Below, in pieces: positions 1 through 64,000 of a DNA stretch of 64,000 nucleotides (the first letter of the stretch is position 1; every line of letters begins with the position of its first letter). Origin of the DNA: Actinomadura sp. NBRC 104425 (GTDB taxonomy: Bacteria; Actinomycetota; Actinomycetes; Streptosporangiales; Streptosporangiaceae); assembly GCF_030269545.1 (NCBI RefSeq), contig NZ_BSTN01000016.1, positions 1 through 64,000 on the forward strand, given 5' to 3'. The notes under the pieces are model-generated. The model saw only the letters and a program-made list of their open reading frames with translations. It had not been told where the DNA came from and did no database searches. A program made the position numbers and the translations under genes.

Positions 1-1623
1 CACCACCACATCCACACCCGCCAACACCGCCTCACGACGAGCCCGCGGCCAGGCCGGATCCACCGGCACATACGCCGCCCCCGCCTTCAACACCCCCAAC
101 AACACCCCCACCAACTCAGCCGACCGCACCAACACCACACCCACCAGACCACCCCGCCCCACACCACGACCACGCAGCCCCCCAGCCACACGCTCAGCAA
201 ACCCGTCCAACTCCGCAAAGGACCACACCCGACCCCCATCAACCACCGCCACCGCACCCGGCACCGCAGCAACCCGCTCCTCGAACAGGTCCACCAGCGA
301 GCCGCCGGTGCCGCCGGTGCCGCCCCAGCCCGTCACCACCAGGTCGCGGCCGGCCCGGTCGAGCAGGGACGCGCGGCCCACCGGGAGGTCCGGGGAGGCC
401 ACCACGGCCTCAAGGAAGCGGACGAACGGCTCGCGGTGGGCGAGGGCCTCGGGGGCGGAGTTCGTCTCGAACTCGATGGAGGTCTCGTCGCCGCCGCGCA
501 CCACGATCGACAGCTCGTCCACCGGGCGGATGGACACGTCGTGGGCGGTGGCGGGGGCGCCGGCGAAGTCCAGCACGCGTTCGAAGCCGATGATGTTGAG
601 GACGGGGCCGAAGTACCGCCCGGCGGGCCAGCCGAGTTCCCGCCGCAGGTCCTCGCCCCGGTAGCGCTGGTGCCGCACCGTGTCGCGGAGCACGTCGCGA
701 GCCCGCCCGGTGAGGTCGAGCAGGGTCGCGCCGGGCGGCACGTCCAGCCGGAACGGCAGGACGTTGGCCAGCGTGCCGGGAGTGCGTCCGGACAGCGGGG
801 TGATGCGGCCGGTCATCGCGAGGCTGAAGACGGTGTCGCCGCCGTCGGCCAGCCGTCCGAAGTAGGCCGCCGTGGCGGCGGTGACCACGGTGGACCAGTT
901 GGTGCCGACGCGCCGCGCCAGGTCGCGGAGCCGTTCGCCGAGCGGTGCCCGCACCGCGTCCCGGCGGAACTCGCCGGGCGCCGCGCCGGTGCCGAGGGTC
1001 ACCGGGTCGGGCCGGTCGGCGAACCGCCCGGTCCAGTGCGCGCGGTCGGCGGCGAAGTCGGCGCAGTCGCGGTAGGCGCGTTCCTCTTCCAGCAGGTCGC
1101 GCAGCGAGCCGAACCGCGCCGGTGCCGGTTCGCGGCCCCGCACCAGCGCGGTGTAGACGTCGGCGACGCGGCGGGCGATCAGCGACCAGCCGTAGGCGTC
1201 CATCACCACGTGGTTGTAGCGCTGGTACCAGAAGTACCGGTCGGGTGCCACGCGGAACAGGGCGAACGCGAACAGCCGGTCCCGCAGCGGGTCGGCCGGT
1301 GCGGCGAGTTCGCGGCGCATCCAGCCGAGCGCGGCGCCTTCCGGGTCGGATTCCCCGCTGACGTCGAGCACGGGAAGGTCTATGTCCCCGGTGGCGTGCG
1401 GGATCTGCCAGGGCCGTTCGCCGTCCTCGACGATCCGGACGTGCAGCACGTCGGCCTCGGCGACCGCGGCGCGGACGGCGCGGGCGAACGCGGTCTCGTC
1501 CACCGGGCCGCGGATGTCGAGGTACTCGCCGGAGTTGTAAGTGGCGCTGGGCGCCCCGACCCGCTGGGCGAGCCACAGGTCGTACTGCGCGGCCGACAGC
1601 GGAAGGCGGTGCTCAGCGGGCAT
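1..1623 (-). CDS. Non-ribosomal peptide synthetase, N-terminal part (C domain and start of A domain), truncated by window edge
   Basis: These are the first ~541 codons of an NRPS; the frame is still open at base 1. It starts directly with a condensation domain (about residues 5-430), with no carrier domain before it, as in starter-type C domains that take an acyl group from a separate carrier. The HHxxxDG motif reads NHVVMDAYG at residues 137-145: the second His and the Asp are kept, while the first His and final Gly are replaced. An adenylation domain begins near 435 and shows the core LKAGAAYVPVDP near 510. Its specificity pocket lies outside the window. The ATG overlaps the end of the ACP gene by 11 bp and follows an AGGGGG ribosome site, so the two are translationally coupled. 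Codon use changes sharply at the C-A boundary. Confidence 0.93.
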   Translation of the reverse strand, partial: MPAEHRLPLSAAQYDLWLAQRVGAPSATYNSGEYLDIRGPVDETAFARAVRAAVAEADVLHVRIVEDGERPWQIPHATGDIDLPVLDVSGESDPEGAALGWMRRELAAPADPLRDRLFAFALFRVAPDRYFWYQRYNHVVMDAYGWSLIARRVADVYTALVRGREPAPARFGSLRDLLEEERAYRDCADFAADRAHWTGRFADRPDPVTLGTGAAPGEFRRDAVRAPLGERLRDLARRVGTNWSTVVTAATAAYFGRLADGGDTVFSLAMTGRITPLSGRTPGTLANVLPFRLDVPPGATLLDLTGRARDVLRDTVRHQRYRGEDLRRELGWPAGRYFGPVLNIIGFERVLDFAGAPATAHDVSIRPVDELSIVVRGGDETSIEFETNSAPEALAHREPFVRFLEAVVASPDLPVGRASLLDRAGRDLVVTGWGGTGGTGGSLVDLFEERVAAVPGAVAVVDGGRVWSFAELDGFAERVAGGLRGRGVGRGGLVGVVLVRSAELVGVLLGVLKAGAAYVPVDPAWPRARREAVLAGVDVVV

Positions 1624-1861
1624 CGCGCACCCCCTGCTCGTCCGCGGCGAGGTCGTAGACGTGCCTCAGGTTGGGGGCCTCCAGCAGGTCCACGACGTTG
1701 ATCCGGCGGCCGGTGTGCTGTTCGAGGATGGTGACCAGCCACAGCAGGTGCACCGATTCCCAGCCGGGGAGCTCGTGCAGCGCGCGTTCCAGGTCGTCCT
1801 CGGTCAGCGGGAGCCCCAGTTCGGCGCGCAGGAGCGCGACGAATTCCACGGCACTGTTCAT
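1613..1861 (-). CDS. Free-standing acyl carrier protein
   Basis: An 82-residue phosphopantetheine-binding carrier protein. The attachment serine is most likely Ser36 in GWESVHLL, an ESV variant of the usual DSL motif. It lies between the FkbH-like gene (21 bp upstream) and the NRPS (11-bp overlap downstream). The FkbH family loads a glyceryl unit from 1,3-bisphosphoglycerate onto a partner ACP. From gene order I infer that this ACP carries the glyceryl-derived starter that the first NRPS condensation domain uses. A GGGGGG ribosome site precedes the ATG. It could alternatively carry a fatty or other acyl group, as in lipopeptide clusters, but no acyl-ACP ligase is visible in the window. Confidence 0.88.
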   Translation of the reverse strand: MNSAVEFVALLRAELGLPLTEDDLERALHELPGWESVHLLWLVTILEQHTGRRINVVDLLEAPNLRHVYDLAADEQGVRDAR

Positions 1862-1882
1862 GGTTCCCCCCGAGCGGGTGTG

Positions 1883-3781
1883 TCACGGCGCTTCATGGAC
1901 CTCGACGAGACGGATGTGCGCGGGCGGCGGCGCGATCTCGGTGAGCGGGTGCCGGAAGGTCAGCATGGTCCCGTCGTCGCCCTCGGGGACGAACCCGTTG
2001 CGCGGGTAGAAGTCGCGGACCAGGCCGTTGCGGCTGCTGGGCCGGTATCCGGCGAGCACCGCGGCGGCGCCGCGGTCCCGCGCGTGCCGCAGTACCCAGT
2101 TCAGGCACGCCTCCTCGACCGACCGGGAGAAGACGCGGCAGCTGAGCAGGAAGTTGTCGATGTGCAGCAGGTCGCCGCGCCAGCGGGCGAGGACCGCGCC
2201 GACCAGGCCGCTGTCGCCGAACCGGTCGGCGACGTGCACGGCAAGGACGAGCGCGTCGGGGTCGTGCAGCAGCCGCCGGACGTCCTGGGGCTGCAGCCGC
2301 CGGCCGGTCAGGTTGAACTGGTTGGTGCGCAGCGTCAGCTGGGAGACGCGGGCGGCCTCCGGTTCGGTCGCCGGGCCCACCCGCACCCGCACGTCCAGTT
2401 CGCGCAGGTAGTCCTGGACGGAGTCGAAGCGGTCGAGGAACCCCTTGCGGGCCGCCTCCTCCCGGTACCGGGCGGGGCGGACCCGGTCCTCGCCGGTCAG
2501 CTCCCGCTGGTCGAACCAGCCGTCGCGCAGCAGCCGCGCGGCGTGCAGGGCGGGTTCGCCGTCCACGTCGACGACGGCGACGCCGGGCAGTTCGCGCCGG
2601 ACGAGGCCGCGTTCGTAGGGGCTGTCGTCGACGAAGACGAAGCTGTCGACGGCCAGGCCGAGCCGGTCGGCGAGGCCGGCCAGGTTCTCATGCTTGGGCC
2701 GCCAGTTGGCGACGACCTGGACGAAGTCGGCGTCCCGCAGCGCCATCGCCGGGTGGTCCCGCAGCGCGCGCTCCACCAGGTCGGGGTCGTTCTTGCTGAC
2801 GGCGGCCAGCAGCACGCCCTGCGAGCCGAGCTGCTTGGCGACGCGCTGGAACGCCAGGAACGCCTCGCCCCGGTAGCCGCCGCCGAGCTCGATGCCGTCC
2901 ACGCCGTCGTCGCCGAGCACCCCGCCCCACAGCGTGTCGTCCAGGTCGAGCACCAGGCATTTCTTGGTGCGGCCGACGAGGTTTCTGGCCAGGTGGCCGA
3001 TCTCGCGGGCGTAGGCGGCCAGCAGGTCGTCGGTGAGGTGGGCCTTGGCGTAGGTGCCGAGCCGGTCGTCGCCGACCGGGACGCCCTCGGCGACGAGCGG
3101 GTCCAGGTCCACCACCACGACGGACGGGTGCTGCTCGGCCAGCGCCAGCAGGCGGGCGTTGGCCTGCCGCCACACCGCGCCGAGCCGCGCCCTGGAACGC
3201 CAGTCGACGAGCTGCGCGGTGTGGCGGCGCGTCAGCGGCATCGTGTTCAGCACCAGGGTGCCGCGTCCCGTGCCCGTGTACCGCTCGGCGAGCCGTTCGA
3301 TGAGTGCGACCTTGGCGGTGGCGGCGCGTTCGACGTCCTCCGGCGTCCACGGCAGCGGGACCTCGTCGAACACCATGGCCGGGTCGAGCACGCACAGCAC
3401 CAGGTCGGGCCGCGCGGCGGACAGTTCGCTGTCCGGGTCGCCCAGTTCCCGCACGTACCCGTCGAAGCCGGTGACCATGGGACGGGCGACCAGGCCGTGC
3501 CGGGCGAACTCGGCCCGCAGCGGGGGCGTGAGCCCGGACAGGGTGCCGTGCCCGGTGATGCCGACGGAGACGCCCGGAAGGTCGGGGTGGAGCCGTTGGA
3601 TCTCGGCCGGGTCCACCCGTTCCAGCAGGCGTCCGGCGCGCACCAGCTCGCCTTGCGCCTGCTCCTGCTGCGCCAGCGCCGCCACGATCCGGCAGACCAG
3701 CGGGTACTCGGCGGCCAGGCGTCCCGCTGCGGCCAGCTCCAGCAGCGTCCCGGCCGTAAAGTCGGCGACCAACCCCGGCAC
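1883..3781 (-). CDS. FkbH-like HAD-family glyceryl transferase/phosphatase
   Basis: A 632-residue FkbH-family protein. FkbH enzymes take D-1,3-bisphosphoglycerate, remove a phosphate and form glyceryl-S-ACP for polyketide or peptide assembly. The HAD nucleophile motif DLDDT is at residues 279-283, preceded by a long N-terminal region (1-270). The C-terminal third has a GNAT-like acyltransferase region, including LRTNQFNLTGRR and a RNGLVRDFYPRNGF segment. The GTG at 3781 sits almost on top of the Shine-Dalgarno sequence GAGGAGG. A TTG at 3772 has ideal spacing (8 nt) and may be the true start. The genes that turn glyceryl-ACP into methoxymalonyl-ACP are absent here, which favours direct use of the glyceryl unit. 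Confidence 0.9.
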   Translation of the reverse strand: MPGLVADFTAGTLLELAAAGRLAAEYPLVCRIVAALAQQEQAQGELVRAGRLLERVDPAEIQRLHPDLPGVSVGITGHGTLSGLTPPLRAEFARHGLVARPMVTGFDGYVRELGDPDSELSAARPDLVLCVLDPAMVFDEVPLPWTPEDVERAATAKVALIERLAERYTGTGRGTLVLNTMPLTRRHTAQLVDWRSRARLGAVWRQANARLLALAEQHPSVVVVDLDPLVAEGVPVGDDRLGTYAKAHLTDDLLAAYAREIGHLARNLVGRTKKCLVLDLDDTLWGGVLGDDGVDGIELGGGYRGEAFLAFQRVAKQLGSQGVLLAAVSKNDPDLVERALRDHPAMALRDADFVQVVANWRPKHENLAGLADRLGLAVDSFVFVDDSPYERGLVRRELPGVAVVDVDGEPALHAARLLRDGWFDQRELTGEDRVRPARYREEAARKGFLDRFDSVQDYLRELDVRVRVGPATEPEAARVSQLTLRTNQFNLTGRRLQPQDVRRLLHDPDALVLAVHVADRFGDSGLVGAVLARWRGDLLHIDNFLLSCRVFSRSVEEACLNWVLRHARDRGAAAVLAGYRPSSRNGLVRDFYPRNGFVPEGDDGTMLTFRHPLTEIAPPPAHIRLVEVHEAP

Positions 3782-3785
3782 CTCC

Positions 3786-5903
3786 TCAGCCCGATCCCTG
3801 CGGCGGACGGCCGCCGGGCATGGGGCCCCCGCCGGGCGGCGGGCCCATCGGCGGTCCCTGCATGGGCGGCCCGCCGGGAGGCGGACCCTGCATCGGAGGC
3901 GGACCCTGCATCGGAGGCGGCATCATCATGCCGCCGGGCGGCACCCCCTCCAGCGGCGGCAGCCCGGCGCCGTTCGGGGGGTCGCCGTAGCCGGGGCCGG
4001 CGGGCGCGGGCGCGGCGCCGTTGCGGGACGGCTGCCGGGTGAACTGGGTGCGGTGCAGCTCGGCGTAGAGCCCGTCGGCCGCCAGCAGCTCCTCGTGCGT
4101 GCCGCGCTCGACGATGCGGCCCGCGTCGACGACCAGGATCTGGTCGGCGTCGCGGATCGTGGACAGCCGGTGCGCGATCACCAGTGAGGTCCGGCCCCGC
4201 AGCGCGGTCTTCAGCGCCTGCTGGATCGCGGCCTCCGACTCGGAGTCCAAGTGCGCGGTGGCCTCGTCCAGCACCACGATCGACGGCGCCTTGAGCAGCA
4301 GCCGCGCGATCGCCAGGCGCTGCTTCTCACCGCCGGAGAAGCGGTAGCCGCGGTCGCCGACCACGGTGTCCAGGCCCTCGGGCAGGGCGGCGATCAGGTC
4401 CCAGATCTGCGCGGCCTTGCACGCCTCGACCAGTTCCCGTTCCTCGGCGTCGGGACGTGCGTACAGCAGGTTCGCCCGGAGGGTGTCGTGGAACAGGTGC
4501 GCGTCCTGGGTGACCATGCCGACGGTGTCGCGCAGGCAGTCGAACGTCAGGTCCCGCACGTCGTGCCCGCCGATCCGCACGGTCCCCGACAGCGGGTCGT
4601 AGAGCCGCGGCACCAGCTGCGTGATCGTCGTCTTGCCCGCACCGGACGGTCCGACCAGCGCCGTCAGGGTGCCCGCCGGGACGCGGAACGAGATCTGGTC
4701 CAGGGTCAGCGCGTCGTCGCCGCGTTCGGGCGGGGCGCCGTAGCCCTGCAGCGAGGCCAGCGACACCTCCGACGCCTTGGGGTAGCGGAACGACACCGCG
4801 TCGAACTCGATGTCCGGGGCGCCGCGCGAGCGGTCCAGCGCCACCGCGCCGGGCCTTTGCGCGATGAGCGGCTTGAGGTCCAGCACCTCGAACAGGCGGT
4901 CGAAGCTGACCAGCGCGGTCATCACGCTCGCCTGCATCGACGACAGCTGGTTGATCGGGCCGAACAGCCGGGTCAGCAGCACGGCCAGCGCCACCAGCGT
5001 GCCGAGCTGGAACGAGCCGTCCACCACCAGCACGCCGCCGAGCCCGTACACCAGGGCGGTGGCCAGGGAGCCGAGCAGGGTCACCGACACCAGCAGCATC
5101 CGCGAGTACACCGTGGTGACGACGCCGATGTCGCGAACCCGTCCGGCGCGCTCGGTGAACAGGCGCTTTTCGCTGTCGGGGCGCCCGTACAGCTTGGCCA
5201 GCAGCGCGCCGGCGATGTTGAAGCGCTCGTGCATCAGCGTGCCCATCTCGGCGTTCAACTGCATGGACTCGCGCATCAGGCCCTGCAGCCGACGGCCCAC
5301 CAGCCGACCGGGCAGAAGGAACAGCGGCAGCGCCACCAGCGCCAGCAGGGTGATCTGCCAGGACAGGTAGAACATCGTGCCGAGCACGAGGATCAGCGAC
5401 AGCAGGCTGGACGCCGACTGCGACAGCAGGGTGGTGACGGCCTGCTGGGCCGCCACCACGTCGGTGTTCAGCCTGCTGACCAGGGACCCGGTCTGCGTCC
5501 GCGTGAAGAACGCGATCGGCTGCCGCTGGACGTGGTCGAACACCTGGGTGCGCAGGTCGTAGACCAGCCCCTCGCTGATCTTCCCCGACAGCCAGGTCTC
5601 GGTGAACGTCAGCACCGCCTCCAGCAGCGCCAGACCGGCCACCGCCAGCGCGAGCCAGACGACCAGTGCCTTCTCCCGGGGGATGATGCCCTCGTCGATC
5701 ACAATCTTCAGCAGCAGGGGGCTCGCCACCTGCGCCACCGCGACGAGCGAGGTGAGCAGCAGCAGCGCCGCGATGGTCCAGCGGTACGGCCGGGCGTAGG
5801 GAAGGGCGCGCCGCGCCGTGCCGGGGGTGACGCGCCGGCGGGTCGAGTCGGTGTCCTCCCCGAACCCGCGGATGGTCATGACCGGTCCCGGGCCGCCGAT
5901 CAT
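3786..5903 (-). CDS. ABC transporter with fused membrane and ATPase domains (peptide exporter)
   Basis: A 705-residue type I ABC exporter half-transporter: six predicted membrane segments in residues ~35-300, then a nucleotide-binding domain with Walker [10 protein letters not shown], signature FSGGEKQR and Walker [12 protein letters not shown]. All catalytic positions look intact. The ATG at 5903 overlaps the mbtH stop as ATGA; upstream in-frame codons are antisense to mbtH and were rejected. Such exporters accompany mbtH and NRPS genes in glycopeptide clusters, so the likely cargo is the cluster peptide. After the ATPase domain there is an unusual tail of about 60 residues built from PPMQGPP and GGPPMQGP units, rich in Pro, Gly, Met and Gln, which normal family members lack. 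Confidence 0.92.
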
Positions 5904-6118
5904 GGCGCCTGGCGCTCCATCTCCGCGATCAGGCTCTTGGGACGCATGTCGGTCCAGTGCTCCTCGATGTAGTCCAGGCACGCCTGGCGGGTGTCCTCGC
6001 CGTGGACGATCTCCCAGCCCGCCGGCACCTCGGCGAACGTCGGCCACAGCGAATACTGGCCCTCGTCGTTGACGAGGGCGTAAAACGTGCCGTCTTCGTC
6101 GTCGAACGGATTGGCCAC
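5900..6118 (-). CDS. mbtH: MbtH-like NRPS accessory protein
   Basis: A 72-residue MbtH-family protein that binds NRPS adenylation domains and is often needed for their solubility and activity. The family signature is clear: NPFDDEDG at the start, QYSLWP, a conserved PAGW, then [14 protein letters not shown] near the end. The GTG at 6118 follows GAGGAG with 5-nt spacing and gives the usual family length; longer in-frame starts are not supported. The stop overlaps the ABC exporter start (ATGA). As first gene of this leftward operon it directly follows the inverted-repeat operator at 6281-6323. Confidence 0.96.
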
Positions 6119-6280
6119 GACCACTCCTCGGATTGGAATTTCGCTCGGATGTCCCGAACCGGAATTCTGCTCTACGGTCCCGCTGTCTACCACCCGGGTT
6201 TCAGCCGGTCGGACGCGTCGGCGGTTTTCGCACCTCCGGGGGCCGACGGTGCAGGTGGCGGGGTGCGGGAGCCGACGGCG

Positions 6281-6323
6281 GGGCGGTGTCCAACCGCGCG
6301 TCCTCGATACTTGGACACCGCCC
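6281..6323. promoter_or_regulatory. StrR/Dbv4-type operator upstream of the mbtH-NRPS operon
   Basis: A perfect 13-bp inverted repeat: GGGCGGTGTCCAA at 6281-6293 and TTGGACACCGCCC at 6311-6323, separated by 17 nt. The core GTCCAA-N17-TTGGAC matches the consensus GTCCAR-N17-TTGGAC reported for Dbv4, the StrR-family activator of the A40926 glycopeptide cluster. It lies 163 bp upstream of the mbtH start. A StrR-family gene is encoded at 20422-21405, so activation of this operon by it is the natural inference. Confidence 0.85.
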
Positions 6324-6333
6324 GGAAAAGGAG

Positions 6334-6360
6334 AGGGGCGCGCCGGTCGGGCACGCCCCT
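6334..6360. terminator. Hairpin terminator downstream of dpgD
   Basis: AGGGGCG at 6334-6340 pairs with CGCCCCT at 6354-6360, with a few more pairs inside. On the leftward strand it is followed by CTCCTTTTCC, and on the other side by a short T run. It lies 25-50 bp beyond the dpgD stop and just before the next operon's operator, so it probably ends the dpg transcript. Confidence 0.6.
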
Positions 6361-6384
6361 GATCTTTTATCGTTCACCGCGATG

Positions 6385-8603
<2,219 letters not shown>

Positions 8604-10343
8604 TCACAGGGGCACGTTGCCGTGCTTGCGCTGCGGCGCCGGTCCGCGCTTGCGCCGCAGCATGGCCAGGCCGCGCGCGACCGCGGCGCGGGTCCGCACC
8701 GGGTCGATGACGTCGTCCACCAGTCCCCGCTCCGCCGAGAACAGCGGGTGCATGAGCTGCCGGGTGTACTCGGCGATCAGTTCGGCGCGCAGGGCGTCGG
8801 GGTCGTCGGCGGCGGCCAGCTGCTTGCGGAAGACCACGTTGACGGCGCCTTCGGCGCCCATCACGGCGATCTCGTTGGTGGGCCAGGCCAGGGACAGGTC
8901 GCAGCCGATCGACCGGGAGTCCATGACGATGTACGCGCCGCCGTAGGCCTTGCGCAGGATCACCTGGACGCGCGGCACCGTCGCCTCGCAGTAGGCGTAC
9001 AGCAGCTTGGCGCCGTGCCGGATGATGCCGTCGTGCTCCTGCTCGACGCCGGGCAGGAAGCCCGGCACGTCCACCAGCGTCACCAGCGGAATGCCGAACG
9101 CGTCGCAGAACCGTACGAATCTGGCGGCCTTCTGCGCGGCGTCGGCGTCCAGCACCCCGGCCAGCACCATCGGCTGGTTGGCCACCACCCCGACGACCTC
9201 GCCGTCGATGCGGCCCAGCGCGCAGATGACGTTGCGCGCCCACTGCTCGTGCAGCTCGATGAACTCCCCGCCGTCCACCAGCTCTTCGACGACCCGGTGC
9301 ATGTCGTAGGGCTTGTTCGGCTCCACCGGGACGATCTCGGCCAGCCGGGGCCGTTCGTCGTCGGCCGCCCCGGTCGGCGCAAGCGCGGGCGCCTCCTCCA
9401 GGTTGTTGGACGGCAGCAGCGACACCAGGTACCGCACCTCGGCCAGGCACGTCTCCTCGTCGTCGTGCACGAACGTGGCCACACCGGTGCGCTCGCCGTG
9501 CACGTCCGCGCCGCCCAGCTCGGCATGGCTCACCCGGTGCCCGCTGACCGCCTCCACCACGTCCGGGCCGGTCAGGTACATCTGCGCGGTGCCGCGCACC
9601 ATGAACGTGAAATCGGTCAGCGCCGGCGAGTACGCCGCTCCGCCCGCGCACGGCCCCATGATCACGCTGATCTGCGGGATCACCCCGGACGCCCGCACAT
9701 TGCGGCGGAAGATCCCCCCGTACCCGTCCAGGGCCATCACGCCCTCCTGGATGCGGGCGCCGCCGCTGTCGTTCAACCCGATCAGCGGCGCGCCGTTCTC
9801 CAGCGCCAGGTCCATCACCTTGTGGATCTTCGCCGCGTGCGCCTCGCCCAGCGCCCCGCCGAACACGGTGAAGTCCTGCGCGTAGACGAACACCCGGCGG
9901 CCGAAGATCTCGCCGGAGCCGGTGATCACGCCGTCGGTGTACGGGCGGCGGTCCGCCATGCCGAGTTCGGCGGCCCGGTGGCGGCGGTACAGGTCGGTCT
10001 CGACGAAGGTGCCCTCGTCCAGCAGCAGGTCGAGCCGTTCCCGCGCGGTGAGCTTGCCGAGCCGGTGCTGCCGTTCGATGGCGGCCCGGTCGCCGCCGAC
10101 GATGCGGGAGCGCAGCCCGGCATGCCGCCGGCGGAGCACGTCCATCGACGGCGGCGCCGGCTGCGGGCGGCGGCCGTTGCCGTTGACGCGGCCGTCCGCG
10201 CCGCCCCGCCCGTCGGTGCTCGCTCGCCCGCCGGTGCTCGCTCGCCCGCCGGTGCTCGCTCGCCCGTCCGAGGCGGCCCGCCCGTTGGCGTGGCCGTTGC
10301 CCTCCGGGGCGTGGCCGAGCTGCGTCTCTAAGGGGGCCGTCAT
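8604..10343 (-). CDS. Acyl-CoA carboxylase beta (carboxyltransferase) subunit, pathway-embedded
   Basis: A 579-residue carboxyltransferase subunit of the propionyl/acetyl-CoA carboxylase type, making malonyl- or methylmalonyl-CoA with a biotinylated alpha subunit encoded elsewhere. Typical segments are DSGGARIQEG, GPCAGGAAYSPALTDF, a YLTGPDVV motif and VDVPGFLPGVEQE. The first ~65 residues are a low-complexity leader with three tandem ASTGGR-type units (18-bp DNA repeat near 10217-10265). ATG 10343 overlaps the hpgT stop (ATGA). Codon 5 is TTA (10331-10329), the rare leucine codon of actinomycetes. Its place in the dpg operon suggests it supplies malonyl-CoA for DpgA, which uses four per Dpg. 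Confidence 0.92.
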   Translation of the reverse strand: MTAPLETQLGHAPEGNGHANGRAASDGRASTGGRASTGGRASTDGRGGADGRVNGNGRRPQPAPPSMDVLRRRHAGLRSRIVGGDRAAIERQHRLGKLTARERLDLLLDEGTFVETDLYRRHRAAELGMADRRPYTDGVITGSGEIFGRRVFVYAQDFTVFGGALGEAHAAKIHKVMDLALENGAPLIGLNDSGGARIQEGVMALDGYGGIFRRNVRASGVIPQISVIMGPCAGGAAYSPALTDFTFMVRGTAQMYLTGPDVVEAVSGHRVSHAELGGADVHGERTGVATFVHDDEETCLAEVRYLVSLLPSNNLEEAPALAPTGAADDERPRLAEIVPVEPNKPYDMHRVVEELVDGGEFIELHEQWARNVICALGRIDGEVVGVVANQPMVLAGVLDADAAQKAARFVRFCDAFGIPLVTLVDVPGFLPGVEQEHDGIIRHGAKLLYAYCEATVPRVQVILRKAYGGAYIVMDSRSIGCDLSLAWPTNEIAVMGAEGAVNVVFRKQLAAADDPDALRAELIAEYTRQLMHPLFSAERGLVDDVIDPVRTRAAVARGLAMLRRKRGPAPQRKHGNVPL

Positions 10344-11830
10344 CGCGACGCCGCGCTCTGCGCCTCGATGAAGCGGGCGAGCCGGGCGGTGCCCTCCTCG
10401 ATCTCCGCCGTGGTCAGGTAGCTGGTGGACAGCCGGATGGCGTGCTCGCCGCCGCCCTGCGGATAGAAGTACGACATCGGCGTCCAGATCACCCCGAAGT
10501 CCTGCGCGGACCGGGCGAGCGCCGCGTTGTCGGCGCGGAACGGGACCTGCATCCGCAGGAAGAACCCCCCGGTGGGCCGGTTCCAGCGCACGCCGAGCGC
10601 GGCGCGGCGGTCGGCCGGGATGCTGCGGTCGAGCCCCGCGAGGACCGCGCGCATGGCCCGCCCGTAGTACTCGGCCGCTTCGGCGTTGAGCACCGAGAGC
10701 CGTCCGTCCGAGGCCAGCAGCGCGCCCGCCACGGCGGCCTGGCTGAGCGAGGAGGTGTTCACCGTCACCATGCTCTTGATCTTGGCGAGTTCGTCCGCCA
10801 GCAGGCCGACGCGGCCGTCGGCGTCCGCGACCGGCTGGTCGGCGATGACGAAGCCGACCCGGGCGCCGGGGAACAGCGTCTTGGAGAACGAGCCGAGGTG
10901 CACGACCCGCTTCTCCCGGTCCAGGGCCTTCAGCGTCGGCAGCGGCGTGCCCGGGCTGACCAGCCGGTAGGGGGTGTCCTCCAGGATGAGGATGTCGTGG
11001 CGGGCGGCCAGGTCGAGCAGCGCGTGCCGGCTCTTCACATCCATCGTGTTGCCCGACGGGTTGGCGTGGTCGGGCACCACGTAGAAGGCGCGCGGGCGGC
11101 GGCCGCGGGCGCGTTCGGCCAGGATCACCGCCTCGACGTCGTCGCAGGAGACGCCGTCCTCCCGCTCCTCGACCGCCGTGACGGCGACGTCCAGCACGCG
11201 GGCCGCACCGGTGATCCCCACGTAGCAGGGGCTGGACACCAGCAGCACGTCGTCGGGGCCGCCCAGGAGGGCGCGCAGGACCAGCAGCATGCCCTCCTGC
11301 GCGCCGACCGTCACCACGAGCGACTCGGGCGGCACGTCGATGCCCTCGTCCACGCGCAGGGAGTCGGCCAGGACGTCCCGGATCTGGCCGGCGGTCGGGC
11401 CGTACTGGAACACGGCGGTGCGCACGTCCTGCGGCGTGCCGCCCTGCGCGGCCAGGTGGTCGAGGAACCGGCGGATGTGCGTGAAGATCTGCTCGTTGTC
11501 GAAGAAGCCGTCATAGGGGCGGCCGGGCGCGAACGAGATCGCCTCGGGATAGCGCAGGGTGATCTCGTTGAGGAAGTTCATGGTGTCCAGGAGCGGGCTG
11601 GACACGCTGGCGTGCAGTTCCTCCTTGCGCAGCACGGCCGCGGCGGCCGCCGGCTCCGGCTTGCCACGGTCGGCGGACGCGGCACCGGGCACGTCACCGG
11701 ACGCTCTACCGGGCACGCTGCCGGGCACGCTGCCGGGTGCGGTGCCGGCCGCGTTGTCGAGCGCGTCGCCGGGCGCGCCGTCGAGCGCGCGGGCCCCGGC
11801 CTGCTGGATATCGATGTCCCCCCCGCTCAC
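10340..11830 (-). CDS. hpgT: PLP-dependent aminotransferase, HpgT-like (phenylglycine aminotransferase)
   Basis: A class I/II aminotransferase of 496 residues from GTG 11830. HpgT forms 4-hydroxyphenylglycine and 3,5-dihydroxyphenylglycine from the glyoxylates. Seen: SSPLLDTMNFLNEI and AISFAPGRPYDGFF near the mature start, DHANPSGNTM with the PLP-contacting Asn-Pro, and LGSFSKTLFPGARVGF with the PLP lysine. The first ~65 residues are Ala/Pro/Gly-rich and not part of the fold. The GTG overlaps the TGA of a 9-codon mini-ORF that has its own ribosome site, so re-initiation from that leader may drive translation. It heads the dpg operon, below the operator at 12038-12068. Confidence 0.9.
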   Translation of the reverse strand: MSGGDIDIQQAGARALDGAPGDALDNAAGTAPGSVPGSVPGRASGDVPGAASADRGKPEPAAAAAVLRKEELHASVSSPLLDTMNFLNEITLRYPEAISFAPGRPYDGFFDNEQIFTHIRRFLDHLAAQGGTPQDVRTAVFQYGPTAGQIRDVLADSLRVDEGIDVPPESLVVTVGAQEGMLLVLRALLGGPDDVLLVSSPCYVGITGAARVLDVAVTAVEEREDGVSCDDVEAVILAERARGRRPRAFYVVPDHANPSGNTMDVKSRHALLDLAARHDILILEDTPYRLVSPGTPLPTLKALDREKRVVHLGSFSKTLFPGARVGFVIADQPVADADGRVGLLADELAKIKSMVTVNTSSLSQAAVAGALLASDGRLSVLNAEAAEYYGRAMRAVLAGLDRSIPADRRAALGVRWNRPTGGFFLRMQVPFRADNAALARSAQDFGVIWTPMSYFYPQGGGEHAIRLSTSYLTTAEIEEGTARLARFIEAQSAASR

Positions 11831-11856
11831 GAGGCGACCGTCCGAGCGTTTTCCAT
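11827..11856 (-). CDS. Putative 9-residue leader ORF overlapping hpgT start
   Basis: ATG 11856 follows GGAG with about 10-nt spacing and encodes MENARTVAS. Its TGA overlaps the hpgT GTG, which has no good ribosome site of its own. This layout fits translational coupling by a mini-ORF. The alternative is an indel in the seven-base G/C run at the hpgT start, in which case MENARTVAS is the true N-terminus of HpgT. Confidence 0.35.
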   Translation of the reverse strand: MENARTVAS

Positions 11857-12037
11857 GATTTCGCTGCTCCGTCCGGGCATGGCGGACCTGTGTGGCATTG
11901 AACTGCGGAGTGTCCTCGGCCCGGTCAGGATTGCACGCGGCGGAACGGCCGACAAGGTCGGACGGCGGTGCCGCACGGCCCGGACGGCGGGGATTGCCGC
12001 AGCAAGCCGATCGATTCACGGCCGGGTCCGGACATCG

Positions 12038-12068
12038 CGTCCAAGCAGAGTTTCTGCACACTTGGACG
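12038..12068. promoter_or_regulatory. StrR/Dbv4-type operator upstream of the hpgT-dpgD operon
   Basis: CGTCCAAG at 12038-12045 and CTTGGACG at 12061-12068 form a perfect 8-bp inverted repeat. Its core is GTCCAA-N17-TTGGAC, the same geometry as the site at 6281-6323. It lies about 208 bp upstream of the hpgT GTG and 135 bp upstream of the tRNA-like gene on the other strand. It is the second predicted target of the StrR-family regulator. Confidence 0.85.
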
Positions 12069-12202
12069 AGCCCCCGCAGGCCCCGTACCAGGCCGGATTT
12101 CCCCGCGGTCCGCTGCTGCCCACAAGACCCCGGCCGGCCGCGCTCCGCAATCTCCGACAATGGACATGGAGAATCCCGCCGGGCCGAAGTTAGAATCGTT
12201 CC

Positions 12203-12276
12203 GCCCCCGTAGCCCAATTGGCAGAGGCGAACCCCTTAAAAGGGTTATGTTGTCGGTTCAATTCCGATCGGGGGTA
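12203..12276 (+). tRNA. tRNA-Leu(UAA)-like gene with short variable loop
   Basis: A 74-nt cloverleaf. Acceptor stem GCCCCCG/CGGGGGT is closed by a G-U pair. The D-stem has 3 bp (GCC/GGC) with loop CAATTGGCAGA, the arrangement of leucine tRNAs. Anticodon stem AACCC/GGGTT has loop CTTAAAA, giving anticodon UAA. The T-arm GTCGG/CCGAT has loop TTCAATT; the discriminator is A73, followed by CC. The variable region is only 5 nt (ATGTT), whereas normal tRNA-Leu, including bldA, has a long variable arm. A TAGAAT -10-like box is at 12191-12196. It lies beside a biosynthetic operon containing a TTA codon. It may be a decoding tRNA or a tRNA-like RNA with another role. Confidence 0.8.
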
Positions 12277-12310
12277 CCGTTCCCGGCGCGGCGGCCTTTC
12301 CCCGGGGCCG

Positions 12311-15136
12311 CTACGCCGGGAAATCCTGGGACGACTGCAGCAGCAGGGTCACCGGAAGGTCGGTCCGGCGGCTGATCTGCAGCTTGCGGTACACCTTCGT
12401 CAGGTGCTGTTCCACGGTGCTGGTGGTGACGCGCAGCCGGCGCGCGATCTGCCGGTTGGTGTACCCGTCGACCGCCAGCGCGGCCACCCGCAGCTCGGCC
12501 ACGCTCAGGCCGTGCAGCAGGTCGGGGCCCGCGGCCTCGCCGCGCTCGTCCTCCCCGGCCGGGCGCGGCGACAGCGTGCCGCCGATCTCGCCGGCGCCGC
12601 ACTCGGCGGCGAGCGCGCGGGCGCGCTGCTCCACGGCGCGGGCCCGCCGCTCCTGGCCGGTGGCGTGGTACAGCTCGCTGAGATCGGCGAGCGCGCGGGC
12701 CAGCTCCAGCCGGTCGCCCGACCGCTCCAGCAGCTCCACCGCCTCGGTGATCAGTTCGGTGCGCCGGTCGACGTCGGAGGCGGCGGCGAGCGTGCGCAGC
12801 GTGGCGCCGCGCGTGCGGGCCTGGGCGGGCGACAGCATCCGCAGCTGCTCGGCCGCGAGCCTCCTGGCGTTCTGGCGGTCGCCGAGGACGAGATGGGCCT
12901 GCGCCATGTCGGTGCGCCACGGCACGAGCCCGGGGCCGTCGAACCCCCACGCCGTCATCAGCTCGCCGCAGGTCTGGAACTCGGCCAGCGCCGCCTTCGG
13001 CCGGTTGATCGCGAGGTAGTAGCGCCCGCGGGCCTGCAGGTGGGGCAGTACGAACGGGCTGTGGAACAGCCCCTCCGGCAGCGGCATGTCGAGGAACTCC
13101 TCGACCTCCTCGTACCGGCCGGCCGCCGTCAGTGACACCACCATGGTGGCGAGCGGGATCGCGATCACCACGCCCCAGCCCTTGGGTGTCATGAGGGTGA
13201 GGGCCTCGCGGGCGCACTTCACCGCGGCCTCCAGGCGGCCGCGCGCGTGGTGCACCAGCGCGCGCATGGCCATGAGGAGGGCCCGGCCCTGCGGCGGCCA
13301 CGAGGCCGTCGACCTGCCGAGGGTGTCGCACCACCGCTCGGCGGCGTCGAGCTCGTCGGCGTAGACCAGGGCCGCGATCGCCGCGATCGGCAGCGGCGAC
13401 CGGAACGCCGGCCCCGCCTCCTCCAGGAGCTGCTCGGCCCGTTGGACCGCTTCTTGGACCGCTCCCCGCGCAAGCGCGTTCACCAGCATCGCCTCGGTGC
13501 GCGGTGAGGGTGCGACAGACACCGGGACGGCGGTGTCCGGTGCGTCCCCCGGCGGGCGCAGGATGTCCCCGAGCCCCTCCAGCCGGGTCAGCCCCGGGTA
13601 GGCGTAGGGCAGCCACCACGGCGACGGCTCGGTGCGCGGCCCGTGCTCGGCCCGCCGCCCGGGGCCGGCGTGCGGCAGGGCGACGCCGCCGGACACCTCC
13701 GTCAGGATCTCCAGCGCGTCGTGGGTACGGCCGAGCCACAGCATCCAGCTGACCAGGGTGGCGTCGCCGCCGGCGGGCAGGCGCCCCTTGCGCAGGCCGC
13801 GGACCAGGTCGGGCAGGTGCCGGGCCGCGATCGCCGGGTCGATCCGCCACTCGGCGCGGGCCAGGTCCAGCTGGACGGCCGGGCGCTGGTCGTCGTCGCC
13901 GCATTCGCGCAGCGCCAGCCGCAGCAGGTCGGTCGCGTCCGACACCCGACCCTCGGCGAACGCCTGCTCGGCCGCCTCCCGCAGGACCGCCACCGCCCAC
14001 GTCCCCCCGGCCCGGTCGGCGGCCAGCAGGCGCTCGGCGACCACCGCGGCGGGCGCGCCGTGGCGGTGCAGCAGCTCGGCCGCGCGCAGGTGCAGCGCGG
14101 TCCGCTCGTCCGGGCGCATCCCGCCCAGCACCGCCGCCCGCAGCGCCTCGTGCCGGACCCCCCCGGCGTCCAGCAGTCCGGCCGCCTGGAGCACCTGGCA
14201 GGTCGCGACGACCGACGCGGCGTCGGCGTCGGCCAGCTCGCCGAGCAGCCCGCCGGACACCCCGTCGGGCAGCACCGCGACGGCGCGGGCGAGCGTCGTG
14301 GCCTCCGCCCGGTACAGGCAGGTGAGCACCGCCTGCCGGAAGGCGTCGCCGAAGATCAGGCTGACCGGCCGGGTCGGCTCCGCCATCCGGTGGTCCTCGA
14401 TCAGCGCGCGCACCAGCAGCGGGTTGCCGCCGGTCACCCGGTGGCACTCGGGCGCCAGCCGCTCCGCGATCGCCGCGCCGACGTGCTCGGCGAGCAGCTC
14501 GGCCACGCCCGACTCCGACAGCGGCCGCAGCCGCAGCCGCCGGCAGTGCGGCTCGCGCAGCAGGTCGGTGTGCAGCAGCGAGTGCGGCCGGGTCGGGCGC
14601 AGGCACTCGGTCAGCACCAGCAGCACCCGGGCGCTGCCGATCCGGCGGGCCAGGTACAGCAGGAACTGCACCGACGCGTCGTCGGCGTGGTGGATGTCGT
14701 CGACCCCGATGACCAGCGGCCGCTGCTCGGCCGCCTTGAGCACGATCGCGGTCAGCCTGCTGAGGATGGGCGCGGGGACCTGGGCCACCGCCTCGCCCGC
14801 CGCGCCGCCCGCCGCCCGGACGCCGAGCGCCCGCACCGTCAGGGACCCGTCCTGGATCAGCCGGTCCGCATGCTCGATCTCCGCGGGCGGCAGCGCGGGA
14901 TCGTGGAACAGCTGGTTGACGGCGCTCAGCGGCAGCTGGCGTTCCGCCCGCGACGCCGACGCGCTCAGGAAGGCGGCCCCGGCCTCGACCGCGCGTCCGG
15001 CGAACGCGTGCATCAGCGTCGTCTTGCCGGTGGCCGCGGCGCCCTCGATCAGCACGACCTTCCCCGGCCGCTCCTGATCCGGTGCCAGCAGATTCTGCAA
15101 AGTGAGCAGTTCCCCCGTCCGCTCCACAATGCGCAT
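12311..15136 (-). CDS. LAL-family (large ATP-binding LuxR) transcriptional regulator
   Basis: A 941-residue LAL regulator. An N-terminal AAA-type ATPase has Walker A GAAATGKTT at about residues 33-41 and a Walker B-like VIGVDDIHHAD. A long helical TPR-like middle follows, and a C-terminal LuxR HTH (VAALAVDGYTNRQIARRLRV, then STVEQHLTKVYRKL) closes it. ATG 15136 is preceded by GGGGGGA with 7-nt spacing. LAL proteins act as activators in several glycopeptide clusters (Dbv3, Tei16 type). It is divergent from a second LAL gene across 497 bp, which suggests cross-regulation. Its 3' end faces the tRNA-like gene on the opposite strand. Confidence 0.93.
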   Translation of the reverse strand: MRIVERTGELLTLQNLLAPDQERPGKVVLIEGAAATGKTTLMHAFAGRAVEAGAAFLSASASRAERQLPLSAVNQLFHDPALPPAEIEHADRLIQDGSLTVRALGVRAAGGAAGEAVAQVPAPILSRLTAIVLKAAEQRPLVIGVDDIHHADDASVQFLLYLARRIGSARVLLVLTECLRPTRPHSLLHTDLLREPHCRRLRLRPLSESGVAELLAEHVGAAIAERLAPECHRVTGGNPLLVRALIEDHRMAEPTRPVSLIFGDAFRQAVLTCLYRAEATTLARAVAVLPDGVSGGLLGELADADAASVVATCQVLQAAGLLDAGGVRHEALRAAVLGGMRPDERTALHLRAAELLHRHGAPAAVVAERLLAADRAGGTWAVAVLREAAEQAFAEGRVSDATDLLRLALRECGDDDQRPAVQLDLARAEWRIDPAIAARHLPDLVRGLRKGRLPAGGDATLVSWMLWLGRTHDALEILTEVSGGVALPHAGPGRRAEHGPRTEPSPWWLPYAYPGLTRLEGLGDILRPPGDAPDTAVPVSVAPSPRTEAMLVNALARGAVQEAVQRAEQLLEEAGPAFRSPLPIAAIAALVYADELDAAERWCDTLGRSTASWPPQGRALLMAMRALVHHARGRLEAAVKCAREALTLMTPKGWGVVIAIPLATMVVSLTAAGRYEEVEEFLDMPLPEGLFHSPFVLPHLQARGRYYLAINRPKAALAEFQTCGELMTAWGFDGPGLVPWRTDMAQAHLVLGDRQNARRLAAEQLRMLSPAQARTRGATLRTLAAASDVDRRTELITEAVELLERSGDRLELARALADLSELYHATGQERRARAVEQRARALAAECGAGEIGGTLSPRPAGEDERGEAAGPDLLHGLSVAELRVAALAVDGYTNRQIARRLRVTTSTVEQHLTKVYRKLQISRRTDLPVTLLLQSSQDFPA

Positions 15137-15633
15137 GCGGCGATCCCCCCGCAAAGGTTGCATTCCGTGTCCGCGCCCCAACGGTCCGGCACTGCCGCGT
15201 CCCACAGTCGTGCTCAGGTACGCATGGCAGGGGGCGTCGACGACCGGTCCTTCATGACGTTCGCATCAGACCGACGACGGATCAAATCACCATCAGCTAG
15301 CATCTGTATGCAGAGAGTAGTTTCCATGGGGTGACCTGCGTCTTCATCCGCACCGATGGAGAACGTCCTGTCCGGACCCTGCCATCTGCCCGCCCGCCTC
15401 GCGCAGCGGCCGAGGCCCGCGCGCCCCCGGACGGCCCCCGCCGCCCCGGCGTCCACTGAGACGAACGTCACGTTACCGCCTTGTGACATCGCCAGTGGTT
15501 GGCTCGCTTCGTCTCCCCTTCCGAGCCGACCGGGCACCAGGAGGACCTCGAATGTCGCACACCGGCCGAGAGAGCGGAACCGTCCACCCCACCGCCGACT
15601 AGCAGGTTGATTCCACTTCCTCGGGGCGCGCAC
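15137..15633. other. Divergent intergenic region between two LAL genes
   Basis: About 497 bp with no convincing gene, carrying the promoters of both LAL regulators. The middle part (15240-15330) is less GC-rich than its surroundings. No copy of GTCCAA-N17-TTGGAC is present, so the StrR-family protein is not predicted to bind here. Confidence 0.5.
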
Positions 15634-18627
15634 ATGAATCTGATCGAGCGAGAACTGGAATTGACGACACTGCGAAGCCTGTTCGCCGAGTCGCTGGACG
15701 GCCACGGGAAGGTGGTGGTCGTCGGCGGCACGGTGGCGTCCGGCAAGAGCGCTCTGCTGCACTCCCTCGCCGAGCACGCCGCCGCGGCGGGCGCGGTCTA
15801 CCTCGGCGCGACGGCGTCGCACGCCGAGCAGCGGTCCCCGCTGGGCGTGGTGCGGCAGCTGTTCCGCGGGGTGGAGCTTCCCCCCGGACGCGAGGACGCC
15901 AGGCGGCTGCTGGACGAGCAGATCGGCACCGCCGCGTTCGCCGGGGGCGAGTTCCAGCCCGAGACCACCGCCCAGACGACCTGGCCCGTCCTGCAGGAGT
16001 TGTGCAGGGTCCTGCTCGGCATGGCGGCGCGCACCCCCCTGGTCATCGGCCTCGACGACGTGCACCACGCCGACGCCGCCTCCCTCAGCTTCCTGTCCTA
16101 CGCGGCGTACCGGCTCAGGGCGGCCCCGATCGTGATGGTGCTCACCGAGCGCATCGGCCCCCGCCGCGAGCACCCCTGGTTCCACGCGGACCTGCAGAGC
16201 CAGCCGCACTACTGGCGGCTGCGCGTCAAGCCGCTGTCGCGCCGCGGGCAGATCCAGCTGCTCAAAACCAGGCTCGCCCCCCGCCAGGCGCACGAGTTCG
16301 CCCCGGTCTGCGACGCGGTCACCGGGGGCAACCCGGCCCTCGTGCAGGCCCTGCTGCAGGACGAGCGGGTCCCGCCGCAGGACGGCCCGGTGCGGGACGC
16401 GGCCGACCTCGCCGTGGGCGACGCGTTCCCCCGGGTCGCGCTGCACTGTCTGCACCGCGGCGGCCCGGAGATGCACCGCGTCGCCCGCGCCCTGGCGGTC
16501 CTGCGCGAGCCGTGCCCGCCCGTCCTGGTGGGCGCGCTGCTGGGGCTGGACGCCGAGTACGTCTCCGACATGATCGACACGATGGACGCCGCGGGGCTGC
16601 TGGACGCCGGCCGGTTCCGTCACCCGGCCGTCCCGGCGGCCGTGCTCGAAGGCATGACCGCCGAGGAGCGCGCGGTGCTGCACGAGCGGGCCGCCAGGCT
16701 GCTGCACGACCGCGGCGCGGCGCCCCGGACCGTCGCCGAGCACCTCATCGCCGCCGCCGAGGCCGCCGGCCGGCCCGCCGCCCCGACGGACCCCGACGCC
16801 ACCGGACCCGCCCAGAAGGACCTCCACCCGGCCGACGAGGAGTCCTGGAAGGTTCCGGTGCTGGTGGAGGCGGCCGAGCAGGCCCGCACCGACGGCGCCG
16901 CGCACACCGCCCTGGTCTGCCTCCGGCTGGCCCGCGAGAACTGCGCGGACGACCGGCGGCGGGCGGAGATCACCATGGCGATGGCCCGCGTCGAATGGCT
17001 CGTCGACCCGGGGTCGGTGGAGCGCCTGCTGCCCGGGCTCGTCGACGCGGTGCGGGCGAAGCGGCTGAACGGGCGGCACGCCGCCAGGCTGCCCGGCTAC
17101 CTGATGTGGCACGGGCGGCCGGGCGAGGCGGCCGAGGTCCTCGGCCCGCTCACAGGCCGGGCGGAGGCGCCGCTGGACTGGTCCGCCTGCTTCCTGACGG
17201 CCACGCGGCTGCTGCTGTCGTGCGTCTACCCGGGGTATGCCGAGGCGGCGGACGGCGCGGCCGCCGACCGGCCCGCCGCGCGGCATGTCGTGCCGGGCCT
17301 GGAGAACCGGCGGCTGCGGGCCGCGGCCGCGCTGCGGGAGGTGCTGACCGGCCGGACGGACCTCGACGTCCCCGGCACCGCCGAGCAGTTCATGCAGGGC
17401 ACCCGGCTCACCGAGACATCCCCCGGGGCGGTGCTGGCGGTGCTGGCGGCGCTGATCTACGACGACCACCCGCACACGGCCGCGCGCTGGTGCGACCCTC
17501 TCCTGGAGGAGGCGGCGGCCCGGCACGAACCGCTGTGGCACGCGACCTTGGCGGCCGCACGCGCGCTGATCTGCGTGCGGCAGGGGGACCTCACCGCCGC
17601 CGCGGACCACGCCCGCACCGCGCTCGCGCGGATCTCCCCGGCGAGCTGGGGAGTGGCGATCGGCGTGCCCATCGCGGCGTCGGTGTACGCGACGACGGCG
17701 ATGGGCCGCTACGAGGACGCCGCCACCCACCTGGGCATCGCGGTGCCCGACGCCATGTTCGACACCCTGGGCGGCCTGCACTACCTGCGGGCGCGCGGCC
17801 GGTTCCACCTGGCGACCGGGCATCCGGAGATAGCCCTGGCGGACTTTGAGGCCTGCGGCGAGCGGATGCGCGACTGGCGGATCGACGTCCCGGGCCTGGT
17901 CCCGTGGCGCACGGACGCGGCGCAGGCGCTGCTGGAGCTCGGCGAGACCGACCGGGCCGCGGAGCTGGCCGACGAGCAGCTGGCCATGGCGCGGCACCGC
18001 ACCGGCCGGACGCTGGGCGTCTCGCTGCGGGTGCGCGCGCTGGCCGCCGCCGACCCGCGGCGCCGCGGCGAGCTGCTCGAGGAGGCGGTGCGCGTCCTGG
18101 AGCGGTGCGACGACCGGTATGAACTGTCGCTCGCGCGCTGTGAGCTCAGCCGGGCCCGGAAGGCGCTCGGCGAGGCGCCGAAGAGAAAGAGCGCGGCGAA
18201 GACGGAGACGGCGCCCAAGGCGGCGCCGGAGCCGAAGAAGGCGCAGGGCGCCGCCCGCGTGCCCGCGCACAACAAGATGCTCCCGCTCACGACGCCGGCG
18301 CGGGACACGATCGCGGCGCCCGCCGATCCGGCCGCCGGGCTGACCGACGCCGAACGGCGGGTCGCCGCGCTGGTCGTCCAGGGCCGGACCAACCGGCAGA
18401 TCGCCGACACCCTGCTGGTCACCATCAGCACCGTAGAGCAGCACCTCACCCGCATCTACCGCAAGCTCGGCGTCACCCGCCGCGCCGACCTCGTGCGGCG
18501 GCTGCGGGCCGGACCACCGGGCTGCCCGCAGGCGTCCGCACCGGCGGGGGCGGCCGAGCCGCCCGGGACGGCCGCGGCGGGCCCGCGGCGTCGCGACGAC
18601 CAGATCACGTCGAGGGGAGGGACATGA
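15634..18627 (+). CDS. Second LAL-family LuxR transcriptional regulator
   Basis: A 997-residue LAL protein similar in build to the divergent one: Walker A GGTVASGKS at residues 31-39, VIGLDDVHHAD, a long helical middle, and a C-terminal LuxR HTH (VAALVVQGRTNRQIADTLLV). A Lys/Ala/Glu/Pro-rich linker of about 35 residues precedes the HTH. ATG 15634 aligns with the first LAL start (MNLIERELEL versus MRIVERTGEL). The stop overlaps the next ATG (ATGA), so it is co-translated with an ABC transporter. That implies it controls, or is coupled to, export or resistance. Confidence 0.93.
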   Translation: MNLIERELELTTLRSLFAESLDGHGKVVVVGGTVASGKSALLHSLAEHAAAAGAVYLGATASHAEQRSPLGVVRQLFRGVELPPGREDARRLLDEQIGTAAFAGGEFQPETTAQTTWPVLQELCRVLLGMAARTPLVIGLDDVHHADAASLSFLSYAAYRLRAAPIVMVLTERIGPRREHPWFHADLQSQPHYWRLRVKPLSRRGQIQLLKTRLAPRQAHEFAPVCDAVTGGNPALVQALLQDERVPPQDGPVRDAADLAVGDAFPRVALHCLHRGGPEMHRVARALAVLREPCPPVLVGALLGLDAEYVSDMIDTMDAAGLLDAGRFRHPAVPAAVLEGMTAEERAVLHERAARLLHDRGAAPRTVAEHLIAAAEAAGRPAAPTDPDATGPAQKDLHPADEESWKVPVLVEAAEQARTDGAAHTALVCLRLARENCADDRRRAEITMAMARVEWLVDPGSVERLLPGLVDAVRAKRLNGRHAARLPGYLMWHGRPGEAAEVLGPLTGRAEAPLDWSACFLTATRLLLSCVYPGYAEAADGAAADRPAARHVVPGLENRRLRAAAALREVLTGRTDLDVPGTAEQFMQGTRLTETSPGAVLAVLAALIYDDHPHTAARWCDPLLEEAAARHEPLWHATLAAARALICVRQGDLTAAADHARTALARISPASWGVAIGVPIAASVYATTAMGRYEDAATHLGIAVPDAMFDTLGGLHYLRARGRFHLATGHPEIALADFEACGERMRDWRIDVPGLVPWRTDAAQALLELGETDRAAELADEQLAMARHRTGRTLGVSLRVRALAAADPRRRGELLEEAVRVLERCDDRYELSLARCELSRARKALGEAPKRKSAAKTETAPKAAPEPKKAQGAARVPAHNKMLPLTTPARDTIAAPADPAAGLTDAERRVAALVVQGRTNRQIADTLLVTISTVEQHLTRIYRKLGVTRRADLVRRLRAGPPGCPQASAPAGAAEPPGTAAAGPRRRDDQITSRGGT

Positions 18628-19538
18628 TCGAGCTGCACCGTCTGACCAAGCGGTACGGCGCCGTCCGGGCGGTCGACGACCTCACCGTCACCGTCCGGCC
18701 CGCCCGGATCACCGGGCTGATCGGCCCCAACGGCGCCGGCAAGACGACCACGCTGCGCATGATCCTCGGACTCACCGCGCCGACCAGCGGGACCGCCACC
18801 ACGGCCGGCCGCCGCTACGCCGACCTGCCGAGCCCGATGCGGCAGGTGGGCGCGCTGCTGGACCCGGGGGCGGCGCACGAGGGCCGCCGGGCCGGCGACC
18901 ACCTGCTGTGGCTGGCCCGCAGCAACGGCCTGCCCCGGTGGCGGGTGGGCGAGGCGCTCCGGCTGGTCGGCCTGGAGCAGATGGCCGAACGGCCCATCCG
19001 CGTGCTGTCGGCCGGGATGCGCCGCCGGCTCGGCATCGCCGCGAGCCTGCTCGGCGACCCCGAGGTGCTGATCTACGACGACGTGATCGGCGGGCTGGAC
19101 CCGGCGGGCGTCGCCTGGCTGCGCACCCTGCTGCGGCGCCTGGCCGACCAGGGGCGCACCGTGCTGGTCACCGGCCACCCGATGGGCGAGATGGCGCGGA
19201 TCGCCGACCAGTTCATCGTGCTCGACCGGGGCCGCCTGGTGGCCGACAGCAGCGCCGAGGAGCTGTCCCGGTGCGCCGCCCGGCAGCGGGCGCTGATCCG
19301 CTGCGACGACCACCGGTTCTTCACCGACCGGCTGACCGCGGCGGGCGCCCGCGTCCGCCAGGGCACCGGCCGCACGCTCGTGGTGTCCGGCATGGACGGC
19401 GCCGAGATCCACGGCCTGGCCGCGGCGTGCGGCGTCCGCCTGCACGAGCTCACCCCGCTGCGGCCGTCCCTGGAGGAGGTGCTGCTGGAACTGGTCCAAA
19501 GCGGCGCCGACGGCGACCGCGCCGGCAGGGCCGCCTGA
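18624..19538 (+). CDS. ABC transporter ATP-binding protein (drug/antibiotic exporter type)
   Basis: A 304-residue ATPase of the DrrA/BcrA type. Walker A is GPNGAGKTTT, the signature LSAGMRRRLGIAASL. The Walker B region reads VLIYDDVIGGLDP, so the usual catalytic Glu after the Walker B Asp is an Asp, and the consensus EPT is replaced by DVI. The switch region has TGHPMGEMARIAD, with a His at the expected place. The Asp for Glu change may slow hydrolysis. It is coupled to the LAL gene upstream (ATGA) and to the permease downstream (TGATG overlap). It likely exports or protects against the cluster product. Confidence 0.9.
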   Translation: MIELHRLTKRYGAVRAVDDLTVTVRPARITGLIGPNGAGKTTTLRMILGLTAPTSGTATTAGRRYADLPSPMRQVGALLDPGAAHEGRRAGDHLLWLARSNGLPRWRVGEALRLVGLEQMAERPIRVLSAGMRRRLGIAASLLGDPEVLIYDDVIGGLDPAGVAWLRTLLRRLADQGRTVLVTGHPMGEMARIADQFIVLDRGRLVADSSAEELSRCAARQRALIRCDDHRFFTDRLTAAGARVRQGTGRTLVVSGMDGAEIHGLAAACGVRLHELTPLRPSLEEVLLELVQSGADGDRAGRAA

Positions 19539-20347
19539 TGTGCGCCACCCGTGTGCACCCGGATGCCGGCTCCGGGGCGCGGCACGCGTCGGCGACCTTC
19601 CGCAACGCGCTCTGGGCGGAGTGGACGAAGATCCGCACGCTGCGCTCGGCCCGCGACGCGGTGCTCGCCGCAGCAGCGGTGCTGGTGCTCTGCGCGGTCT
19701 TCGGCGTCCTGGCCGGTCGGGCCCCCTGCCGGGAGGCGGTGGCCGCCGAGTGCGCGGCGCTCGGGGCCGTCCGGCCCAGCCTGCGCGCCTACTACCTGGC
19801 GCAGATCGCCTTCGGGCTGGTCGGCGTGCTCGCCGTCACCTCCGAGCACACCACCGGCATGATCGGCACGAGCCTGGCCGCCACGCCGCGCCGGGGCCGC
19901 CTGCTGGCCGCCAAGGCCGCGGTGTGCGCGCTCGTCGCGCTGCTGGTGGGCGGGGGCGCGAGCGCCGCCGCCCTGCTGCTCGCCCGCAGCGCGGACGCGG
20001 GCCCGGGCGGCCTGCCGGGCGCCGGCGTGCTCCCCACCGCGGCGGGCGCCGGCCTCTACCTCGCCCTGGTGGCGCTGGCGGGGCTCGCGGTGGGGGTGCT
20101 GGTGCGGACGACCGCGGCGGCCCTCGTGGTCCTCGTCGTCGCGACGCTCGTCGTGCCCGCGCTGAGCCCGCTGCTCCCCAGTCCGCTGGACGATCTGGCG
20201 CGCACGTACTGGCCGGTCACGGCGGGCGCCCAGATCATGGCGGTGCAGCCCGCCCTGCCGCCGTGGGCCGGGCTGGGGCTGCTCGCCGCCGCCGCGGCCG
20301 TCGCCCTGGCCGCCGCGGCGGTCGTCTTCCACCGCAGGGAGTACTGA
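19538..20347 (+). CDS. ABC-2 type transporter permease
   Basis: A 269-residue integral membrane protein with about six hydrophobic segments (for example AVLAAAAVLVLCAVFGVL and LVALAGLAVGVLV). The N-terminal FRNALWAEWTKIRTLRS segment is typical of ABC-2 permeases that pair with DrrA/BcrA-like ATPases. The ATG shares one base with the ATPase stop. It is last in the LAL-ATPase-permease operon, which converges on the StrR-family gene. Confidence 0.9.
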   Translation: MCATRVHPDAGSGARHASATFRNALWAEWTKIRTLRSARDAVLAAAAVLVLCAVFGVLAGRAPCREAVAAECAALGAVRPSLRAYYLAQIAFGLVGVLAVTSEHTTGMIGTSLAATPRRGRLLAAKAAVCALVALLVGGGASAAALLLARSADAGPGGLPGAGVLPTAAGAGLYLALVALAGLAVGVLVRTTAAALVVLVVATLVVPALSPLLPSPLDDLARTYWPVTAGAQIMAVQPALPPWAGLGLLAAAAAVALAAAAVVFHRREY

Positions 20348-20421
20348 TGGGCGGCGGTCCCTGCGGGACGGCGAACCGGTGGCCTCCCCGCCGACAGGCG
20401 GCGGAGGCCACCCTCCGGCCG

Positions 20422-21405
20422 TCAGACGATGTTGGCGACCTGGTGCTCCACCCTCATCGCGAACTCCGACCACATCTGCGAGCAGTCGCGGGCCAGCTGG
20501 GCGACGATGCCACTGCAGTGGGGCGGCACGTTGTTGATGATCTCGTCCCACTCGGCGGCCTTGAGGGTGTGCATGCTGAGCAGCATCAGCAGGTTGCGGC
20601 CGGTCTCGCTGAACCGCAGCGCCGGGTCCGCCTTGAGCCGCTCCACGACGGCCGCGCGGTCCCGGGGCGCCGTGCGGACGGCGGCCCGCCGGGGGTCGCC
20701 GAGGGCGTGCCCGTGGCCGGCGCGCCGGCTGGCCAGGCTCACCGTGTTGCTCCGGCGGCGGGGCAGCGGGTCCTCGCCCCGCCGCATCCGGTTGCGGACG
20801 TCGCGCGCCGTCTCCGGGGAGATCCCCGCGGCCCGCGCGATCTGCCGCAGGGACAGGTCGGGGTTCTTGGCGATCAGTTCCGACGCCAGCCGGCGCCCCT
20901 CGTTGCCGTTGATCGGACGGGCCCGGCCGTCCTGGCCGATCCGGACCGTCTGCGGCGGCACCGTGCCCGCCGTGCGCCTGCGTATGTCCGCGACCGTTCC
21001 CGGGGCGATGCCGGTGACGGAGGCGACCATGCGGTCGGACCACTGCGGATGCGTTTTGATGATCCGTTCCGCCGCGCGCTTGCGGTCGGCCAGCGACAGT
21101 GGCAGACCGTGCGAGATGTTCGATTCGACCGCCACCACGAAGGCGTCGGCCTCGTCCCCGTCGAAGAACCTGACCGCAATCCGGTCCTCGCCGCGGAGCT
21201 TGGCCGCCTTGAGCCGGTGCAGCCCGTCGATCACCCGCATCGTCGCGCGGTGCACGATGATGGGCGGCAGTTCGGTCTGCGCCGCGGCCAGCACCTCCAC
21301 GTGCTCGGCGTCCTCTCCGGACGTCCGCGGCGAGTCGGCGCCGGCCAGTTTGCTGATCTCCACGTAGACGACCGGTTCGCGGTCGATGTTCCGGTGCCCC
21401 TCCAC
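20422..21405 (-). CDS. StrR-family pathway-specific activator (ParB-like fold)
   Basis: A 327-residue StrR/Bbr/Dbv4-type regulator. The ParB/sulfiredoxin-like N-terminal region covers about residues 11-110 (DREPVVYVEISKL, VIDGLHRLKAAKLRG). Two helix-turn-helix segments follow, around RMVASVTGIAPGTVADIRRR and SLRQIARAAGISPETARDV. GTG 21405 follows GGGGAG with 5-nt spacing; longer in-frame starts lack support. StrR-type proteins activate glycopeptide and aminoglycoside clusters by binding inverted repeats. Two matching sites occur here, upstream of the mbtH and hpgT operons, and none upstream of this gene, so autoregulation through that motif is not indicated. Confidence 0.92.
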   Translation of the reverse strand: MEGHRNIDREPVVYVEISKLAGADSPRTSGEDAEHVEVLAAAQTELPPIIVHRATMRVIDGLHRLKAAKLRGEDRIAVRFFDGDEADAFVVAVESNISHGLPLSLADRKRAAERIIKTHPQWSDRMVASVTGIAPGTVADIRRRTAGTVPPQTVRIGQDGRARPINGNEGRRLASELIAKNPDLSLRQIARAAGISPETARDVRNRMRRGEDPLPRRRSNTVSLASRRAGHGHALGDPRRAAVRTAPRDRAAVVERLKADPALRFSETGRNLLMLLSMHTLKAAEWDEIINNVPPHCSGIVAQLARDCSQMWSEFAMRVEHQVANIV

Positions 21406-22092
21406 TATGACTCCCCTACGATTCGATCTCACCTGTGTACAGCGGGGTGGCCTGCGCCCACCGGTCCGGGGGAATGCGCCCGGCATACCGGTACACGCAA
21501 CGGAAACTCGAACAACTCCGACACGCCGGCGACGGGGGAGCCTCTACAGGCCGTTCTGGCGAGCCGTACTCTTACTCTTGCAGAAGGAATGCACGCACAC
21601 CCGAGTGCGCGGTTCACCGCCCGAAACGTTGACGGGATGCTATGGCGGGTGTTCCGGGTCGGCACCTCGGTCGCATGGACTGACGGTTTCTCTTCGCGCC
21701 TTTTTGCTCCTTCTTCAAGCCCCCCAAGAAGGTGATAGAAGCCCGAACAGGGATTTCCATCAAAACGTTGATGACGCTAACAGCGGGGGTCGGCCAGGGG
21801 TACCCCTGAACAACCCCTACGCCGCTCCCCTAGGAACCGGTGTGGCGGCAGTGCCTGAATGGGCTGACGTGCCCTAAGGCGTGCCATGCCCGCCGGGACG
21901 GAGGCCCAGCGCCGGGCCAGTGGTCCACCGAAAACCGCCCGCAAGGGTCACCGAACATGGTCCATGTGTGCACAGCCGGTAGGGGATTACCCGATGGCGG
22001 CAAGGAGGGACTAGCGGCGAGGCAACCCTGGTGCCCGCCACCCCTTGAGCCCCCGAGCCCTCCCCGCCACCGGGGCGGGCGCCGGGGCGGTG
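21406..22092. other. Long intergenic region at the cluster border
   Basis: About 690 bp without a supported gene, upstream of the StrR-family gene and downstream of the acyl-CoA dehydrogenase. It contains a 6-bp palindrome CATCAA-AACG-TTGATG at 21758-21773, and the word AACGTTGA also occurs near 21625. Part of 21780-22080 could fold, but it matches no riboswitch or RNA family I recognise. It probably marks the cluster boundary. Confidence 0.45.
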
Positions 22093-23259
22093 TCAGGCGT
22101 CCAGGCCGCCGCGCGCGACGAGCTGGCGAACGATCACGTTGCGCTGGATCTCGTTGGTGCCCTCGCCGATGATCATCAGGGGCGCGTCGCGGAAGTAGCG
22201 TTCGACATCGAACTCGGTGGAGTAGCCGTAGCCGCCGTGGATGCGGACCGCGTTCAGCGCGATCTGCATGGCGGTCTCGGAGGCGAACAGCTTGGCCATG
22301 CCCGCCTCCATGTCCACGCGGCGGCCCGCGTCGGCCTCACGGGCGGCGTACAGGGTGAGCTGGCGGGCCGCCGTCAGGGACGTCGCCATGTCGGCCAGGT
22401 AGTTGCCGATCGACTGGTGCTGCCAGATGGGCTTGCCGAACGTCTCGCGCTCCCGGGCGTAGGCCAGCGCGTCCTCCAGCGCGGCCCGGCCGACGCCGAG
22501 GGCGCGGCCCGCGACCTGCAGGCGTCCGGTCTCCAGGCCCTTCATCATCTGGGCGAATCCGGCGCCCTCGGCGCCGCCCAGCAGGGCTTCGGCGGGCGCC
22601 CGGTGGTCGGTGAAGACCAGCTCGCAGCTCTCCACGCCCTTGTAGCCGAGCTTGGGCAGGTCGCGGGAGACGGTCAGGCCGGGGCCCGGCTCGACCAGCA
22701 GGATCGAGATGCCCCGGTGCGCGGGCCGGGCGTCCGGGTCGGTCTTGCACAGCAGCGCGATCAGCCCCGACCGGCGGGCGTTGGTGATCCACGTCTTGGC
22801 GCCGTTGACCACGTAGCCGTCGGCGTCGCGGCGGGCGACGGTGCGCATGGCCTGCAGGTCGGACCCGCCGCCGGGTTCGGTCAGCGCCATGGTCGCCCGC
22901 AGTTCGCCGGTGGCCATCCGCGGCAGGTAGCGGCGCTTCTGCTCCTGCGTGCCGAAGTGCAGCAGCAGCTTGGACACCACGGTGTGGCCGCCCATCGCCC
23001 CGGCCAGGCTCATCCAGCCGCGCGCCAGCTCCTCGGTGACGAGCACGAAGCAGGGGGTGGACACGGGCGTGCCGCCGTACTCCTCGGGGATGGCCAGCCC
23101 GAAGACGCCCAGCTGCTTCATCTTCTCGATCAGGGCCTCGGGGTAGGCGCCGGCGTGTTCCAGGTCCCGGACGACGGGCCTGACCTCCTTGTCGACGAAG
23201 TCGCGCACCGTGGCGACGACGGCGCGCTCGTCCTCGGTCAGGACGTCCAGGGTGCTCAT
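22093..23259 (-). CDS. Acyl-CoA dehydrogenase
   Basis: A 388-residue FAD-dependent acyl-CoA dehydrogenase for the first step of beta-oxidation or a related substrate. Seen: MALTEPGGGSDLQAM and KTWITNARRSG of the FAD/substrate region, RIHGGYGYSTEFDVERYFRD, and GEGTNEIQRNVI with the catalytic-base Glu position. ATG 23259 is preceded by GAAGGAG. A CoA-transferase gene lies 34 bp upstream in the same direction, so the pair probably forms an operon that activates and oxidises one acyl substrate. Confidence 0.93.
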   Translation of the reverse strand: MSTLDVLTEDERAVVATVRDFVDKEVRPVVRDLEHAGAYPEALIEKMKQLGVFGLAIPEEYGGTPVSTPCFVLVTEELARGWMSLAGAMGGHTVVSKLLLHFGTQEQKRRYLPRMATGELRATMALTEPGGGSDLQAMRTVARRDADGYVVNGAKTWITNARRSGLIALLCKTDPDARPAHRGISILLVEPGPGLTVSRDLPKLGYKGVESCELVFTDHRAPAEALLGGAEGAGFAQMMKGLETGRLQVAGRALGVGRAALEDALAYARERETFGKPIWQHQSIGNYLADMATSLTAARQLTLYAAREADAGRRVDMEAGMAKLFASETAMQIALNAVRIHGGYGYSTEFDVERYFRDAPLMIIGEGTNEIQRNVIVRQLVARGGLDA

Positions 23260-23293
23260 GGTGTGCTGCTCCTTCTGCCGGGTGCGGGGCGGG

Positions 23294-24478
23294 TCAGATG
23301 ACGCCGCCGTCTCTGAGGGCGTCGACGTCGGCGGTGCCGTAGCCGAGTTCGGCCAGGATCCGCTCGGTGTGCTCGCCGGGCGCCGGGACGGCGTCCATGC
23401 GGGGTTCGGCGCCGTCGATGTCGACGGGCGGCACGAGCGCCGAGACCGTGCCGCCGGGGGTGGGCACGTCTCGCCAGCGGCCGCGTTCCCGGAGCACGGG
23501 GTGGTCGAGGAAGTCGGCGACGTCGTTCACCCCGGCGTTGGCGATGCCGGCGTCGTCCAGCAGCCGCATCACCTCGCGGAAGCCGGACCGCCGGAAGCGC
23601 TCGGCGACGATGGCGTTGAGCTCGTCGCGGTGCGCCACACGGGCGGGGCCGGTGGCGAAGCGGGGGTCGTCCACCAGGTCCGGGCGCTCCAGGAACCGCT
23701 CGCACAGCGCGGCCCACTCGCGTTCGTTCTGGATGGACAGCAGCACCTGCCGCCCGTCGGCCGCGGTGTAGGCGCCGTAGGGGGCGATGGTGGCGTGCTG
23801 GGTGCCGATGCGCGGCGGCTGGGTTCCGCCGTAGCGGGTGTAGTAGGCGGGCTGGCTCATCCATTCGGCCAGCGCCTCGAACAGGGAGACCTCGACGGCG
23901 CGGGCCGCGCCCGTGGTGGCGCGCACGTACAGGGCGGTGAGGATGCCCGAGTAGGCGTACATCCCGGCGGCGATGTCGGCGACGGACACGCCGACCCGGG
24001 CGGTCTGCTCGCCCGTGCCGGTCAGCGACACCAGCCCGGTCTGGCACTGGACGAGCAGGTCGTAGGCCTTGCGGTCGGCCCACGGCCCGGTCGACCCGTA
24101 GCCGGACACCGTGCAGCGGATCAGCGAGGCGTGGCGCTCGCCCAGGGAGGCGGCGTCCAGGCCGAGCCGGGCCGCCGCGCCGGGCGCCAGGTTCTGCACG
24201 AACACGTCGGCCCTGCCGAGCAGCCGTTCCAACACCTCCCGGCCGCGCGGCGACTTCAGGTCCAGGGTGAGCGACTCCTTCGACCGGTTCAGCCATACGA
24301 AGTAACTGGACTGGCCGTGCACGGCGGTGTCGTAGCGGCGGGCGAAGTCGCCTCCGCCGGGGCGTTCGACCTTGATGACCCGGGCGCCCAGGTCGGCCAG
24401 TTGGCGGGTGGCGAAGGGGGCCGCCACCGCCTGCTCGACGGTGACGACGGTGATGCCGGACAGCGGCTGCGCGGTCAT
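23294..24478 (-). CDS. CaiB/BaiF family CoA-transferase (class III)
   Basis: A 394-residue family III CoA-transferase. Seen: GITVVTVEQAVAAPFATRQLADLGA at the start (first part of the Rossmann-like fold), VIKVERPGGGDFAR, and the catalytic Asp probably in RKAYDLLVQCQTGL. ATG 24478 follows GGGAGG with 8-nt spacing. Such enzymes move CoA between carboxylic acids. With the acyl-CoA dehydrogenase just downstream it likely activates a carboxylic acid for oxidation. The substrate cannot be told from the sequence. Confidence 0.92.
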   Translation of the reverse strand: MTAQPLSGITVVTVEQAVAAPFATRQLADLGARVIKVERPGGGDFARRYDTAVHGQSSYFVWLNRSKESLTLDLKSPRGREVLERLLGRADVFVQNLAPGAAARLGLDAASLGERHASLIRCTVSGYGSTGPWADRKAYDLLVQCQTGLVSLTGTGEQTARVGVSVADIAAGMYAYSGILTALYVRATTGAARAVEVSLFEALAEWMSQPAYYTRYGGTQPPRIGTQHATIAPYGAYTAADGRQVLLSIQNEREWAALCERFLERPDLVDDPRFATGPARVAHRDELNAIVAERFRRSGFREVMRLLDDAGIANAGVNDVADFLDHPVLRERGRWRDVPTPGGTVSALVPPVDIDGAEPRMDAVPAPGEHTERILAELGYGTADVDALRDGGVI

Positions 24479-24601
24479 GCGGCGACCTCCCGGAAGCCTG
24501 GCCGGAGACGGGCTGCGCGGCCGGAGGCGCCACCGCCCCGGCCGAAGTACCATCATGGCCGTTCATGGATCCCGGTGCGCTGGGGCGGTGGCGCCGCCCC
24601 G

Positions 24602-24781
24602 CTCAGCGAACCGGACGTGTGGCGTTCGGTCGTCCTCGCCACCCCCAGGACGGGACGCGCCCCGCCCGCCGTCGAGATCGTCGCCCGCGAGCTGACCCGC
24701 CAGGTCCACGCGGCCCTCCGCCGGGGCGACTGGCCCGCCGCCCGACCGCACACCCCCGCCCCCTCCGGGAAGGACATCTGA
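24602..24781 (+). pseudogene. LysR-type regulator remnant (C-terminal fragment)
   Basis: The frame ending at 24781 reads SEPDVWRSVVLATP, then AVEIVARELTRQVHAALRRG and DWPAARP, which looks like the last ~60 residues of a LysR-family substrate-binding domain. There is no HTH or start upstream, only the promoter side of the CoA-transferase gene. It is best explained as the tail left by a deletion of a LysR gene that once stood divergent to the CoA-transferase. A 16-codon open stretch starting at 24781 is not a recognisable gene. Confidence 0.5.
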
Positions 24782-24943
24782 TGAGCACCGAGCCGCGCCC
24801 AGGCCAGTCCGCTGGTCGCCGACTTCTTTAAGCCAACGCTTAGGGGTCTGCAACGAAATCCAGGGATTGACTGGGATAACGGCCGATCGCACGCTGGTCC
24901 ACGGGGACGCGCGCCAGCGCATCCGTGAGACGAAGGAGCGGTG

Positions 24944-25363
24944 ATGGCCATGGATCCGGCGGCGACGGCGCGGATGCTGGGCGTGGGACGTAACGTCCTC
25001 GACGACCGGCTGGGCATCGAAATCGTCGAGGCGAGCGCCGAACGCGTCGTCGCCCGGATGCCCGTCGAGGGCAACACGCAGGTCTACGGGACGCTGCACG
25101 GCGGGGCGTCCTGCGTGTTGGCCGAATCGGTGGGCTCCTGCGCCGCCGCGGTGCACGCGGGCCCGGGGCGCATGGCCTTGGGCATCGAGCTGAACATCTC
25201 GCACCACCGGACGGTGTCCGACGGCGTGGTCACGGCGGTCGCCACCAAGGTGTCAGCAGGACGCACGCTGGCCACCTACGACGTGGTCGTCACCGACGAG
25301 CGCGACCGCCGCATCTGCACCGCCCGCGTGACCTCGATGCTGCGCGACCGTCCCGACGCCTGA
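24944..25363 (+). CDS. PaaI-type hotdog-fold thioesterase
   Basis: A 139-residue hotdog-fold protein with the PaaI/ComA signature GTLHGGASCVLAESVGS and the downstream NISHHRTVSDGVVTA. These enzymes hydrolyse acyl- or aryl-CoA thioesters. Three nearby starts exist; ATG 24944 lies 5 nt after GAAGGAG and is preferred over GTG 24941 and ATG 24950. It follows the LysR remnant on the same strand. Its link with the neighbouring acyl-CoA genes is functional inference. Confidence 0.88.
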   Translation: MAMDPAATARMLGVGRNVLDDRLGIEIVEASAERVVARMPVEGNTQVYGTLHGGASCVLAESVGSCAAAVHAGPGRMALGIELNISHHRTVSDGVVTAVATKVSAGRTLATYDVVVTDERDRRICTARVTSMLRDRPDA

Positions 25364-25489
25364 AAGCCGGCGCCGGTGTCCAGGAGCCGACGGCGGGCCT
25401 GTAAAAGACGCGGTGTCCGCAATCCCTCGCAGGTGTCCAGGGGCTTCCGCAGGTGTTCAAAACCCGGGCAGGTGTCCGGGAGACGCGCA

Positions 25490-25597
25490 GGTGTCCGGGA
25501 GATGCGGTGTCCAGGAGCCGGCGCGGGTGTCCGGGAGATGCGGTGTCCAGGAGCCGGCGCGGGTGTCCGGGAGATGCGGTGTCTAGGAGTCGGCGCG
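25490..25597. repeat. Tandem repeat, three 36-bp units
   Basis: Three units begin at 25490, 25526 and 25562, each starting GGTGTCCGGGAGATGCGG. Units 1 and 2 are identical; unit 3 differs at two bases. One of these changes (CCAG to CTAG) creates the TAG stop of the universal stress protein gene on the other strand. GTGTCC also recurs at irregular spacing from about 25370 to 25490. There are no unique spacers, so this is not a CRISPR array. Confidence 0.9.
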
Positions 25598-26467
25598 GGC
25601 GCGGGCGATGGCGACGGGGCAGTGCGCGTGGTGGATCACGCCGTGGCTGACCGAGCCGAGGCCCAGCGCGGCGAGCCCGCGGTGGCGCCGGGGGCCCACG
25701 ACGAGCAGGTCCGCCTCGCGCGAGGCGTCGCACAGCGCCGTCACCGGGTGCTCCCGGACGACCCGCTCGGTCACCTCGACGTCCGGGTAGGCCTTGCGCC
25801 AGGGGGCGTGCGCCTCGATGAGCCGCCAGCGGATCTTCTCCTCGACCTGCCGGTCGTCCAGCGCCCGGTTCGCCTCCGCGTAGGCCGCCGGCACCTCCCA
25901 GGCGTTCATCGCAAGGACCCGGGCCCCGCGGGCCGCGGCCGCCTCGAAGGCGTAGCGCAGCGTCTCGCTCTCGTCCTCGTCCCGCTCCAGCGCGAGCCCG
26001 ACGACGATCTCACCGTGCTCGGCGCCGGGCGCGCCGCGCACGATCACGACCGGCCCGGCGGCGTGCCCGGCCATGGTCAGCCCGGTGGAGCCGAGCAGCA
26101 GGCTGCTGAAGCCGCCCAGCCCGCGGTGCCCGAGCACCAGCTCGAACGCCTCCCGGGACAGCTCGCGCAGCGCCCCGCTGACGCGTCCGGTCAGCAGGCG
26201 GGTGCTCACCTGCACCTCGGGCCGCCGCTCGCGGGCGATCTCCACGGCCTCGGCGAGCATCCGCCGGCCCGCGTCGGTCAGGGCGTCCACCGCCTGGGGC
26301 GCCGCGAACAGCGGCGCGGCGTACAGGGCGCTGTCCAGGGCGTGGACGATCAGCAGCGGCCGGTTCCGCAGGACGGCCTCGTCCGCCGCCCACAGCACGG
26401 CGCGGTGGGCGCTGTCGGAACCGTCGGTGCCGACGAGGACGGGGTCTGTGAGGGCGGGGTCTGTCAT
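25583..26467 (-). CDS. Universal stress protein, two tandem USP domains
   Basis: A 294-residue protein with two UspA domains. The first starts PVLVGTDGSDSAHRAV and ends in an ATP-type loop GHRGLGGFSSLLLGS. The second starts EIVVGLALERDEDES and ends GPRRHRGLAALGLGSVSHGV. Tandem USPs of this length are typical in actinobacteria and often belong to hypoxia or dormancy regulons. ATG 26467 follows AAGGAG. It is divergent from a DUF1876 gene, with a DosR-like inverted repeat between them. Its stop codon lies inside the last unit of a 36-bp repeat. Confidence 0.92.
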   Translation of the reverse strand: MTDPALTDPVLVGTDGSDSAHRAVLWAADEAVLRNRPLLIVHALDSALYAAPLFAAPQAVDALTDAGRRMLAEAVEIARERRPEVQVSTRLLTGRVSGALRELSREAFELVLGHRGLGGFSSLLLGSTGLTMAGHAAGPVVIVRGAPGAEHGEIVVGLALERDEDESETLRYAFEAAAARGARVLAMNAWEVPAAYAEANRALDDRQVEEKIRWRLIEAHAPWRKAYPDVEVTERVVREHPVTALCDASREADLLVVGPRRHRGLAALGLGSVSHGVIHHAHCPVAIARARADS

Positions 26468-26605
26468 GTCCTGGCTCCTTCCCGGTTCACCCAGGGCCCT
26501 TCCGCAAACGACGCTAGGCAGGCCCGGGCGCGCTGGTACGCGGGCCAAGGTCCTTACCCGCTGCGGCGGTGGTCACCGCCCGCCGGGACGCCGGGACACC
26601 GGGAC

Positions 26606-26625
26606 GCAAGGACCTTCGTCCCTGC
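26606..26625. promoter_or_regulatory. DosR/DevR-like inverted repeat
   Basis: GGAC-CTTC-GTCC at 26610-26621 sits in the intergenic region between the divergent universal stress protein and DUF1876 genes. The known DosR box has GGGAC and GTCCC arms four bases apart; here the arms are AGGAC and GTCCC. Homologues of both flanking genes are DosR-controlled in mycobacteria. Binding is inferred only. Confidence 0.45.
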
Positions 26626-26712
26626 GTCCGGTGCCCATCGCACCCGGCCGGGAGCGCCGTCACCGGCAAGGCTGAAAGGAGCACTCGCGCGAAGAGGAGA
26701 GGTGCGAAGGCC

Positions 26713-26964
26713 GTGGAGACCAAGCAGTGGTCCGTGGACGTCTACATCAACGAGCACGGCGACGACACCGGCGTCCGAGCCGTTCTCACGTCGTCGACCT
26801 CCACGAAGGTGGAGGGGTTCGGCCACGCCCGCCGCCACCCGCGGGACCGGAACGTCCCCGAGATCGGCGACGAGCTGGCCGTCGGCCGAGCGCTCATCGA
26901 CCTGGGCGCCCGGCTCGTCCGGATGGCCGACCTGGACATGGAGACCGTCGCCCGGCAGCGGTGA
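26713..26964 (+). CDS. DUF1876 domain protein (Rv1738/Rv2632c-like)
   Basis: An 83-residue DUF1876 protein: WSVDVYINEH at the start, GHARRHPRDRNVPEIGDELA in the middle and ADLDMETVA near the end. Mycobacterial relatives Rv1738 and Rv2632c are small proteins induced in hypoxia or dormancy. The GTG at 26713 gives the normal family length. It is divergent from the universal stress gene and likely shares its regulator through the DosR-like site upstream. Confidence 0.87.
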   Translation: METKQWSVDVYINEHGDDTGVRAVLTSSTSTKVEGFGHARRHPRDRNVPEIGDELAVGRALIDLGARLVRMADLDMETVARQR

Positions 26965-27032
26965 GCGGAGCGCCCCGGCGCAGGCGGCCGGGGCGCCCCG
27001 GGGGTCGCGGCCCGAAGGTCGCGGCCCGAAGG

Positions 27033-28172
27033 TCACAGCCCGTAGGTCTTGCCGATGATGTCGCGCTGGATCTCGCTGGTGCCGCCGTACACGGTGGACA
27101 CGACGGTGGAGCGCAGCAGCCGCTCCATGCCGTACTCGGTGGCGTAGCCGTAGCCGCCCATCATCTGCATGCCGTCGAGCGCCATGGCCTTGGCGACCTC
27201 GGTGGCCTTGAGCTTGGCCATGGACGCCTCGCGGGGCAGCATCCGCTCCGGGTTCTGGTCGATCTTCCGGGCGACGTCGTACACCAGCAGGCGGGTGCAC
27301 TCCAGCTCCGTGGCGTGGTCGGCGATCCGGTGCCGCAGCGCCTGGAAGGAGCCCACCGGACGGCCGAACTGCCGCCGCTCGCTCACGTAGGCCACCGTGT
27401 CGTCGAAGGCGCGGCGCGCGGTTCCCAGCATCATCGCGGCCAGGATCATGCGCTCCAAATTCAGCCCGGCCATCAGCTGCCGCCAGCCCTGCCCGACCTC
27501 GCCGACGACCGCGTCCTCCGGCAGCAGGCAGTCGGTGAAGTACAGGTCGTTGACCTCGCGGCCGCCCATGGTCTCGATGCCGTGCACGGTCAGGCCGTCC
27601 ACCCCGGCGGGGACGGAGAACATGGTCAGGCCGTCGTGCCGCCCGCCGTCGGTGGACGTGCGGGCGACCAGCAGGATGTGGTCGGCGATGTGCGCGTTGG
27701 AGCACCAGGTCTTCTGGCCGTTGATGAGCCAGCCGTCCCCGTGCCGCTCGGCCTTGCAGGTCAGCCCGGCCACGTCCGACCCGGCGCCCGGCTCCGACAT
27801 GGAGACCGCCAGCACCCTGCCGCGCAGGAAGTCGCCGAGCACCCGGCGCTTCTGCTGCTCGGTGCCGAACTTCTGGTAGGACGCCGCGGTGATCGCCGAG
27901 GTGGCGAAGCCGCCGATCGGCAGCTGCCAGTAGGCGGTGGTCTCCAGCAGCAGCACCAGGTCGACCATGCCCTGGCCGGCGCCGCCGTACTCCTCCGGCA
28001 CCGCGACCCCGAGCCAGCCGAGGTCGGCCAGCTTCCCGTACAGTTCCGCGTTGTGCGGCTCCCGGCCGCCGTCGGTGAGCTTGAGCCACCGGTCGCGGTC
28101 GCCCACCTCGCGGCGGCAGAAGTCGGTGACGGCGTCGACGAAGTCGCGCTGCTCGTCGGTCAGCGTGGTCAC
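27033..28172 (-). CDS. Acyl-CoA dehydrogenase
   Basis: A 379-residue acyl-CoA dehydrogenase: SMSEPGAGSDVAGL and KTWCSNAHIADH in the FAD region, GYGYATEYGMERLLRS, and YGGTSEIQRDII near the C-terminus, where the catalytic base region lies. GTG 28172 overlaps the stop of the acyl-CoA ligase gene (GTGA), so ligase and dehydrogenase are made together: activation, then alpha-beta oxidation of one acid. It is only distantly similar to the dehydrogenase at 22093-23259. Confidence 0.93.
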   Translation of the reverse strand: MTTLTDEQRDFVDAVTDFCRREVGDRDRWLKLTDGGREPHNAELYGKLADLGWLGVAVPEEYGGAGQGMVDLVLLLETTAYWQLPIGGFATSAITAASYQKFGTEQQKRRVLGDFLRGRVLAVSMSEPGAGSDVAGLTCKAERHGDGWLINGQKTWCSNAHIADHILLVARTSTDGGRHDGLTMFSVPAGVDGLTVHGIETMGGREVNDLYFTDCLLPEDAVVGEVGQGWRQLMAGLNLERMILAAMMLGTARRAFDDTVAYVSERRQFGRPVGSFQALRHRIADHATELECTRLLVYDVARKIDQNPERMLPREASMAKLKATEVAKAMALDGMQMMGGYGYATEYGMERLLRSTVVSTVYGGTSEIQRDIIGKTYGL

Positions 28173-29962
28173 GAGGACCGCCCTTTCGCGTAGAGCCTGT
28201 CGATCTCGGCGGCGTAGCGCTGTTCGATGACCGCCCGCCGGAGCTTGAGGGTGGGGGTGAGTTCGCCGCCGTCCGGTGTCCACGGACGGTCGACCAGATG
28301 GAACGCCTTGATCTGTTCGGGGCGGGACAGCGCCTCGTTGGCCTCCCGAACGGCGGCGGAGACCTCCTCGCAGATCCGCGGGTCCGCGGCCAGTTCCGCG
28401 AAGTCGGTGGTGGACAGCCCGTGCGCGGCGGCCCACACCGGTGCGGCCTCCTCGTCCAGCGCCACCAGCGCCGTCACGTAGGGGCGGCGGTCGCCGATCG
28501 CCGCGACATGCCCGATCAGGGGGTGCCGGCGCAGCAGCGACTCGATCCGGCTGGGGGCGATGTTCTTGCCGCTGGAGGTGATGATGATCTCCTTCTTGCG
28601 GCCGGTGATGCGCAGCATGCCGTCGGCGTCGAAGGTGCCGAGGTCGCCGGTCGGCAGCCAGCCGTCGGCGTCCACGGCCGGTTCGATGCGCCCGTCCGCC
28701 TGCAGGTAGCCGGGGAACACCAGCGGCCCGCGCACCTCGACCTCGCCGTCGGCGGCGAGCCGCACCTCCATCCCGGGGACGGGCACGCCGACGGTTCCGG
28801 CGCGGTAGCGGTCGGGGTAGGTGGTGGTGGCGGCGCCGGTGGTCTCCGACAGCCCCCACACCTCCGTGATCGTCATGCCGAGGCTGCCGAAGAACTCCAG
28901 CACCTCGGGCGGGATCGGGGCCGAGCCGCTGCCCAGCCGCTGCGCCTCGGCGAGCCCGAGCCGCTCGCGCAGCGGGCGCAGCACGAGCTTGTCGGCGTCG
29001 GCCAGCGCGGCGGCCAGGTCGTCGGGCAGCGGCGTGCCGTCGGCCCGGATCCGGTACGCCTCGGCGGCCAGCTTGCGCGCCCGGTCGACCGCCGCCCGCA
29101 TGTCCCCTTCCAGGCGGGACAGCTCGTTCTGGACGGCGGCGGCGAACTTCTCCCACACGCGGGGCACGCCGAAGAACCCGTGCGGCCGCACCTTCGTCAG
29201 CGTCGCCGGGAGCTGCGCGGCCTCGGGGCAGATCGTGACGTGCCCGGCGCTGAACACCGGCAAGTACATGCCGAGCACCCGTTCGGCGACGTGCGCCAGC
29301 GGCAGGTAGGCGATCGTCCGCGGATGCGGCGGCACCGGCTGGATGAGCTCCTGGAGGGCGCACTGGTAGAGCACGTTGCCGTGGGTGAGGACGACGCCCT
29401 TGGGGTCTCCGGTGGTGCCCGAGGTGTAGATCATCGTCACCGGGTCGTCCAGCGCGACCAGTTCCTGCGGACCGTCGAAGGGCGGTGTCGCCTGCAGCTT
29501 GGCGAAGGGGACGTGGCCGCCGCCGGCGCCCTCGACGACCACCACCGCTTTCAGCCCCGGCATCGCCGCCAGTGCCTGCTGCCAGCGTTCCAGTTCGGCG
29601 GGGCCCTCCAGTACCACGACGGTGGCGGCGCTGTGCAGCGCGATCTGGTGGATCTGCGCGGGGCTCAGCGTGGCGTAGGTGGTACAGGGGATGGCGCCCA
29701 GCTCGACGGCGGCGAAGTCGGCGATCCAGTGCTCGGGACGGCTGGACATGCCGATGAGCATCCGCTCGCCGCGCCGCAGCCCGAGTTCCCGCAACCCGCT
29801 CGCCACGGCCCGTACCCGGTCGTACAGCTCCCGCCAGGTAAGGGTGGCGCCGTCCGCTCCGGTCAGGGCGGGCAGGTCGCCGTACTCGTCGGCGTTGCGC
29901 CGCAGCAGGGCCCGTACCGTTCGCGCGCCCACCGCGGCGTGCACATCGGCTGCAGTGATCAT
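28169..29962 (-). CDS. Long-chain acyl-CoA ligase (AMP-forming)
   Basis: A 597-residue ANL-family acyl-CoA synthetase, the length of long-chain fatty-acid ligases. Seen: the P-loop MIYTSGTTGDPKGVVLTHGN, EVWGLSETTGA, and GWLPTGDLGTFDADGMLRITGRKKE of the hinge and C-terminal domain. ATG 29962 follows AAGGAG. It is coupled by GTGA overlap to an acyl-CoA dehydrogenase and divergent from a tandem-TetR regulator, which is the likely controller of this fatty-acid operon. Confidence 0.93.
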   Translation of the reverse strand: MITAADVHAAVGARTVRALLRRNADEYGDLPALTGADGATLTWRELYDRVRAVASGLRELGLRRGERMLIGMSSRPEHWIADFAAVELGAIPCTTYATLSPAQIHQIALHSAATVVVLEGPAELERWQQALAAMPGLKAVVVVEGAGGGHVPFAKLQATPPFDGPQELVALDDPVTMIYTSGTTGDPKGVVLTHGNVLYQCALQELIQPVPPHPRTIAYLPLAHVAERVLGMYLPVFSAGHVTICPEAAQLPATLTKVRPHGFFGVPRVWEKFAAAVQNELSRLEGDMRAAVDRARKLAAEAYRIRADGTPLPDDLAAALADADKLVLRPLRERLGLAEAQRLGSGSAPIPPEVLEFFGSLGMTITEVWGLSETTGAATTTYPDRYRAGTVGVPVPGMEVRLAADGEVEVRGPLVFPGYLQADGRIEPAVDADGWLPTGDLGTFDADGMLRITGRKKEIIITSSGKNIAPSRIESLLRRHPLIGHVAAIGDRRPYVTALVALDEEAAPVWAAAHGLSTTDFAELAADPRICEEVSAAVREANEALSRPEQIKAFHLVDRPWTPDGGELTPTLKLRRAVIEQRYAAEIDRLYAKGRSS

Positions 29963-30134
29963 CCTTGCTCCTTCGCCGGGACGGCCGGGGGCAACCATCA
30001 CAACCCGAACGCTATTCGGTTGTCAATAGATCCGAATGGCCACTTACTTCCTGTGTCATTATCGCAGGTAGGAGCCGAGTCGAGTGCGGCTGAAGGTGTT
30101 CGGCGGTTCACCGACCCGGGTTACACTCGGCGCC

Positions 30135-31397
30135 ATGCCGCCCCGCCAGCGCCCACGCCCCAAGGACCGGAAGGAGTCGATCGCCCTCGTCGCCGCGCGG
30201 CTGTTCTGCGCCCGCGGCTACCACAACGTCGGCATCGAGGACATCGCCCGGGAGGTCGGCATCACCGGCCCGGCGATCTACCGGCACTACCCGACCAAGC
30301 AGGACGTGCTCGCCGCGGCCGTGCGGGAACTGGGCCTGCGGTTCGCCGAGTGCGTCGAGTCCGGCGCCGAGGGGGATACGCCCGCCGACCGCCTGCGGGC
30401 CGTGCTGCGGGCGCTGGTGCGCTACGGCCTGGAGCGGCGCACCGTGGCCCGGCTCTACCAGTGGGAGGGCCGCCATCTCGACGCCGAGCGGCAGGCGGCG
30501 CTGGCCGTGCCGTTCGACCGCGCCGTGCGCACGCTGCGCGGACTGCTGCTGGGGGTGCGGCCCGGGCTGTCGCGGCGGGACGCCGCGCTGCTGGTGGCCG
30601 CGGCGCTGAGCGTGATCGCCAGCCCCGCCACCCACCGGGCGGCTCTGGCCCGGGCCAAGGCCGAGCGCACCCTGCTGGACTGCGTGGACGCCGTGCTCGC
30701 CGTCGACCTGCCCGCGCCGCCCGCCGAGCCGCCGCCGCGCCGGCCCCCGGACCGGTTCGCACTGCTCCCCCGCCGCGAGCGGCTGCTCGCCGAGGCGGTG
30801 CGGCTGTTCCACGAACACGGCTACCACCAGGTGAGCATGGCCGATATCGGCCGCGCCGCCGGGATCACCGCCTCCAGCGTCTACACGCACTTCACGGGCA
30901 AGGCCGAGCTGCTGGCCGCCGCCTACGACCGCGCCACCGGCCGTCTGGAGCACGCCGCCGCCGAGGCGCTGGTCGGCGCGGGCTCGCCGGGGCGGGCGCT
31001 GCACCGGCTGGTGGACACCTACGTGCGGCTCACGTTCGCGCACGCGGACCTGGCCGCGGTCTACGTGTCCGAGAGCGAGAACCTGGCCCCGCCCGACCTG
31101 CGGCGGCTGCGCGCCGCGCAGCGCCGGCACGTCGACACCTGGGTCGGCCTGGTCGCCGAGCTGCGCCCCGGAGAGGAGCCGGCCGCGATCCGGTTCCGGG
31201 TGCACGCGGCGCTGAACGTCGTCACCGATCTCGCCCGCTCCGCAGGCCCGTCGGTGACCGAGGCGCGGACCGCCGCCCTGCTCGGTCCGATGCTGGCGCC
31301 CCCGCCCGCAGGAGAGGTGGACAGCGAGGCGGAGGCGGGGCGTGCGGCCGGGGTCAGCCCTGCGGCGGGGGCGCCTTCCGGTCGGCGATGGCGGTGA
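30135..31397 (+). CDS. Tandem TetR-type regulator (two TetR domains in one protein)
   Basis: A 420-residue regulator with two complete TetR-like halves. The first HTH is near residues 18-62 (ARLFCARGYHNVGIEDIARE, then GPAIYRHYPTKQDVL). The second is near 220-262 (AVRLFHEHGYHQVSMADIGR, then SSVYTHFTGKAELL). Double-TetR proteins of about 400 residues are known in actinobacteria, frequently beside acyl-CoA genes. Divergent from the acyl-CoA ligase gene (173 bp apart), it probably represses that operon with an acyl-CoA ligand. The last ~15 codons overlap the 3' end of the convergent TetR gene by 44 bp. Confidence 0.88.
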   Translation: MPPRQRPRPKDRKESIALVAARLFCARGYHNVGIEDIAREVGITGPAIYRHYPTKQDVLAAAVRELGLRFAECVESGAEGDTPADRLRAVLRALVRYGLERRTVARLYQWEGRHLDAERQAALAVPFDRAVRTLRGLLLGVRPGLSRRDAALLVAAALSVIASPATHRAALARAKAERTLLDCVDAVLAVDLPAPPAEPPPRRPPDRFALLPRRERLLAEAVRLFHEHGYHQVSMADIGRAAGITASSVYTHFTGKAELLAAAYDRATGRLEHAAAEALVGAGSPGRALHRLVDTYVRLTFAHADLAAVYVSESENLAPPDLRRLRAAQRRHVDTWVGLVAELRPGEEPAAIRFRVHAALNVVTDLARSAGPSVTEARTAALLGPMLAPPPAGEVDSEAEAGRAAGVSPAAGAPSGRRWR

Positions 31398-31989
31398 AGA
31401 TCTCCACGCAGGCGGCGACGAGCTCCGCCTCGCTCAGCCGCAGCGCGCCCGACAGCCAGGCGGACAGGGTCTGCGCCAGGCCGCCGACCATGAACTGGGC
31501 GACCAGCTCCAGCTCCGGGGTGTCGGGGACGCCGTAGGACTGGCGCGCCTGCCCGCTGAGCAGGCGCGCGAAGAACCGCGAGGACTCCACCCTGCGCCGG
31601 GCCAGCAGCGGGTCGGTGAGCGTGACCGAGAACAGCACCCGCCCGTGCCGCCGGTCCTCGGCCACCGCGCGGACGAGCTCGGCCAGCCCGGCGCGGATCT
31701 TGGCCTCGGCGTCCGGCCCGGCGGCCTCCACCGCGGCCAGGGCGCGGGTGGCGATGGTCTGCACGACGTGCTCGTGGACGGCCGCCACCAGCTCGTCGCG
31801 GTCGGCGAAGCTCTCGTAGAAGTAGCGGGGGGTCAGCCCGGCCCGCCCGCACACGCGGCGCACGGTGAGCTGGTCTCCCTCGGCGCCGCCGAGCAGGTCC
31901 AGCCCGGCCTCGACGAGCTGCGCCCGGCGTTCGGCCTTGCGGTCGGCACCGGTAACGCCTCCGTAGACCCGCATCTCAGATGCACCCAT
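31354..31989 (-). CDS. TetR-family transcriptional regulator
   Basis: A 211-residue TetR protein with N-terminal HTH (AGLDLLGGAEGDQLTVRRVC, then TPRYFYESFADRDELV). ATG 31989 or ATG 31974 could be the start. It is divergent from the first MpaB-like oxygenase gene (75 bp between starts). That short region contains a TTGACA at 31999-32004, so control of the oxygenase pair is likely. It overlaps the 3' end of the tandem-TetR gene. Confidence 0.88.
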   Translation of the reverse strand: MGASEMRVYGGVTGADRKAERRAQLVEAGLDLLGGAEGDQLTVRRVCGRAGLTPRYFYESFADRDELVAAVHEHVVQTIATRALAAVEAAGPDAEAKIRAGLAELVRAVAEDRRHGRVLFSVTLTDPLLARRRVESSRFFARLLSGQARQSYGVPDTPELELVAQFMVGGLAQTLSAWLSGALRLSEAELVAACVEIFTAIADRKAPPPQG

Positions 31990-32064
31990 GCGGCCATCTT
32001 GACAGACCCGCCGGAGCGGCCTTCACTTTCTGAAAACGCTTGTTATCAGATCAGCGGAGGCACC

Positions 32065-32901
32065 ATGCCCGCCACCGGAGCGGTTCCCACCGAAGTGGTT
32101 CCGTTCGACCGCAAGGCGATCGTCGGCGCGGCCCTGCTGGCCGGCGCCGCCAACGTGATCATGCAGCTGGCCCGGCCGGGGGTCGGATACGGAGTGATCG
32201 AGAGCCCCGTGGAGAGCGGGCAGCTGCACCGCCACCCGATCAAGCGGGCCCGGACGACGTTCAGCTACCTCGCCGTCGCCACCATGGGCACCCCGAAGGA
32301 GAAGGCCGCCTACCGCAAGGCGGTGAACAAGGCGCACGCGCAGGTCCGTTCGCGCCCCGGCAGCCCGGTGCAGTACAACGCCTTCGACCGCGAGCTGCAG
32401 CTGTGGGTCGCGGCCTGCCTGTACCGGGGGCTGGAGGACACCTACCACGCGTTCATCGGCCCTCTCGACCCCGCCGAGCGGGAGCGGTTCTACCGGGCGT
32501 CGGCGCCCCTCGGCACCACCCTGCAGGTGCGGCCGGAGGACTGGCCGCGCGACCGCGCCGCCTTCGAGGAGTACTGGCAGCGGGAGCTGAAGAACATCTC
32601 CATCGACGAGCCGGTGCGCCGCTATCTGCGCGACCTGGCCGACCTGAAGTTCCTGCCCGCACCGGTCAGCCTGCTGTTCGGGCCGTTCAACCGCTTCGTC
32701 ACCACGGGGTTCCTGCCGCCGGAGTTCCGCGAACAGATGCGGCTGCCCTGGAGCGAGCGGGACCAGCGGCGGTTCGACCGGCTGATCGGCGCGCTGCGCG
32801 CCTTCATCCGCATCCAGCCGCCGGTGGTGCGGCGGTTCCCGTTCGACCTGCTGATCTGGGACGTGCGCCGGCGCATCCGCACCGGCCGTCCACTGGTCTG
32901 A
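32065..32901 (+). CDS. MpaB/latex-clearing-like oxygenase family protein (DUF2236)
   Basis: A 278-residue member of the MpaB / rubber-oxygenase-like DUF2236 family, heme-linked oxygenases acting on lipids or polyisoprenes, though the role of most bacterial members is unknown. Typical features are GAANVIMQLARPGVGYGV near the start, a THH-like region replaced here by HRHPIKRARTTFSYL, and FDRELQLWVAACLYRG. ATG 32065 follows GCGGAGG. A paralogue lies 67 bp downstream. The pair adjoins the mce lipid-import operon, which suggests a lipid or sterol substrate. Confidence 0.82.
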   Translation: MPATGAVPTEVVPFDRKAIVGAALLAGAANVIMQLARPGVGYGVIESPVESGQLHRHPIKRARTTFSYLAVATMGTPKEKAAYRKAVNKAHAQVRSRPGSPVQYNAFDRELQLWVAACLYRGLEDTYHAFIGPLDPAERERFYRASAPLGTTLQVRPEDWPRDRAAFEEYWQRELKNISIDEPVRRYLRDLADLKFLPAPVSLLFGPFNRFVTTGFLPPEFREQMRLPWSERDQRRFDRLIGALRAFIRIQPPVVRRFPFDLLIWDVRRRIRTGRPLV

Positions 32902-32968
32902 CGACACCGACCGGTCTGCGGCATCGACCGGTCCGCAGACACCGACGACAAGCCATGAGGAGTGACTC

Positions 32969-33913
32969 ATGACCATCACCAACGACACGGGCACCACCGA
33001 ATCGAACGTCACCGAGCTGGCGAGCACCCGGACGAAGGCACGGGCGAAGGCGCCGGCGCCGGTCCCGTTCAAGCCCGGCTCGATCCTGTGGGACACCGTC
33101 GGGCTGCACACATCGGTGCTCGCGGCCAACAGCGCGTTCGTCCTGCAGGTGATGCACCCGTCGATCGGCACCGTGGTCGACCAGCGGTCGCGCTTCCGCG
33201 TCGACCCGGTGGGGCGCGCGGCGCGCAGCTTCGCCTCGGTGCAGACCTGGATCTACGGCGGCGAGGAGGCGATCGCGGAGGGGCTGCGGCTGCGCGAGAT
33301 GCACAAGCCGCTGAGCGCCGTGGACGAGGAGGGGCGCACCCACCACGCGCTGTCCGCCGACCCGTGGGCCTGGGTGCACCTGACCGGCTACTACGCCTCG
33401 GTGACCGCCGTGCGCTACTTCGCCCCCGCCCCGTTCACGCCCGAGGAGGAGCAGCAGCTCTTCGACGAGTTCATGCACCTCGGCCGCATCCTGCGGGTCC
33501 CCGAGCGCATGCTGCCGAAGTCGATCCCGGACTACTGGGCCTACTTCGACGACATGGTGGACAACACCCTGGTCCCGCACCGGGTGGCGTACGACGTGCT
33601 GGACATGCTGGAGCGGGTGCCGCCGGGGACGCCCGCCCTGCTGCGGCCGCTGGCGGCGGCGGCCGGCCTCACCGGCGGCCGGCTCGTCCGCTTCATCACC
33701 GTCGGCACGCTGCCCCCGGCGGCGCGCGACAAGCTCGGGCTGCCGTGGAGCCCCGCGGACGACCGGCGCCTGCGCGCCGTCTGCCGGACCATCGCCATCA
33801 CCACCGGGCGGCTGCCCGAGCGCCTGCGGTACATGCCGATCGCCTACCGGGCGCGGGAGGCCGCCCGCGCGAAGCAGCGGCTCGACCGGGCCCTCGCCAA
33901 GCGCCCGCTGTAG
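32969..33913 (+). CDS. Second MpaB-like oxygenase family protein (DUF2236)
   Basis: A 314-residue DUF2236/MpaB paralogue: NSAFVLQVMHPSIGTVVDQR, FASVQTWIYGGEEA, a central WAWVHLTGYYASVTAVRYFA with a conserved His, and YWAYFDDMVDNTLVPHRVAYD. It has a longer Ala/Lys/Thr-rich N-terminus than its neighbour. It is probably co-transcribed with the preceding oxygenase. A repeat pair of GCCAAT elements begins just after its stop. Confidence 0.82.
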   Translation: MTITNDTGTTESNVTELASTRTKARAKAPAPVPFKPGSILWDTVGLHTSVLAANSAFVLQVMHPSIGTVVDQRSRFRVDPVGRAARSFASVQTWIYGGEEAIAEGLRLREMHKPLSAVDEEGRTHHALSADPWAWVHLTGYYASVTAVRYFAPAPFTPEEEQQLFDEFMHLGRILRVPERMLPKSIPDYWAYFDDMVDNTLVPHRVAYDVLDMLERVPPGTPALLRPLAAAAGLTGGRLVRFITVGTLPPAARDKLGLPWSPADDRRLRAVCRTIAITTGRLPERLRYMPIAYRAREAARAKQRLDRALAKRPL

Positions 33914-33917
33914 GCCT

Positions 33918-33960
33918 GCTATTGGCAAAGCGCCAATAACTCGTGTAGAACCGTCAACAA
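33918..33960. promoter_or_regulatory. Inverted repeat and shared 13-mer, left side of mce block
   Basis: TATTGGC (33920-33926) and GCCAATA (33932-33938) form a perfect 7-bp inverted repeat. Next to it, on the minus strand at 33960-33948, is TTGTTGACGGTTC, identical to the plus-strand sequence at 44222-44234 upstream of the mce operon. It lies between convergent genes, so an ordinary promoter is not expected here. Confidence 0.5.
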
Positions 33961-34079
33961 GGACCTACCGCGTGCGGTACCGCAAGGCCTGCCGCACGTT
34001 CCAGCAGAGAACGCCCCTGGACTCCCGGTGTTGGCCGCACTAGCGACCCGTACCCCCGCGGCCAATGCCGGGTCTCGCG

Positions 34080-34784
34080 TCATCCGGGCGGCGGCCCGGC
34101 GGGCGCCTCGGCGGGTGGCTCGGCGGACTTCTCGGCGGGCCGCGCCGGCTCGGTCTCCACCAGCTCGGGGACGACGTCCTCGATGAGGTGCAGCAGGACC
34201 TGCCGCAGCAGCAGACGCACCTGGTCGCGGGACAGGCGGCCCGACTTCAGCCACTCGCGGGTGGTGGCCTCGGCCATGGCGGAGTAGCCGCGGAACGCCG
34301 CGCGGATCTCCGGATGCTCCCGCGACAGCGGGGTGAGCCCCACAACCTCGGTCATATGGTCGACGGCGCGGTCGCGGGCCTCCTCCAGGATGCGGTCCAG
34401 GTCCGCGTCGCCTCCCGAGGCGGTCAGGTCCAGGGCGGTGATCCAGGTCTCGCGGTTGCGCTGCAGCAGCTCCAGCCATCCGTCGAGGCTCTGGTCGATG
34501 CGCTCGGCGACGCTGACGCCCGGCACGAACGGCGGCACCGGGATCGGCGGCACGCTCATCATCTGGCTCACCGCCGCCAGGTACAGCTCGCGCTTGGTGC
34601 CGAAGTAGTGGTTCAGCAGCCCGCGGCTGACCCCCGCCGCGGCGGCGATCTCGGTGCTGGACACGGTGGTGTACGGGCGCCGGCTGAACAGCTCGCGCGC
34701 GCAGGCGAGGATCTGGTCGCGCCGCTCGTCCGGCTCCTTGCGGACACGACGCGGCGCCGCCCCGTCCCCCCGCTGCACACTCAT
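34080..34784 (-). CDS. TetR-family regulator at the end of the mce operon
   Basis: A 234-residue TetR regulator. The HTH is in residues ~20-65 (CARELFSRRPYTTVSSTEIA, then RGLLNHYFGTKRELYL), followed by a ligand domain and a Pro/Ala-rich tail. ATG 34784 is chosen because the stretch before it lacks coding character. It follows the mce-associated gene by 106 bp in the same direction and may be the last cistron. It is the best candidate to bind the GCCAAT-containing repeats at 33918-33960 and 44222-44264. Confidence 0.87.
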   Translation of the reverse strand: MSVQRGDGAAPRRVRKEPDERRDQILACARELFSRRPYTTVSSTEIAAAAGVSRGLLNHYFGTKRELYLAAVSQMMSVPPIPVPPFVPGVSVAERIDQSLDGWLELLQRNRETWITALDLTASGGDADLDRILEEARDRAVDHMTEVVGLTPLSREHPEIRAAFRGYSAMAEATTREWLKSGRLSRDQVRLLLRQVLLHLIEDVVPELVETEPARPAEKSAEPPAEAPAGPPPG

Positions 34785-34890
34785 CGCGTCCTCGCCCTCG
34801 TCACCCCGTCCCCGCGATCCGACGATACCGGCGCCGGGACCTGCGCGGTCACGGGCGGCCACGGGCGCGACCGGCCCCCGCCGGGCGCGC

Positions 34891-35844
34891 TCACCTGCCG
34901 GAAGAGGACGCGGAGGGCGTCGGAAGCGGGGTGTCGCCGCCCTGCTTCTGCTCGCCGTCGTCGCCCGTCATGGTCTCGTCGGCGGCGCCGATCGAGGTGA
35001 CCTCGGTGACCCGCCAGCGCTTGCCGGTGCGGGTCAGCCGCATGTCCAGGTAGGAGCCCAGCACCCGGCGGGTGCCGGCGGAGCTGTGCACCTCCGAGTC
35101 CATGACCACGATCGCCCGGGCCGTCGAACCCTCGATGTCGCCGAGGTAGACGGTGCGGACGGTCGCGGTCGCGTCGGCCTTGAGCCGGGTGATGACGCTC
35201 TCCAGTCCGCCGGTGAACGCGGCGTCGTAGGTCTTGGCGAAGTCGTCGGACGCCATCGACAGCACGCGGTTCCTGGCCGCCTGCAGGTTGCGGTGGTCGT
35301 AGCTGAGCAGCGCCTGCCCGAACTCGCTGGCCCGGGCGCGCACGGCCCGCCGCTCGGCCTCCCGCTGCGCGGCCTGGTCGGCCCGGTACCACTGCAGCCC
35401 GGCGGTGACGACGGAGGCGGCCAACGCGACCAGGACGGCCGCCTTGGCCAGCGCCGCCCACGACAGACGGCGCGAGCGTGACGAGGATGCCCGCCCCTCG
35501 TCCGCGTCCCCCTCCGCGCCCTCGGACGCTTTCTTCTCCGCGTCCTCGGACGCCTTCGTCTCCGCGTTTTCCGCCGCCTTCTTCTCCCGGCCCTCGGACG
35601 CCTTCTTCTCCTGGGTCTCGGCGGCCTTCGCCTCCGCGCCGCTCCCCTCCTCCGGGTCGGCCTTGTCCTCCGGGCTCGCCTTCGCCTCTTCGCCCTTGGG
35701 TTCCTGTCCCTTGGGTTCCTCGCGCTTCGGCTCCTCGGCCTTCGCTTCCTCGCGCTCGGGTTCCCCGGCGTCCGGTTCCGCGGTCCGCGGGCGCTGTTCC
35801 TCGGTCGTGACCTCGGCTGGCACTGCTACCTCCAAGAGGGTCAT
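34891..35844 (-). CDS. Mce-associated membrane protein
   Basis: A 317-residue protein: an N-terminal ~115-residue stretch extremely rich in Glu, Lys, Ala and Pro (repeats such as EEPKREEPKGQEPKGEEAK), one membrane helix (WAALAKAAVLVALAASVVTAG), then an extracytoplasmic domain typical of Mce-associated proteins (FGQALLSYDHRNLQAARN, SVITRLKADATATV). Such proteins stabilise Mce complexes. ATG 35844 overlaps the mceF stop (ATGA). The charged repeat region is longer than usual and predicted disordered, and would lie on the cytoplasmic side. Confidence 0.85.
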   Translation of the reverse strand: MTLLEVAVPAEVTTEEQRPRTAEPDAGEPEREEAKAEEPKREEPKGQEPKGEEAKASPEDKADPEEGSGAEAKAAETQEKKASEGREKKAAENAETKASEDAEKKASEGAEGDADEGRASSSRSRRLSWAALAKAAVLVALAASVVTAGLQWYRADQAAQREAERRAVRARASEFGQALLSYDHRNLQAARNRVLSMASDDFAKTYDAAFTGGLESVITRLKADATATVRTVYLGDIEGSTARAIVVMDSEVHSSAGTRRVLGSYLDMRLTRTGKRWRVTEVTSIGAADETMTGDDGEQKQGGDTPLPTPSASSSGR

Positions 35845-37133
35845 CTGCGGGTGCGGACACGGGCACGTACGAACTGGGCGGCGACGGCCAGCAGCACGAC
35901 CACGCCGATCAGCGGCGGCAGCAGCGGAAGCCACCGCGAGGACGCCGGCTGCTCGCCGACGGAGCTCACCGGCTTCGCCGACAGGGTCGGATCGGAGGTC
36001 GGCGAGGACGTCCCCGCCGAGCGAGCGGAGCCGGAGTCCTTCTTCGCCGACCCGGCGGCCTCCTTCGCCGAGCCGCCGCCCTTGCCCTTCCCGGTCGCCT
36101 TGCACAGCGGCACGTCCGGCGCATCGGGGCGCGCGATGGGGCGGTTGTACTCGGCGGCCGCCTGCGACCCGCTCAGGGTGATCACGGGTGTGACGCGCAC
36201 GTAGGTGCCGGACGCGTCCCGGGCCGTGATGTCGCCGACCAGGGCCTGCAGGGTGGGGACCATGGTCAGCACGTGCCGGATCTTGGCCGAGTTGGCGGAG
36301 GTGAGCAGCGGCGCGGTCGGCGTCGCGGCGGCCGTGAGCAGGCAGTCCAGCCCGGGCCGCGATTTCTGGAGCAGCCGGTTCACCTGGGCCAGCGCTCCGG
36401 GCCCCTCGTCCAGGATGGCGTCGAGCTCCTTGCGGCTCTGCCGCACCGAGGCGGTGAGCGACGCCAGGTCGGCGGTGCCCGAGGCGATCTGGTCGCGGTG
36501 GTCGGACAGCGTGGCGGTGAGGCGGGTGAGTTCGGCCGACAGCGCGTCCAGCGTCCCGGCGTTGGCGGCGAGGGTCCGGGTGAGCTGGTAGGTGTCGCCG
36601 ATGATGTCGTGGATGGAGCCGCCCCGGCCCTGCAGCCCGGTGGCCGTCTCGTGCACCAGCGTGCGGGCGTCGCGCGGGTCGACGGCCCGCAGCGTGGCGT
36701 TGAGCCCGGCGAACAGCTCCTGGTAGTCGACGGTTCCGGCGGTGCGCGACAGCGGGATGCGGTCGCCGTCCTTCAGCACGCCGGTGCCGGGCTTGGACGG
36801 CTGGGTCAGCTCGATGTAAGGCTCGCCGATCGCCGACTTGCGCTGCACCCGGGCGCCGACGCCGGCGGGGATGCGCGTGCCGCGGTTCAGGTCGAACCGC
36901 ACCTCCACGTGCCCTTGCCGCAGCCGGACGTCGCCGACCCGGCCGACCCGCACGCCCAGGTGCGTGATCTCCAGGTCGGAGGTCAGCCCCGGGGAGGTGG
37001 CGAAGTCCGCGGTGACGTGGTACGGCCGTTCGAGGGCGTCGATGTGGATGATGCTGCGCACCGCCCACACCGACAGCAGCACGCCGAGCAGGGCGAAGAA
37101 GACCAGGTTGACGAGGATGCGGGGTTCTCTCAT
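35841..37133 (-). CDS. mceF: Mce family protein MceF
   Basis: A 430-residue MCE protein: N-terminal membrane anchor (LVNLVFFALLGVLLSVWAV), MCE/MlaD domain from about residue 38 (TSDLEITHLGVRVGRVGDV), a long helical region that builds the periplasm-spanning channel, a Ser/Lys/Ala linker and a second C-terminal membrane helix (LPPLIGVVVLLAVAAQFV) with a basic end. Sixth of six mce genes. Its start overlaps the mceE stop and its stop overlaps the mce-associated gene, so the operon is strictly coupled here. Confidence 0.92.
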   Translation of the reverse strand: MREPRILVNLVFFALLGVLLSVWAVRSIIHIDALERPYHVTADFATSPGLTSDLEITHLGVRVGRVGDVRLRQGHVEVRFDLNRGTRIPAGVGARVQRKSAIGEPYIELTQPSKPGTGVLKDGDRIPLSRTAGTVDYQELFAGLNATLRAVDPRDARTLVHETATGLQGRGGSIHDIIGDTYQLTRTLAANAGTLDALSAELTRLTATLSDHRDQIASGTADLASLTASVRQSRKELDAILDEGPGALAQVNRLLQKSRPGLDCLLTAAATPTAPLLTSANSAKIRHVLTMVPTLQALVGDITARDASGTYVRVTPVITLSGSQAAAEYNRPIARPDAPDVPLCKATGKGKGGGSAKEAAGSAKKDSGSARSAGTSSPTSDPTLSAKPVSSVGEQPASSRWLPLLPPLIGVVVLLAVAAQFVRARVRTRR

Positions 37134-38194
37134 CGGCGCGGCCCCATCAGCTCGGTGAACGGCCGGTGCTGCGTCGCCTGCTGGGCGGTCCCGGGCTGCG
37201 GCAGGAAGCCCTTGAGCCAGATGAAGAGCAGTCCCTGGCCGCTGTAGGAGACCGATGGCCCACGCAGGAAGGCGAGCACGGCGTTCGCCAGCTCCTTGAG
37301 GTCTTCGCCGCCGCGGACGGCCGCGGCCAGCAGCGCGTCGGCGCGGCGCAGCAGGACGGCCAGGCGCTCGGCGTGGCGGGTCTGGACCTTGGCGTTGACG
37401 GACCGGGCCAGCTTGGTCAGCTGCTGGATGGCCCGTTTGAGCTGGGCCCGGTCGTCCTGCAGCCGCTCGGTGGCGAGCGCGATGCTGCCGGGCAGCCGGT
37501 CGATCTGCTCTTGGCCCTTGTGCAGCGATCCGCCGATGCGGGCGAGGCTGTCCAGGGCGCGGCCGAGGTCGCGGCCGGCGGCGGCGTAGCTGTCGGAGAC
37601 GTCGGCGGCCTTCTTGATAAGCGTGTTGATCTTGCGGCCCTTGCCGTCGAGGGCGGTCGCGGACTCGTTGGTGATCGTGGACAGGTCCTGGCCGCCCAGC
37701 GCGGCCAGCAGGTGGCCGAGCCGCCGGCTGATCTGCTCCAGGTCGGGTTGGACGGACGTCTGCGCGATCTCGGCGCCGCTCGGCAGGAACGGCCCGGTGC
37801 GCATGTCGCGGCCGGGGGGCAGGTCCAGGCGCACGTAGTTCTCGCCCAGCAGCGACGTCCTGGCGATGGTCGCGGTGGTGCCGACGGGGATGTGCCGGTC
37901 GCCGCGCAGCGACATCGTCACCTTGCTGCGGTATCCGGCCAGGCGGATGCCGGTGACGGTGCCGACGCGGATGTCGGCGACCTGGACGCTGTGCCCGACG
38001 ACCAGGCTCTGCACGTCGTCGAACGTGGCGGTGAGGGTCATGTCGCCGCGCGGCGCGCCGATCGTCTGGAGGGAGCAGCCGCCCGTCCCCGCCACCAGGG
38101 CGACCGCCAGCGGCGCGGCGAGAACGGCGGCCGGGATGGACCGTCTGGCGCGGGCCCCGGCCGCCCGCCGGTGCTGCGGTGTGCGGGCGCTCAC
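37130..38194 (-). CDS. mceE: Mce family lipoprotein, MceE position
   Basis: A 354-residue MCE protein from GTG 38194, which overlaps the mceD stop (GTGA). After a basic start there is a hydrophobic segment (AAVLAAPLAVALVAGTGGC) ending in a lipobox-like Cys, then the MCE domain (TFDDVQSLVVGHSVQVADIRVG) and helical repeats. LprK-like lipoproteins occupy this position in mycobacterial mce operons. The -3 residue of the lipobox is Thr, so lipidation is likely but not certain. Confidence 0.9.
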   Translation of the reverse strand: MSARTPQHRRAAGARARRSIPAAVLAAPLAVALVAGTGGCSLQTIGAPRGDMTLTATFDDVQSLVVGHSVQVADIRVGTVTGIRLAGYRSKVTMSLRGDRHIPVGTTATIARTSLLGENYVRLDLPPGRDMRTGPFLPSGAEIAQTSVQPDLEQISRRLGHLLAALGGQDLSTITNESATALDGKGRKINTLIKKAADVSDSYAAAGRDLGRALDSLARIGGSLHKGQEQIDRLPGSIALATERLQDDRAQLKRAIQQLTKLARSVNAKVQTRHAERLAVLLRRADALLAAAVRGGEDLKELANAVLAFLRGPSVSYSGQGLLFIWLKGFLPQPGTAQQATQHRPFTELMGPRR

Positions 38195-39231
38195 GGCTTG
38201 TCCTTTCCGGGCGGGTCGGTGCAGTTGGCCAGTTCGGTGTTCCCCTGCAGGCAGGGGACGGTGCCCCAGCCCATCGCGGTGAACAGCGGCTGGAGCCAGG
38301 CGCGCAGGGTGCCGTGGACGAGCACGCGGACGGTGGCGACGTGGTTCTTGCGGTCCCACGCCTGGACGGCCACGTCGGCGAACCTCCCGAGGGCGTCGAT
38401 GGCCTGTTCCAACGAGCCGGCGTTGCCCTTGAGCGTCATCACGATGTTGGACAGGTCGGAGACGGTGCTGGGCAGGGTCTCCTGGTAGGCGGTGACCAGG
38501 ACCTCGCTCTTGCGGATGGCGGCGAGCCCTTCGACGAACTGGTTGAGGCGGGTGCGCTCCTCGGCCAGCTCGCGGCTGGTCGTGGAGAACGAGTCGATGA
38601 GCTCGCCGAGGCGGCGGTCGCGGCGGTTGAGGTCGGCGGCCAGCGTGCGCAGTCCCTCCGCGAGCGAGACCAGCCGCTGGTCGTGGGCGGCCAGGTTGTG
38701 GGTGAGGGACGCGGTGCCGCGCAGCGCATCGTTGATCTCATCGCCGTGGCCCTCCAGGCCGTCGGCGCCGCGCTGCACGGCCGTGCCGAGCCGCTCGGGG
38801 TCGATCGACCGGTTCAGCTTGGCGAACGCGGCGAGCGCGTCGTCGATCTCGACCGGCAGTTCGGTGCGCTCCTGCGGGATGACCATGCCGGGCGGGGCCT
38901 TGGCCTGGCCCGGTGTCCACGCCGGCTCCAGCCGGACGAACCGCTCACCGAGCGCGTTGGCCGAGGCGATCACGGCCTTGGCGTCCCGGCGCACCGGTAC
39001 CGACTCGTCGATGGCCAGGTCGACGCGCACCCGGTCGCCCTCGTCGCGGATGGCGGTGACGGTGCCGGCGTCGGCGCCCATGACCTTCACCCGGGACTTC
39101 TCGTACAGCGAGGTGGTCCTGGCGAAGTAGACGGTGATGCGGTAGGTGCCGTCGCCGTCGCCGATCACCGCGCATCCGCCCGCGCTCGCGGTGAGGGCCA
39201 GCGCGCACACGGTTGCGACGAGTCGTCTCAT
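38191..39231 (-). CDS. mceD: Mce family protein, MceD position, lipoprotein-like
   Basis: A 346-residue MCE protein. Signal peptide MRRLVATVCALALTASAGGC ends in a lipobox-like Cys20. The MCE domain follows (YFARTTSLYEKSRVKVMGADAG), then a long helical region and a C-terminal Cys pair (CLQG, NCTD). ATG 39231 overlaps the mceC stop (ATGA). A lipobox in this gene as well as in the next one is unusual: canonical operons have a single Mce lipoprotein at position E. Confidence 0.9.
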   Translation of the reverse strand: MRRLVATVCALALTASAGGCAVIGDGDGTYRITVYFARTTSLYEKSRVKVMGADAGTVTAIRDEGDRVRVDLAIDESVPVRRDAKAVIASANALGERFVRLEPAWTPGQAKAPPGMVIPQERTELPVEIDDALAAFAKLNRSIDPERLGTAVQRGADGLEGHGDEINDALRGTASLTHNLAAHDQRLVSLAEGLRTLAADLNRRDRRLGELIDSFSTTSRELAEERTRLNQFVEGLAAIRKSEVLVTAYQETLPSTVSDLSNIVMTLKGNAGSLEQAIDALGRFADVAVQAWDRKNHVATVRVLVHGTLRAWLQPLFTAMGWGTVPCLQGNTELANCTDPPGKDKP

Positions 39232-40262
39232 CGTCCTCCTTCCCTGGTGGCCGACAGCCGCGCCAGTTCGGCCAGGTCCTCGGGGGACAGCGGGCCGAGC
39301 CCGGTGGCCACGACGTCCAGCCAGGGCCCCCGGCCGCCGATGGCCGACAGCCCGCTGAGCGTCGGGCCCGCCCAGGCGAGCAGCTCGTTGAAGTCGTCGG
39401 TCGTGGGGCGCAGGCTGCCCAGGGTGCGGTTCAGGTCGTCGATGACGGAGATCAGCCGGCGCTGCTGCTGGTCGATCAACCGGGTCATCGCGGTGACGGT
39501 CCGGCCCCCGGAGCCCAGGAACGTCGACAGCTCGTCGCGGCGGCGCTTCAGCTCGTCGAGCATGATCCGCACGTTGGTGAGCAGCTGGGACAGCTGCCGG
39601 TCCTTGGACCGGGCGAGGTCGAGTACGCGCTCGCCGTTGGTGAGCAGCTTGTCGATCTGCGGGTCGGACTCCTCGACGGTCTCGGCCAGTTCGGCGAGGT
39701 CGGTGAGGGCGCGGCCGAGCCGGTCGCGGTCGCGCTCGCTCACCTCGCCCAGCTCGCTCACGATCCGGTCGATGGACCGGGTGTCGAGCCGGGTGACGGT
39801 CTTGGTGGTGAGGTTCAGCACGTCGTTGACGGTGGTGGGCGTGCCGGTGCGGTCGAGGGGGATGCGGCGGCGCTCGGGGGGCAGGTCGGCCAGGTACGGG
39901 GTGGTGACCGGGCCGGACAGCCGCAGGTACCGGCCGCCCAGGATGTTGGCGACCTCGACCTCGGCGCGGGTGGCCGGCCCCAGGTGCACGTCGGCGTCCA
40001 CCTTCCAGGTGACCAGCACGCGCCCCCGCGCGAAGTCGGGGTCGACGGCGGTCACCTCGCCCACCCGGATGCCGGCGACCCGCACCTCGTCCCCGGAGCG
40101 CAGCCCGCCGGTGTCGGCGAACACGCCGGTCACGGTGTAGCGGTTCTGCAGCAGGCCCCGGGTGCCGACCAGATAGACACCGACGACGAGGGTGAGCAGC
40201 GTCCCCATCGAGACCAGCCCGACGGCGACCCGGTTGCGGTCGCGGAACGATTTGAGTGCCAT
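39228..40262 (-). CDS. mceC: Mce family protein MceC
   Basis: A 344-residue MCE protein with N-terminal membrane anchor (VAVGLVSMGTLLTLVVGVYLV), MCE domain (FADTGGLRSGDEVRVAGIRVG) and a long helical channel-forming region. It begins directly after mceB, with touching ends. With the other Mce subunits it should form the hexameric tunnel that carries lipids from outside to the YrbE permease. Confidence 0.92.
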   Translation of the reverse strand: MALKSFRDRNRVAVGLVSMGTLLTLVVGVYLVGTRGLLQNRYTVTGVFADTGGLRSGDEVRVAGIRVGEVTAVDPDFARGRVLVTWKVDADVHLGPATRAEVEVANILGGRYLRLSGPVTTPYLADLPPERRRIPLDRTGTPTTVNDVLNLTTKTVTRLDTRSIDRIVSELGEVSERDRDRLGRALTDLAELAETVEESDPQIDKLLTNGERVLDLARSKDRQLSQLLTNVRIMLDELKRRRDELSTFLGSGGRTVTAMTRLIDQQQRRLISVIDDLNRTLGSLRPTTDDFNELLAWAGPTLSGLSAIGGRGPWLDVVATGLGPLSPEDLAELARLSATREGGR

Positions 40263-41459
40263 TCAGTCGCCTCCGACCAGCAGACGACGCAGCGCATCGG
40301 ACGAGTCGAGGGCGACCACGCCGCCGTTCCCCGAGGAAGCGGCGCCTCCGGAAGCGCGCGGTTTGTCGCCGCTGTTGCCGCTGGAGCCGGTTTCGCGGGG
40401 GCCGGGCAGGCGGGTCGGATACGGGCAGGGCGGGGCGGCGAGGCTGATGCAGGGCGCTGCGACCTCCATGTACTGCCCGTTGTCGACGGAGGAGAAGATG
40501 TGCTGGAGCTTGGGCGACGCCGACTTCAGCACCTGCGCCAGCGTGCCGCTGTTGCGCCGCACGCCGGAGGTGAACTGCGCCAGCCGGGAGATGACGGAGG
40601 CCAGTTCGCGGCTGTTGCCCGCCAGCACCTTGTCGGAGGTGTTGGCCAGGGCCGCCAGCTCCACCAGGGCCTGGTCGATGAGCCGCCGGTTGTCGGCGAA
40701 CGCGTCGCTCAGCTCGACCAGGTCGTCCACGGCGGAAGCGATCTGCCGGTCGCGGCGGGCGATGATCTCGGTGACGGTCGCGTAGTCGGCCAGCATCTGC
40801 CGCAGGGTGGCGCGGCGGGCCGCGATGGTGGACGACAGCTCCTCCACGTTCACCACCAGCCGGTCCAGTTCGCCGGCGTTGCCGTCCAGCGCCTGCGCCA
40901 GCGACACCAGCACCTGGTTGACCCGGGCGGGATCGACGCTCCTGGTCAGCGGGGCCAGCTGTTCGATCAGGGCGTTGGCGTCGACCACCGACCGGGTCCG
41001 GGTGATGTGCGCGCCGGGTTTCATCTTCGTCCGGCTGGTGCCGGGGATGAGGTAGACGACGCGGCGTCCCATCGCGTCGCGCCAGCGGATGGCGGCCTCG
41101 CTGTCGGCGGGGAGGGTGACCGACCGGTTCACGGTGAGGCGCACCCGGGCCCGGCCGTCGACGACGCGCAGTTCGTCGACCCGGCCCACCGGTGTGCCCG
41201 CGATCTTCACCTCGTCGCCGCGCTCCAAGCCGCTGGCGTCGTCGAAGGTGGCGGTCAGCGACCAGCCGTCCTGAAGGCTCACCCGGGCGATCTGCGCGCC
41301 GATGTACACGGTGAGCAGGCCGGTGACGGTGACGAACGCGACCAGGCGCACCAGCGCCCCGATGCGGGCGCGGGCCTGCGTGGGCAGGGCGGCCAGCCGG
41401 CGGCGCACCCGCGCCAGAGCGCCCGCCCGCTGTGCCGATCGCTGCGCCGATCCGGTCAT
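40263..41459 (-). CDS. mceB: Mce family protein MceB
   Basis: A 398-residue MCE protein: a basic N-terminus, membrane anchor (LVAFVTVTGLLTVYIGAQI), MCE domain (FDDASGLERGDEVKIAGTPVG), long helical region, and a C-terminal tail rich in Ser/Gly/Asn (GSSGNSGD, GGAASSGNGG) after a Cys/Pro segment (CISLAAPPCPYP). One base separates it from the mceA stop. It is part of the six-subunit Mce assembly. Confidence 0.92.
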   Translation of the reverse strand: MTGSAQRSAQRAGALARVRRRLAALPTQARARIGALVRLVAFVTVTGLLTVYIGAQIARVSLQDGWSLTATFDDASGLERGDEVKIAGTPVGRVDELRVVDGRARVRLTVNRSVTLPADSEAAIRWRDAMGRRVVYLIPGTSRTKMKPGAHITRTRSVVDANALIEQLAPLTRSVDPARVNQVLVSLAQALDGNAGELDRLVVNVEELSSTIAARRATLRQMLADYATVTEIIARRDRQIASAVDDLVELSDAFADNRRLIDQALVELAALANTSDKVLAGNSRELASVISRLAQFTSGVRRNSGTLAQVLKSASPKLQHIFSSVDNGQYMEVAAPCISLAAPPCPYPTRLPGPRETGSSGNSGDKPRASGGAASSGNGGVVALDSSDALRRLLVGGD

Positions 41460-41460
41460 G

Positions 41461-42480
41461 TCAGCGACCTCCCGTCGAACCGCACAGGCCGATGATCAGG
41501 CGGCACGGGTCGGTGGGCAGCAGGCCCTGGACGCGCAGGTAGTTCTTGCCCTGCGGGCCGGGCAGGGAGGACAGCTCCCCGTACAGCGGCAGCAGCTCGT
41601 TGCCGGTCCGGACCGCGTTCCCGGCCAGTCCGAGCTGGGCGTACACGACGGCGGCCGCGCGCTCCCCGGACCGGAAGCCCTCGCCGAGCTGGCCGCCGCG
41701 CTTGTCGAAGCCGTGCGACACCAGCGCGGAGATCTCGGCGAGCCGGTCGGCGAACGAGCCGAGCCGGTCCCGTCCCTGCGCGGCCGTCGTGATGAGCAAG
41801 TCGGCGTCGCCGGCGACGGAGACGGCGTCGTCGGCCGTGCCCGCGCGGGCCAGGGCCTCCGTCAGGTCGGCGGCGTCGCCCAGGAACCGGCGGGCCTCGT
41901 CGCGGCGCCGGTAGGCGACGTCGGTGAGGGTGCCGGTCTGGTCGATGGTGGCGCGCAGCCGCCCGCCCTGCCCCGCCAGGCCCTGGGCGAGGGTGTGCAC
42001 GATCGTGCCGACCTCGGTCGCGTCGACCGCGTGCAGCGTCGCGTCCGCCTGGGCCAGCAGGTCGGACAGGTCCTGGGCCGCGGAGGTGCGGGTGATCACG
42101 GCGCCGGAGGCCAGGTACGGGCCGGTGTTCTCGCCCGACCCCGGCACCAGGTTCACGAACTTGGGGCCGAACGCCGAGGCGGGCTCGATGGACGCCGTCA
42201 CCGAGGTCGGCACGCGCACCCCCGGGTTCAGCCGCAGGGTCAGGCGGGCGCGGCCGGCCGAGGTGAGCTCGGTGCGTTCCACCGACCCGACGGTCACACC
42301 GCGGATCTTGACCGGGGCGTCGTCGCCCAGGCCCTGCCCGGCGCGACCGAACTCGGCCGTCAGCCGGATCCCTTCCGCCCGCAGCGGGCGGGCGATCAGC
42401 AGGTATCCGCCGAGCGCCAGGACCGCCATGGTGACCGCGGAGATGAGCAGCGCGCGGCGCAGCGGGATCTCGTCGTTCAT
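41461..42480 (-). CDS. mceA: Mce family protein MceA
   Basis: A 339-residue MCE protein, first of the six: membrane anchor (LLISAVTMAVLALGGYLLI), MCE domain (EFGRAGQGLGDDAPVKIRGVTVG), helical region and short Cys-containing end (CRLIIGLCGST). ATG 42480 overlaps the second YrbE stop (ATGA). Its position right after the permeases is the standard mce order. Confidence 0.92.
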   Translation of the reverse strand: MNDEIPLRRALLISAVTMAVLALGGYLLIARPLRAEGIRLTAEFGRAGQGLGDDAPVKIRGVTVGSVERTELTSAGRARLTLRLNPGVRVPTSVTASIEPASAFGPKFVNLVPGSGENTGPYLASGAVITRTSAAQDLSDLLAQADATLHAVDATEVGTIVHTLAQGLAGQGGRLRATIDQTGTLTDVAYRRRDEARRFLGDAADLTEALARAGTADDAVSVAGDADLLITTAAQGRDRLGSFADRLAEISALVSHGFDKRGGQLGEGFRSGERAAAVVYAQLGLAGNAVRTGNELLPLYGELSSLPGPQGKNYLRVQGLLPTDPCRLIIGLCGSTGGR

Positions 42481-43343
42481 CCGGTCAGCCTCACGGTCGC
42501 TCCGGCACCCCAGAACACGTAGGACAGCAGCAGGTTCAGGGTGACGATCATGATGATGGACAGCCGGATCGCGCGGCCCGCGGCGCGGCCGACCCCGGCG
42601 GGCCCGCCGGTGGCGTAGTAGCCGTAGTAGCAGTGGATGGCGATCACCGCGAAGGCGAACACCGCCACCTTGATCGAGCTGTACACCAGGTCGATGGTCG
42701 GCAGGTACAGCCGGAAGTAGTGGTCGTAGACACCGGGTGCCAGGTCGAAGAACTCGGTGCTGATCAACCGGGTGGCGAAGAAGCTGGCGAACAGCGCGAT
42801 CAGGTACAGCGGCACCAGGGCGATCAGCGCCGCGACCACTCGGGTGCACACCAGGTAGGTGAACGAACCGATGCCCATGACCTCCAGCGCGTCGATCTCC
42901 TCGGAGATCCGCATCGCGCCCAGCTCGGCGGTGAACGCCGACCCGCACTGAGCGGCCAGCGCGGTCGCCGCGATCACGGGGGTGATCTCCCGGACGTTGG
43001 CGAACGACCCGACCAGCCCCATGAACGACTCGGCGCCGATGGACCGCAGCCCGGTGTAGCCCTGCAGCCCCACCTCGGTGCCGACGAAGAACGCCATCGT
43101 GAAGATCACGAAGATCATGCCGCCGCCGACCACGGTGGCCCCGGCGCCCACCACGACATCGCTGACGTGCCGCGCGACGGTCCGCCCGTACCGGCGGTGC
43201 CAGACCAGGTCGCGCAGCGAGTACAGCAGCACCCGGTAGATGAACACCGGCCACCGGGCCAGGTCGCCGCTGCGCCGCGCGGCCGTCGCGGCGACCGCCG
43301 CCGCCCGGCCGGCGACGCGCGGGGGAATGAACGGGCCGGCCAT
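42477..43343 (-). CDS. yrbEB: YrbE/MlaE-family ABC permease, second copy
   Basis: A 288-residue MlaE-type permease. It shows the conserved EVGLQGY, VREITPVIAATALAAQCGSAFTAELGAM and SEEIDALEVMGI segments and 5-6 membrane helices. ATG 43343 shares one base with the stop of the first permease. Two different YrbE proteins form the heteromeric membrane core of Mce importers. The ATPase MceG is not encoded in the window, as is usual, since one ATPase commonly serves all mce operons. Confidence 0.93.
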   Translation of the reverse strand: MAGPFIPPRVAGRAAAVAATAARRSGDLARWPVFIYRVLLYSLRDLVWHRRYGRTVARHVSDVVVGAGATVVGGGMIFVIFTMAFFVGTEVGLQGYTGLRSIGAESFMGLVGSFANVREITPVIAATALAAQCGSAFTAELGAMRISEEIDALEVMGIGSFTYLVCTRVVAALIALVPLYLIALFASFFATRLISTEFFDLAPGVYDHYFRLYLPTIDLVYSSIKVAVFAFAVIAIHCYYGYYATGGPAGVGRAAGRAIRLSIIMIVTLNLLLSYVFWGAGATVRLTG

Positions 43344-44128
43344 CAGATGCGGGGCGGGAACGCGACGAAGTACACCGTCGTGATCACGTAGTTGAGGGCG
43401 AACACCAGCATGAAGGCGACCACGATCGCCCGGTTCACCGCCTGCCCCACCCCCACCGGGCTGGACGCGCAGTTCATGCCCATGTAGCAGGCGACCATGG
43501 CGGCGATCAGTCCGAACAGCCACGCCTTCAGCAGCGTGACGACCAGGTCGGACAGCTGCAGCAGGGACACCGCGCCGTCGAAGTAGGCGCCGGGCGTCAC
43601 GTCCTGCAGCAGCACGTTGAACACGAACCCGCCGGCGGCTCCCGAGACGATGACCAGGGAGGCCAGCAGCGTGGAGACCAGGCTCGCCGCCCACAGGCGG
43701 GGCGTGACCAGCCGGTGGATCGGGTTGACCGCCATCACCTCCATGGCGGCCAGCTCGTCGCGGATGTGGCGGGCGCCCATGTCGGCGGTCATCGCCGAAC
43801 CGCCCGCCCCGGCGATGATGAGGGCCGCCCCGATCGGCGCGACCTCGCGCACCAGGCCGACGACCACCGCGCCGCCCGTCGCCGACTGCGCGCCCAGTTG
43901 CGCGGCGAGCTGGCCGACCTGCAAGGCGACCGTGGCGCCGAGCGGCAGCGACACCAGGATCACCGGCACGCTGGTGACGCGGGCGAGGAACAGCGACTGC
44001 TCGACGAACTCCCAGAACCAGGCCCGCACGTCCCAGGTGCGGCGCAGGCCCTCCAGTGCGACCACGAACAGCTCCCCGGTCTCGCCGAGCAGGCCGTGGA
44101 CCCGCGCCGGCACCCGAACCGTCGCCAT
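43343..44128 (-). CDS. yrbEA: YrbE/MlaE-family ABC permease, first copy
   Basis: A 261-residue MlaE-type permease: VREVAPIGAALIIAGAGGSAMTADMGA and RDELAAMEVMAVNPI are the family signature. ATG 44128 is preceded by a GGAGGAGG-type ribosome site; in-frame codons further upstream lack coding character. It is first gene of the mce operon, about 95 bp downstream of the GCCAAT-repeat region at 44222-44264, the likely operator/promoter. Confidence 0.93.
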   Translation of the reverse strand: MATVRVPARVHGLLGETGELFVVALEGLRRTWDVRAWFWEFVEQSLFLARVTSVPVILVSLPLGATVALQVGQLAAQLGAQSATGGAVVVGLVREVAPIGAALIIAGAGGSAMTADMGARHIRDELAAMEVMAVNPIHRLVTPRLWAASLVSTLLASLVIVSGAAGGFVFNVLLQDVTPGAYFDGAVSLLQLSDLVVTLLKAWLFGLIAAMVACYMGMNCASSPVGVGQAVNRAIVVAFMLVFALNYVITTVYFVAFPPRI

Positions 44129-44221
44129 GGCCGTCACCTCCTCCCCGGACACGCCGTGGGACACACCGTCCGACCGCCGCCGCGGCGGCGACCCGGATGT
44201 GGGCACGGCCACATTAGCGAT

Positions 44222-44264
44222 TTGTTGACGGTTCGCCAATAGTGGCTGACCACTTGCCAATCGT
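44222..44264. promoter_or_regulatory. Candidate mce operon operator
   Basis: It contains TTGTTGACGGTTC (44222-44234), then GCCAAT, the palindrome AGTGG-CTGA-CCACT and a second TTGCCAAT. The same 13-mer and two GCCAAT elements occur at 33918-33960, in opposite orientation at the other end of the mce/TetR block. The location just upstream of yrbEA fits a TetR operator. Confidence 0.55.
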
Positions 44265-44299
44265 GCGGGCCGGTGCGGCGCCGGGCCCGGATGCGGCGT

Positions 44300-44389
44300 T
44301 CGGGCAGGTGTCCGGGCAGTGTCCGGGCAGATGGCCGGGCAGATGGCCGGGCCGGTGGCCGGGCAGGTTATCGGGCAGGTGGCCGGTGT
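44300..44389. repeat. Imperfect ~12-bp tandem repeats
   Basis: About seven degenerate copies of a unit like CCGGGCAGATGG between the mce promoter region and the 3' end of the cyclase-like gene. They are non-coding on both sides; no function is evident. Confidence 0.7.
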
Positions 44390-44402
44390 GCGGCGGCGCG
44401 GC

Positions 44403-45419
44403 TCAGTCCGGCGACCGGACGAGCGCGGCCACGGTTTGCTCCAGCCGCCTCACCTGGGCGGTGTCCCCGGCGAGGGACCGGACGACGGCCAGGAACTCCT
44501 CCAGGCCGTTCGGAAACTCCAGGCAGGTCCGCACCATGGAATGCACGTCCAGGTTCGGCTGCGGCCGCCGCGCGATGCGTATGGCGATTTCCTGGCGCAG
44601 CGATCCGACGATCTGCTCCCTGCCGTCGGGCGAGGCCAGCAGCGGGATTTCCAGCAGCCGGTCGACGATCTCGAAGATCGGCGGCAGCGCCGGGCGGTCC
44701 ATTCCGGGATCCGCGCGCCCCGGCTCCGGCCCGGGCGCCGTTTTGTCCGGCTCGGCCTCCCGCCCCGCGGGAGCCAGCGCGGATGCGTTCTCCGCCGGCC
44801 GCCCGCCCGCCGGTTCGCGAATGCACAGCCAGCCGTCGGCGGCGGTCTCCTTCAGCCGGATATCGATCCGGTGGAACTCGGTCGGGTCGATCGGGCCGAG
44901 CCCATCTTTGATCACTTCGCGGTGGAATTCGTCCGACGCAAGAATTGCCAGGTCGGCGGCGCTCTCGGCGAATGCCTCCTTGAACGCCGGGGCGTCCAGC
45001 AGCCGCGCGGCGTGGTTCACCGTGGTGCCGACCATGCCGTTGCCGTCCATCGTCAGCGGGCCGGCGTGCAGCGCGACGCGCAGCCGCATCCGCGCCTGCT
45101 GCACCGACAGCTCGTTGTGTCTGCGCAGCTCGGCCCGCAGATGATCGGGCAGCGGGTGGACCAGGCGGGCCGGGTCGGCAGCCGGCGGCAGGATGATGAT
45201 CGCGCCGTCTCCCCGGTCCTCCTGGTAGCAGTCGTCGTAGGGCAGGCCGGACGCCTCGAAGCAGCGCTTCAACGCCCCGTACATGACCTCGCGGAGCCTG
45301 CGCTGAACGCCGTCGGGCCGCTTCCCGAATCCGACGATATCGCAGGCGAAGATCGTGCAATGCCCGGAGGGAAGCCATTGTCTCCGGGCTTCCCCGACAT
45401 GATCGACGCCGTCGCGCAT
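44403..45419 (-). CDS. Nucleotide-cyclase-like protein with C-terminal effector-associated domain (EAD2-like)
   Basis: A 338-residue protein from ATG 45419 (AGGGAG 9 nt upstream). Residues ~18-200 form a class III cyclase homology domain. Metal Asp are at 27 (ACDIVGFG) and 71 (RGDGAII), and the VNHAARLL motif supplies Asn135 and Arg139, so the catalytic set looks intact. A Pro/Ala linker follows, then residues ~248-334 form an all-helical domain (FEIVDRLLEIPLLASPDGRE, then VRTCLEFPNGLEEFL, AGDTAQVRRLE). The same pattern occurs at the N-terminus of the VMAP protein encoded divergently. Effector-associated domains mediate such pairings in NTP-dependent conflict systems. I infer it is the sensor or effector of that system. 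Confidence 0.85.
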   Translation of the reverse strand: MRDGVDHVGEARRQWLPSGHCTIFACDIVGFGKRPDGVQRRLREVMYGALKRCFEASGLPYDDCYQEDRGDGAIIILPPAADPARLVHPLPDHLRAELRRHNELSVQQARMRLRVALHAGPLTMDGNGMVGTTVNHAARLLDAPAFKEAFAESAADLAILASDEFHREVIKDGLGPIDPTEFHRIDIRLKETAADGWLCIREPAGGRPAENASALAPAGREAEPDKTAPGPEPGRADPGMDRPALPPIFEIVDRLLEIPLLASPDGREQIVGSLRQEIAIRIARRPQPNLDVHSMVRTCLEFPNGLEEFLAVVRSLAGDTAQVRRLEQTVAALVRSPD

Positions 45420-45671
45420 CGCTTCGAACTCCCTGGCGCGGTGATACTCCCACTGTGCACGCGCCGCGACGCTCCCGGCAAGCTTTCTGTGATCATTTCG
45501 GTGCCCCCGTCGTCTGCGCGCCGGAGCGCGTCCTACCCTTGACACATCGGGGGACCGTATTGGGACCTGGCCGAGGATTTCACTGTGTCCTGAGACGCAG
45601 ACCGACGTTCCGAACGGTGCTTAACTTGATCGGAGCGAGGGGACCTCTGCCCGAATGCCGGGGAGAAACGC

Positions 45672-47246
45672 ATGGTGGAGGACGAGGGCAGGTTGTCGGC
45701 CCTGCCGCAGCGGGCGGTCGAGAGCCTGCGCAACAGGTCCGCCGAGACGGGGGAGATCGAGCAGTCCACCGCCGAGATCGTCGAACTGCTCACCGAGGTG
45801 CCGGCGCTCCGCGAGTCGACGGAGCGCGCGGTGCTGGTGCACTACATCAGCGAGGCGTCCGGGTTTCCGCTGATGCTGCCGGAAGTGCCGAACCCGAAGT
45901 CCCACCTCTACCACCTCGTGCTGGCCTGCCGGGAAATCCCCGACGGGATGCGCCTGCTGGTCGGCGGGGTGGAGTTCATCGCCGGGCAGACGACGGCGGT
46001 GACGCGGCTGCGCAGGCTGGTCAGCCCGGTCCGCGACCATTTGGAACCGGCGATGGAGTCCCAGCTGGAGGACCTGCTGGCGGGGCTGCGCGTGCCGTCG
46101 CCGGCCCGGCTGTACTACGCGGCGACCGGCGGCGACATCACGCACGTCCCGTTCCGCTTCACCGACGCCTGGGACGCGTTCACCGCCCTGCTCGACCACA
46201 ACGCCGCGCCGGACCGGCCGTCCCCCCACCTGATCTTCGTCGCCATGCTGCTGCGCACGATGCAGGCCCGCGAGGCCGCCGAGGCCACCACCTCGGAGAA
46301 CGCCTGGCGGCTCAAGCAGCTGCGCGACTGGCTGGCGACGCAGACCGAGCAGCTGCGGCGGGACGGGGCGACCGCGCAGGCCGACTACCTCGACCGCGTG
46401 CGGGACCGCATGCCGGCCCTGGAGGCTCGTCCCGACAAGCCGATCTACCTCATCATCCAGCTCGAACCGATCTACGACCTGGTCGACGGCCATGTGATGT
46501 GCCGCGTGTCGCACTGGCGCCAGGTGCATCCGCTGGAGTGGCGCCCCGAACCCGGCGACGACCGGGTGGTGCCGCTGGACGAGGTGCCCCGGCACGTCGG
46601 CGAGCTGATCCGCGAGGCCGAGGAGGGCTGGGCCTACCAGCTGGACGACTCGCTGGTGCTGGAGTTCGTCCTGCCGATGGACATGCTCAACCTGGACCTC
46701 GAGGAGTGGACGCGCGACCTGCCCGACGCGCCGCATCCGGCGCCGCTGGGCACCGAGTACGAGATCCTCATCCGCAGCCAGGAGCGGCTGCGCACGCTGC
46801 ACATGCACCGCGCGTGGCGGCAGCGCTGGCAGGTGCTGATCGACGGGGTCGAGTGCCTGACGTACTGGGCGACCGCGGAGGACCCCGCCCATCTGCGCCG
46901 GATGGGGCACCGGCTGCTGGGCTGCCGCGAGATCGTCGCGTGCGTGCTGAGCGGCCCGCCCGACCGCGAGCCGGGGCGCAGCGAGCTGTGGATGGCGCTG
47001 CGGGCGGGGATCCCCGTGGTGCTCTGGCACCGGACGCAGGAGCCGCCCGCCGAGATCCGGCAGGAGGTGCGCCGGATCGTCGACCGGCGCGACCTGCGCG
47101 ACCTGCCCGCCGACATCAAGCGGCTGCGCGCGACCATGCCGGTGCCCGACGACCGTAACCGTCGTGCGGACACGCAGGTCGCGCTGCTTTGGGACGACCC
47201 CCACCACTTTTTGGACGAAGCAGACACTCTTCGCGCCCCAGGATGA
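45672..47246 (+). CDS. VMAP (vWA-MoxR-associated protein) adaptor with N-terminal EAD
   Basis: A 524-residue protein. Residues ~36-117 form an effector-associated domain (IVELLTEVPALREST, then VLACREIPDGMRLLV, AGQTTAVTRLRRLV) that parallels the C-terminal domain of the cyclase-like protein. A middle region follows, and the last ~260 residues match the VMAP C-terminal domain, including VLWHRTQEPPAEI and ALLWDDPHHFLDEAD at the end. ATG 45672 follows GGGGAG. VMAPs link a vWA/MoxR ATPase module to effectors in predicted bacterial immunity or stress systems. It is divergent from the cyclase gene and upstream of moxR. Confidence 0.87.
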   Translation: MVEDEGRLSALPQRAVESLRNRSAETGEIEQSTAEIVELLTEVPALRESTERAVLVHYISEASGFPLMLPEVPNPKSHLYHLVLACREIPDGMRLLVGGVEFIAGQTTAVTRLRRLVSPVRDHLEPAMESQLEDLLAGLRVPSPARLYYAATGGDITHVPFRFTDAWDAFTALLDHNAAPDRPSPHLIFVAMLLRTMQAREAAEATTSENAWRLKQLRDWLATQTEQLRRDGATAQADYLDRVRDRMPALEARPDKPIYLIIQLEPIYDLVDGHVMCRVSHWRQVHPLEWRPEPGDDRVVPLDEVPRHVGELIREAEEGWAYQLDDSLVLEFVLPMDMLNLDLEEWTRDLPDAPHPAPLGTEYEILIRSQERLRTLHMHRAWRQRWQVLIDGVECLTYWATAEDPAHLRRMGHRLLGCREIVACVLSGPPDREPGRSELWMALRAGIPVVLWHRTQEPPAEIRQEVRRIVDRRDLRDLPADIKRLRATMPVPDDRNRRADTQVALLWDDPHHFLDEADTLRAPG

Positions 47247-47474
47247 TGGTCTCGCAAGACCTGCACTTATCTCGCAACGGGACACAATCGGCTTCTGCCT
47301 GCGTGCGCCGCTATCCGGCCCGCGGGAGAGAAGATCCTCACCGCGGGAAATCTTGCCAACCACTCTCAAGACGGGGATCCTCAACGATAGAGTCGGGTCG
47401 CCGCATCAGGCCTTTGTGCAATTCGCGCAATAAATCCGACTGGACCAGCGGGCCGCATCAGGAGGGCGTTGCCG

Positions 47475-48650
47475 ATGGCGGACGAGCTGTCCATGCCCCC
47501 TTCCTCCGGCAACGGGACCGGTTCGGCCGGTGCACCGGAGCAACCGCCGCGGCCGTCGGCGGCCGACCGCCCGGCCTGGTGGATCTACCGGGGCACGGGC
47601 CGCCCCCTCGCCGAAGGCGAGCTCGCCGCCGCGCTGCCCCCGCCGCCCCCGTGGCGCACCTTCGACGGGGGTCCGCCGCTGCCCCCGCCGCCCGACGACG
47701 AGCGCGACTTCGTCCGCAGGCTCGGGCCGGTGGCGAGCGACCGGCCCCGGTTCGCCGACCGTGAAGAGATCGACATCGTCAACACCGCGCTGCTGCTGCG
47801 CCGTCCCCTGCTCGTCACCGGCGAGCCCGGGGTGGGCAAGTCCACCCTCGCCTACCGCGTCGCCCGCGAGCTCGGGCTCGGCAGGGTGCTGCGGTGGCCG
47901 GTCAGCAGCCGCAGCACGCTGCGCGAAGGGCTGTACGAGTACGACGCCATCGGCCGGGCGCAGGACGCCGCCGCGGCCCGCGGGCTGGCCGGTTCCGGGC
48001 GCCCGCCGCATCCCCGCGCCGAGGACGGCGACGGCGGCGAGGCCGGGGCGGCCGCCGACACCGACCTGGGCAACTACCTGCAGCTCGGCGCGCTCGGCAC
48101 CGCGCTGCTGCCGTACGAGCTGCCCCGGGTGCTGCTGATCGACGAGCTCGACAAGAGCGACATCGACCTGCCGAACGACCTGCTCGACGTCTTCGAGGAG
48201 GGCGAGTACCGGATACCGGAGCTGGTGCGCGTCGGTGCCCGCCAACCCGTGGTGACGGTGCATACCGCCGACCCCGGCGGCACCGCCGAGATCGTGCGGG
48301 GGCATGTGCGCTGCCGCGCCTTTCCCCTCATCTTCATCACCAGCAACGGCGAACGCGATTTTCCTCCCGCTTTTCTCCGGCGCTGCCTTCTCTACACGAT
48401 GAAGGAGCCGGACGAAGCCCGCCTGGCCGATATGGTCTCGGCGCATTTCAGCGACCGTTCCGACGAGCGGACCCGGCAACTGGTCCGCAGATTTCTTCAA
48501 TACCGCCGCAGCCAGGGCCGGCTCGCCGCGGACCAGCTCCTCAACGCCGCCTATCTGACCGGTTCGGGACGGCATCTCCCCGGCGACGAGTGGGAGCGGG
48601 TGCTGGACCTGCTCTGGCAGCGCCTGAATCCCGAGGCGGCCGCTGAGTGA
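47475..48650 (+). CDS. MoxR-type AAA+ ATPase
   Basis: A 391-residue AAA+ protein. Walker A is GEPGVGKST at residues 116-124, Walker B is VLLIDELDKSDIDLP, sensor 1 region is PLIFITSNGERDFP, and an FLRRC arginine region follows. The N-terminal ~90 residues are Pro-rich with a conserved WWIYRGTG. ATG 47475 lies 9 nt after AGGAGG and is preferred over TTG 47469. Its stop overlaps the GTG of the next gene (GTGA), so ATPase and vWA partner are co-translated, as expected for MoxR-vWA pairs that act as chaperone or signalling units. Confidence 0.9.
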   Translation: MADELSMPPSSGNGTGSAGAPEQPPRPSAADRPAWWIYRGTGRPLAEGELAAALPPPPPWRTFDGGPPLPPPPDDERDFVRRLGPVASDRPRFADREEIDIVNTALLLRRPLLVTGEPGVGKSTLAYRVARELGLGRVLRWPVSSRSTLREGLYEYDAIGRAQDAAAARGLAGSGRPPHPRAEDGDGGEAGAAADTDLGNYLQLGALGTALLPYELPRVLLIDELDKSDIDLPNDLLDVFEEGEYRIPELVRVGARQPVVTVHTADPGGTAEIVRGHVRCRAFPLIFITSNGERDFPPAFLRRCLLYTMKEPDEARLADMVSAHFSDRSDERTRQLVRRFLQYRRSQGRLAADQLLNAAYLTGSGRHLPGDEWERVLDLLWQRLNPEAAAE

Positions 48651-51600
48651 ACGAACCGACCACCCGAGCGCCGGCGCGTCCCAAGGCCCCCGACGCGCCG
48701 CGGCAGCGGCCTGTCTGGTTCGAGGTCTCCGACGCGATCTGGCTGGCCGGTCACATGGTCGCCGCGGCGTCCGCGTCCGACACGGCCTCCCCGCAGCCCC
48801 CGCCGTCCCCCTCTGCGGCGATGCCGCCGGGCGGGCGGCCCTCCGCCGGGGGCGGTGACGAACGGCCCGCGGACGGCGGGGCCGATCCCGACACGGCGGC
48901 GGGCCGGCTCGGCATCGACGGCGAGGCGCGCGCCCACGCGCCCCCTCCGCGCGAGCACGCCCGGGAGCCGGCGGGCGTCCCGTCGTCGCTCAACGGCTTC
49001 GCCTTCGGCACCCCCGCGCGCCCCGCCCGGCCGGGCGAGCGCCCCAACGGCAGCCACGTGCGCGTGCCCCGCCCCGGCGGCCTCCCCTACGACGACCCGT
49101 TCGCCGGGGTGCACCCGCTGCCCGACCGGCGGCGCATCGAGCAGGCGCTGCGGCCGTTCCGCAAACCGGTGCCGTCCGTGCACGGAGCCCCGGAGCTGGA
49201 CGAGGAGGCGACGGCCGTCCGCGCCGTCCAGGACGACCTGTGGCTGCCCGAGACGCGCCCCGCCCTGGAGCGCTGGCTGGACATCGACGTGGTCGTCGAC
49301 GACGGCCCGCTGTCCGCGCTCACCCGCCCGGTGGCCGACGCGTTCATCGACTGCGTCGGCCGGGTCGGCGCGTTCCGCACCATCCACACCTACCTGCTCG
49401 ACACCGACCGGCCCGGCCTGGCGGAGCCCTTGCTGCGCCCGGCGGCCCGCCCGTCCGCCGCCCGCCCGGCGGCAAGGCTCATCGGGCGGGGGCGGCGCGA
49501 ACGCAGGCTCCTGGTCGTGCTGACCGACGGCGTCGGACGCGCCTGGCACTCGGGCACCGCGCAGCGGCTGCTGGCCGGATGGGGGCGGCAGGTCCCGCTG
49601 GTCGTGATCAACCTGCTGGCCCGCCGCCAGTGGCGGCGCACCGGGCTGGTCACCCGTCCCGCCCGGCTGTACGCGTCGACTCCGGCGGCGGCCAACCGCA
49701 GCTACCGGGTGCGCTACCCGTCCGCGCCGTGGGGCGACGGGGCGCCGCGTCTTCCCGCGGGTCGGCCAGTGGGCGACGAACCGTGGCCGCCCGCCGTCCA
49801 CGACACCGGGGCGCCCGGCCCCTCCCAGGTGCACATCCCGGTCATCGAACTGAACCCCGGTCAGCTCGCCGGGTGGGCGCGTTTCGTGGCCGAACCCAAT
49901 GGCAGCTGGCTCGGCGCCGTGGCGGTGTGCGACACCCGCTCGGTCGGGCGGTCTCCGTCCTGGCATCCGGACGACGACGAGGACACCGCGGCGCCGCCCG
50001 CCTCCGCGTCCGAGCTCGTCCGGCGTTTCCGCGCGGCGGTGAGCCCGACCGTGTTCTCGCTGGCCGTGCATCTGGCGGCGGCGCCGCTGAACGCGCCCGT
50101 CATGCGGCTCGTCCAGCGGACCATGCTGCCGCAGTCGCGGCCGTCGGATCTGGCCGAGGTGGTCGGCAGCGGCCTGGTGCGCCGCGTCGGCACCGGCCGC
50201 GCCCCCGGTTCCGAGGCGCCGGAGGAGGTCACGCTCGACTTCGTCCCCGGGGTCCGGGACGAGCTGCTGGCCAACGGCCGCCGCTCCGACACCACGCAGG
50301 TGCTGCTCATGGTGGGGCGGCATCTGGGTGACCGGGTGGCCGGGCTGCGCGACCTGATGGCCATGGTCACCGAGCCGGAGCAGGCCGAACCGCCGGAGAT
50401 CGGCGCCGAACTGGTGCCCTTCGCCGTTCCGACGCTGCATGTGCTGCGCGCGCTGGCGGGCCCTTATCTGCGCGCCGCCCGGGAGCTGGAGTCCCGGCTG
50501 CCCGGCTCGGCCGGCGGATTCGGGTCGGCTGCCGCGACACCAAATGTTGATCAACGATCGACGACGCCTCCACTGAACGCCAACGACGCGGGTAGGAACG
50601 GCCCCATGCAGACGCAGATGCTGGACGCCGCCGCAGCGGATGGAGCCGTCGTCACCCAGGACGTTGCCAAGCCTCCCCCACTTGGAGTCGGTGTGACCAT
50701 TCGCAATATTCCTCAGGTGACTGATCGCAAGCCTTCCGACCCGCCCCCGGTGTGGGGGAACGTCCCCCCGCAGAACATCAATTTCACCGGACGGGAAAAA
50801 CTGCTCGAACAGCTGCACGAGCGGCTTTCGCAGGGCACCACCGCCGTGTTGCCGCAGGCGTTGCACGGAATGGGCGGCGTCGGCAAGTCGCAGATTGCCA
50901 TCGAGTACGTGTACCGCCATACCGCGGATTACGACTTGATCTGGTGGATCCGGTCCGAGCGTCCCGGGCAGATCCAGCAGGACCTCACCGAACTGGCCGC
51001 CGCGTTGAACCTGCCGGTGAGCCAGGAGGTCAACGTCGCGGTGCCGGCCGTGCGGGAGGCGCTGCGCCTGGGCCGCCCGTACCGCAACTGGCTGCTCATT
51101 TTCGACAACGCGGAGGAGCTGGAGGAGGTTCGGCAGTTCTTCCCCACCAACGGCCCCGGAAAGATTCTCGTCACGTCGCGGAACCAGGCGTGGACGAAGG
51201 TGGCCAAATCGCTTGAGGTCGACGTTTTCGCCCGCGAGGAGAGCAAGGCGCTGCTGCGTCTGCGCGGGCCGGAGATCTCCGACGAGGCGGCCGACGAACT
51301 CGCCGAGGTGCTCGGCGACCTGCCGCTGGCCATCGCGCAGGCGGCGGTCTGGCTGGCCGAGACGGGAATGCCCGTCGACGAATATCTGCATCTGTTCAAG
51401 GAAAAGCACGAGAAGGCGACCGAGCTGCTTTACGACTCGGCTCCGGCGCCCTACGAGCTGCCGGTCGCCGCGGCCTGGAACGTGTCGCTGGACCGGCTGC
51501 GCAGCAGCGAACCGGCCGCGCTGCAACTGCTGCAGGTCTGCGCGTTCTTCGCGCCCGAACCGATCTCGCTGCGGCTGCTGTCGGGCGCCCGCAACGTCGA

Positions 51601-53230
51601 GGGGCCACCCGAACTGCTGGAGGCCCTGGGCGACCCGGTCCGGCTGGGCCGGGCGATCCGCGCGATCAACCAGTACGCGCTGGCCAAGATCAGCCACAAG
51701 CACAACACGATCCAGCTGCACCGCCTGGTGCAGCGGGTGCTGGTCAGCCAGCTCGACCCGGACGAGGCCGCGGTGCTGCGCCGGTGCGGCCACCAGCTGA
51801 TGGCCAAGTTCGACCCCGAGGACCCGGTGGTGCCGACCAACTGGCAGCGGTACGCCGACCTGCTCCCCCACGTCCTCTACTCGCGCGTCGTCGAGTCCGA
51901 CGACGTCTGGGCGCGCCAGCTCGTCCTCAACGAGATCGACTTTCTGTTCCAGTGGGGCGACCACAAGGGCTTCCTGGAACTGGCCGAGGAGGCCGTCAAC
52001 ACCTGGACCCGGACGCTCGGCCCCGACCACGACCAGACCCTCGCCGCCGAACTGCACCTCGGCCGCGCCCTGCGTCTTCACGGCAGGTTCGAGGAGGCCT
52101 ACCAGCACCACATGCGCGTCTTCGAGGTCCAGCAGCGGGCGCACGGCGCCGATGACGAGCGCACCCTGGAGGCGCAGCGGTTCGTCGCCGCGGACCTGCG
52201 GTACCTGGGGCAGTTCGATCGGGCCCTGGAGTACGACCGGCAGAACCACGAGACGCTGCGCCGCATGTACGGGCCCGAGGACCCGATCACCTTGGAGCAG
52301 GCTCACCTGTACGCCATCAGCCTCAGGCTCACCGGCGACTTCTGGGGGGCCCGCGAGCTGGACCGCGAGACCTACCAGCACCTCGTCACAATCTTCGGGG
52401 AGACGCACGCCAGAGCGCTGTCGTCCCAAGCGGCGATCGCCTGGGACGAGATGGAGTGCGGCGACTACGAGACGGCGCGTGAGCTGACCCGACGGAACGT
52501 CCAGCGCCTCAGGACGACCTTCGGCGACAGCTTCGCCGGGCTGGCCGAGGCCCTGAGCGCCCAGTCCGTCATGGAGCGCAAGGCCGGAGACCACGAGCGG
52601 GCGCTAGAGCTGTCGACCGAAGCGCTGGACCGCTACCACTCGCGCTACGGCTCCTTCCACCCGTCGTCCATGTCCGCCGCGCTCAACCACGCGGTCAACC
52701 TCCGCCAGGTCGGCAGACTGGACGAGTCGATCAAGCTCACGCGGGAGACCGCGCAGAACTTCTTGAAGATGTTCGGCCCCGACCACCCCAATACCGCGAC
52801 CGCCGACATCAACCTGGCCGTCGTGCTGCGTTTGAACGGACAGACCGATGAGGCCAGGAGGCTCGACGAGGCCGCCTTGGAGGTGCTGACGCGCATGGTC
52901 GGCCCGGACCATCCGCGCACCATCATCTGCTCGATCAACCTGGCCAGCGATCTGTGCGCGCTCGGACACCCCGAGGATGCGCTGGAACGGGACCGGGAGA
53001 CCCTCGCACGAGCGCGGCGCGTGCTCGGCGACCACCATCCGACCGCGCTGGCCTGTGAGTTCAACCATGCGCGTGATCTGCACGCCGTGGGTGAAGTGGA
53101 GGAGGCCGAGACCCTGACCGCCCAAGCCATCGACAGGCTCCGGCGAGTGCACGGCCCCAACCACCCGGCGACGCTCAGCGCCCAGCAAGGCATGCGCGCC
53201 GACTGCGATATCTATCCGATCCCCGTGTAG
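48647..53230 (+). CDS. vWA (SAV_2336-type) / NB-ARC / TPR fusion protein
   Basis: A 1527-residue protein. Residues ~22-480 match the SAV_2336 N-terminal vWA-like domain: FEVSDAIWLA, IDVVVDDGPLSALTRP, GAFRTIHTYLLDTD and VVLTDGVGRAW. Then come a disordered linker (~640-720), an NB-ARC ATPase (GMGGVGKSQIAIEY near 740; LLIFDNAEELEEV; GDLPLAIAQAA), a winged-helix region, and ~450 residues of kinesin-light-chain-like TPRs (HGRFEEAYQHHMRV and many DHP repeats). It ends DCDIYPIPV, like the TPR proteins of FxSxx-COOH systems, but no FxsA peptide, FxsB radical SAM enzyme or FxsC is nearby. GTG 48647 overlaps the moxR stop. Confidence 0.9.
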   Translation: MNEPTTRAPARPKAPDAPRQRPVWFEVSDAIWLAGHMVAAASASDTASPQPPPSPSAAMPPGGRPSAGGGDERPADGGADPDTAAGRLGIDGEARAHAPPPREHAREPAGVPSSLNGFAFGTPARPARPGERPNGSHVRVPRPGGLPYDDPFAGVHPLPDRRRIEQALRPFRKPVPSVHGAPELDEEATAVRAVQDDLWLPETRPALERWLDIDVVVDDGPLSALTRPVADAFIDCVGRVGAFRTIHTYLLDTDRPGLAEPLLRPAARPSAARPAARLIGRGRRERRLLVVLTDGVGRAWHSGTAQRLLAGWGRQVPLVVINLLARRQWRRTGLVTRPARLYASTPAAANRSYRVRYPSAPWGDGAPRLPAGRPVGDEPWPPAVHDTGAPGPSQVHIPVIELNPGQLAGWARFVAEPNGSWLGAVAVCDTRSVGRSPSWHPDDDEDTAAPPASASELVRRFRAAVSPTVFSLAVHLAAAPLNAPVMRLVQRTMLPQSRPSDLAEVVGSGLVRRVGTGRAPGSEAPEEVTLDFVPGVRDELLANGRRSDTTQVLLMVGRHLGDRVAGLRDLMAMVTEPEQAEPPEIGAELVPFAVPTLHVLRALAGPYLRAARELESRLPGSAGGFGSAAATPNVDQRSTTPPLNANDAGRNGPMQTQMLDAAAADGAVVTQDVAKPPPLGVGVTIRNIPQVTDRKPSDPPPVWGNVPPQNINFTGREKLLEQLHERLSQGTTAVLPQALHGMGGVGKSQIAIEYVYRHTADYDLIWWIRSERPGQIQQDLTELAAALNLPVSQEVNVAVPAVREALRLGRPYRNWLLIFDNAEELEEVRQFFPTNGPGKILVTSRNQAWTKVAKSLEVDVFAREESKALLRLRGPEISDEAADELAEVLGDLPLAIAQAAVWLAETGMPVDEYLHLFKEKHEKATELLYDSAPAPYELPVAAAWNVSLDRLRSSEPAALQLLQVCAFFAPEPISLRLLSGARNVEGPPELLEALGDPVRLGRAIRAINQYALAKISHKHNTIQLHRLVQRVLVSQLDPDEAAVLRRCGHQLMAKFDPEDPVVPTNWQRYADLLPHVLYSRVVESDDVWARQLVLNEIDFLFQWGDHKGFLELAEEAVNTWTRTLGPDHDQTLAAELHLGRALRLHGRFEEAYQHHMRVFEVQQRAHGADDERTLEAQRFVAADLRYLGQFDRALEYDRQNHETLRRMYGPEDPITLEQAHLYAISLRLTGDFWGARELDRETYQHLVTIFGETHARALSSQAAIAWDEMECGDYETARELTRRNVQRLRTTFGDSFAGLAEALSAQSVMERKAGDHERALELSTEALDRYHSRYGSFHPSSMSAALNHAVNLRQVGRLDESIKLTRETAQNFLKMFGPDHPNTATADINLAVVLRLNGQTDEARRLDEAALEVLTRMVGPDHPRTIICSINLASDLCALGHPEDALERDRETLARARRVLGDHHPTALACEFNHARDLHAVGEVEEAETLTAQAIDRLRRVHGPNHPATLSAQQGMRADCDIYPIPV

Positions 53231-53539
53231 CACGACAGGGAGGCAACGCCTCGGCCCGCCCTTGACTTGCCATGTTTCGACGCCCCATGAATAGGGTAAA
53301 GAGCAGGATTCAGCGCCGATCACATTCCCCCGCCCCTGTCCACGATCTGGACACGGTCCAGCATCGAGCGTACAGTGTAGTGAAATATATACTATGATGT
53401 CTGATTTTCAGAGACTTCCATGTATTTAGCGACAGGCAGCAGAGCCTAACAGGCGGCCGATCGTCGGTGAGCTCCGTCGCGGACAACGCCGTCCCCTCAT
53501 CTACGAACGCCGCAATGCTCCCGAGGAGTGGAAGAGGTA
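53231..53539. other. AT-richer intergenic region
   Basis: About 300 bp after the fusion gene. The part around 53365-53420 (GTGAAATATATACTATGATG) is much more AT-rich than the rest of the window. A 36-codon open frame from 53287 has no ribosome site and no FxSxx end. It probably holds the terminator of the system and a promoter for the DUF397 gene. Confidence 0.45.
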
Positions 53540-53749
53540 ATGGTCGGCCAAAGGGAGTGGAACCAAGCGTCGTGGCGTAAGAGCAGGAGATCTGATTCGC
53601 CGGGTGGATGCGTCTGTCTCAGCGTGATCGGCTCGTGGGCCGCGATTCGTGACAGCAAGAACCCCCAGCCCGTGACGCTCGTGATGCCGAGGTCGGCATT
53701 GCGCGGTCTGATCCAGGAGATCAAGCGCGGGGCATGGGACCTGCGCTGA
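53540..53749 (+). CDS. DUF397 domain protein
   Basis: A 69-residue DUF397 protein: WRKSRRSDSPGGCVCLSVI and AAIRDSKNPQPVTLVM match the family pattern W+KSS/S, CVEV, RDSK. These small proteins work with XRE-family HTH partners in Streptomyces development and antibiotic control (BldB/WhiJ-type systems). No HTH partner is adjacent. ATG 53540 follows GGAAGAGG; GTG 53528 is an alternative start. It converges on another DUF397 gene 75 bp away. Confidence 0.78.
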   Translation: MVGQREWNQASWRKSRRSDSPGGCVCLSVIGSWAAIRDSKNPQPVTLVMPRSALRGLIQEIKRGAWDLR

Positions 53750-53824
53750 CCGGCATGTTGCCGGCCGGGAGGCCGACATGCGAGGGCGCGCGGCGGTAGC
53801 CGATCCGCGCGCCCGCAGTCGTCC

Positions 53825-54034
53825 TCAGCCTTCGATGGCGTCGTTCTTGATCGAGCCGATGAAGCGCCGCCAGGCCTCGACCGACATCGACAGCCGCGGA
53901 CCGTCCGGGTCCTTGGAGTCGCGGATCGCGCGGGCACCGTCGACGGCCGCGACCTCGACGCACACGGCGAGGTTCGGGTCACTGCTGTAGCTGCTCTTTC
54001 TCCAGACGATCGGAGAAACCCGCGAATCGGTCAT
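53825..54034 (-). CDS. DUF397 domain protein
   Basis: A 69-residue DUF397 protein with the canonical pattern: VWRKSSYSSDPNLAVCVEVA, then RAIRDSKDPDGPRLSMSVEAW and RRFIGSIKNDA. Closer to consensus than its convergent neighbour, with which it shares about a third of positions. No XRE partner lies next to it, so it is an orphan. It may interact with an HTH protein encoded elsewhere. Confidence 0.85.
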   Translation of the reverse strand: MTDSRVSPIVWRKSSYSSDPNLAVCVEVAAVDGARAIRDSKDPDGPRLSMSVEAWRRFIGSIKNDAIEG

Positions 54035-54406
54035 TTTTCACGCTCCTGTGATCATGTCGCCAGGTGGTCCGCCTTCGGACCGTAAGGCGAGTGCCCACTG
54101 TCAACGTACCCGGCAGACCTCACCGGCAAATGGACATCACCACCTCTTGGCAGCGATATTTGACTCCCCGTCCCCGCCCTACAATCCCGAATCAATACGC
54201 ATTTATGCGGATATCGCACCATGCCCCTTCCCGCAGCTCACCGGCCCCAGCCCCCACCCCCTCAGCAACCCGGCCTTAACTGGCGAGAGCCGCCCCACCA
54301 CCGAAATCGTCTCGTCCACCACGGGAATGGGCGCACGATTCCACGGCTCAATCACGCACATTCAGGAGATCTGTGGGCATGGACGCCGGGTGGTAATCTG
54401 TTGGGC

Positions 54407-54448
54407 ATGCGGATGGGCTCCTGTCGTCTCGGCTGGTGGCGCCCCTGA
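54407..54448 (+). CDS. Trp leader peptide of trpS
   Basis: A 13-residue ORF MRMGSCRLGWWRP with two adjacent TGG codons at 54434-54439, placed 125 bp upstream of trpS and followed by a strong hairpin at 54485-54509. This is the standard layout of ribosome-mediated attenuation: stalling at the Trp codons when charged tRNA-Trp is low would change the fold and allow trpS expression. The ribosome site is weak (GGTGG region). Confidence 0.7.
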   Translation: MRMGSCRLGWWRP

Positions 54449-54484
54449 CGGGGCGGCACCGACTCATCCGCGTTTTCTGACCAC

Positions 54485-54509
54485 ACGGCCGCCCTGATCG
54501 GGCGGCCGT
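54485..54509 (+). terminator. Attenuator hairpin upstream of trpS
   Basis: A perfect 10-bp stem: ACGGCCGCCC (54485-54494), loop TGATC, GGGCGGCCGT (54500-54509). No U-run follows, which is common for terminators in high-GC actinobacteria. It lies 36 bp after the Trp leader stop and 63 bp before the trpS start. A shorter hairpin around CCCCTGACGGGG at the leader stop could be the alternative pairing. Confidence 0.6.
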
Positions 54510-54572
54510 CGCGTGATCCGCGTCCGGTGGCCAGGCCAGGGCGGTCCCGACCTCCACGGGAGCCATCGGACG

Positions 54573-55553
54573 ATGCCACGACGCCTCACCGGGTTCACCC
54601 CGTCGGGTGACCTGCACCTCGGTAACTACATCGGCGCGATCGCGCCCATCGTCTCCGCGCAGGCGCAGACGGACACGGTGGTGTTCATCTCCGACCTGCA
54701 CGCGATGACGCTGGAGCACGACCCGGCGCAGGTGCGGCGGCGGACGCTGGAGTTCGCGACCCTGCTGCTGGCTGCGGGCGCCGACCCCGACACGTGCCTG
54801 TTCCTCGTCCAGTCTCATGTGCCGCAGCACACCGAACTGCACTACCTGCTGGAGTGCGTCACGGGCTTCGGCGAGGCGCAACGCATGATCCAGTTCAGGG
54901 AGAAGTCGCGCCGCGGCGGGCATGTCCGGGTCTCGCTGCTGACCTACCCGATCCTGATGGCGGCCGACATCCTGCTCTACGACACCGACGAGGTGCCGGT
55001 CGGGGAGGACCAGAACCAGCATCTCGAACTGGCCCGCGACCTGGCCGAGCGGTTCAACGCCCGGTACGGGCCCACCTTCACGGTGCCGAAGGCCGTCACG
55101 CCGCCGGTCGCCGCGCGCGTCATGGACCTGGCCTCGCCGGGCGAGAAGATGAGCAAGTCCGCCGCGTCCCAGGCCGGCGTGCTGCGGCTGCTGGACGAAC
55201 CGCAGGTGCTGCGCCGCAAGGTGATGCGGGCGGTGACCGACACCGGCACCGACGTGTTCTACGACCCCGAACGCAAACCGGGCGTGTCCAACCTTCTGAC
55301 GATCCTGGCCGCGTGCACCGGCGACACCCCGCAGCGTGTGGCCGATGACTTCGACCGCTACGGCGAACTCAAGGAAGCCGTCGCCGACACGGTCATCGCC
55401 ACGCTCTCCCCCGTCCGGGAGCGCTACCTGAAACTCGCCGAGGACCCCGACCACGTGCGGACCGCGCTGCGCAAGGGTGCCGAACGGGCGCGGGAGCTGG
55501 CGAGCAAGAAGATCCGGATGGCCAAGGCCGCCATCGGCCTGCTCCCGCCCTGA
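54573..55553 (+). CDS. trpS: Tryptophanyl-tRNA synthetase
   Basis: A 326-residue class I tryptophanyl-tRNA synthetase. The HIGH-type motif is PSGDLHLGNYIG near residues 10-21, the KMSKS motif GEKMSKSAAS near 190. DEVPVGEDQNQHLELARDLAERFN and MAADILLYDTD are typical of TrpRS. ATG 54573 gives the normal N-terminus. A Trp-Trp leader peptide and hairpin upstream predict attenuation by tRNA-Trp charging. A second, indolmycin-resistant TrpRS is common in actinomycetes, so this could be the inducible copy. Confidence 0.95.
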   Translation: MPRRLTGFTPSGDLHLGNYIGAIAPIVSAQAQTDTVVFISDLHAMTLEHDPAQVRRRTLEFATLLLAAGADPDTCLFLVQSHVPQHTELHYLLECVTGFGEAQRMIQFREKSRRGGHVRVSLLTYPILMAADILLYDTDEVPVGEDQNQHLELARDLAERFNARYGPTFTVPKAVTPPVAARVMDLASPGEKMSKSAASQAGVLRLLDEPQVLRRKVMRAVTDTGTDVFYDPERKPGVSNLLTILAACTGDTPQRVADDFDRYGELKEAVADTVIATLSPVRERYLKLAEDPDHVRTALRKGAERARELASKKIRMAKAAIGLLPP

Positions 55554-55617
55554 ACCCAGCGGACAGCCACCAGCCCGCACCCGAGAGCCCGACGCAGCGC
55601 GGGGTAGGGCGTGGGGC

Positions 55618-57237
55618 ATGAGCGACACCGTAGTGATCGGAAGTGGGCCGAACGGGCTGGTGGCGGCCAATGTGCTGGCCGACGCGGGCTGGTCGGTGGA
55701 CGTCCTGGAGGCGCAGCCGGAGCCGGGGGGCGGTGTGCGCAGCGACCGCGGCGCGCACCCCGATTACGTCAGCGACGTGTGCAGCGCGTTCTATCCGATG
55801 GGCGTGGCGTCCCCCGTCATGCGCGCCCTGGAGCTGGATCGGTACGGGCTGAGGTGGCGGCACGCCCCGGCCGTCCTCGCGCACCCGCTGCCCGACGGCC
55901 GCTGCGCCGTGCTGGAACGCGACGTCCACCGCACCGCCGAATCGCTGGAGGAGCTGGGCGCGGGCGACGGGGAGGCGTGGACGCGGCTCTATCGGCGCTG
56001 GGAGCACATCGGCGACGACCTCCTTGCGGCGCTGTTCGGGCCGTTCCCGCCGCTGCGGGCGGGTGCGGCGATCGCGGCGCGGCTGCGGCCGGCGGGGATG
56101 CTGCGGATGCTGCGCTTCCTGCTGTCGCCGGTGCGGCGGGCCGGCGAGGAGGAGTTCTCCGGGCCCGGCGGGCCGCTGCTGCTGGCCGGGGCGGCGCTGC
56201 ACACCGACCTGTCCCCCGAGGCGGCGGGGGGCACCGCGTTCGGCTGGCTGCTGGCGATGATCGGGCAGCAGTACGGGTGGCCGGTGCCGGAGGGCGGCGG
56301 GGGCGAGCTGACGCGGGCGCTGGTGCGCCGGCTGGAAGCGCGGGGCGGCCGCGTTCACTGCGGCACCCCGGTCGCCTCGGTCGTCGTGGCCGGCGGGCGC
56401 GCGGCGGGGGTGCGCACCGCGTCCGGCGAGACGGTACGGGCGGACCGGGCCGTCCTCGCCGACGTCGCGGCACCCGCCCTGTACGGAGGGCTCGTCGGCT
56501 GGGAGCACCTGCCGCCCTCGCTGCGCGCCGACATGCGCCGCTTCCAGTGGGACCTGGCGACGTTCAAGGTGGACTGGGCGCTGTCCGGCCCGATCCCGTG
56601 GTCGTCCCCGGGGGTCGCGCGCGCCGGCACGGTGCATCTGGCGTCGGGGATGGACGCGCTGACCGGCTGCTGCGCGGAGTTGGCCACCGGCAGGGTGCCC
56701 GGCGAGCCGTTCATCCTGCTGGGACAGATGTCCACGGCCGACCCGACGCGCTCGCCGGCGGGAACGGAGTCGGTGTGGGCGTACACGCATGTGCCCCAGC
56801 GCGTGACGGGCGACGCGGGCCCCGACGGGATCACCGGCGTCTGGGATGAGCGCGAGAGCACGGCCATGGCCGACCGGCTGGAACGGCTCATCGAGCGGTA
56901 CGCGCCGGGCTTCCGCGACCGCGTCATCGACCGCCGCGTCATCGCCCCGCCCGCGTTCCAGCTGCACAACGCCAACTTGCGCAACGGCGCGCTGAACGGC
57001 GGGACGAGTGCGCTGCACCAGCAGCTGGTGTTCCGACCGGTGCCCGGCGCGCTGGGCCGCCCCGAGACGCCGGTGCCGGGGCTGTACCTGGCGTCGGCGT
57101 CGGCACATCCGGGCGGCGGAGTACACGGCGCCTGCGGCGCCAACGCCGCCCGCGCCGCACTGCGCGCGAACGGACCGCTGGGACGCCTCGTCCAGCCCAG
57201 CCTGACCGCACTGCGCCACGGCATCTCCGGAACCTGA
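55618..57237 (+). CDS. FAD-dependent oxidoreductase (phytoene desaturase-like)
   Basis: A 539-residue NAD(P)/FAD-dependent amine-oxidase/phytoene-desaturase-like protein. The N-terminal dinucleotide-binding motif is VIGSGPNGLVAANVLADAG with the Glu of VLEAQPEPGGG. The C-terminal FAD motif is GLYLASASAHPGGGVHGACGANAA. This group covers desaturases, isomerases and lipid oxidoreductases; the substrate is unknown. ATG 55618 directly precedes the nucleotide-binding fold. It is a single gene, 64 bp after trpS on the same strand. Confidence 0.88.
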   Translation: MSDTVVIGSGPNGLVAANVLADAGWSVDVLEAQPEPGGGVRSDRGAHPDYVSDVCSAFYPMGVASPVMRALELDRYGLRWRHAPAVLAHPLPDGRCAVLERDVHRTAESLEELGAGDGEAWTRLYRRWEHIGDDLLAALFGPFPPLRAGAAIAARLRPAGMLRMLRFLLSPVRRAGEEEFSGPGGPLLLAGAALHTDLSPEAAGGTAFGWLLAMIGQQYGWPVPEGGGGELTRALVRRLEARGGRVHCGTPVASVVVAGGRAAGVRTASGETVRADRAVLADVAAPALYGGLVGWEHLPPSLRADMRRFQWDLATFKVDWALSGPIPWSSPGVARAGTVHLASGMDALTGCCAELATGRVPGEPFILLGQMSTADPTRSPAGTESVWAYTHVPQRVTGDAGPDGITGVWDERESTAMADRLERLIERYAPGFRDRVIDRRVIAPPAFQLHNANLRNGALNGGTSALHQQLVFRPVPGALGRPETPVPGLYLASASAHPGGGVHGACGANAARAALRANGPLGRLVQPSLTALRHGISGT

Positions 57238-57563
57238 TCGGCGAACCGTCCGGGCACCGTCTGGTCTTCTCGGTGGGTGTTCAACGGGTGCGCGGGCGGC
57301 GCGCCAAGGACATCGAGGACAAGATCGCCGTCCGGCCGGCGGGCGGAAGCGCCCGCAGCGTCATGCTCCAGGCCGACCACGGCTCGAACATCCGCCTCGA
57401 ATGCTCCTGGACGGCGTCCTGCCGACCGGTTGTTGCTGACCGTTTGCTCACTCCGCCGTGGACCGCCGCGCCGTTCCGGGCACAGATTCAGGCGGGTACC
57501 GGTCGTCCCCGCCAAGCGCCCCGGAGCGGCGAGGCCGGTGCCGCGGAAGGAGTTTCAGGAACG

Positions 57564-58265
57564 ATGATGCGCGTCATCGGCGCGGGGCTCCCGCGCACCG
57601 GCACGGCGTCCATGAAGGCCGCGCTGGAGCAGTTGGGCTTCGGACCCTGCTACCACATGTTCGAGGTCATGGCCCATCCCGACCACGTCGACCGGTGGCT
57701 GCAGGCCGCGTCCGGCGCGGCGCCGGACTGGGACCGGGTGATGGCGGGCTACCGCTCGTGCCAGGACTGGCCCGCCAGTTTCTTCTGGAAGGAGCTCGCC
57801 GAGGCCTACCCCCGGGCCAAGGTGGTGCTGACCGTCCGCGATCCGCGCCGCTGGTACACCAGCTTCCGGTGGCTCACCTCGCAGGCCGCCTTCCGCCAGA
57901 TCGACACCGAGGAGGTGCCCGACGCCGTGCGGCCGTCTTTGGAGGGCATGCGGCGGCTGGTGCCACTGCTGGAGCGGTGCGGCCGGGAGACCTTCGACGG
58001 CTGGCGGTTCGGCACTGACCTGCCGGAGGCCGCGGCCCTGGACGGCTTCCACCGGCTCGTCGCACGGGTCCGCGAGGCGATCCCCGCCGACCGGCTGCTG
58101 GTCTTCGACGTGCGCGAGGGCTGGAAGCCGCTGTGCCGGTTCCTGGACGTCGACGTGCCCGGCATCCCGTTCCCGCACCTGAACGAACGGGACGTCATGG
58201 AGGGCATGTTCCGGCAGATGGTGCGCGAGGGCCGCCTGCCCGAGCCCTTCACGGCCGGCTCCTAG
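57564..58265 (+). CDS. Sulfotransferase family protein (P-loop)
   Basis: A 233-residue P-loop sulfotransferase-like protein. GAGLPRTGTASMKAAL is the 5'-phosphosulfate-binding loop, KVVLTVRDPRRWYTS the 3'-phosphate-binding segment. Cytosolic members of this length are common in actinobacteria and mostly uncharacterised. ATG 57564 is immediately followed by a second ATG. The frame is open for ~290 bp upstream, but that stretch has irregular codons and no family similarity. The 326 bp before the gene holds no other recognisable feature. Confidence 0.85.
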   Translation: MMRVIGAGLPRTGTASMKAALEQLGFGPCYHMFEVMAHPDHVDRWLQAASGAAPDWDRVMAGYRSCQDWPASFFWKELAEAYPRAKVVLTVRDPRRWYTSFRWLTSQAAFRQIDTEEVPDAVRPSLEGMRRLVPLLERCGRETFDGWRFGTDLPEAAALDGFHRLVARVREAIPADRLLVFDVREGWKPLCRFLDVDVPGIPFPHLNERDVMEGMFRQMVREGRLPEPFTAGS

Positions 58266-58546
58266 CCGACCGGCGGCTGCCCGGCTCCCTTCGGCAGGGC
58301 CGCCCGTCCGGGCCGTTCGCCGAGGCGAATTCGCCCGGGCGGTTTCGCCGGGGGTTACGCCCGGCCGCGTCGCGCGGACTTGCCGAGAATTGCGCGGCGC
58401 GGCCGGTTCTGCCCATCACGGGGCGGATTTGTTGTGCTTATTGACAAAGCTACCCGCAAGTATTGTCCGGCGGGGCACTAGCGCTCACTCTCAAATCAGC
58501 GCTGCACGTCACGCGCTCACGTCCCACCCTCGTGCGGAGGTGCCCC

Positions 58547-59401
58547 GTGGCCCAGTCCCCCCGTCTCCGTCGATCGCTGCTGTTCCTCCTCGCACTGCCC
58601 GCAACGGTCGCCTCCCTCGTCCTCGGGCTGCTGTCCGCCCCCGCCTGGGCGGTGCCGATCCCCAGCCGGATCGCCTCCCTGGGCGACTCGATCACCCGCG
58701 GGTTCAACGCCTGCGGCTGGTACGTCGACTGCCCGAGCCGCTCCTGGTCGACCGGCTCCGCCACCACCGTCAACAGCCACTACCTGAGGCTGCGGGCCCA
58801 GAACGCCTCGCTCACCGCCTACAACGACGCGGCGACCGGGGCGAAGGTCGCCGCCCTCAACGGCCAGGCGCAGACCGCCGTCTCGCAGGGCGCCGACTAC
58901 GTCACGATCTTGATCGGCGCCAATGACGTGTGCACCGACTCGGAGTCGAGCATGACATCGGTCGCCGATTTCGAGACCCGGTTCCGCACCGCGATGACGA
59001 CGCTGCGCAACGGCCTGCCCGACGCGCGGATCTTCGTCGCCAGCATCCCCGACATCAAGCGGCTGTGGCAGGTCGGCAAGGACAACGCCACCGCGCGCAC
59101 CGCCTGGTCGGTGTTCGGCATCTGCCAGTCGATGCTGGCCAACCCCACGTCCACGGCCGCCGCGGACGAGGCCCGGCGCGACCGCGTGCGGCAGCGCAAC
59201 ATCGCGTTCAACACTGTCCTGGCCGACGTGTGCGGCGAGTACGCCAACTGCAGGTTCGACGGCAACGCCGTCTTCGACTACCCGTTCACCCTGTCGCACG
59301 TGAGCGGCTGGGACTACTTCCACCCGAACGAGTCCGGCCAGGCCATCCTCGCGGCCGAGACCTACAAGGCCGGTTTCTGGTCCGCCGCAGCCAAGGGCTG
59401 A
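58547..59401 (+). CDS. Secreted SGNH/GDSL hydrolase
   Basis: A 284-residue secreted lipase/esterase. The signal peptide has a basic start and hydrophobic core (LLFLLALPATVASLVLGLL) ending AWA. Block I is SLGDSITRG with the catalytic Ser, block III is LIGANDVC with the Asn, and block V DYFHPNESG supplies Asp and His. Several Cys suggest disulfides. GTG 58547 follows GGAGG with good spacing. It resembles secreted Streptomyces SGNH esterases. Confidence 0.9.
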   Translation: MAQSPRLRRSLLFLLALPATVASLVLGLLSAPAWAVPIPSRIASLGDSITRGFNACGWYVDCPSRSWSTGSATTVNSHYLRLRAQNASLTAYNDAATGAKVAALNGQAQTAVSQGADYVTILIGANDVCTDSESSMTSVADFETRFRTAMTTLRNGLPDARIFVASIPDIKRLWQVGKDNATARTAWSVFGICQSMLANPTSTAAADEARRDRVRQRNIAFNTVLADVCGEYANCRFDGNAVFDYPFTLSHVSGWDYFHPNESGQAILAAETYKAGFWSAAAKG

Positions 59402-59513
59402 CCGCGCGCCGCCCTCCGGGGACGCCGCCGGCAGCCCGCTCCGGTGGCGTCCCCGGGCCGGCGTGACATGCTGAACGAAGGGCACACAGCCGGACCAACG
59501 GGGGAGGTCCGCC

Positions 59514-60080
59514 ATGACCGCCATCACCGACCATTTCCGCCACGCCGTGGACGACATGACGGCCCGCGTGCACGGCGTGCGCGACGACCAGTGGCACCGG
59601 CCCACGCCGTGCGCCGACTGGGACGTACGCGAGCTGGTCAACCACGTCACCGTCGAGAACCTGTGGGTGCCGCCGCTGCTGGCGGGGCTTTCCGTCGCGG
59701 ACCTGGGCGACGTCCTGGCCGGCGACGTGCTCGGCGCCGATCCCGTCGCGGTCTGGGACACCGCCGCCCACAAGGCCGTCGACGCGTTCGCCGCCCCGAG
59801 CGCCGCCGCCCGCACCGTCCACCTGTCGTTCGGGGACGTACCCGGCGCCGAGTACGCCGGCGAGCTGGTGGCCGACATGGTCATCCACTCCTGGGACGTG
59901 GCGCACGCGACCGGCGGGGACGAGCGGCTGGACCCGGAGCTGGTCGACGTCGTCTCCGCCTGGTTCGCCGGCAACGAGGAGGCCTACCGGTCCGGCGGGC
60001 TGATCGGCCCGCACCTGCCGACCCGGCCGGGCGCCGACCGGCAGACCCGCCTGCTGGCCGCCTTCGGCCGCCGGGGCTGA
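59514..60080 (+). CDS. TIGR03086-type metal-binding protein (DinB/maleylpyruvate isomerase-like)
   Basis: A 188-residue protein of the mycothiol-dependent maleylpyruvate isomerase N-domain / DinB-like fold. Seen: PTPCADWDVRELVNHVTVEN with one metal His, and ADMVIHSWDVAHATGGD with the other His residues. Many actinobacterial paralogues may be mycothiol-dependent enzymes, mostly of unknown substrate. ATG 59514 is preceded by GGGGGAGG. Confidence 0.85.
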   Translation: MTAITDHFRHAVDDMTARVHGVRDDQWHRPTPCADWDVRELVNHVTVENLWVPPLLAGLSVADLGDVLAGDVLGADPVAVWDTAAHKAVDAFAAPSAAARTVHLSFGDVPGAEYAGELVADMVIHSWDVAHATGGDERLDPELVDVVSAWFAGNEEAYRSGGLIGPHLPTRPGADRQTRLLAAFGRRG

Positions 60081-60264
60081 CCTTCCCGCACCATGGGGCG
60101 GCCCGTTGCGCACGCGTGCCCGCCTGCGCGGACGCGCACCGGAAACGGCGCGCGAACACGCGGTCGCGGCAATCCCCGATAACAGATCTTTGACGATCGC
60201 CGGGAAATCCTCGTCAACATCTGAACTGATCAGTAATATTCGGGCGACACGATGGGAGGGTGCC

Positions 60265-61497
60265 GTGCGCAAGCGAACGGACCGGCTGATCGCCATCGGA
60301 AGCCTCACCGCGGTCGCCGTGGTGCCGACGGTTCTTGTGCTGGGCCCGTGGGGCGGCGACGAGAAGGTCGGGGCGCGCGGCTACACCGGGCCCACCCCCG
60401 TCGCGGACGCGGGCACCGGGCTGCCCTCCCCGTCACCGAGCCCCAGCGCGAGCCGGACCGGCAGTCCCGCCAAGAGCCCGGCCGCGGCGAGCGTGCTCCC
60501 GTTCCCCACGCTGTCCTCGACGCCGTCGTCGGGGTCGTCCCCGGGGAGCGGAGGCGGCGGTGGCGGCGGCACGGGCTCGGGCGACAACTCACGCCGCCCC
60601 GCCGACGACGGCGCGAAGATCACCAAGGTGCAGTGGCGGGGCAAGCGGCAGGCGGACGTCACCGTCAAGTCCCCCGCGCTCGGCACCTCGCACAAGGTGC
60701 GCGTGCTGGTGCCCAAGACGTGGAAGGCCTCCGCCAACCGCACCTGGCCGGTCGTGTACGCCTTCCACGGCGGCAACGACACCTACGTCTCCTGGACCCG
60801 CAGCACCGACATCGAGCAGTACGCCGGCGCCTACGACGTCATCGTGGTGATGCCCGAGGGGCGCAACGGCTCCTACACCGACTGGTACAACAACGGCCGC
60901 GGCGGCATCCCCAAGTGGGAGACCTTCCACATGCTGGAAGTGCGGCAGCTCATGGAGCGCAACTTCCACGCGGGCTCGTCGCGCGCCGCCATGGGCATCT
61001 CCTCCGGAGCGCAGGGCGCGGTCACCTACGCCGCGCGCTACCCGGGCATGTTCCGGTACGCGGCCGCCTACAGCGGCGTGCTGTCGATGCTGTCGCCGGG
61101 CATTCCCGCGCTGCTGCTCTACATCAACTCCGGCAACGGCAACGGTTCACCGGAGCGGATCTGGGGCGACCCGGTGCGCGACCGCGCCAACTGGGTCGCG
61201 CACGACCCGACCTCCCTGGCGCCGCGGCTGCGCGGCACGTCGGTGTACGTGTCGTCCGGCAACGGCAAGGAGGGGCCGCTCGACAAGCCCGGCAAGGCGC
61301 CGTGGGACATCGGCTACCTGAGCGAGACCCAGGTCGAGCGCGCCTCCAAGGACTTCGTGCAGCGGGCCCGGTCGGTCGGCGTGTCCGTCACGACCGACTT
61401 CTACGGGCCCGGGTCGCACAGCTGGCCGTACTGGCAGCGCGAGATGCACCGCACGTGGCCGACCATGATGCGCGCCATCGGCGCCCGGAAGTTCTGA
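60265..61497 (+). CDS. Secreted or membrane-anchored esterase D/antigen 85-like hydrolase
   Basis: A 410-residue protein: N-terminal membrane/signal segment (LIAIGSLTAVAVVPTVLVLG), a Ser/Pro/Ala and then Gly-rich low-complexity linker (~50-115), and an alpha/beta-hydrolase domain of the esterase D / antigen 85 group. Landmarks are VVYAFHGGNDTYVSW, the nucleophile elbow MGISSGAQGA and the catalytic His in GPGSHSWPYWQREM. Relatives act on trehalose mycolates or other esters; here the substrate is unknown. GTG 60265 follows GGGAGGG. Confidence 0.88.
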   Translation: MRKRTDRLIAIGSLTAVAVVPTVLVLGPWGGDEKVGARGYTGPTPVADAGTGLPSPSPSPSASRTGSPAKSPAAASVLPFPTLSSTPSSGSSPGSGGGGGGGTGSGDNSRRPADDGAKITKVQWRGKRQADVTVKSPALGTSHKVRVLVPKTWKASANRTWPVVYAFHGGNDTYVSWTRSTDIEQYAGAYDVIVVMPEGRNGSYTDWYNNGRGGIPKWETFHMLEVRQLMERNFHAGSSRAAMGISSGAQGAVTYAARYPGMFRYAAAYSGVLSMLSPGIPALLLYINSGNGNGSPERIWGDPVRDRANWVAHDPTSLAPRLRGTSVYVSSGNGKEGPLDKPGKAPWDIGYLSETQVERASKDFVQRARSVGVSVTTDFYGPGSHSWPYWQREMHRTWPTMMRAIGARKF

Positions 61498-61501
61498 CCG
61501 G

Positions 61502-61921
61502 ATGGCCCGTACCCGCTGCGGCTGCGACCGGCCCAGGCTGACGGTCGTGCTGTCGCTGGCCGAACGCGGCGTCCCCCACGGTGCGGCCGGGCACGACGTC
61601 GTCTACGACTACACCCGTATCAGCGAGTGCTCCGGGTGCGGCGGCGGCGTGGTCGAGCACCACTCCCACGACTGCTGGGACACCGGCAACTACGCCGACT
61701 ACGACAAGTACTGGTGGTGGCGGGTCGATATGGACGCCGTCAGGGAGCTGGTGCGCGCATGCCCCGCACCGCTGGACCCGGGCTGCGGCTGCCCGGTGCA
61801 CCGGGGGCTCGGCGCCGGCTCCCCCAGGCCGCTGCCGCCCTCGGCCGAGACGCCCTACGACGACGCCGCGGTCCCCACGGCCGCCGTGCGCGTGGTCGAC
61901 GGCGTACCCCGGTGGGGGTGA
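61502..61921 (+). CDS. Hypothetical Cys-rich protein
   Basis: A 139-residue protein of no family I can name. It is rich in Cys and His: CGC at the start, SECSGCGGG and EHHSHDC in the middle, GCGCPVH later, which could bind zinc. An aromatic stretch DYDKYWWWRVD lies between. It starts 4 bp after the esterase stop, so the two are probably co-transcribed, and precedes galT on the same strand. Confidence 0.7.
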   Translation: MARTRCGCDRPRLTVVLSLAERGVPHGAAGHDVVYDYTRISECSGCGGGVVEHHSHDCWDTGNYADYDKYWWWRVDMDAVRELVRACPAPLDPGCGCPVHRGLGAGSPRPLPPSAETPYDDAAVPTAAVRVVDGVPRWG

Positions 61922-62015
61922 GACGACGGGCCGGGTGCCCGGATCCGGGTGAAGTGCCGGTACCGTCGTGATCGTCGATCCGAGGGAGCCGACACCACCG
62001 GGAGTGCCTGGGGCG

Positions 62016-63143
62016 ATGACCGACACCGCAGCGGACCGGGTGAGCCGTACCGTCACCCGGCTGGCCGACGGCCGTGAGCTGATCTACTTCGACGAGGGGC
62101 CGGCCGCCGGGCCGCGTCCGCCCGACACCCGCCCGCTGCCGCCGTCGCGCCCGTCGGTGGAGCTGCGGCACGACGTGCTGCACGACGAGTGGGTCACCGT
62201 CACCACGCACCGCAACACCCGCACGTTCCTGCCGGACGCGGCCGCCTGCCCGCTGTGCCCGAGCCGGGACGGGCGCCGGTCGGAGATCCCCGCCGACGAC
62301 TACGACGTGGTCGTCTTCGAGAACCGGTTCCCCTCGTTCGCCGCCGCGCCGGAGGCCGCCCCGCCTGGGACGCAACCGCCCCCGGTGGACGGCGAGCCGC
62401 TGTTCGCGCGCCGCCCCGGCGACGGGCGGTGCGAGGTGGTGTGCTTCTCCAGCGACCACACCGCGTCCCTGGGGTCGCTGCCGCCGCGCCGCATCCGCAC
62501 GGTGATCGAGGCGTGGGCCGACCGCACCGCCGAGCTGTCCGCGCTGCCGGGCGTCCAGCAGGTCTTCTGCTTCGAGAACCGGGGCGAGGAGATCGGGGTG
62601 ACGCTGCACCACCCGCACGGGCAGATCTACGCCTACCCGTTCGTCCCGCCGCGTTCGCGGCAGGTGCTGGCGTCGCTGGAGCGGCCCGGGGGCCGGGACC
62701 TGTTCGGGGAGGTGCTGGCGGCCGAGCGGCGCGCGGGCACCCGGATCGTGGTGGACGGCGATCACTGGACGGCGTTCGTCCCCGCGGCCTCCCGCTGGCC
62801 CGTGCAGCTGAACCTGTACCCGCGGCGCCACGTGGCCGGCTTCCCCGGGCTGGACGAGGACGAGCGCGCCGAACTGGCGGAACTGTACCCGGCACTGCTG
62901 CGGGCGTGCGACGCGTACTACGACGACGACGCGCCCCTGCCGTACGTGGCCGGATGGCACCAGGCGCCCCGGGGGGCCGAGGGCAGGTTCCGCCTGCATC
63001 TGGAGCTGTTCTCGATCCGCCGGGCGCCGGGCCGGTTGAAGTTCCTCGCCGGGTCGGAGTCGGGCATGGCCGCGTGGATCAACGACGTGGCCCCCGAGCA
63101 GGTCGCCGAACGCCTACGCGAGGTCGTCCGCCTGGACGGCTGA
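62016..63143 (+). CDS. galT: Galactose-1-phosphate uridylyltransferase
   Basis: A 375-residue GalT of the Leloir pathway, moving UMP between UDP-glucose and galactose-1-phosphate. Seen: DEWVTVTTHRNTRTFLP, CPLCPSRDG with zinc-type cysteines, and the active-site HHPHGQIYAYP, in which the second His of HPH is the nucleophile. ATG 62016 is preferred; GTG 61968 would add 16 residues. galK and galE are not next to it here. The last 30 bp overlap the convergent regulator gene. Confidence 0.92.
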   Translation: MTDTAADRVSRTVTRLADGRELIYFDEGPAAGPRPPDTRPLPPSRPSVELRHDVLHDEWVTVTTHRNTRTFLPDAAACPLCPSRDGRRSEIPADDYDVVVFENRFPSFAAAPEAAPPGTQPPPVDGEPLFARRPGDGRCEVVCFSSDHTASLGSLPPRRIRTVIEAWADRTAELSALPGVQQVFCFENRGEEIGVTLHHPHGQIYAYPFVPPRSRQVLASLERPGGRDLFGEVLAAERRAGTRIVVDGDHWTAFVPAASRWPVQLNLYPRRHVAGFPGLDEDERAELAELYPALLRACDAYYDDDAPLPYVAGWHQAPRGAEGRFRLHLELFSIRRAPGRLKFLAGSESGMAAWINDVAPEQVAERLREVVRLDG

Positions 63144-64000
63144 GCCTCCGGCCGCCAGAACGGAGCGCACGACGTCGTCGGGGTCGCGGGCGGCGCGGTC
63201 GTGTTCGGCGGTGAACGCGGCGTCCGTGAGCGCCCGTCGCAAGGCGGCGGTGACGCTTTCGATGTCGGCGCGTTCGGCCGGGCCCGGGCGCAGCCCCCTC
63301 CTGCGCCGTATCCCCGTGGCGGCCCCCAGGCAGCGGGCCGCCGCCGCGTGGTCGCCCGTGAGCGCGAACGCGGCGGCCATGCCCTCCAGGGAGAAGACCG
63401 TGTCCCTGGGGCCCTGGTAGCGGACGGCGTGGCCGAGGGCCTCGCGGTGGAACGCCATGGCGGTGCCGGCGTCCGCGCGCCGCTCCGCCACGCGGCCCAG
63501 GCCGATGAGCACGATCGGCAGGTACAGCGGGGTCTCCGCGGGCGCCGCCTTCAGCAGCGTGCGCAGGTGCGTCTCGGCCTCGTCCAGCTTCCCTTCCCGG
63601 CAGGCGGTGTATCCCAGCACGAGCCGGGCGAGCGAGACGGCCGAGAAGCCGTGCTCCACCGCCATGTGCAGAGCGCGTTCGCCGTACCGGCGCGCCTGGG
63701 CCGGGTCGTCGCGCATCACCGCGATCCAGCCGAGCCACCCCAGCCGACCGGCGACGTCGGGCCACAGGTGCAGTTCCTCGGCCAGCCGCAGGCTCTCGCG
63801 CTGCAGCCGGTCGGCGCGGGCATAGTCGCCGGTCAGGTCGGCCAGGCCGGCCAGCCACTCGGCCGCCTGCAACTGCCCCCAGCGGTCGCCCAGCTCGCCG
63901 AAGATCCGCGCGGCCCGTTCCGCCAGGTCCTCCAGCAGGGCCGGGTCGCCGCCGGAATGGGCGCGCTTGGCCCGCACGATGAGCACGGCGCCCTCCCCCC
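63114..64000 (-). CDS. C-terminal TPR region of an AfsR/BTAD-type or LuxR-type regulator, truncated by window edge
   Basis: An open frame from the right edge to a stop at 63114 encodes at least 290 residues of TPR-like helices: FGELGDRWGQLQAAEWLAGL, ARADRLQRESLRLAEEL, EGKLDEAETHLRTLL, ERRADAGTAMAFHREAL. This matches the C-terminal end of large NB-ARC/TPR transcriptional regulators of actinomycetes. The DNA-binding part must lie beyond the window. It converges with galT with a 30-bp overlap. Confidence 0.75.
   Translation of the reverse strand, partial: GEGAVLIVRAKRAHSGGDPALLEDLAERAARIFGELGDRWGQLQAAEWLAGLADLTGDYARADRLQRESLRLAEELHLWPDVAGRLGWLGWIAVMRDDPAQARRYGERALHMAVEHGFSAVSLARLVLGYTACREGKLDEAETHLRTLLKAAPAETPLYLPIVLIGLGRVAERRADAGTAMAFHREALGHAVRYQGPRDTVFSLEGMAAAFALTGDHAAAARCLGAATGIRRRRGLRPGPAERADIESVTAALRRALTDAAFTAEHDRAARDPDDVVRSVLAAGGSAVQADDLA

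Follow-up and report, generated by a model that had tools for sequence, protein, structure and literature searches.

A short-arm tRNA-Leu(UAA) gene within a dpg-containing NRPS cluster of Actinomadura as a probable cluster-resident UUA decoder

The closest described counterpart of the gene analysed here is Streptomyces bldA, a leucine tRNA with the anticodon UAA whose codon, UUA, is found in genes for biosynthesis and regulation, frequently close to their starts. We have analysed a 64-kb stretch of DNA (the window) from Actinomadura sp. NBRC 104425 that holds a tRNA gene with these same properties. While bldA has the long arm of class II tRNAs and, as a lone core gene, controls clusters from a site outside them, the window tRNA is a short-arm second copy lying within a cluster, and the core copy of its genome has a C at position 33 (C33). 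Animal mitochondrial tRNA-Leu(UUR) is likewise without the long variable arm and is charged via A73 and A14 (PMC9976931), but the window tRNA is bacterial, has standard D/T-loop contacts and is of unrelated origin. A mycobacterial tRNA-array tRNA-Leu(UAG) (PMC6582537) is also actinobacterial with a short variable loop, but it has another anticodon, belongs to a large array and accompanies a normal copy retained in the genome. Glycopeptide/ramoplanin-type Dpg clusters share with the window cluster DpgC, an aminotransferase, an MsbA-like exporter, a StrR-like regulator and a large NRPS; they differ in the tRNA gene, as no tRNA-Leu lies close to any of 20 DpgC loci from other genera. Our literature search, mostly outside subscription journals, gave no direct precedent for a cluster-borne tRNA or an actinobacterial short-arm tRNA-Leu, and the accessible part of a Streptomyces rochei paper describes no cluster-borne tRNA.

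ARAGORN calls a single tRNA gene in the window, tRNA-Leu(taa) at 12203-12278(+). The Rfam RF00005 match spans 12203-12276(+) with 57.4 bits (E 8.9e-10), well over the gathering score of 29, and so supplies the covariance score called for in an earlier note on this DNA. The window gene is confirmed as a genuine tRNA gene. The tRNA (12203..12276, plus strand) has a class-I shape, and the features read in the earlier note are all present: a D-arm with a 3-bp stem and an 11-nt loop, the anticodon UAA (within the loop CUUAAAA, with U33) and a 5-nt variable loop, ATGTT, in place of the class II long arm. The discriminator is A73, CCA is not encoded, and folding recovers the cloverleaf at -28.3 kcal/mol (z -1.98). 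Leucylation in E. coli requires A73, A15-U48, G18G19 and A20a and does not require the long arm (review, PMC9976931), and the window tRNA carries all of the leucylation elements known from E. coli. U8, A14-A15, A20a, U48 and A73 are found in 42/42 tRNA-Leu(UAA) sequences of the genus, G18G19 being set by the search pattern. That the gene might be a decayed tRNA is contradicted by the stems of 11 distinct dpg-cluster copies, which are paired at 220/220 positions, with two-sided, compensated changes at several positions of the acceptor, anticodon and T stems.

A sigma70-type promoter is predicted at 12167..12196 (plus strand), with the -35 hexamer TGGAGA, an 18-nt spacer and the -10 hexamer TAGAAT beginning 12 nt upstream of the gene; shuffled sequence gave 0.0 such matches on average. 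A TANN[AC]T box is present in 12/12 dpg-cluster copies (at -12/-13, but at -18 in two; 0.5 expected) and at -12/-13 in 11/11 core copies (0.4 expected). It was found in 0/10 copies of a second accessory group, the GCCTCC group (L211, L213, L232-L239). Directly 3' of the tRNA a GC hairpin (12279..12324, plus strand; -36.8 kcal/mol, z -3.46) overlaps the 3' end of the neighbouring LAL gene. It has no T-run, a consensus scan found no terminator with a T-tail after the tRNA, and the predicted fold is possibly a terminator or processing signal.

The short variable loop is not peculiar to this gene. We defined the short-arm lineage by a GCCCAA..GG.AG.GGC D-arm, the anticodon UAA and a short variable loop, all of which the window tRNA has. 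Among 396 genomes sampled across the phylum, comparison of the matching rows gave 52 genomes with the short-form pattern, 178 with the class II pattern (a few of these being chance matches) and 0 with both; the zero overlap has P 1.5e-15, uncorrected for kinship. The two patterns are strict, and many genomes therefore fall outside both. With the class II pattern, bldA is recovered from every genome of the Streptomyces-like family f16 but from 0/65 congeners of the window strain. The short form occurs in Mycobacterium, Nocardia, Rhodococcus, Gordonia, Corynebacterium and Microbacterium, and also in Arthrobacter, Amycolatopsis, Pseudonocardia, Nocardiopsis and Actinomadura. Judged from this sequence survey, a class-I-shaped tRNA-Leu(UAA) takes the place of the bldA-type class II tRNA in much of Actinomycetota, and the short loop is its usual form in many of them, neither decay nor a unique feature. 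In genomes of the Mycobacterium, Nocardia and Arthrobacter types, UUA is apparently read mainly by this bacterial leucine tRNA, which has no long arm. According to a 2023 identity review, tRNA-Leu and tRNA-Ser lack the long arm in animal mitochondria alone (PMC9976931); the short-form actinobacterial genomes appear to be an exception to this statement.

The earlier note had asked whether the genome has a separate normal bldA. None was found: among 63 tRNA matches (173 contigs, 99.7% complete) there is no class II tRNA-Leu(UAA), the ten class II tRNAs being Ser (five), Tyr and Leu TAG, GAG, CAG and CAA, and a query with an S. coelicolor bldA sequence gave no full-length match. The genome also contains tandem duplicated short-arm tRNA-Leu pairs, GAG+CAA and GAG+CAG (L017, G000:C3:411311-411871), and, separated by 2 kb, nearly identical tRNA-like genes that have the same body with the anticodons GGC and CAA (L018, G000:C28:16881-18839). 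The window gene is nevertheless not the only UUA tRNA of its genome (G000), since a second short-arm copy, the C33 core copy, lies at C1:310706-310778(-) (L022/L221). By row count, a core tRNA-Leu(UAA) with the loop CCTAAAA (C33) is present in 60/65 Actinomadura/Spirillospora genomes, and a comparison of 11 genomes showed conserved synteny around it, with 8-10 shared genes. According to a pattern search, 32 of the 60 have no other UUA tRNA. C33 is also present in Nocardiopsis (L058, L101). A U at position 33 is near-universal in tRNA anticodon loops and matters for the anticodon turn; the chromosomal C33 copy would be expected to decode UUA poorly.

In 31 genomes there is a U33 copy in addition to, or instead of, the core copy, and two more have U33 in the apparent core copy. 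Such accessory U33 copies also lie beside BTAD/SARP (AfsR-type) regulators (L211, L213, L219, L234), HtpG with a halogenase, and a SpoIIE phosphatase. In 13 genomes, in unrelated contexts, a cold-shock-domain protein with a conserved C-terminal extension is encoded less than 7 kb from a U33 tRNA-Leu(UAA) (L204:12824-13237, L207:10697-11119, L212:9420-9824, L218:14966-15373 and nine more genomes). It may be an RNA-binding partner of the tRNA, but we rejected it as part of the explanation here: it is absent from the window, its gene in this genome being at C11:47050, unlinked to the tRNA, and for about 25 tRNA copies it lies elsewhere in the genome.

Within the window the tRNA sits, as the earlier note had placed it, beside the dpg operon and a LAL gene. 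The minus-strand operon comprises a PLP aminotransferase ORF (10340..12217; Pfam Aminotran_1_2, 4.9e-23), HpgT-like by context, a carboxyltransferase gene (8604..10343) whose start overlaps the upstream gene's stop (ATGA), and DpgC, (3,5-dihydroxyphenyl)acetyl-CoA 1,2-dioxygenase (7191..8561; NF042432, 748.5 bits against a cut-off of 530). The true start of the aminotransferase is probably near 11.82 kb, in which case overlap with the tRNA is not required. Further along the minus strand follow a DpgD-like enoyl-CoA hydratase inferred from translation (6385..7200, the end of ORF 6385-8556, start approximate), the MsbA-like ABC exporter of the cluster (3786..6047), an FkbH-domain protein (1883..3781; TIGR01686, 295.9 bits) and an NRPS with condensation and partial adenylation domains, truncated by the contig end (1..1623). 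On the other side lie the LAL regulator (AAA_16 + LuxR; 12311..15205, minus strand), convergent with the tRNA, a second LAL regulator (15499..18627, plus strand) and an HTH_23 regulator (20422..21486, minus strand), which is probably StrR/Bbr-like, judged by a motif, and whose homologues beside the tRNA in other clusters contain TTA. The dpgA of this genome is on another contig, C21. More distant in the window are two MPAB oxygenase genes (31342-33913) adjoining an mce operon of MlaD/MlaE proteins (35841-44260, minus strand), a conflict-system-like EAD2 / VMAP / NB-ARC-TPR gene group (44403-53230) and, about 42 kb from the tRNA, a Trp/Tyr-type tRNA synthetase gene (54513-55553, plus strand), a housekeeping or resistance copy.

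The association with dpgC is conserved. DpgC is encoded in 15/65 genomes of the genus, and 12 of these 15 have a U33 copy no more than 10 kb from dpgC (in kb: G000 3.8, G006 1.0, G007 3.7, G011 9.2, G017 9.3, G018 3.6, G020 3.9, G022 6.1, G063 3.6, G064 4.5, G072 6.0, G078 8.0). A U33 copy is present in all 15 DpgC genomes, versus 18/50 of the others (P 5e-6). The search for the same gene in related clusters proposed in the earlier note thus succeeded, and the copies are not random degenerate ones. Random placement would give such linkage with a probability of about 3e-29, a figure that ignores shared ancestry; the 12 clusters are related and are not independent cases. How the tRNA is placed among the aminotransferase, LAL and StrR-like genes varies between groups, which suggests that the linkage to dpgC has outlived rearrangement. 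The three genomes with DpgC and no nearby tRNA are G053, G054 and G065; the G065 contig is merely 4.5 kb long, and its one tRNA-Leu(UAA) copy has U33. An 82% tRNA match in N. gerenzanensis was rejected as a related locus, as the surrounding +/-12 kb has no gene in common with the cluster.

The sole credible TTA in the window stands at codon 5 in the carboxyltransferase gene (ATG ACG GCC CCC TTA GAG). In the same genome dpgA has TTA at codon 17, and six more tRNA-bearing clusters (G022, G072, G011, G017, G078, G006) have it at codons 13-20 of dpgA. The early TTA is absent from dpgA in the tRNA-bearing clusters G007, G018, G020, G063 and G064, and is likewise present in G065 and G054. TTA codons are nevertheless present at 12/12 tRNA-bearing dpg loci. 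With genes called by GC3 under an identical rule for every set, there are 0.616 TTA per 1000 codons around the 12 dpg copies versus 0.147 in random stretches (Mann-Whitney P 6e-4); the density around core copies is also 0.147, and homology-aligned coding holds 36/44 of the TTA codons. The contrast with dpg clusters of other genera, which have 0.362 per 1000 codons and no nearby tRNA-Leu, is weaker (P 0.02). Since those clusters are TTA-raised without the tRNA, part of the enrichment is shared by clusters in general.

These results suggest that the gene is probably a functional UUA-reading leucine tRNA and a cluster-resident decoder belonging to the dpg-containing NRPS cluster. Of the roles entertained in the earlier note, a specialised decoder of TTA codons thus has good support from the linkage to dpgC, the promoter, the tRNA structure and the TTA codons. 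It might instead read UUA throughout the cell's mRNAs and be merely housed in the cluster, the linkage reflecting shared horizontal transfer. The U33 copies at other loci (SARP regulators, HtpG with halogenase, SpoIIE phosphatase) and in 18/50 genomes without DpgC are consistent with such a genome-wide decoder. The 12/15 linkage, however, has been maintained through rearrangements; TTA is raised around the dpg copies, while the rise around other accessory copies is not significant (P 0.10). We consider this alternative rather unlikely. Still less probable is that the gene is a redundant, hitchhiking copy without a role, left by a duplication or as an integration-site relic. The genome already has a core copy, and tRNA genes are common integration sites. 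The window copy, however, shares only about 79% identity with core-type copies, retains all stem pairs with compensatory changes and has a conserved promoter box, and no integrase was found among the annotated window genes.

A role in supplying leucyl groups to a tRNA-dependent enzyme of peptide tailoring in the cluster, also considered in the earlier note, would fit the location in a peptide cluster and the leucine identity elements. It found no support: the cluster genes examined include no tRNA-dependent transferase, with no match to FemABX, CDPS, PEARL or L/F-transferase among the examined window genes (the NRPS region being partly annotated) and the G078 flank, and we regard this role as very improbable. 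Capture from a phage or plasmid, with retention as a defence or translation spare, we judge equally improbable. Short-arm leucine tRNAs do occur in the Streptomyces phages Yaboi/Genie2, the Sinorhizobium phage Phosso and Nostoc plasmid arrays, but the best full-length phage match is 76%, against up to 95% for chromosomal relatives in the genus, and no phage-like genes are annotated nearby in the window. In one such array, on plasmid3 of Nostoc sp. HK-01 (L004), 25 tRNAs include Leu CAA, TAG, GAG and TAA genes, all of 75-78 nt with a short arm.

For the preferred reading, a cluster-resident decoder, we envisage that the tRNA would be transcribed with the cluster or at the onset of production and charged by the ordinary LeuRS. 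The C33 chromosomal copy would read the UUA codons of cluster mRNAs poorly, and the cluster tRNA would supply a U33 decoder for efficient translation of the dpgA, carboxyltransferase and regulator mRNAs, raising UUA decoding while the cluster is on. The tRNA would then be a cluster-situated translational enabler, a 'local bldA'. We put forward more tentatively, as somewhat short of an even chance, the idea that the tRNA acts as a switch, a dedicated U33 tRNA overriding the weak C33 chromosomal decoder and licensing UUA-marked cluster genes.

The presence of a conserved tRNA in at least 12 clusters with UUA-containing genes suggests that this peptide-antibiotic cluster brings its own message-reading tool. 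If this is true, a biosynthetic cluster would have its own codon-specific tRNA, a form of cluster-situated control that we have not found described. The core copy, having C33, provides a natural test case for the role of U33. The silence of clusters in hosts without a suitable UUA decoder would also be explained, and co-expression of the tRNA or recoding of TTA would offer a simple handle for their activation.
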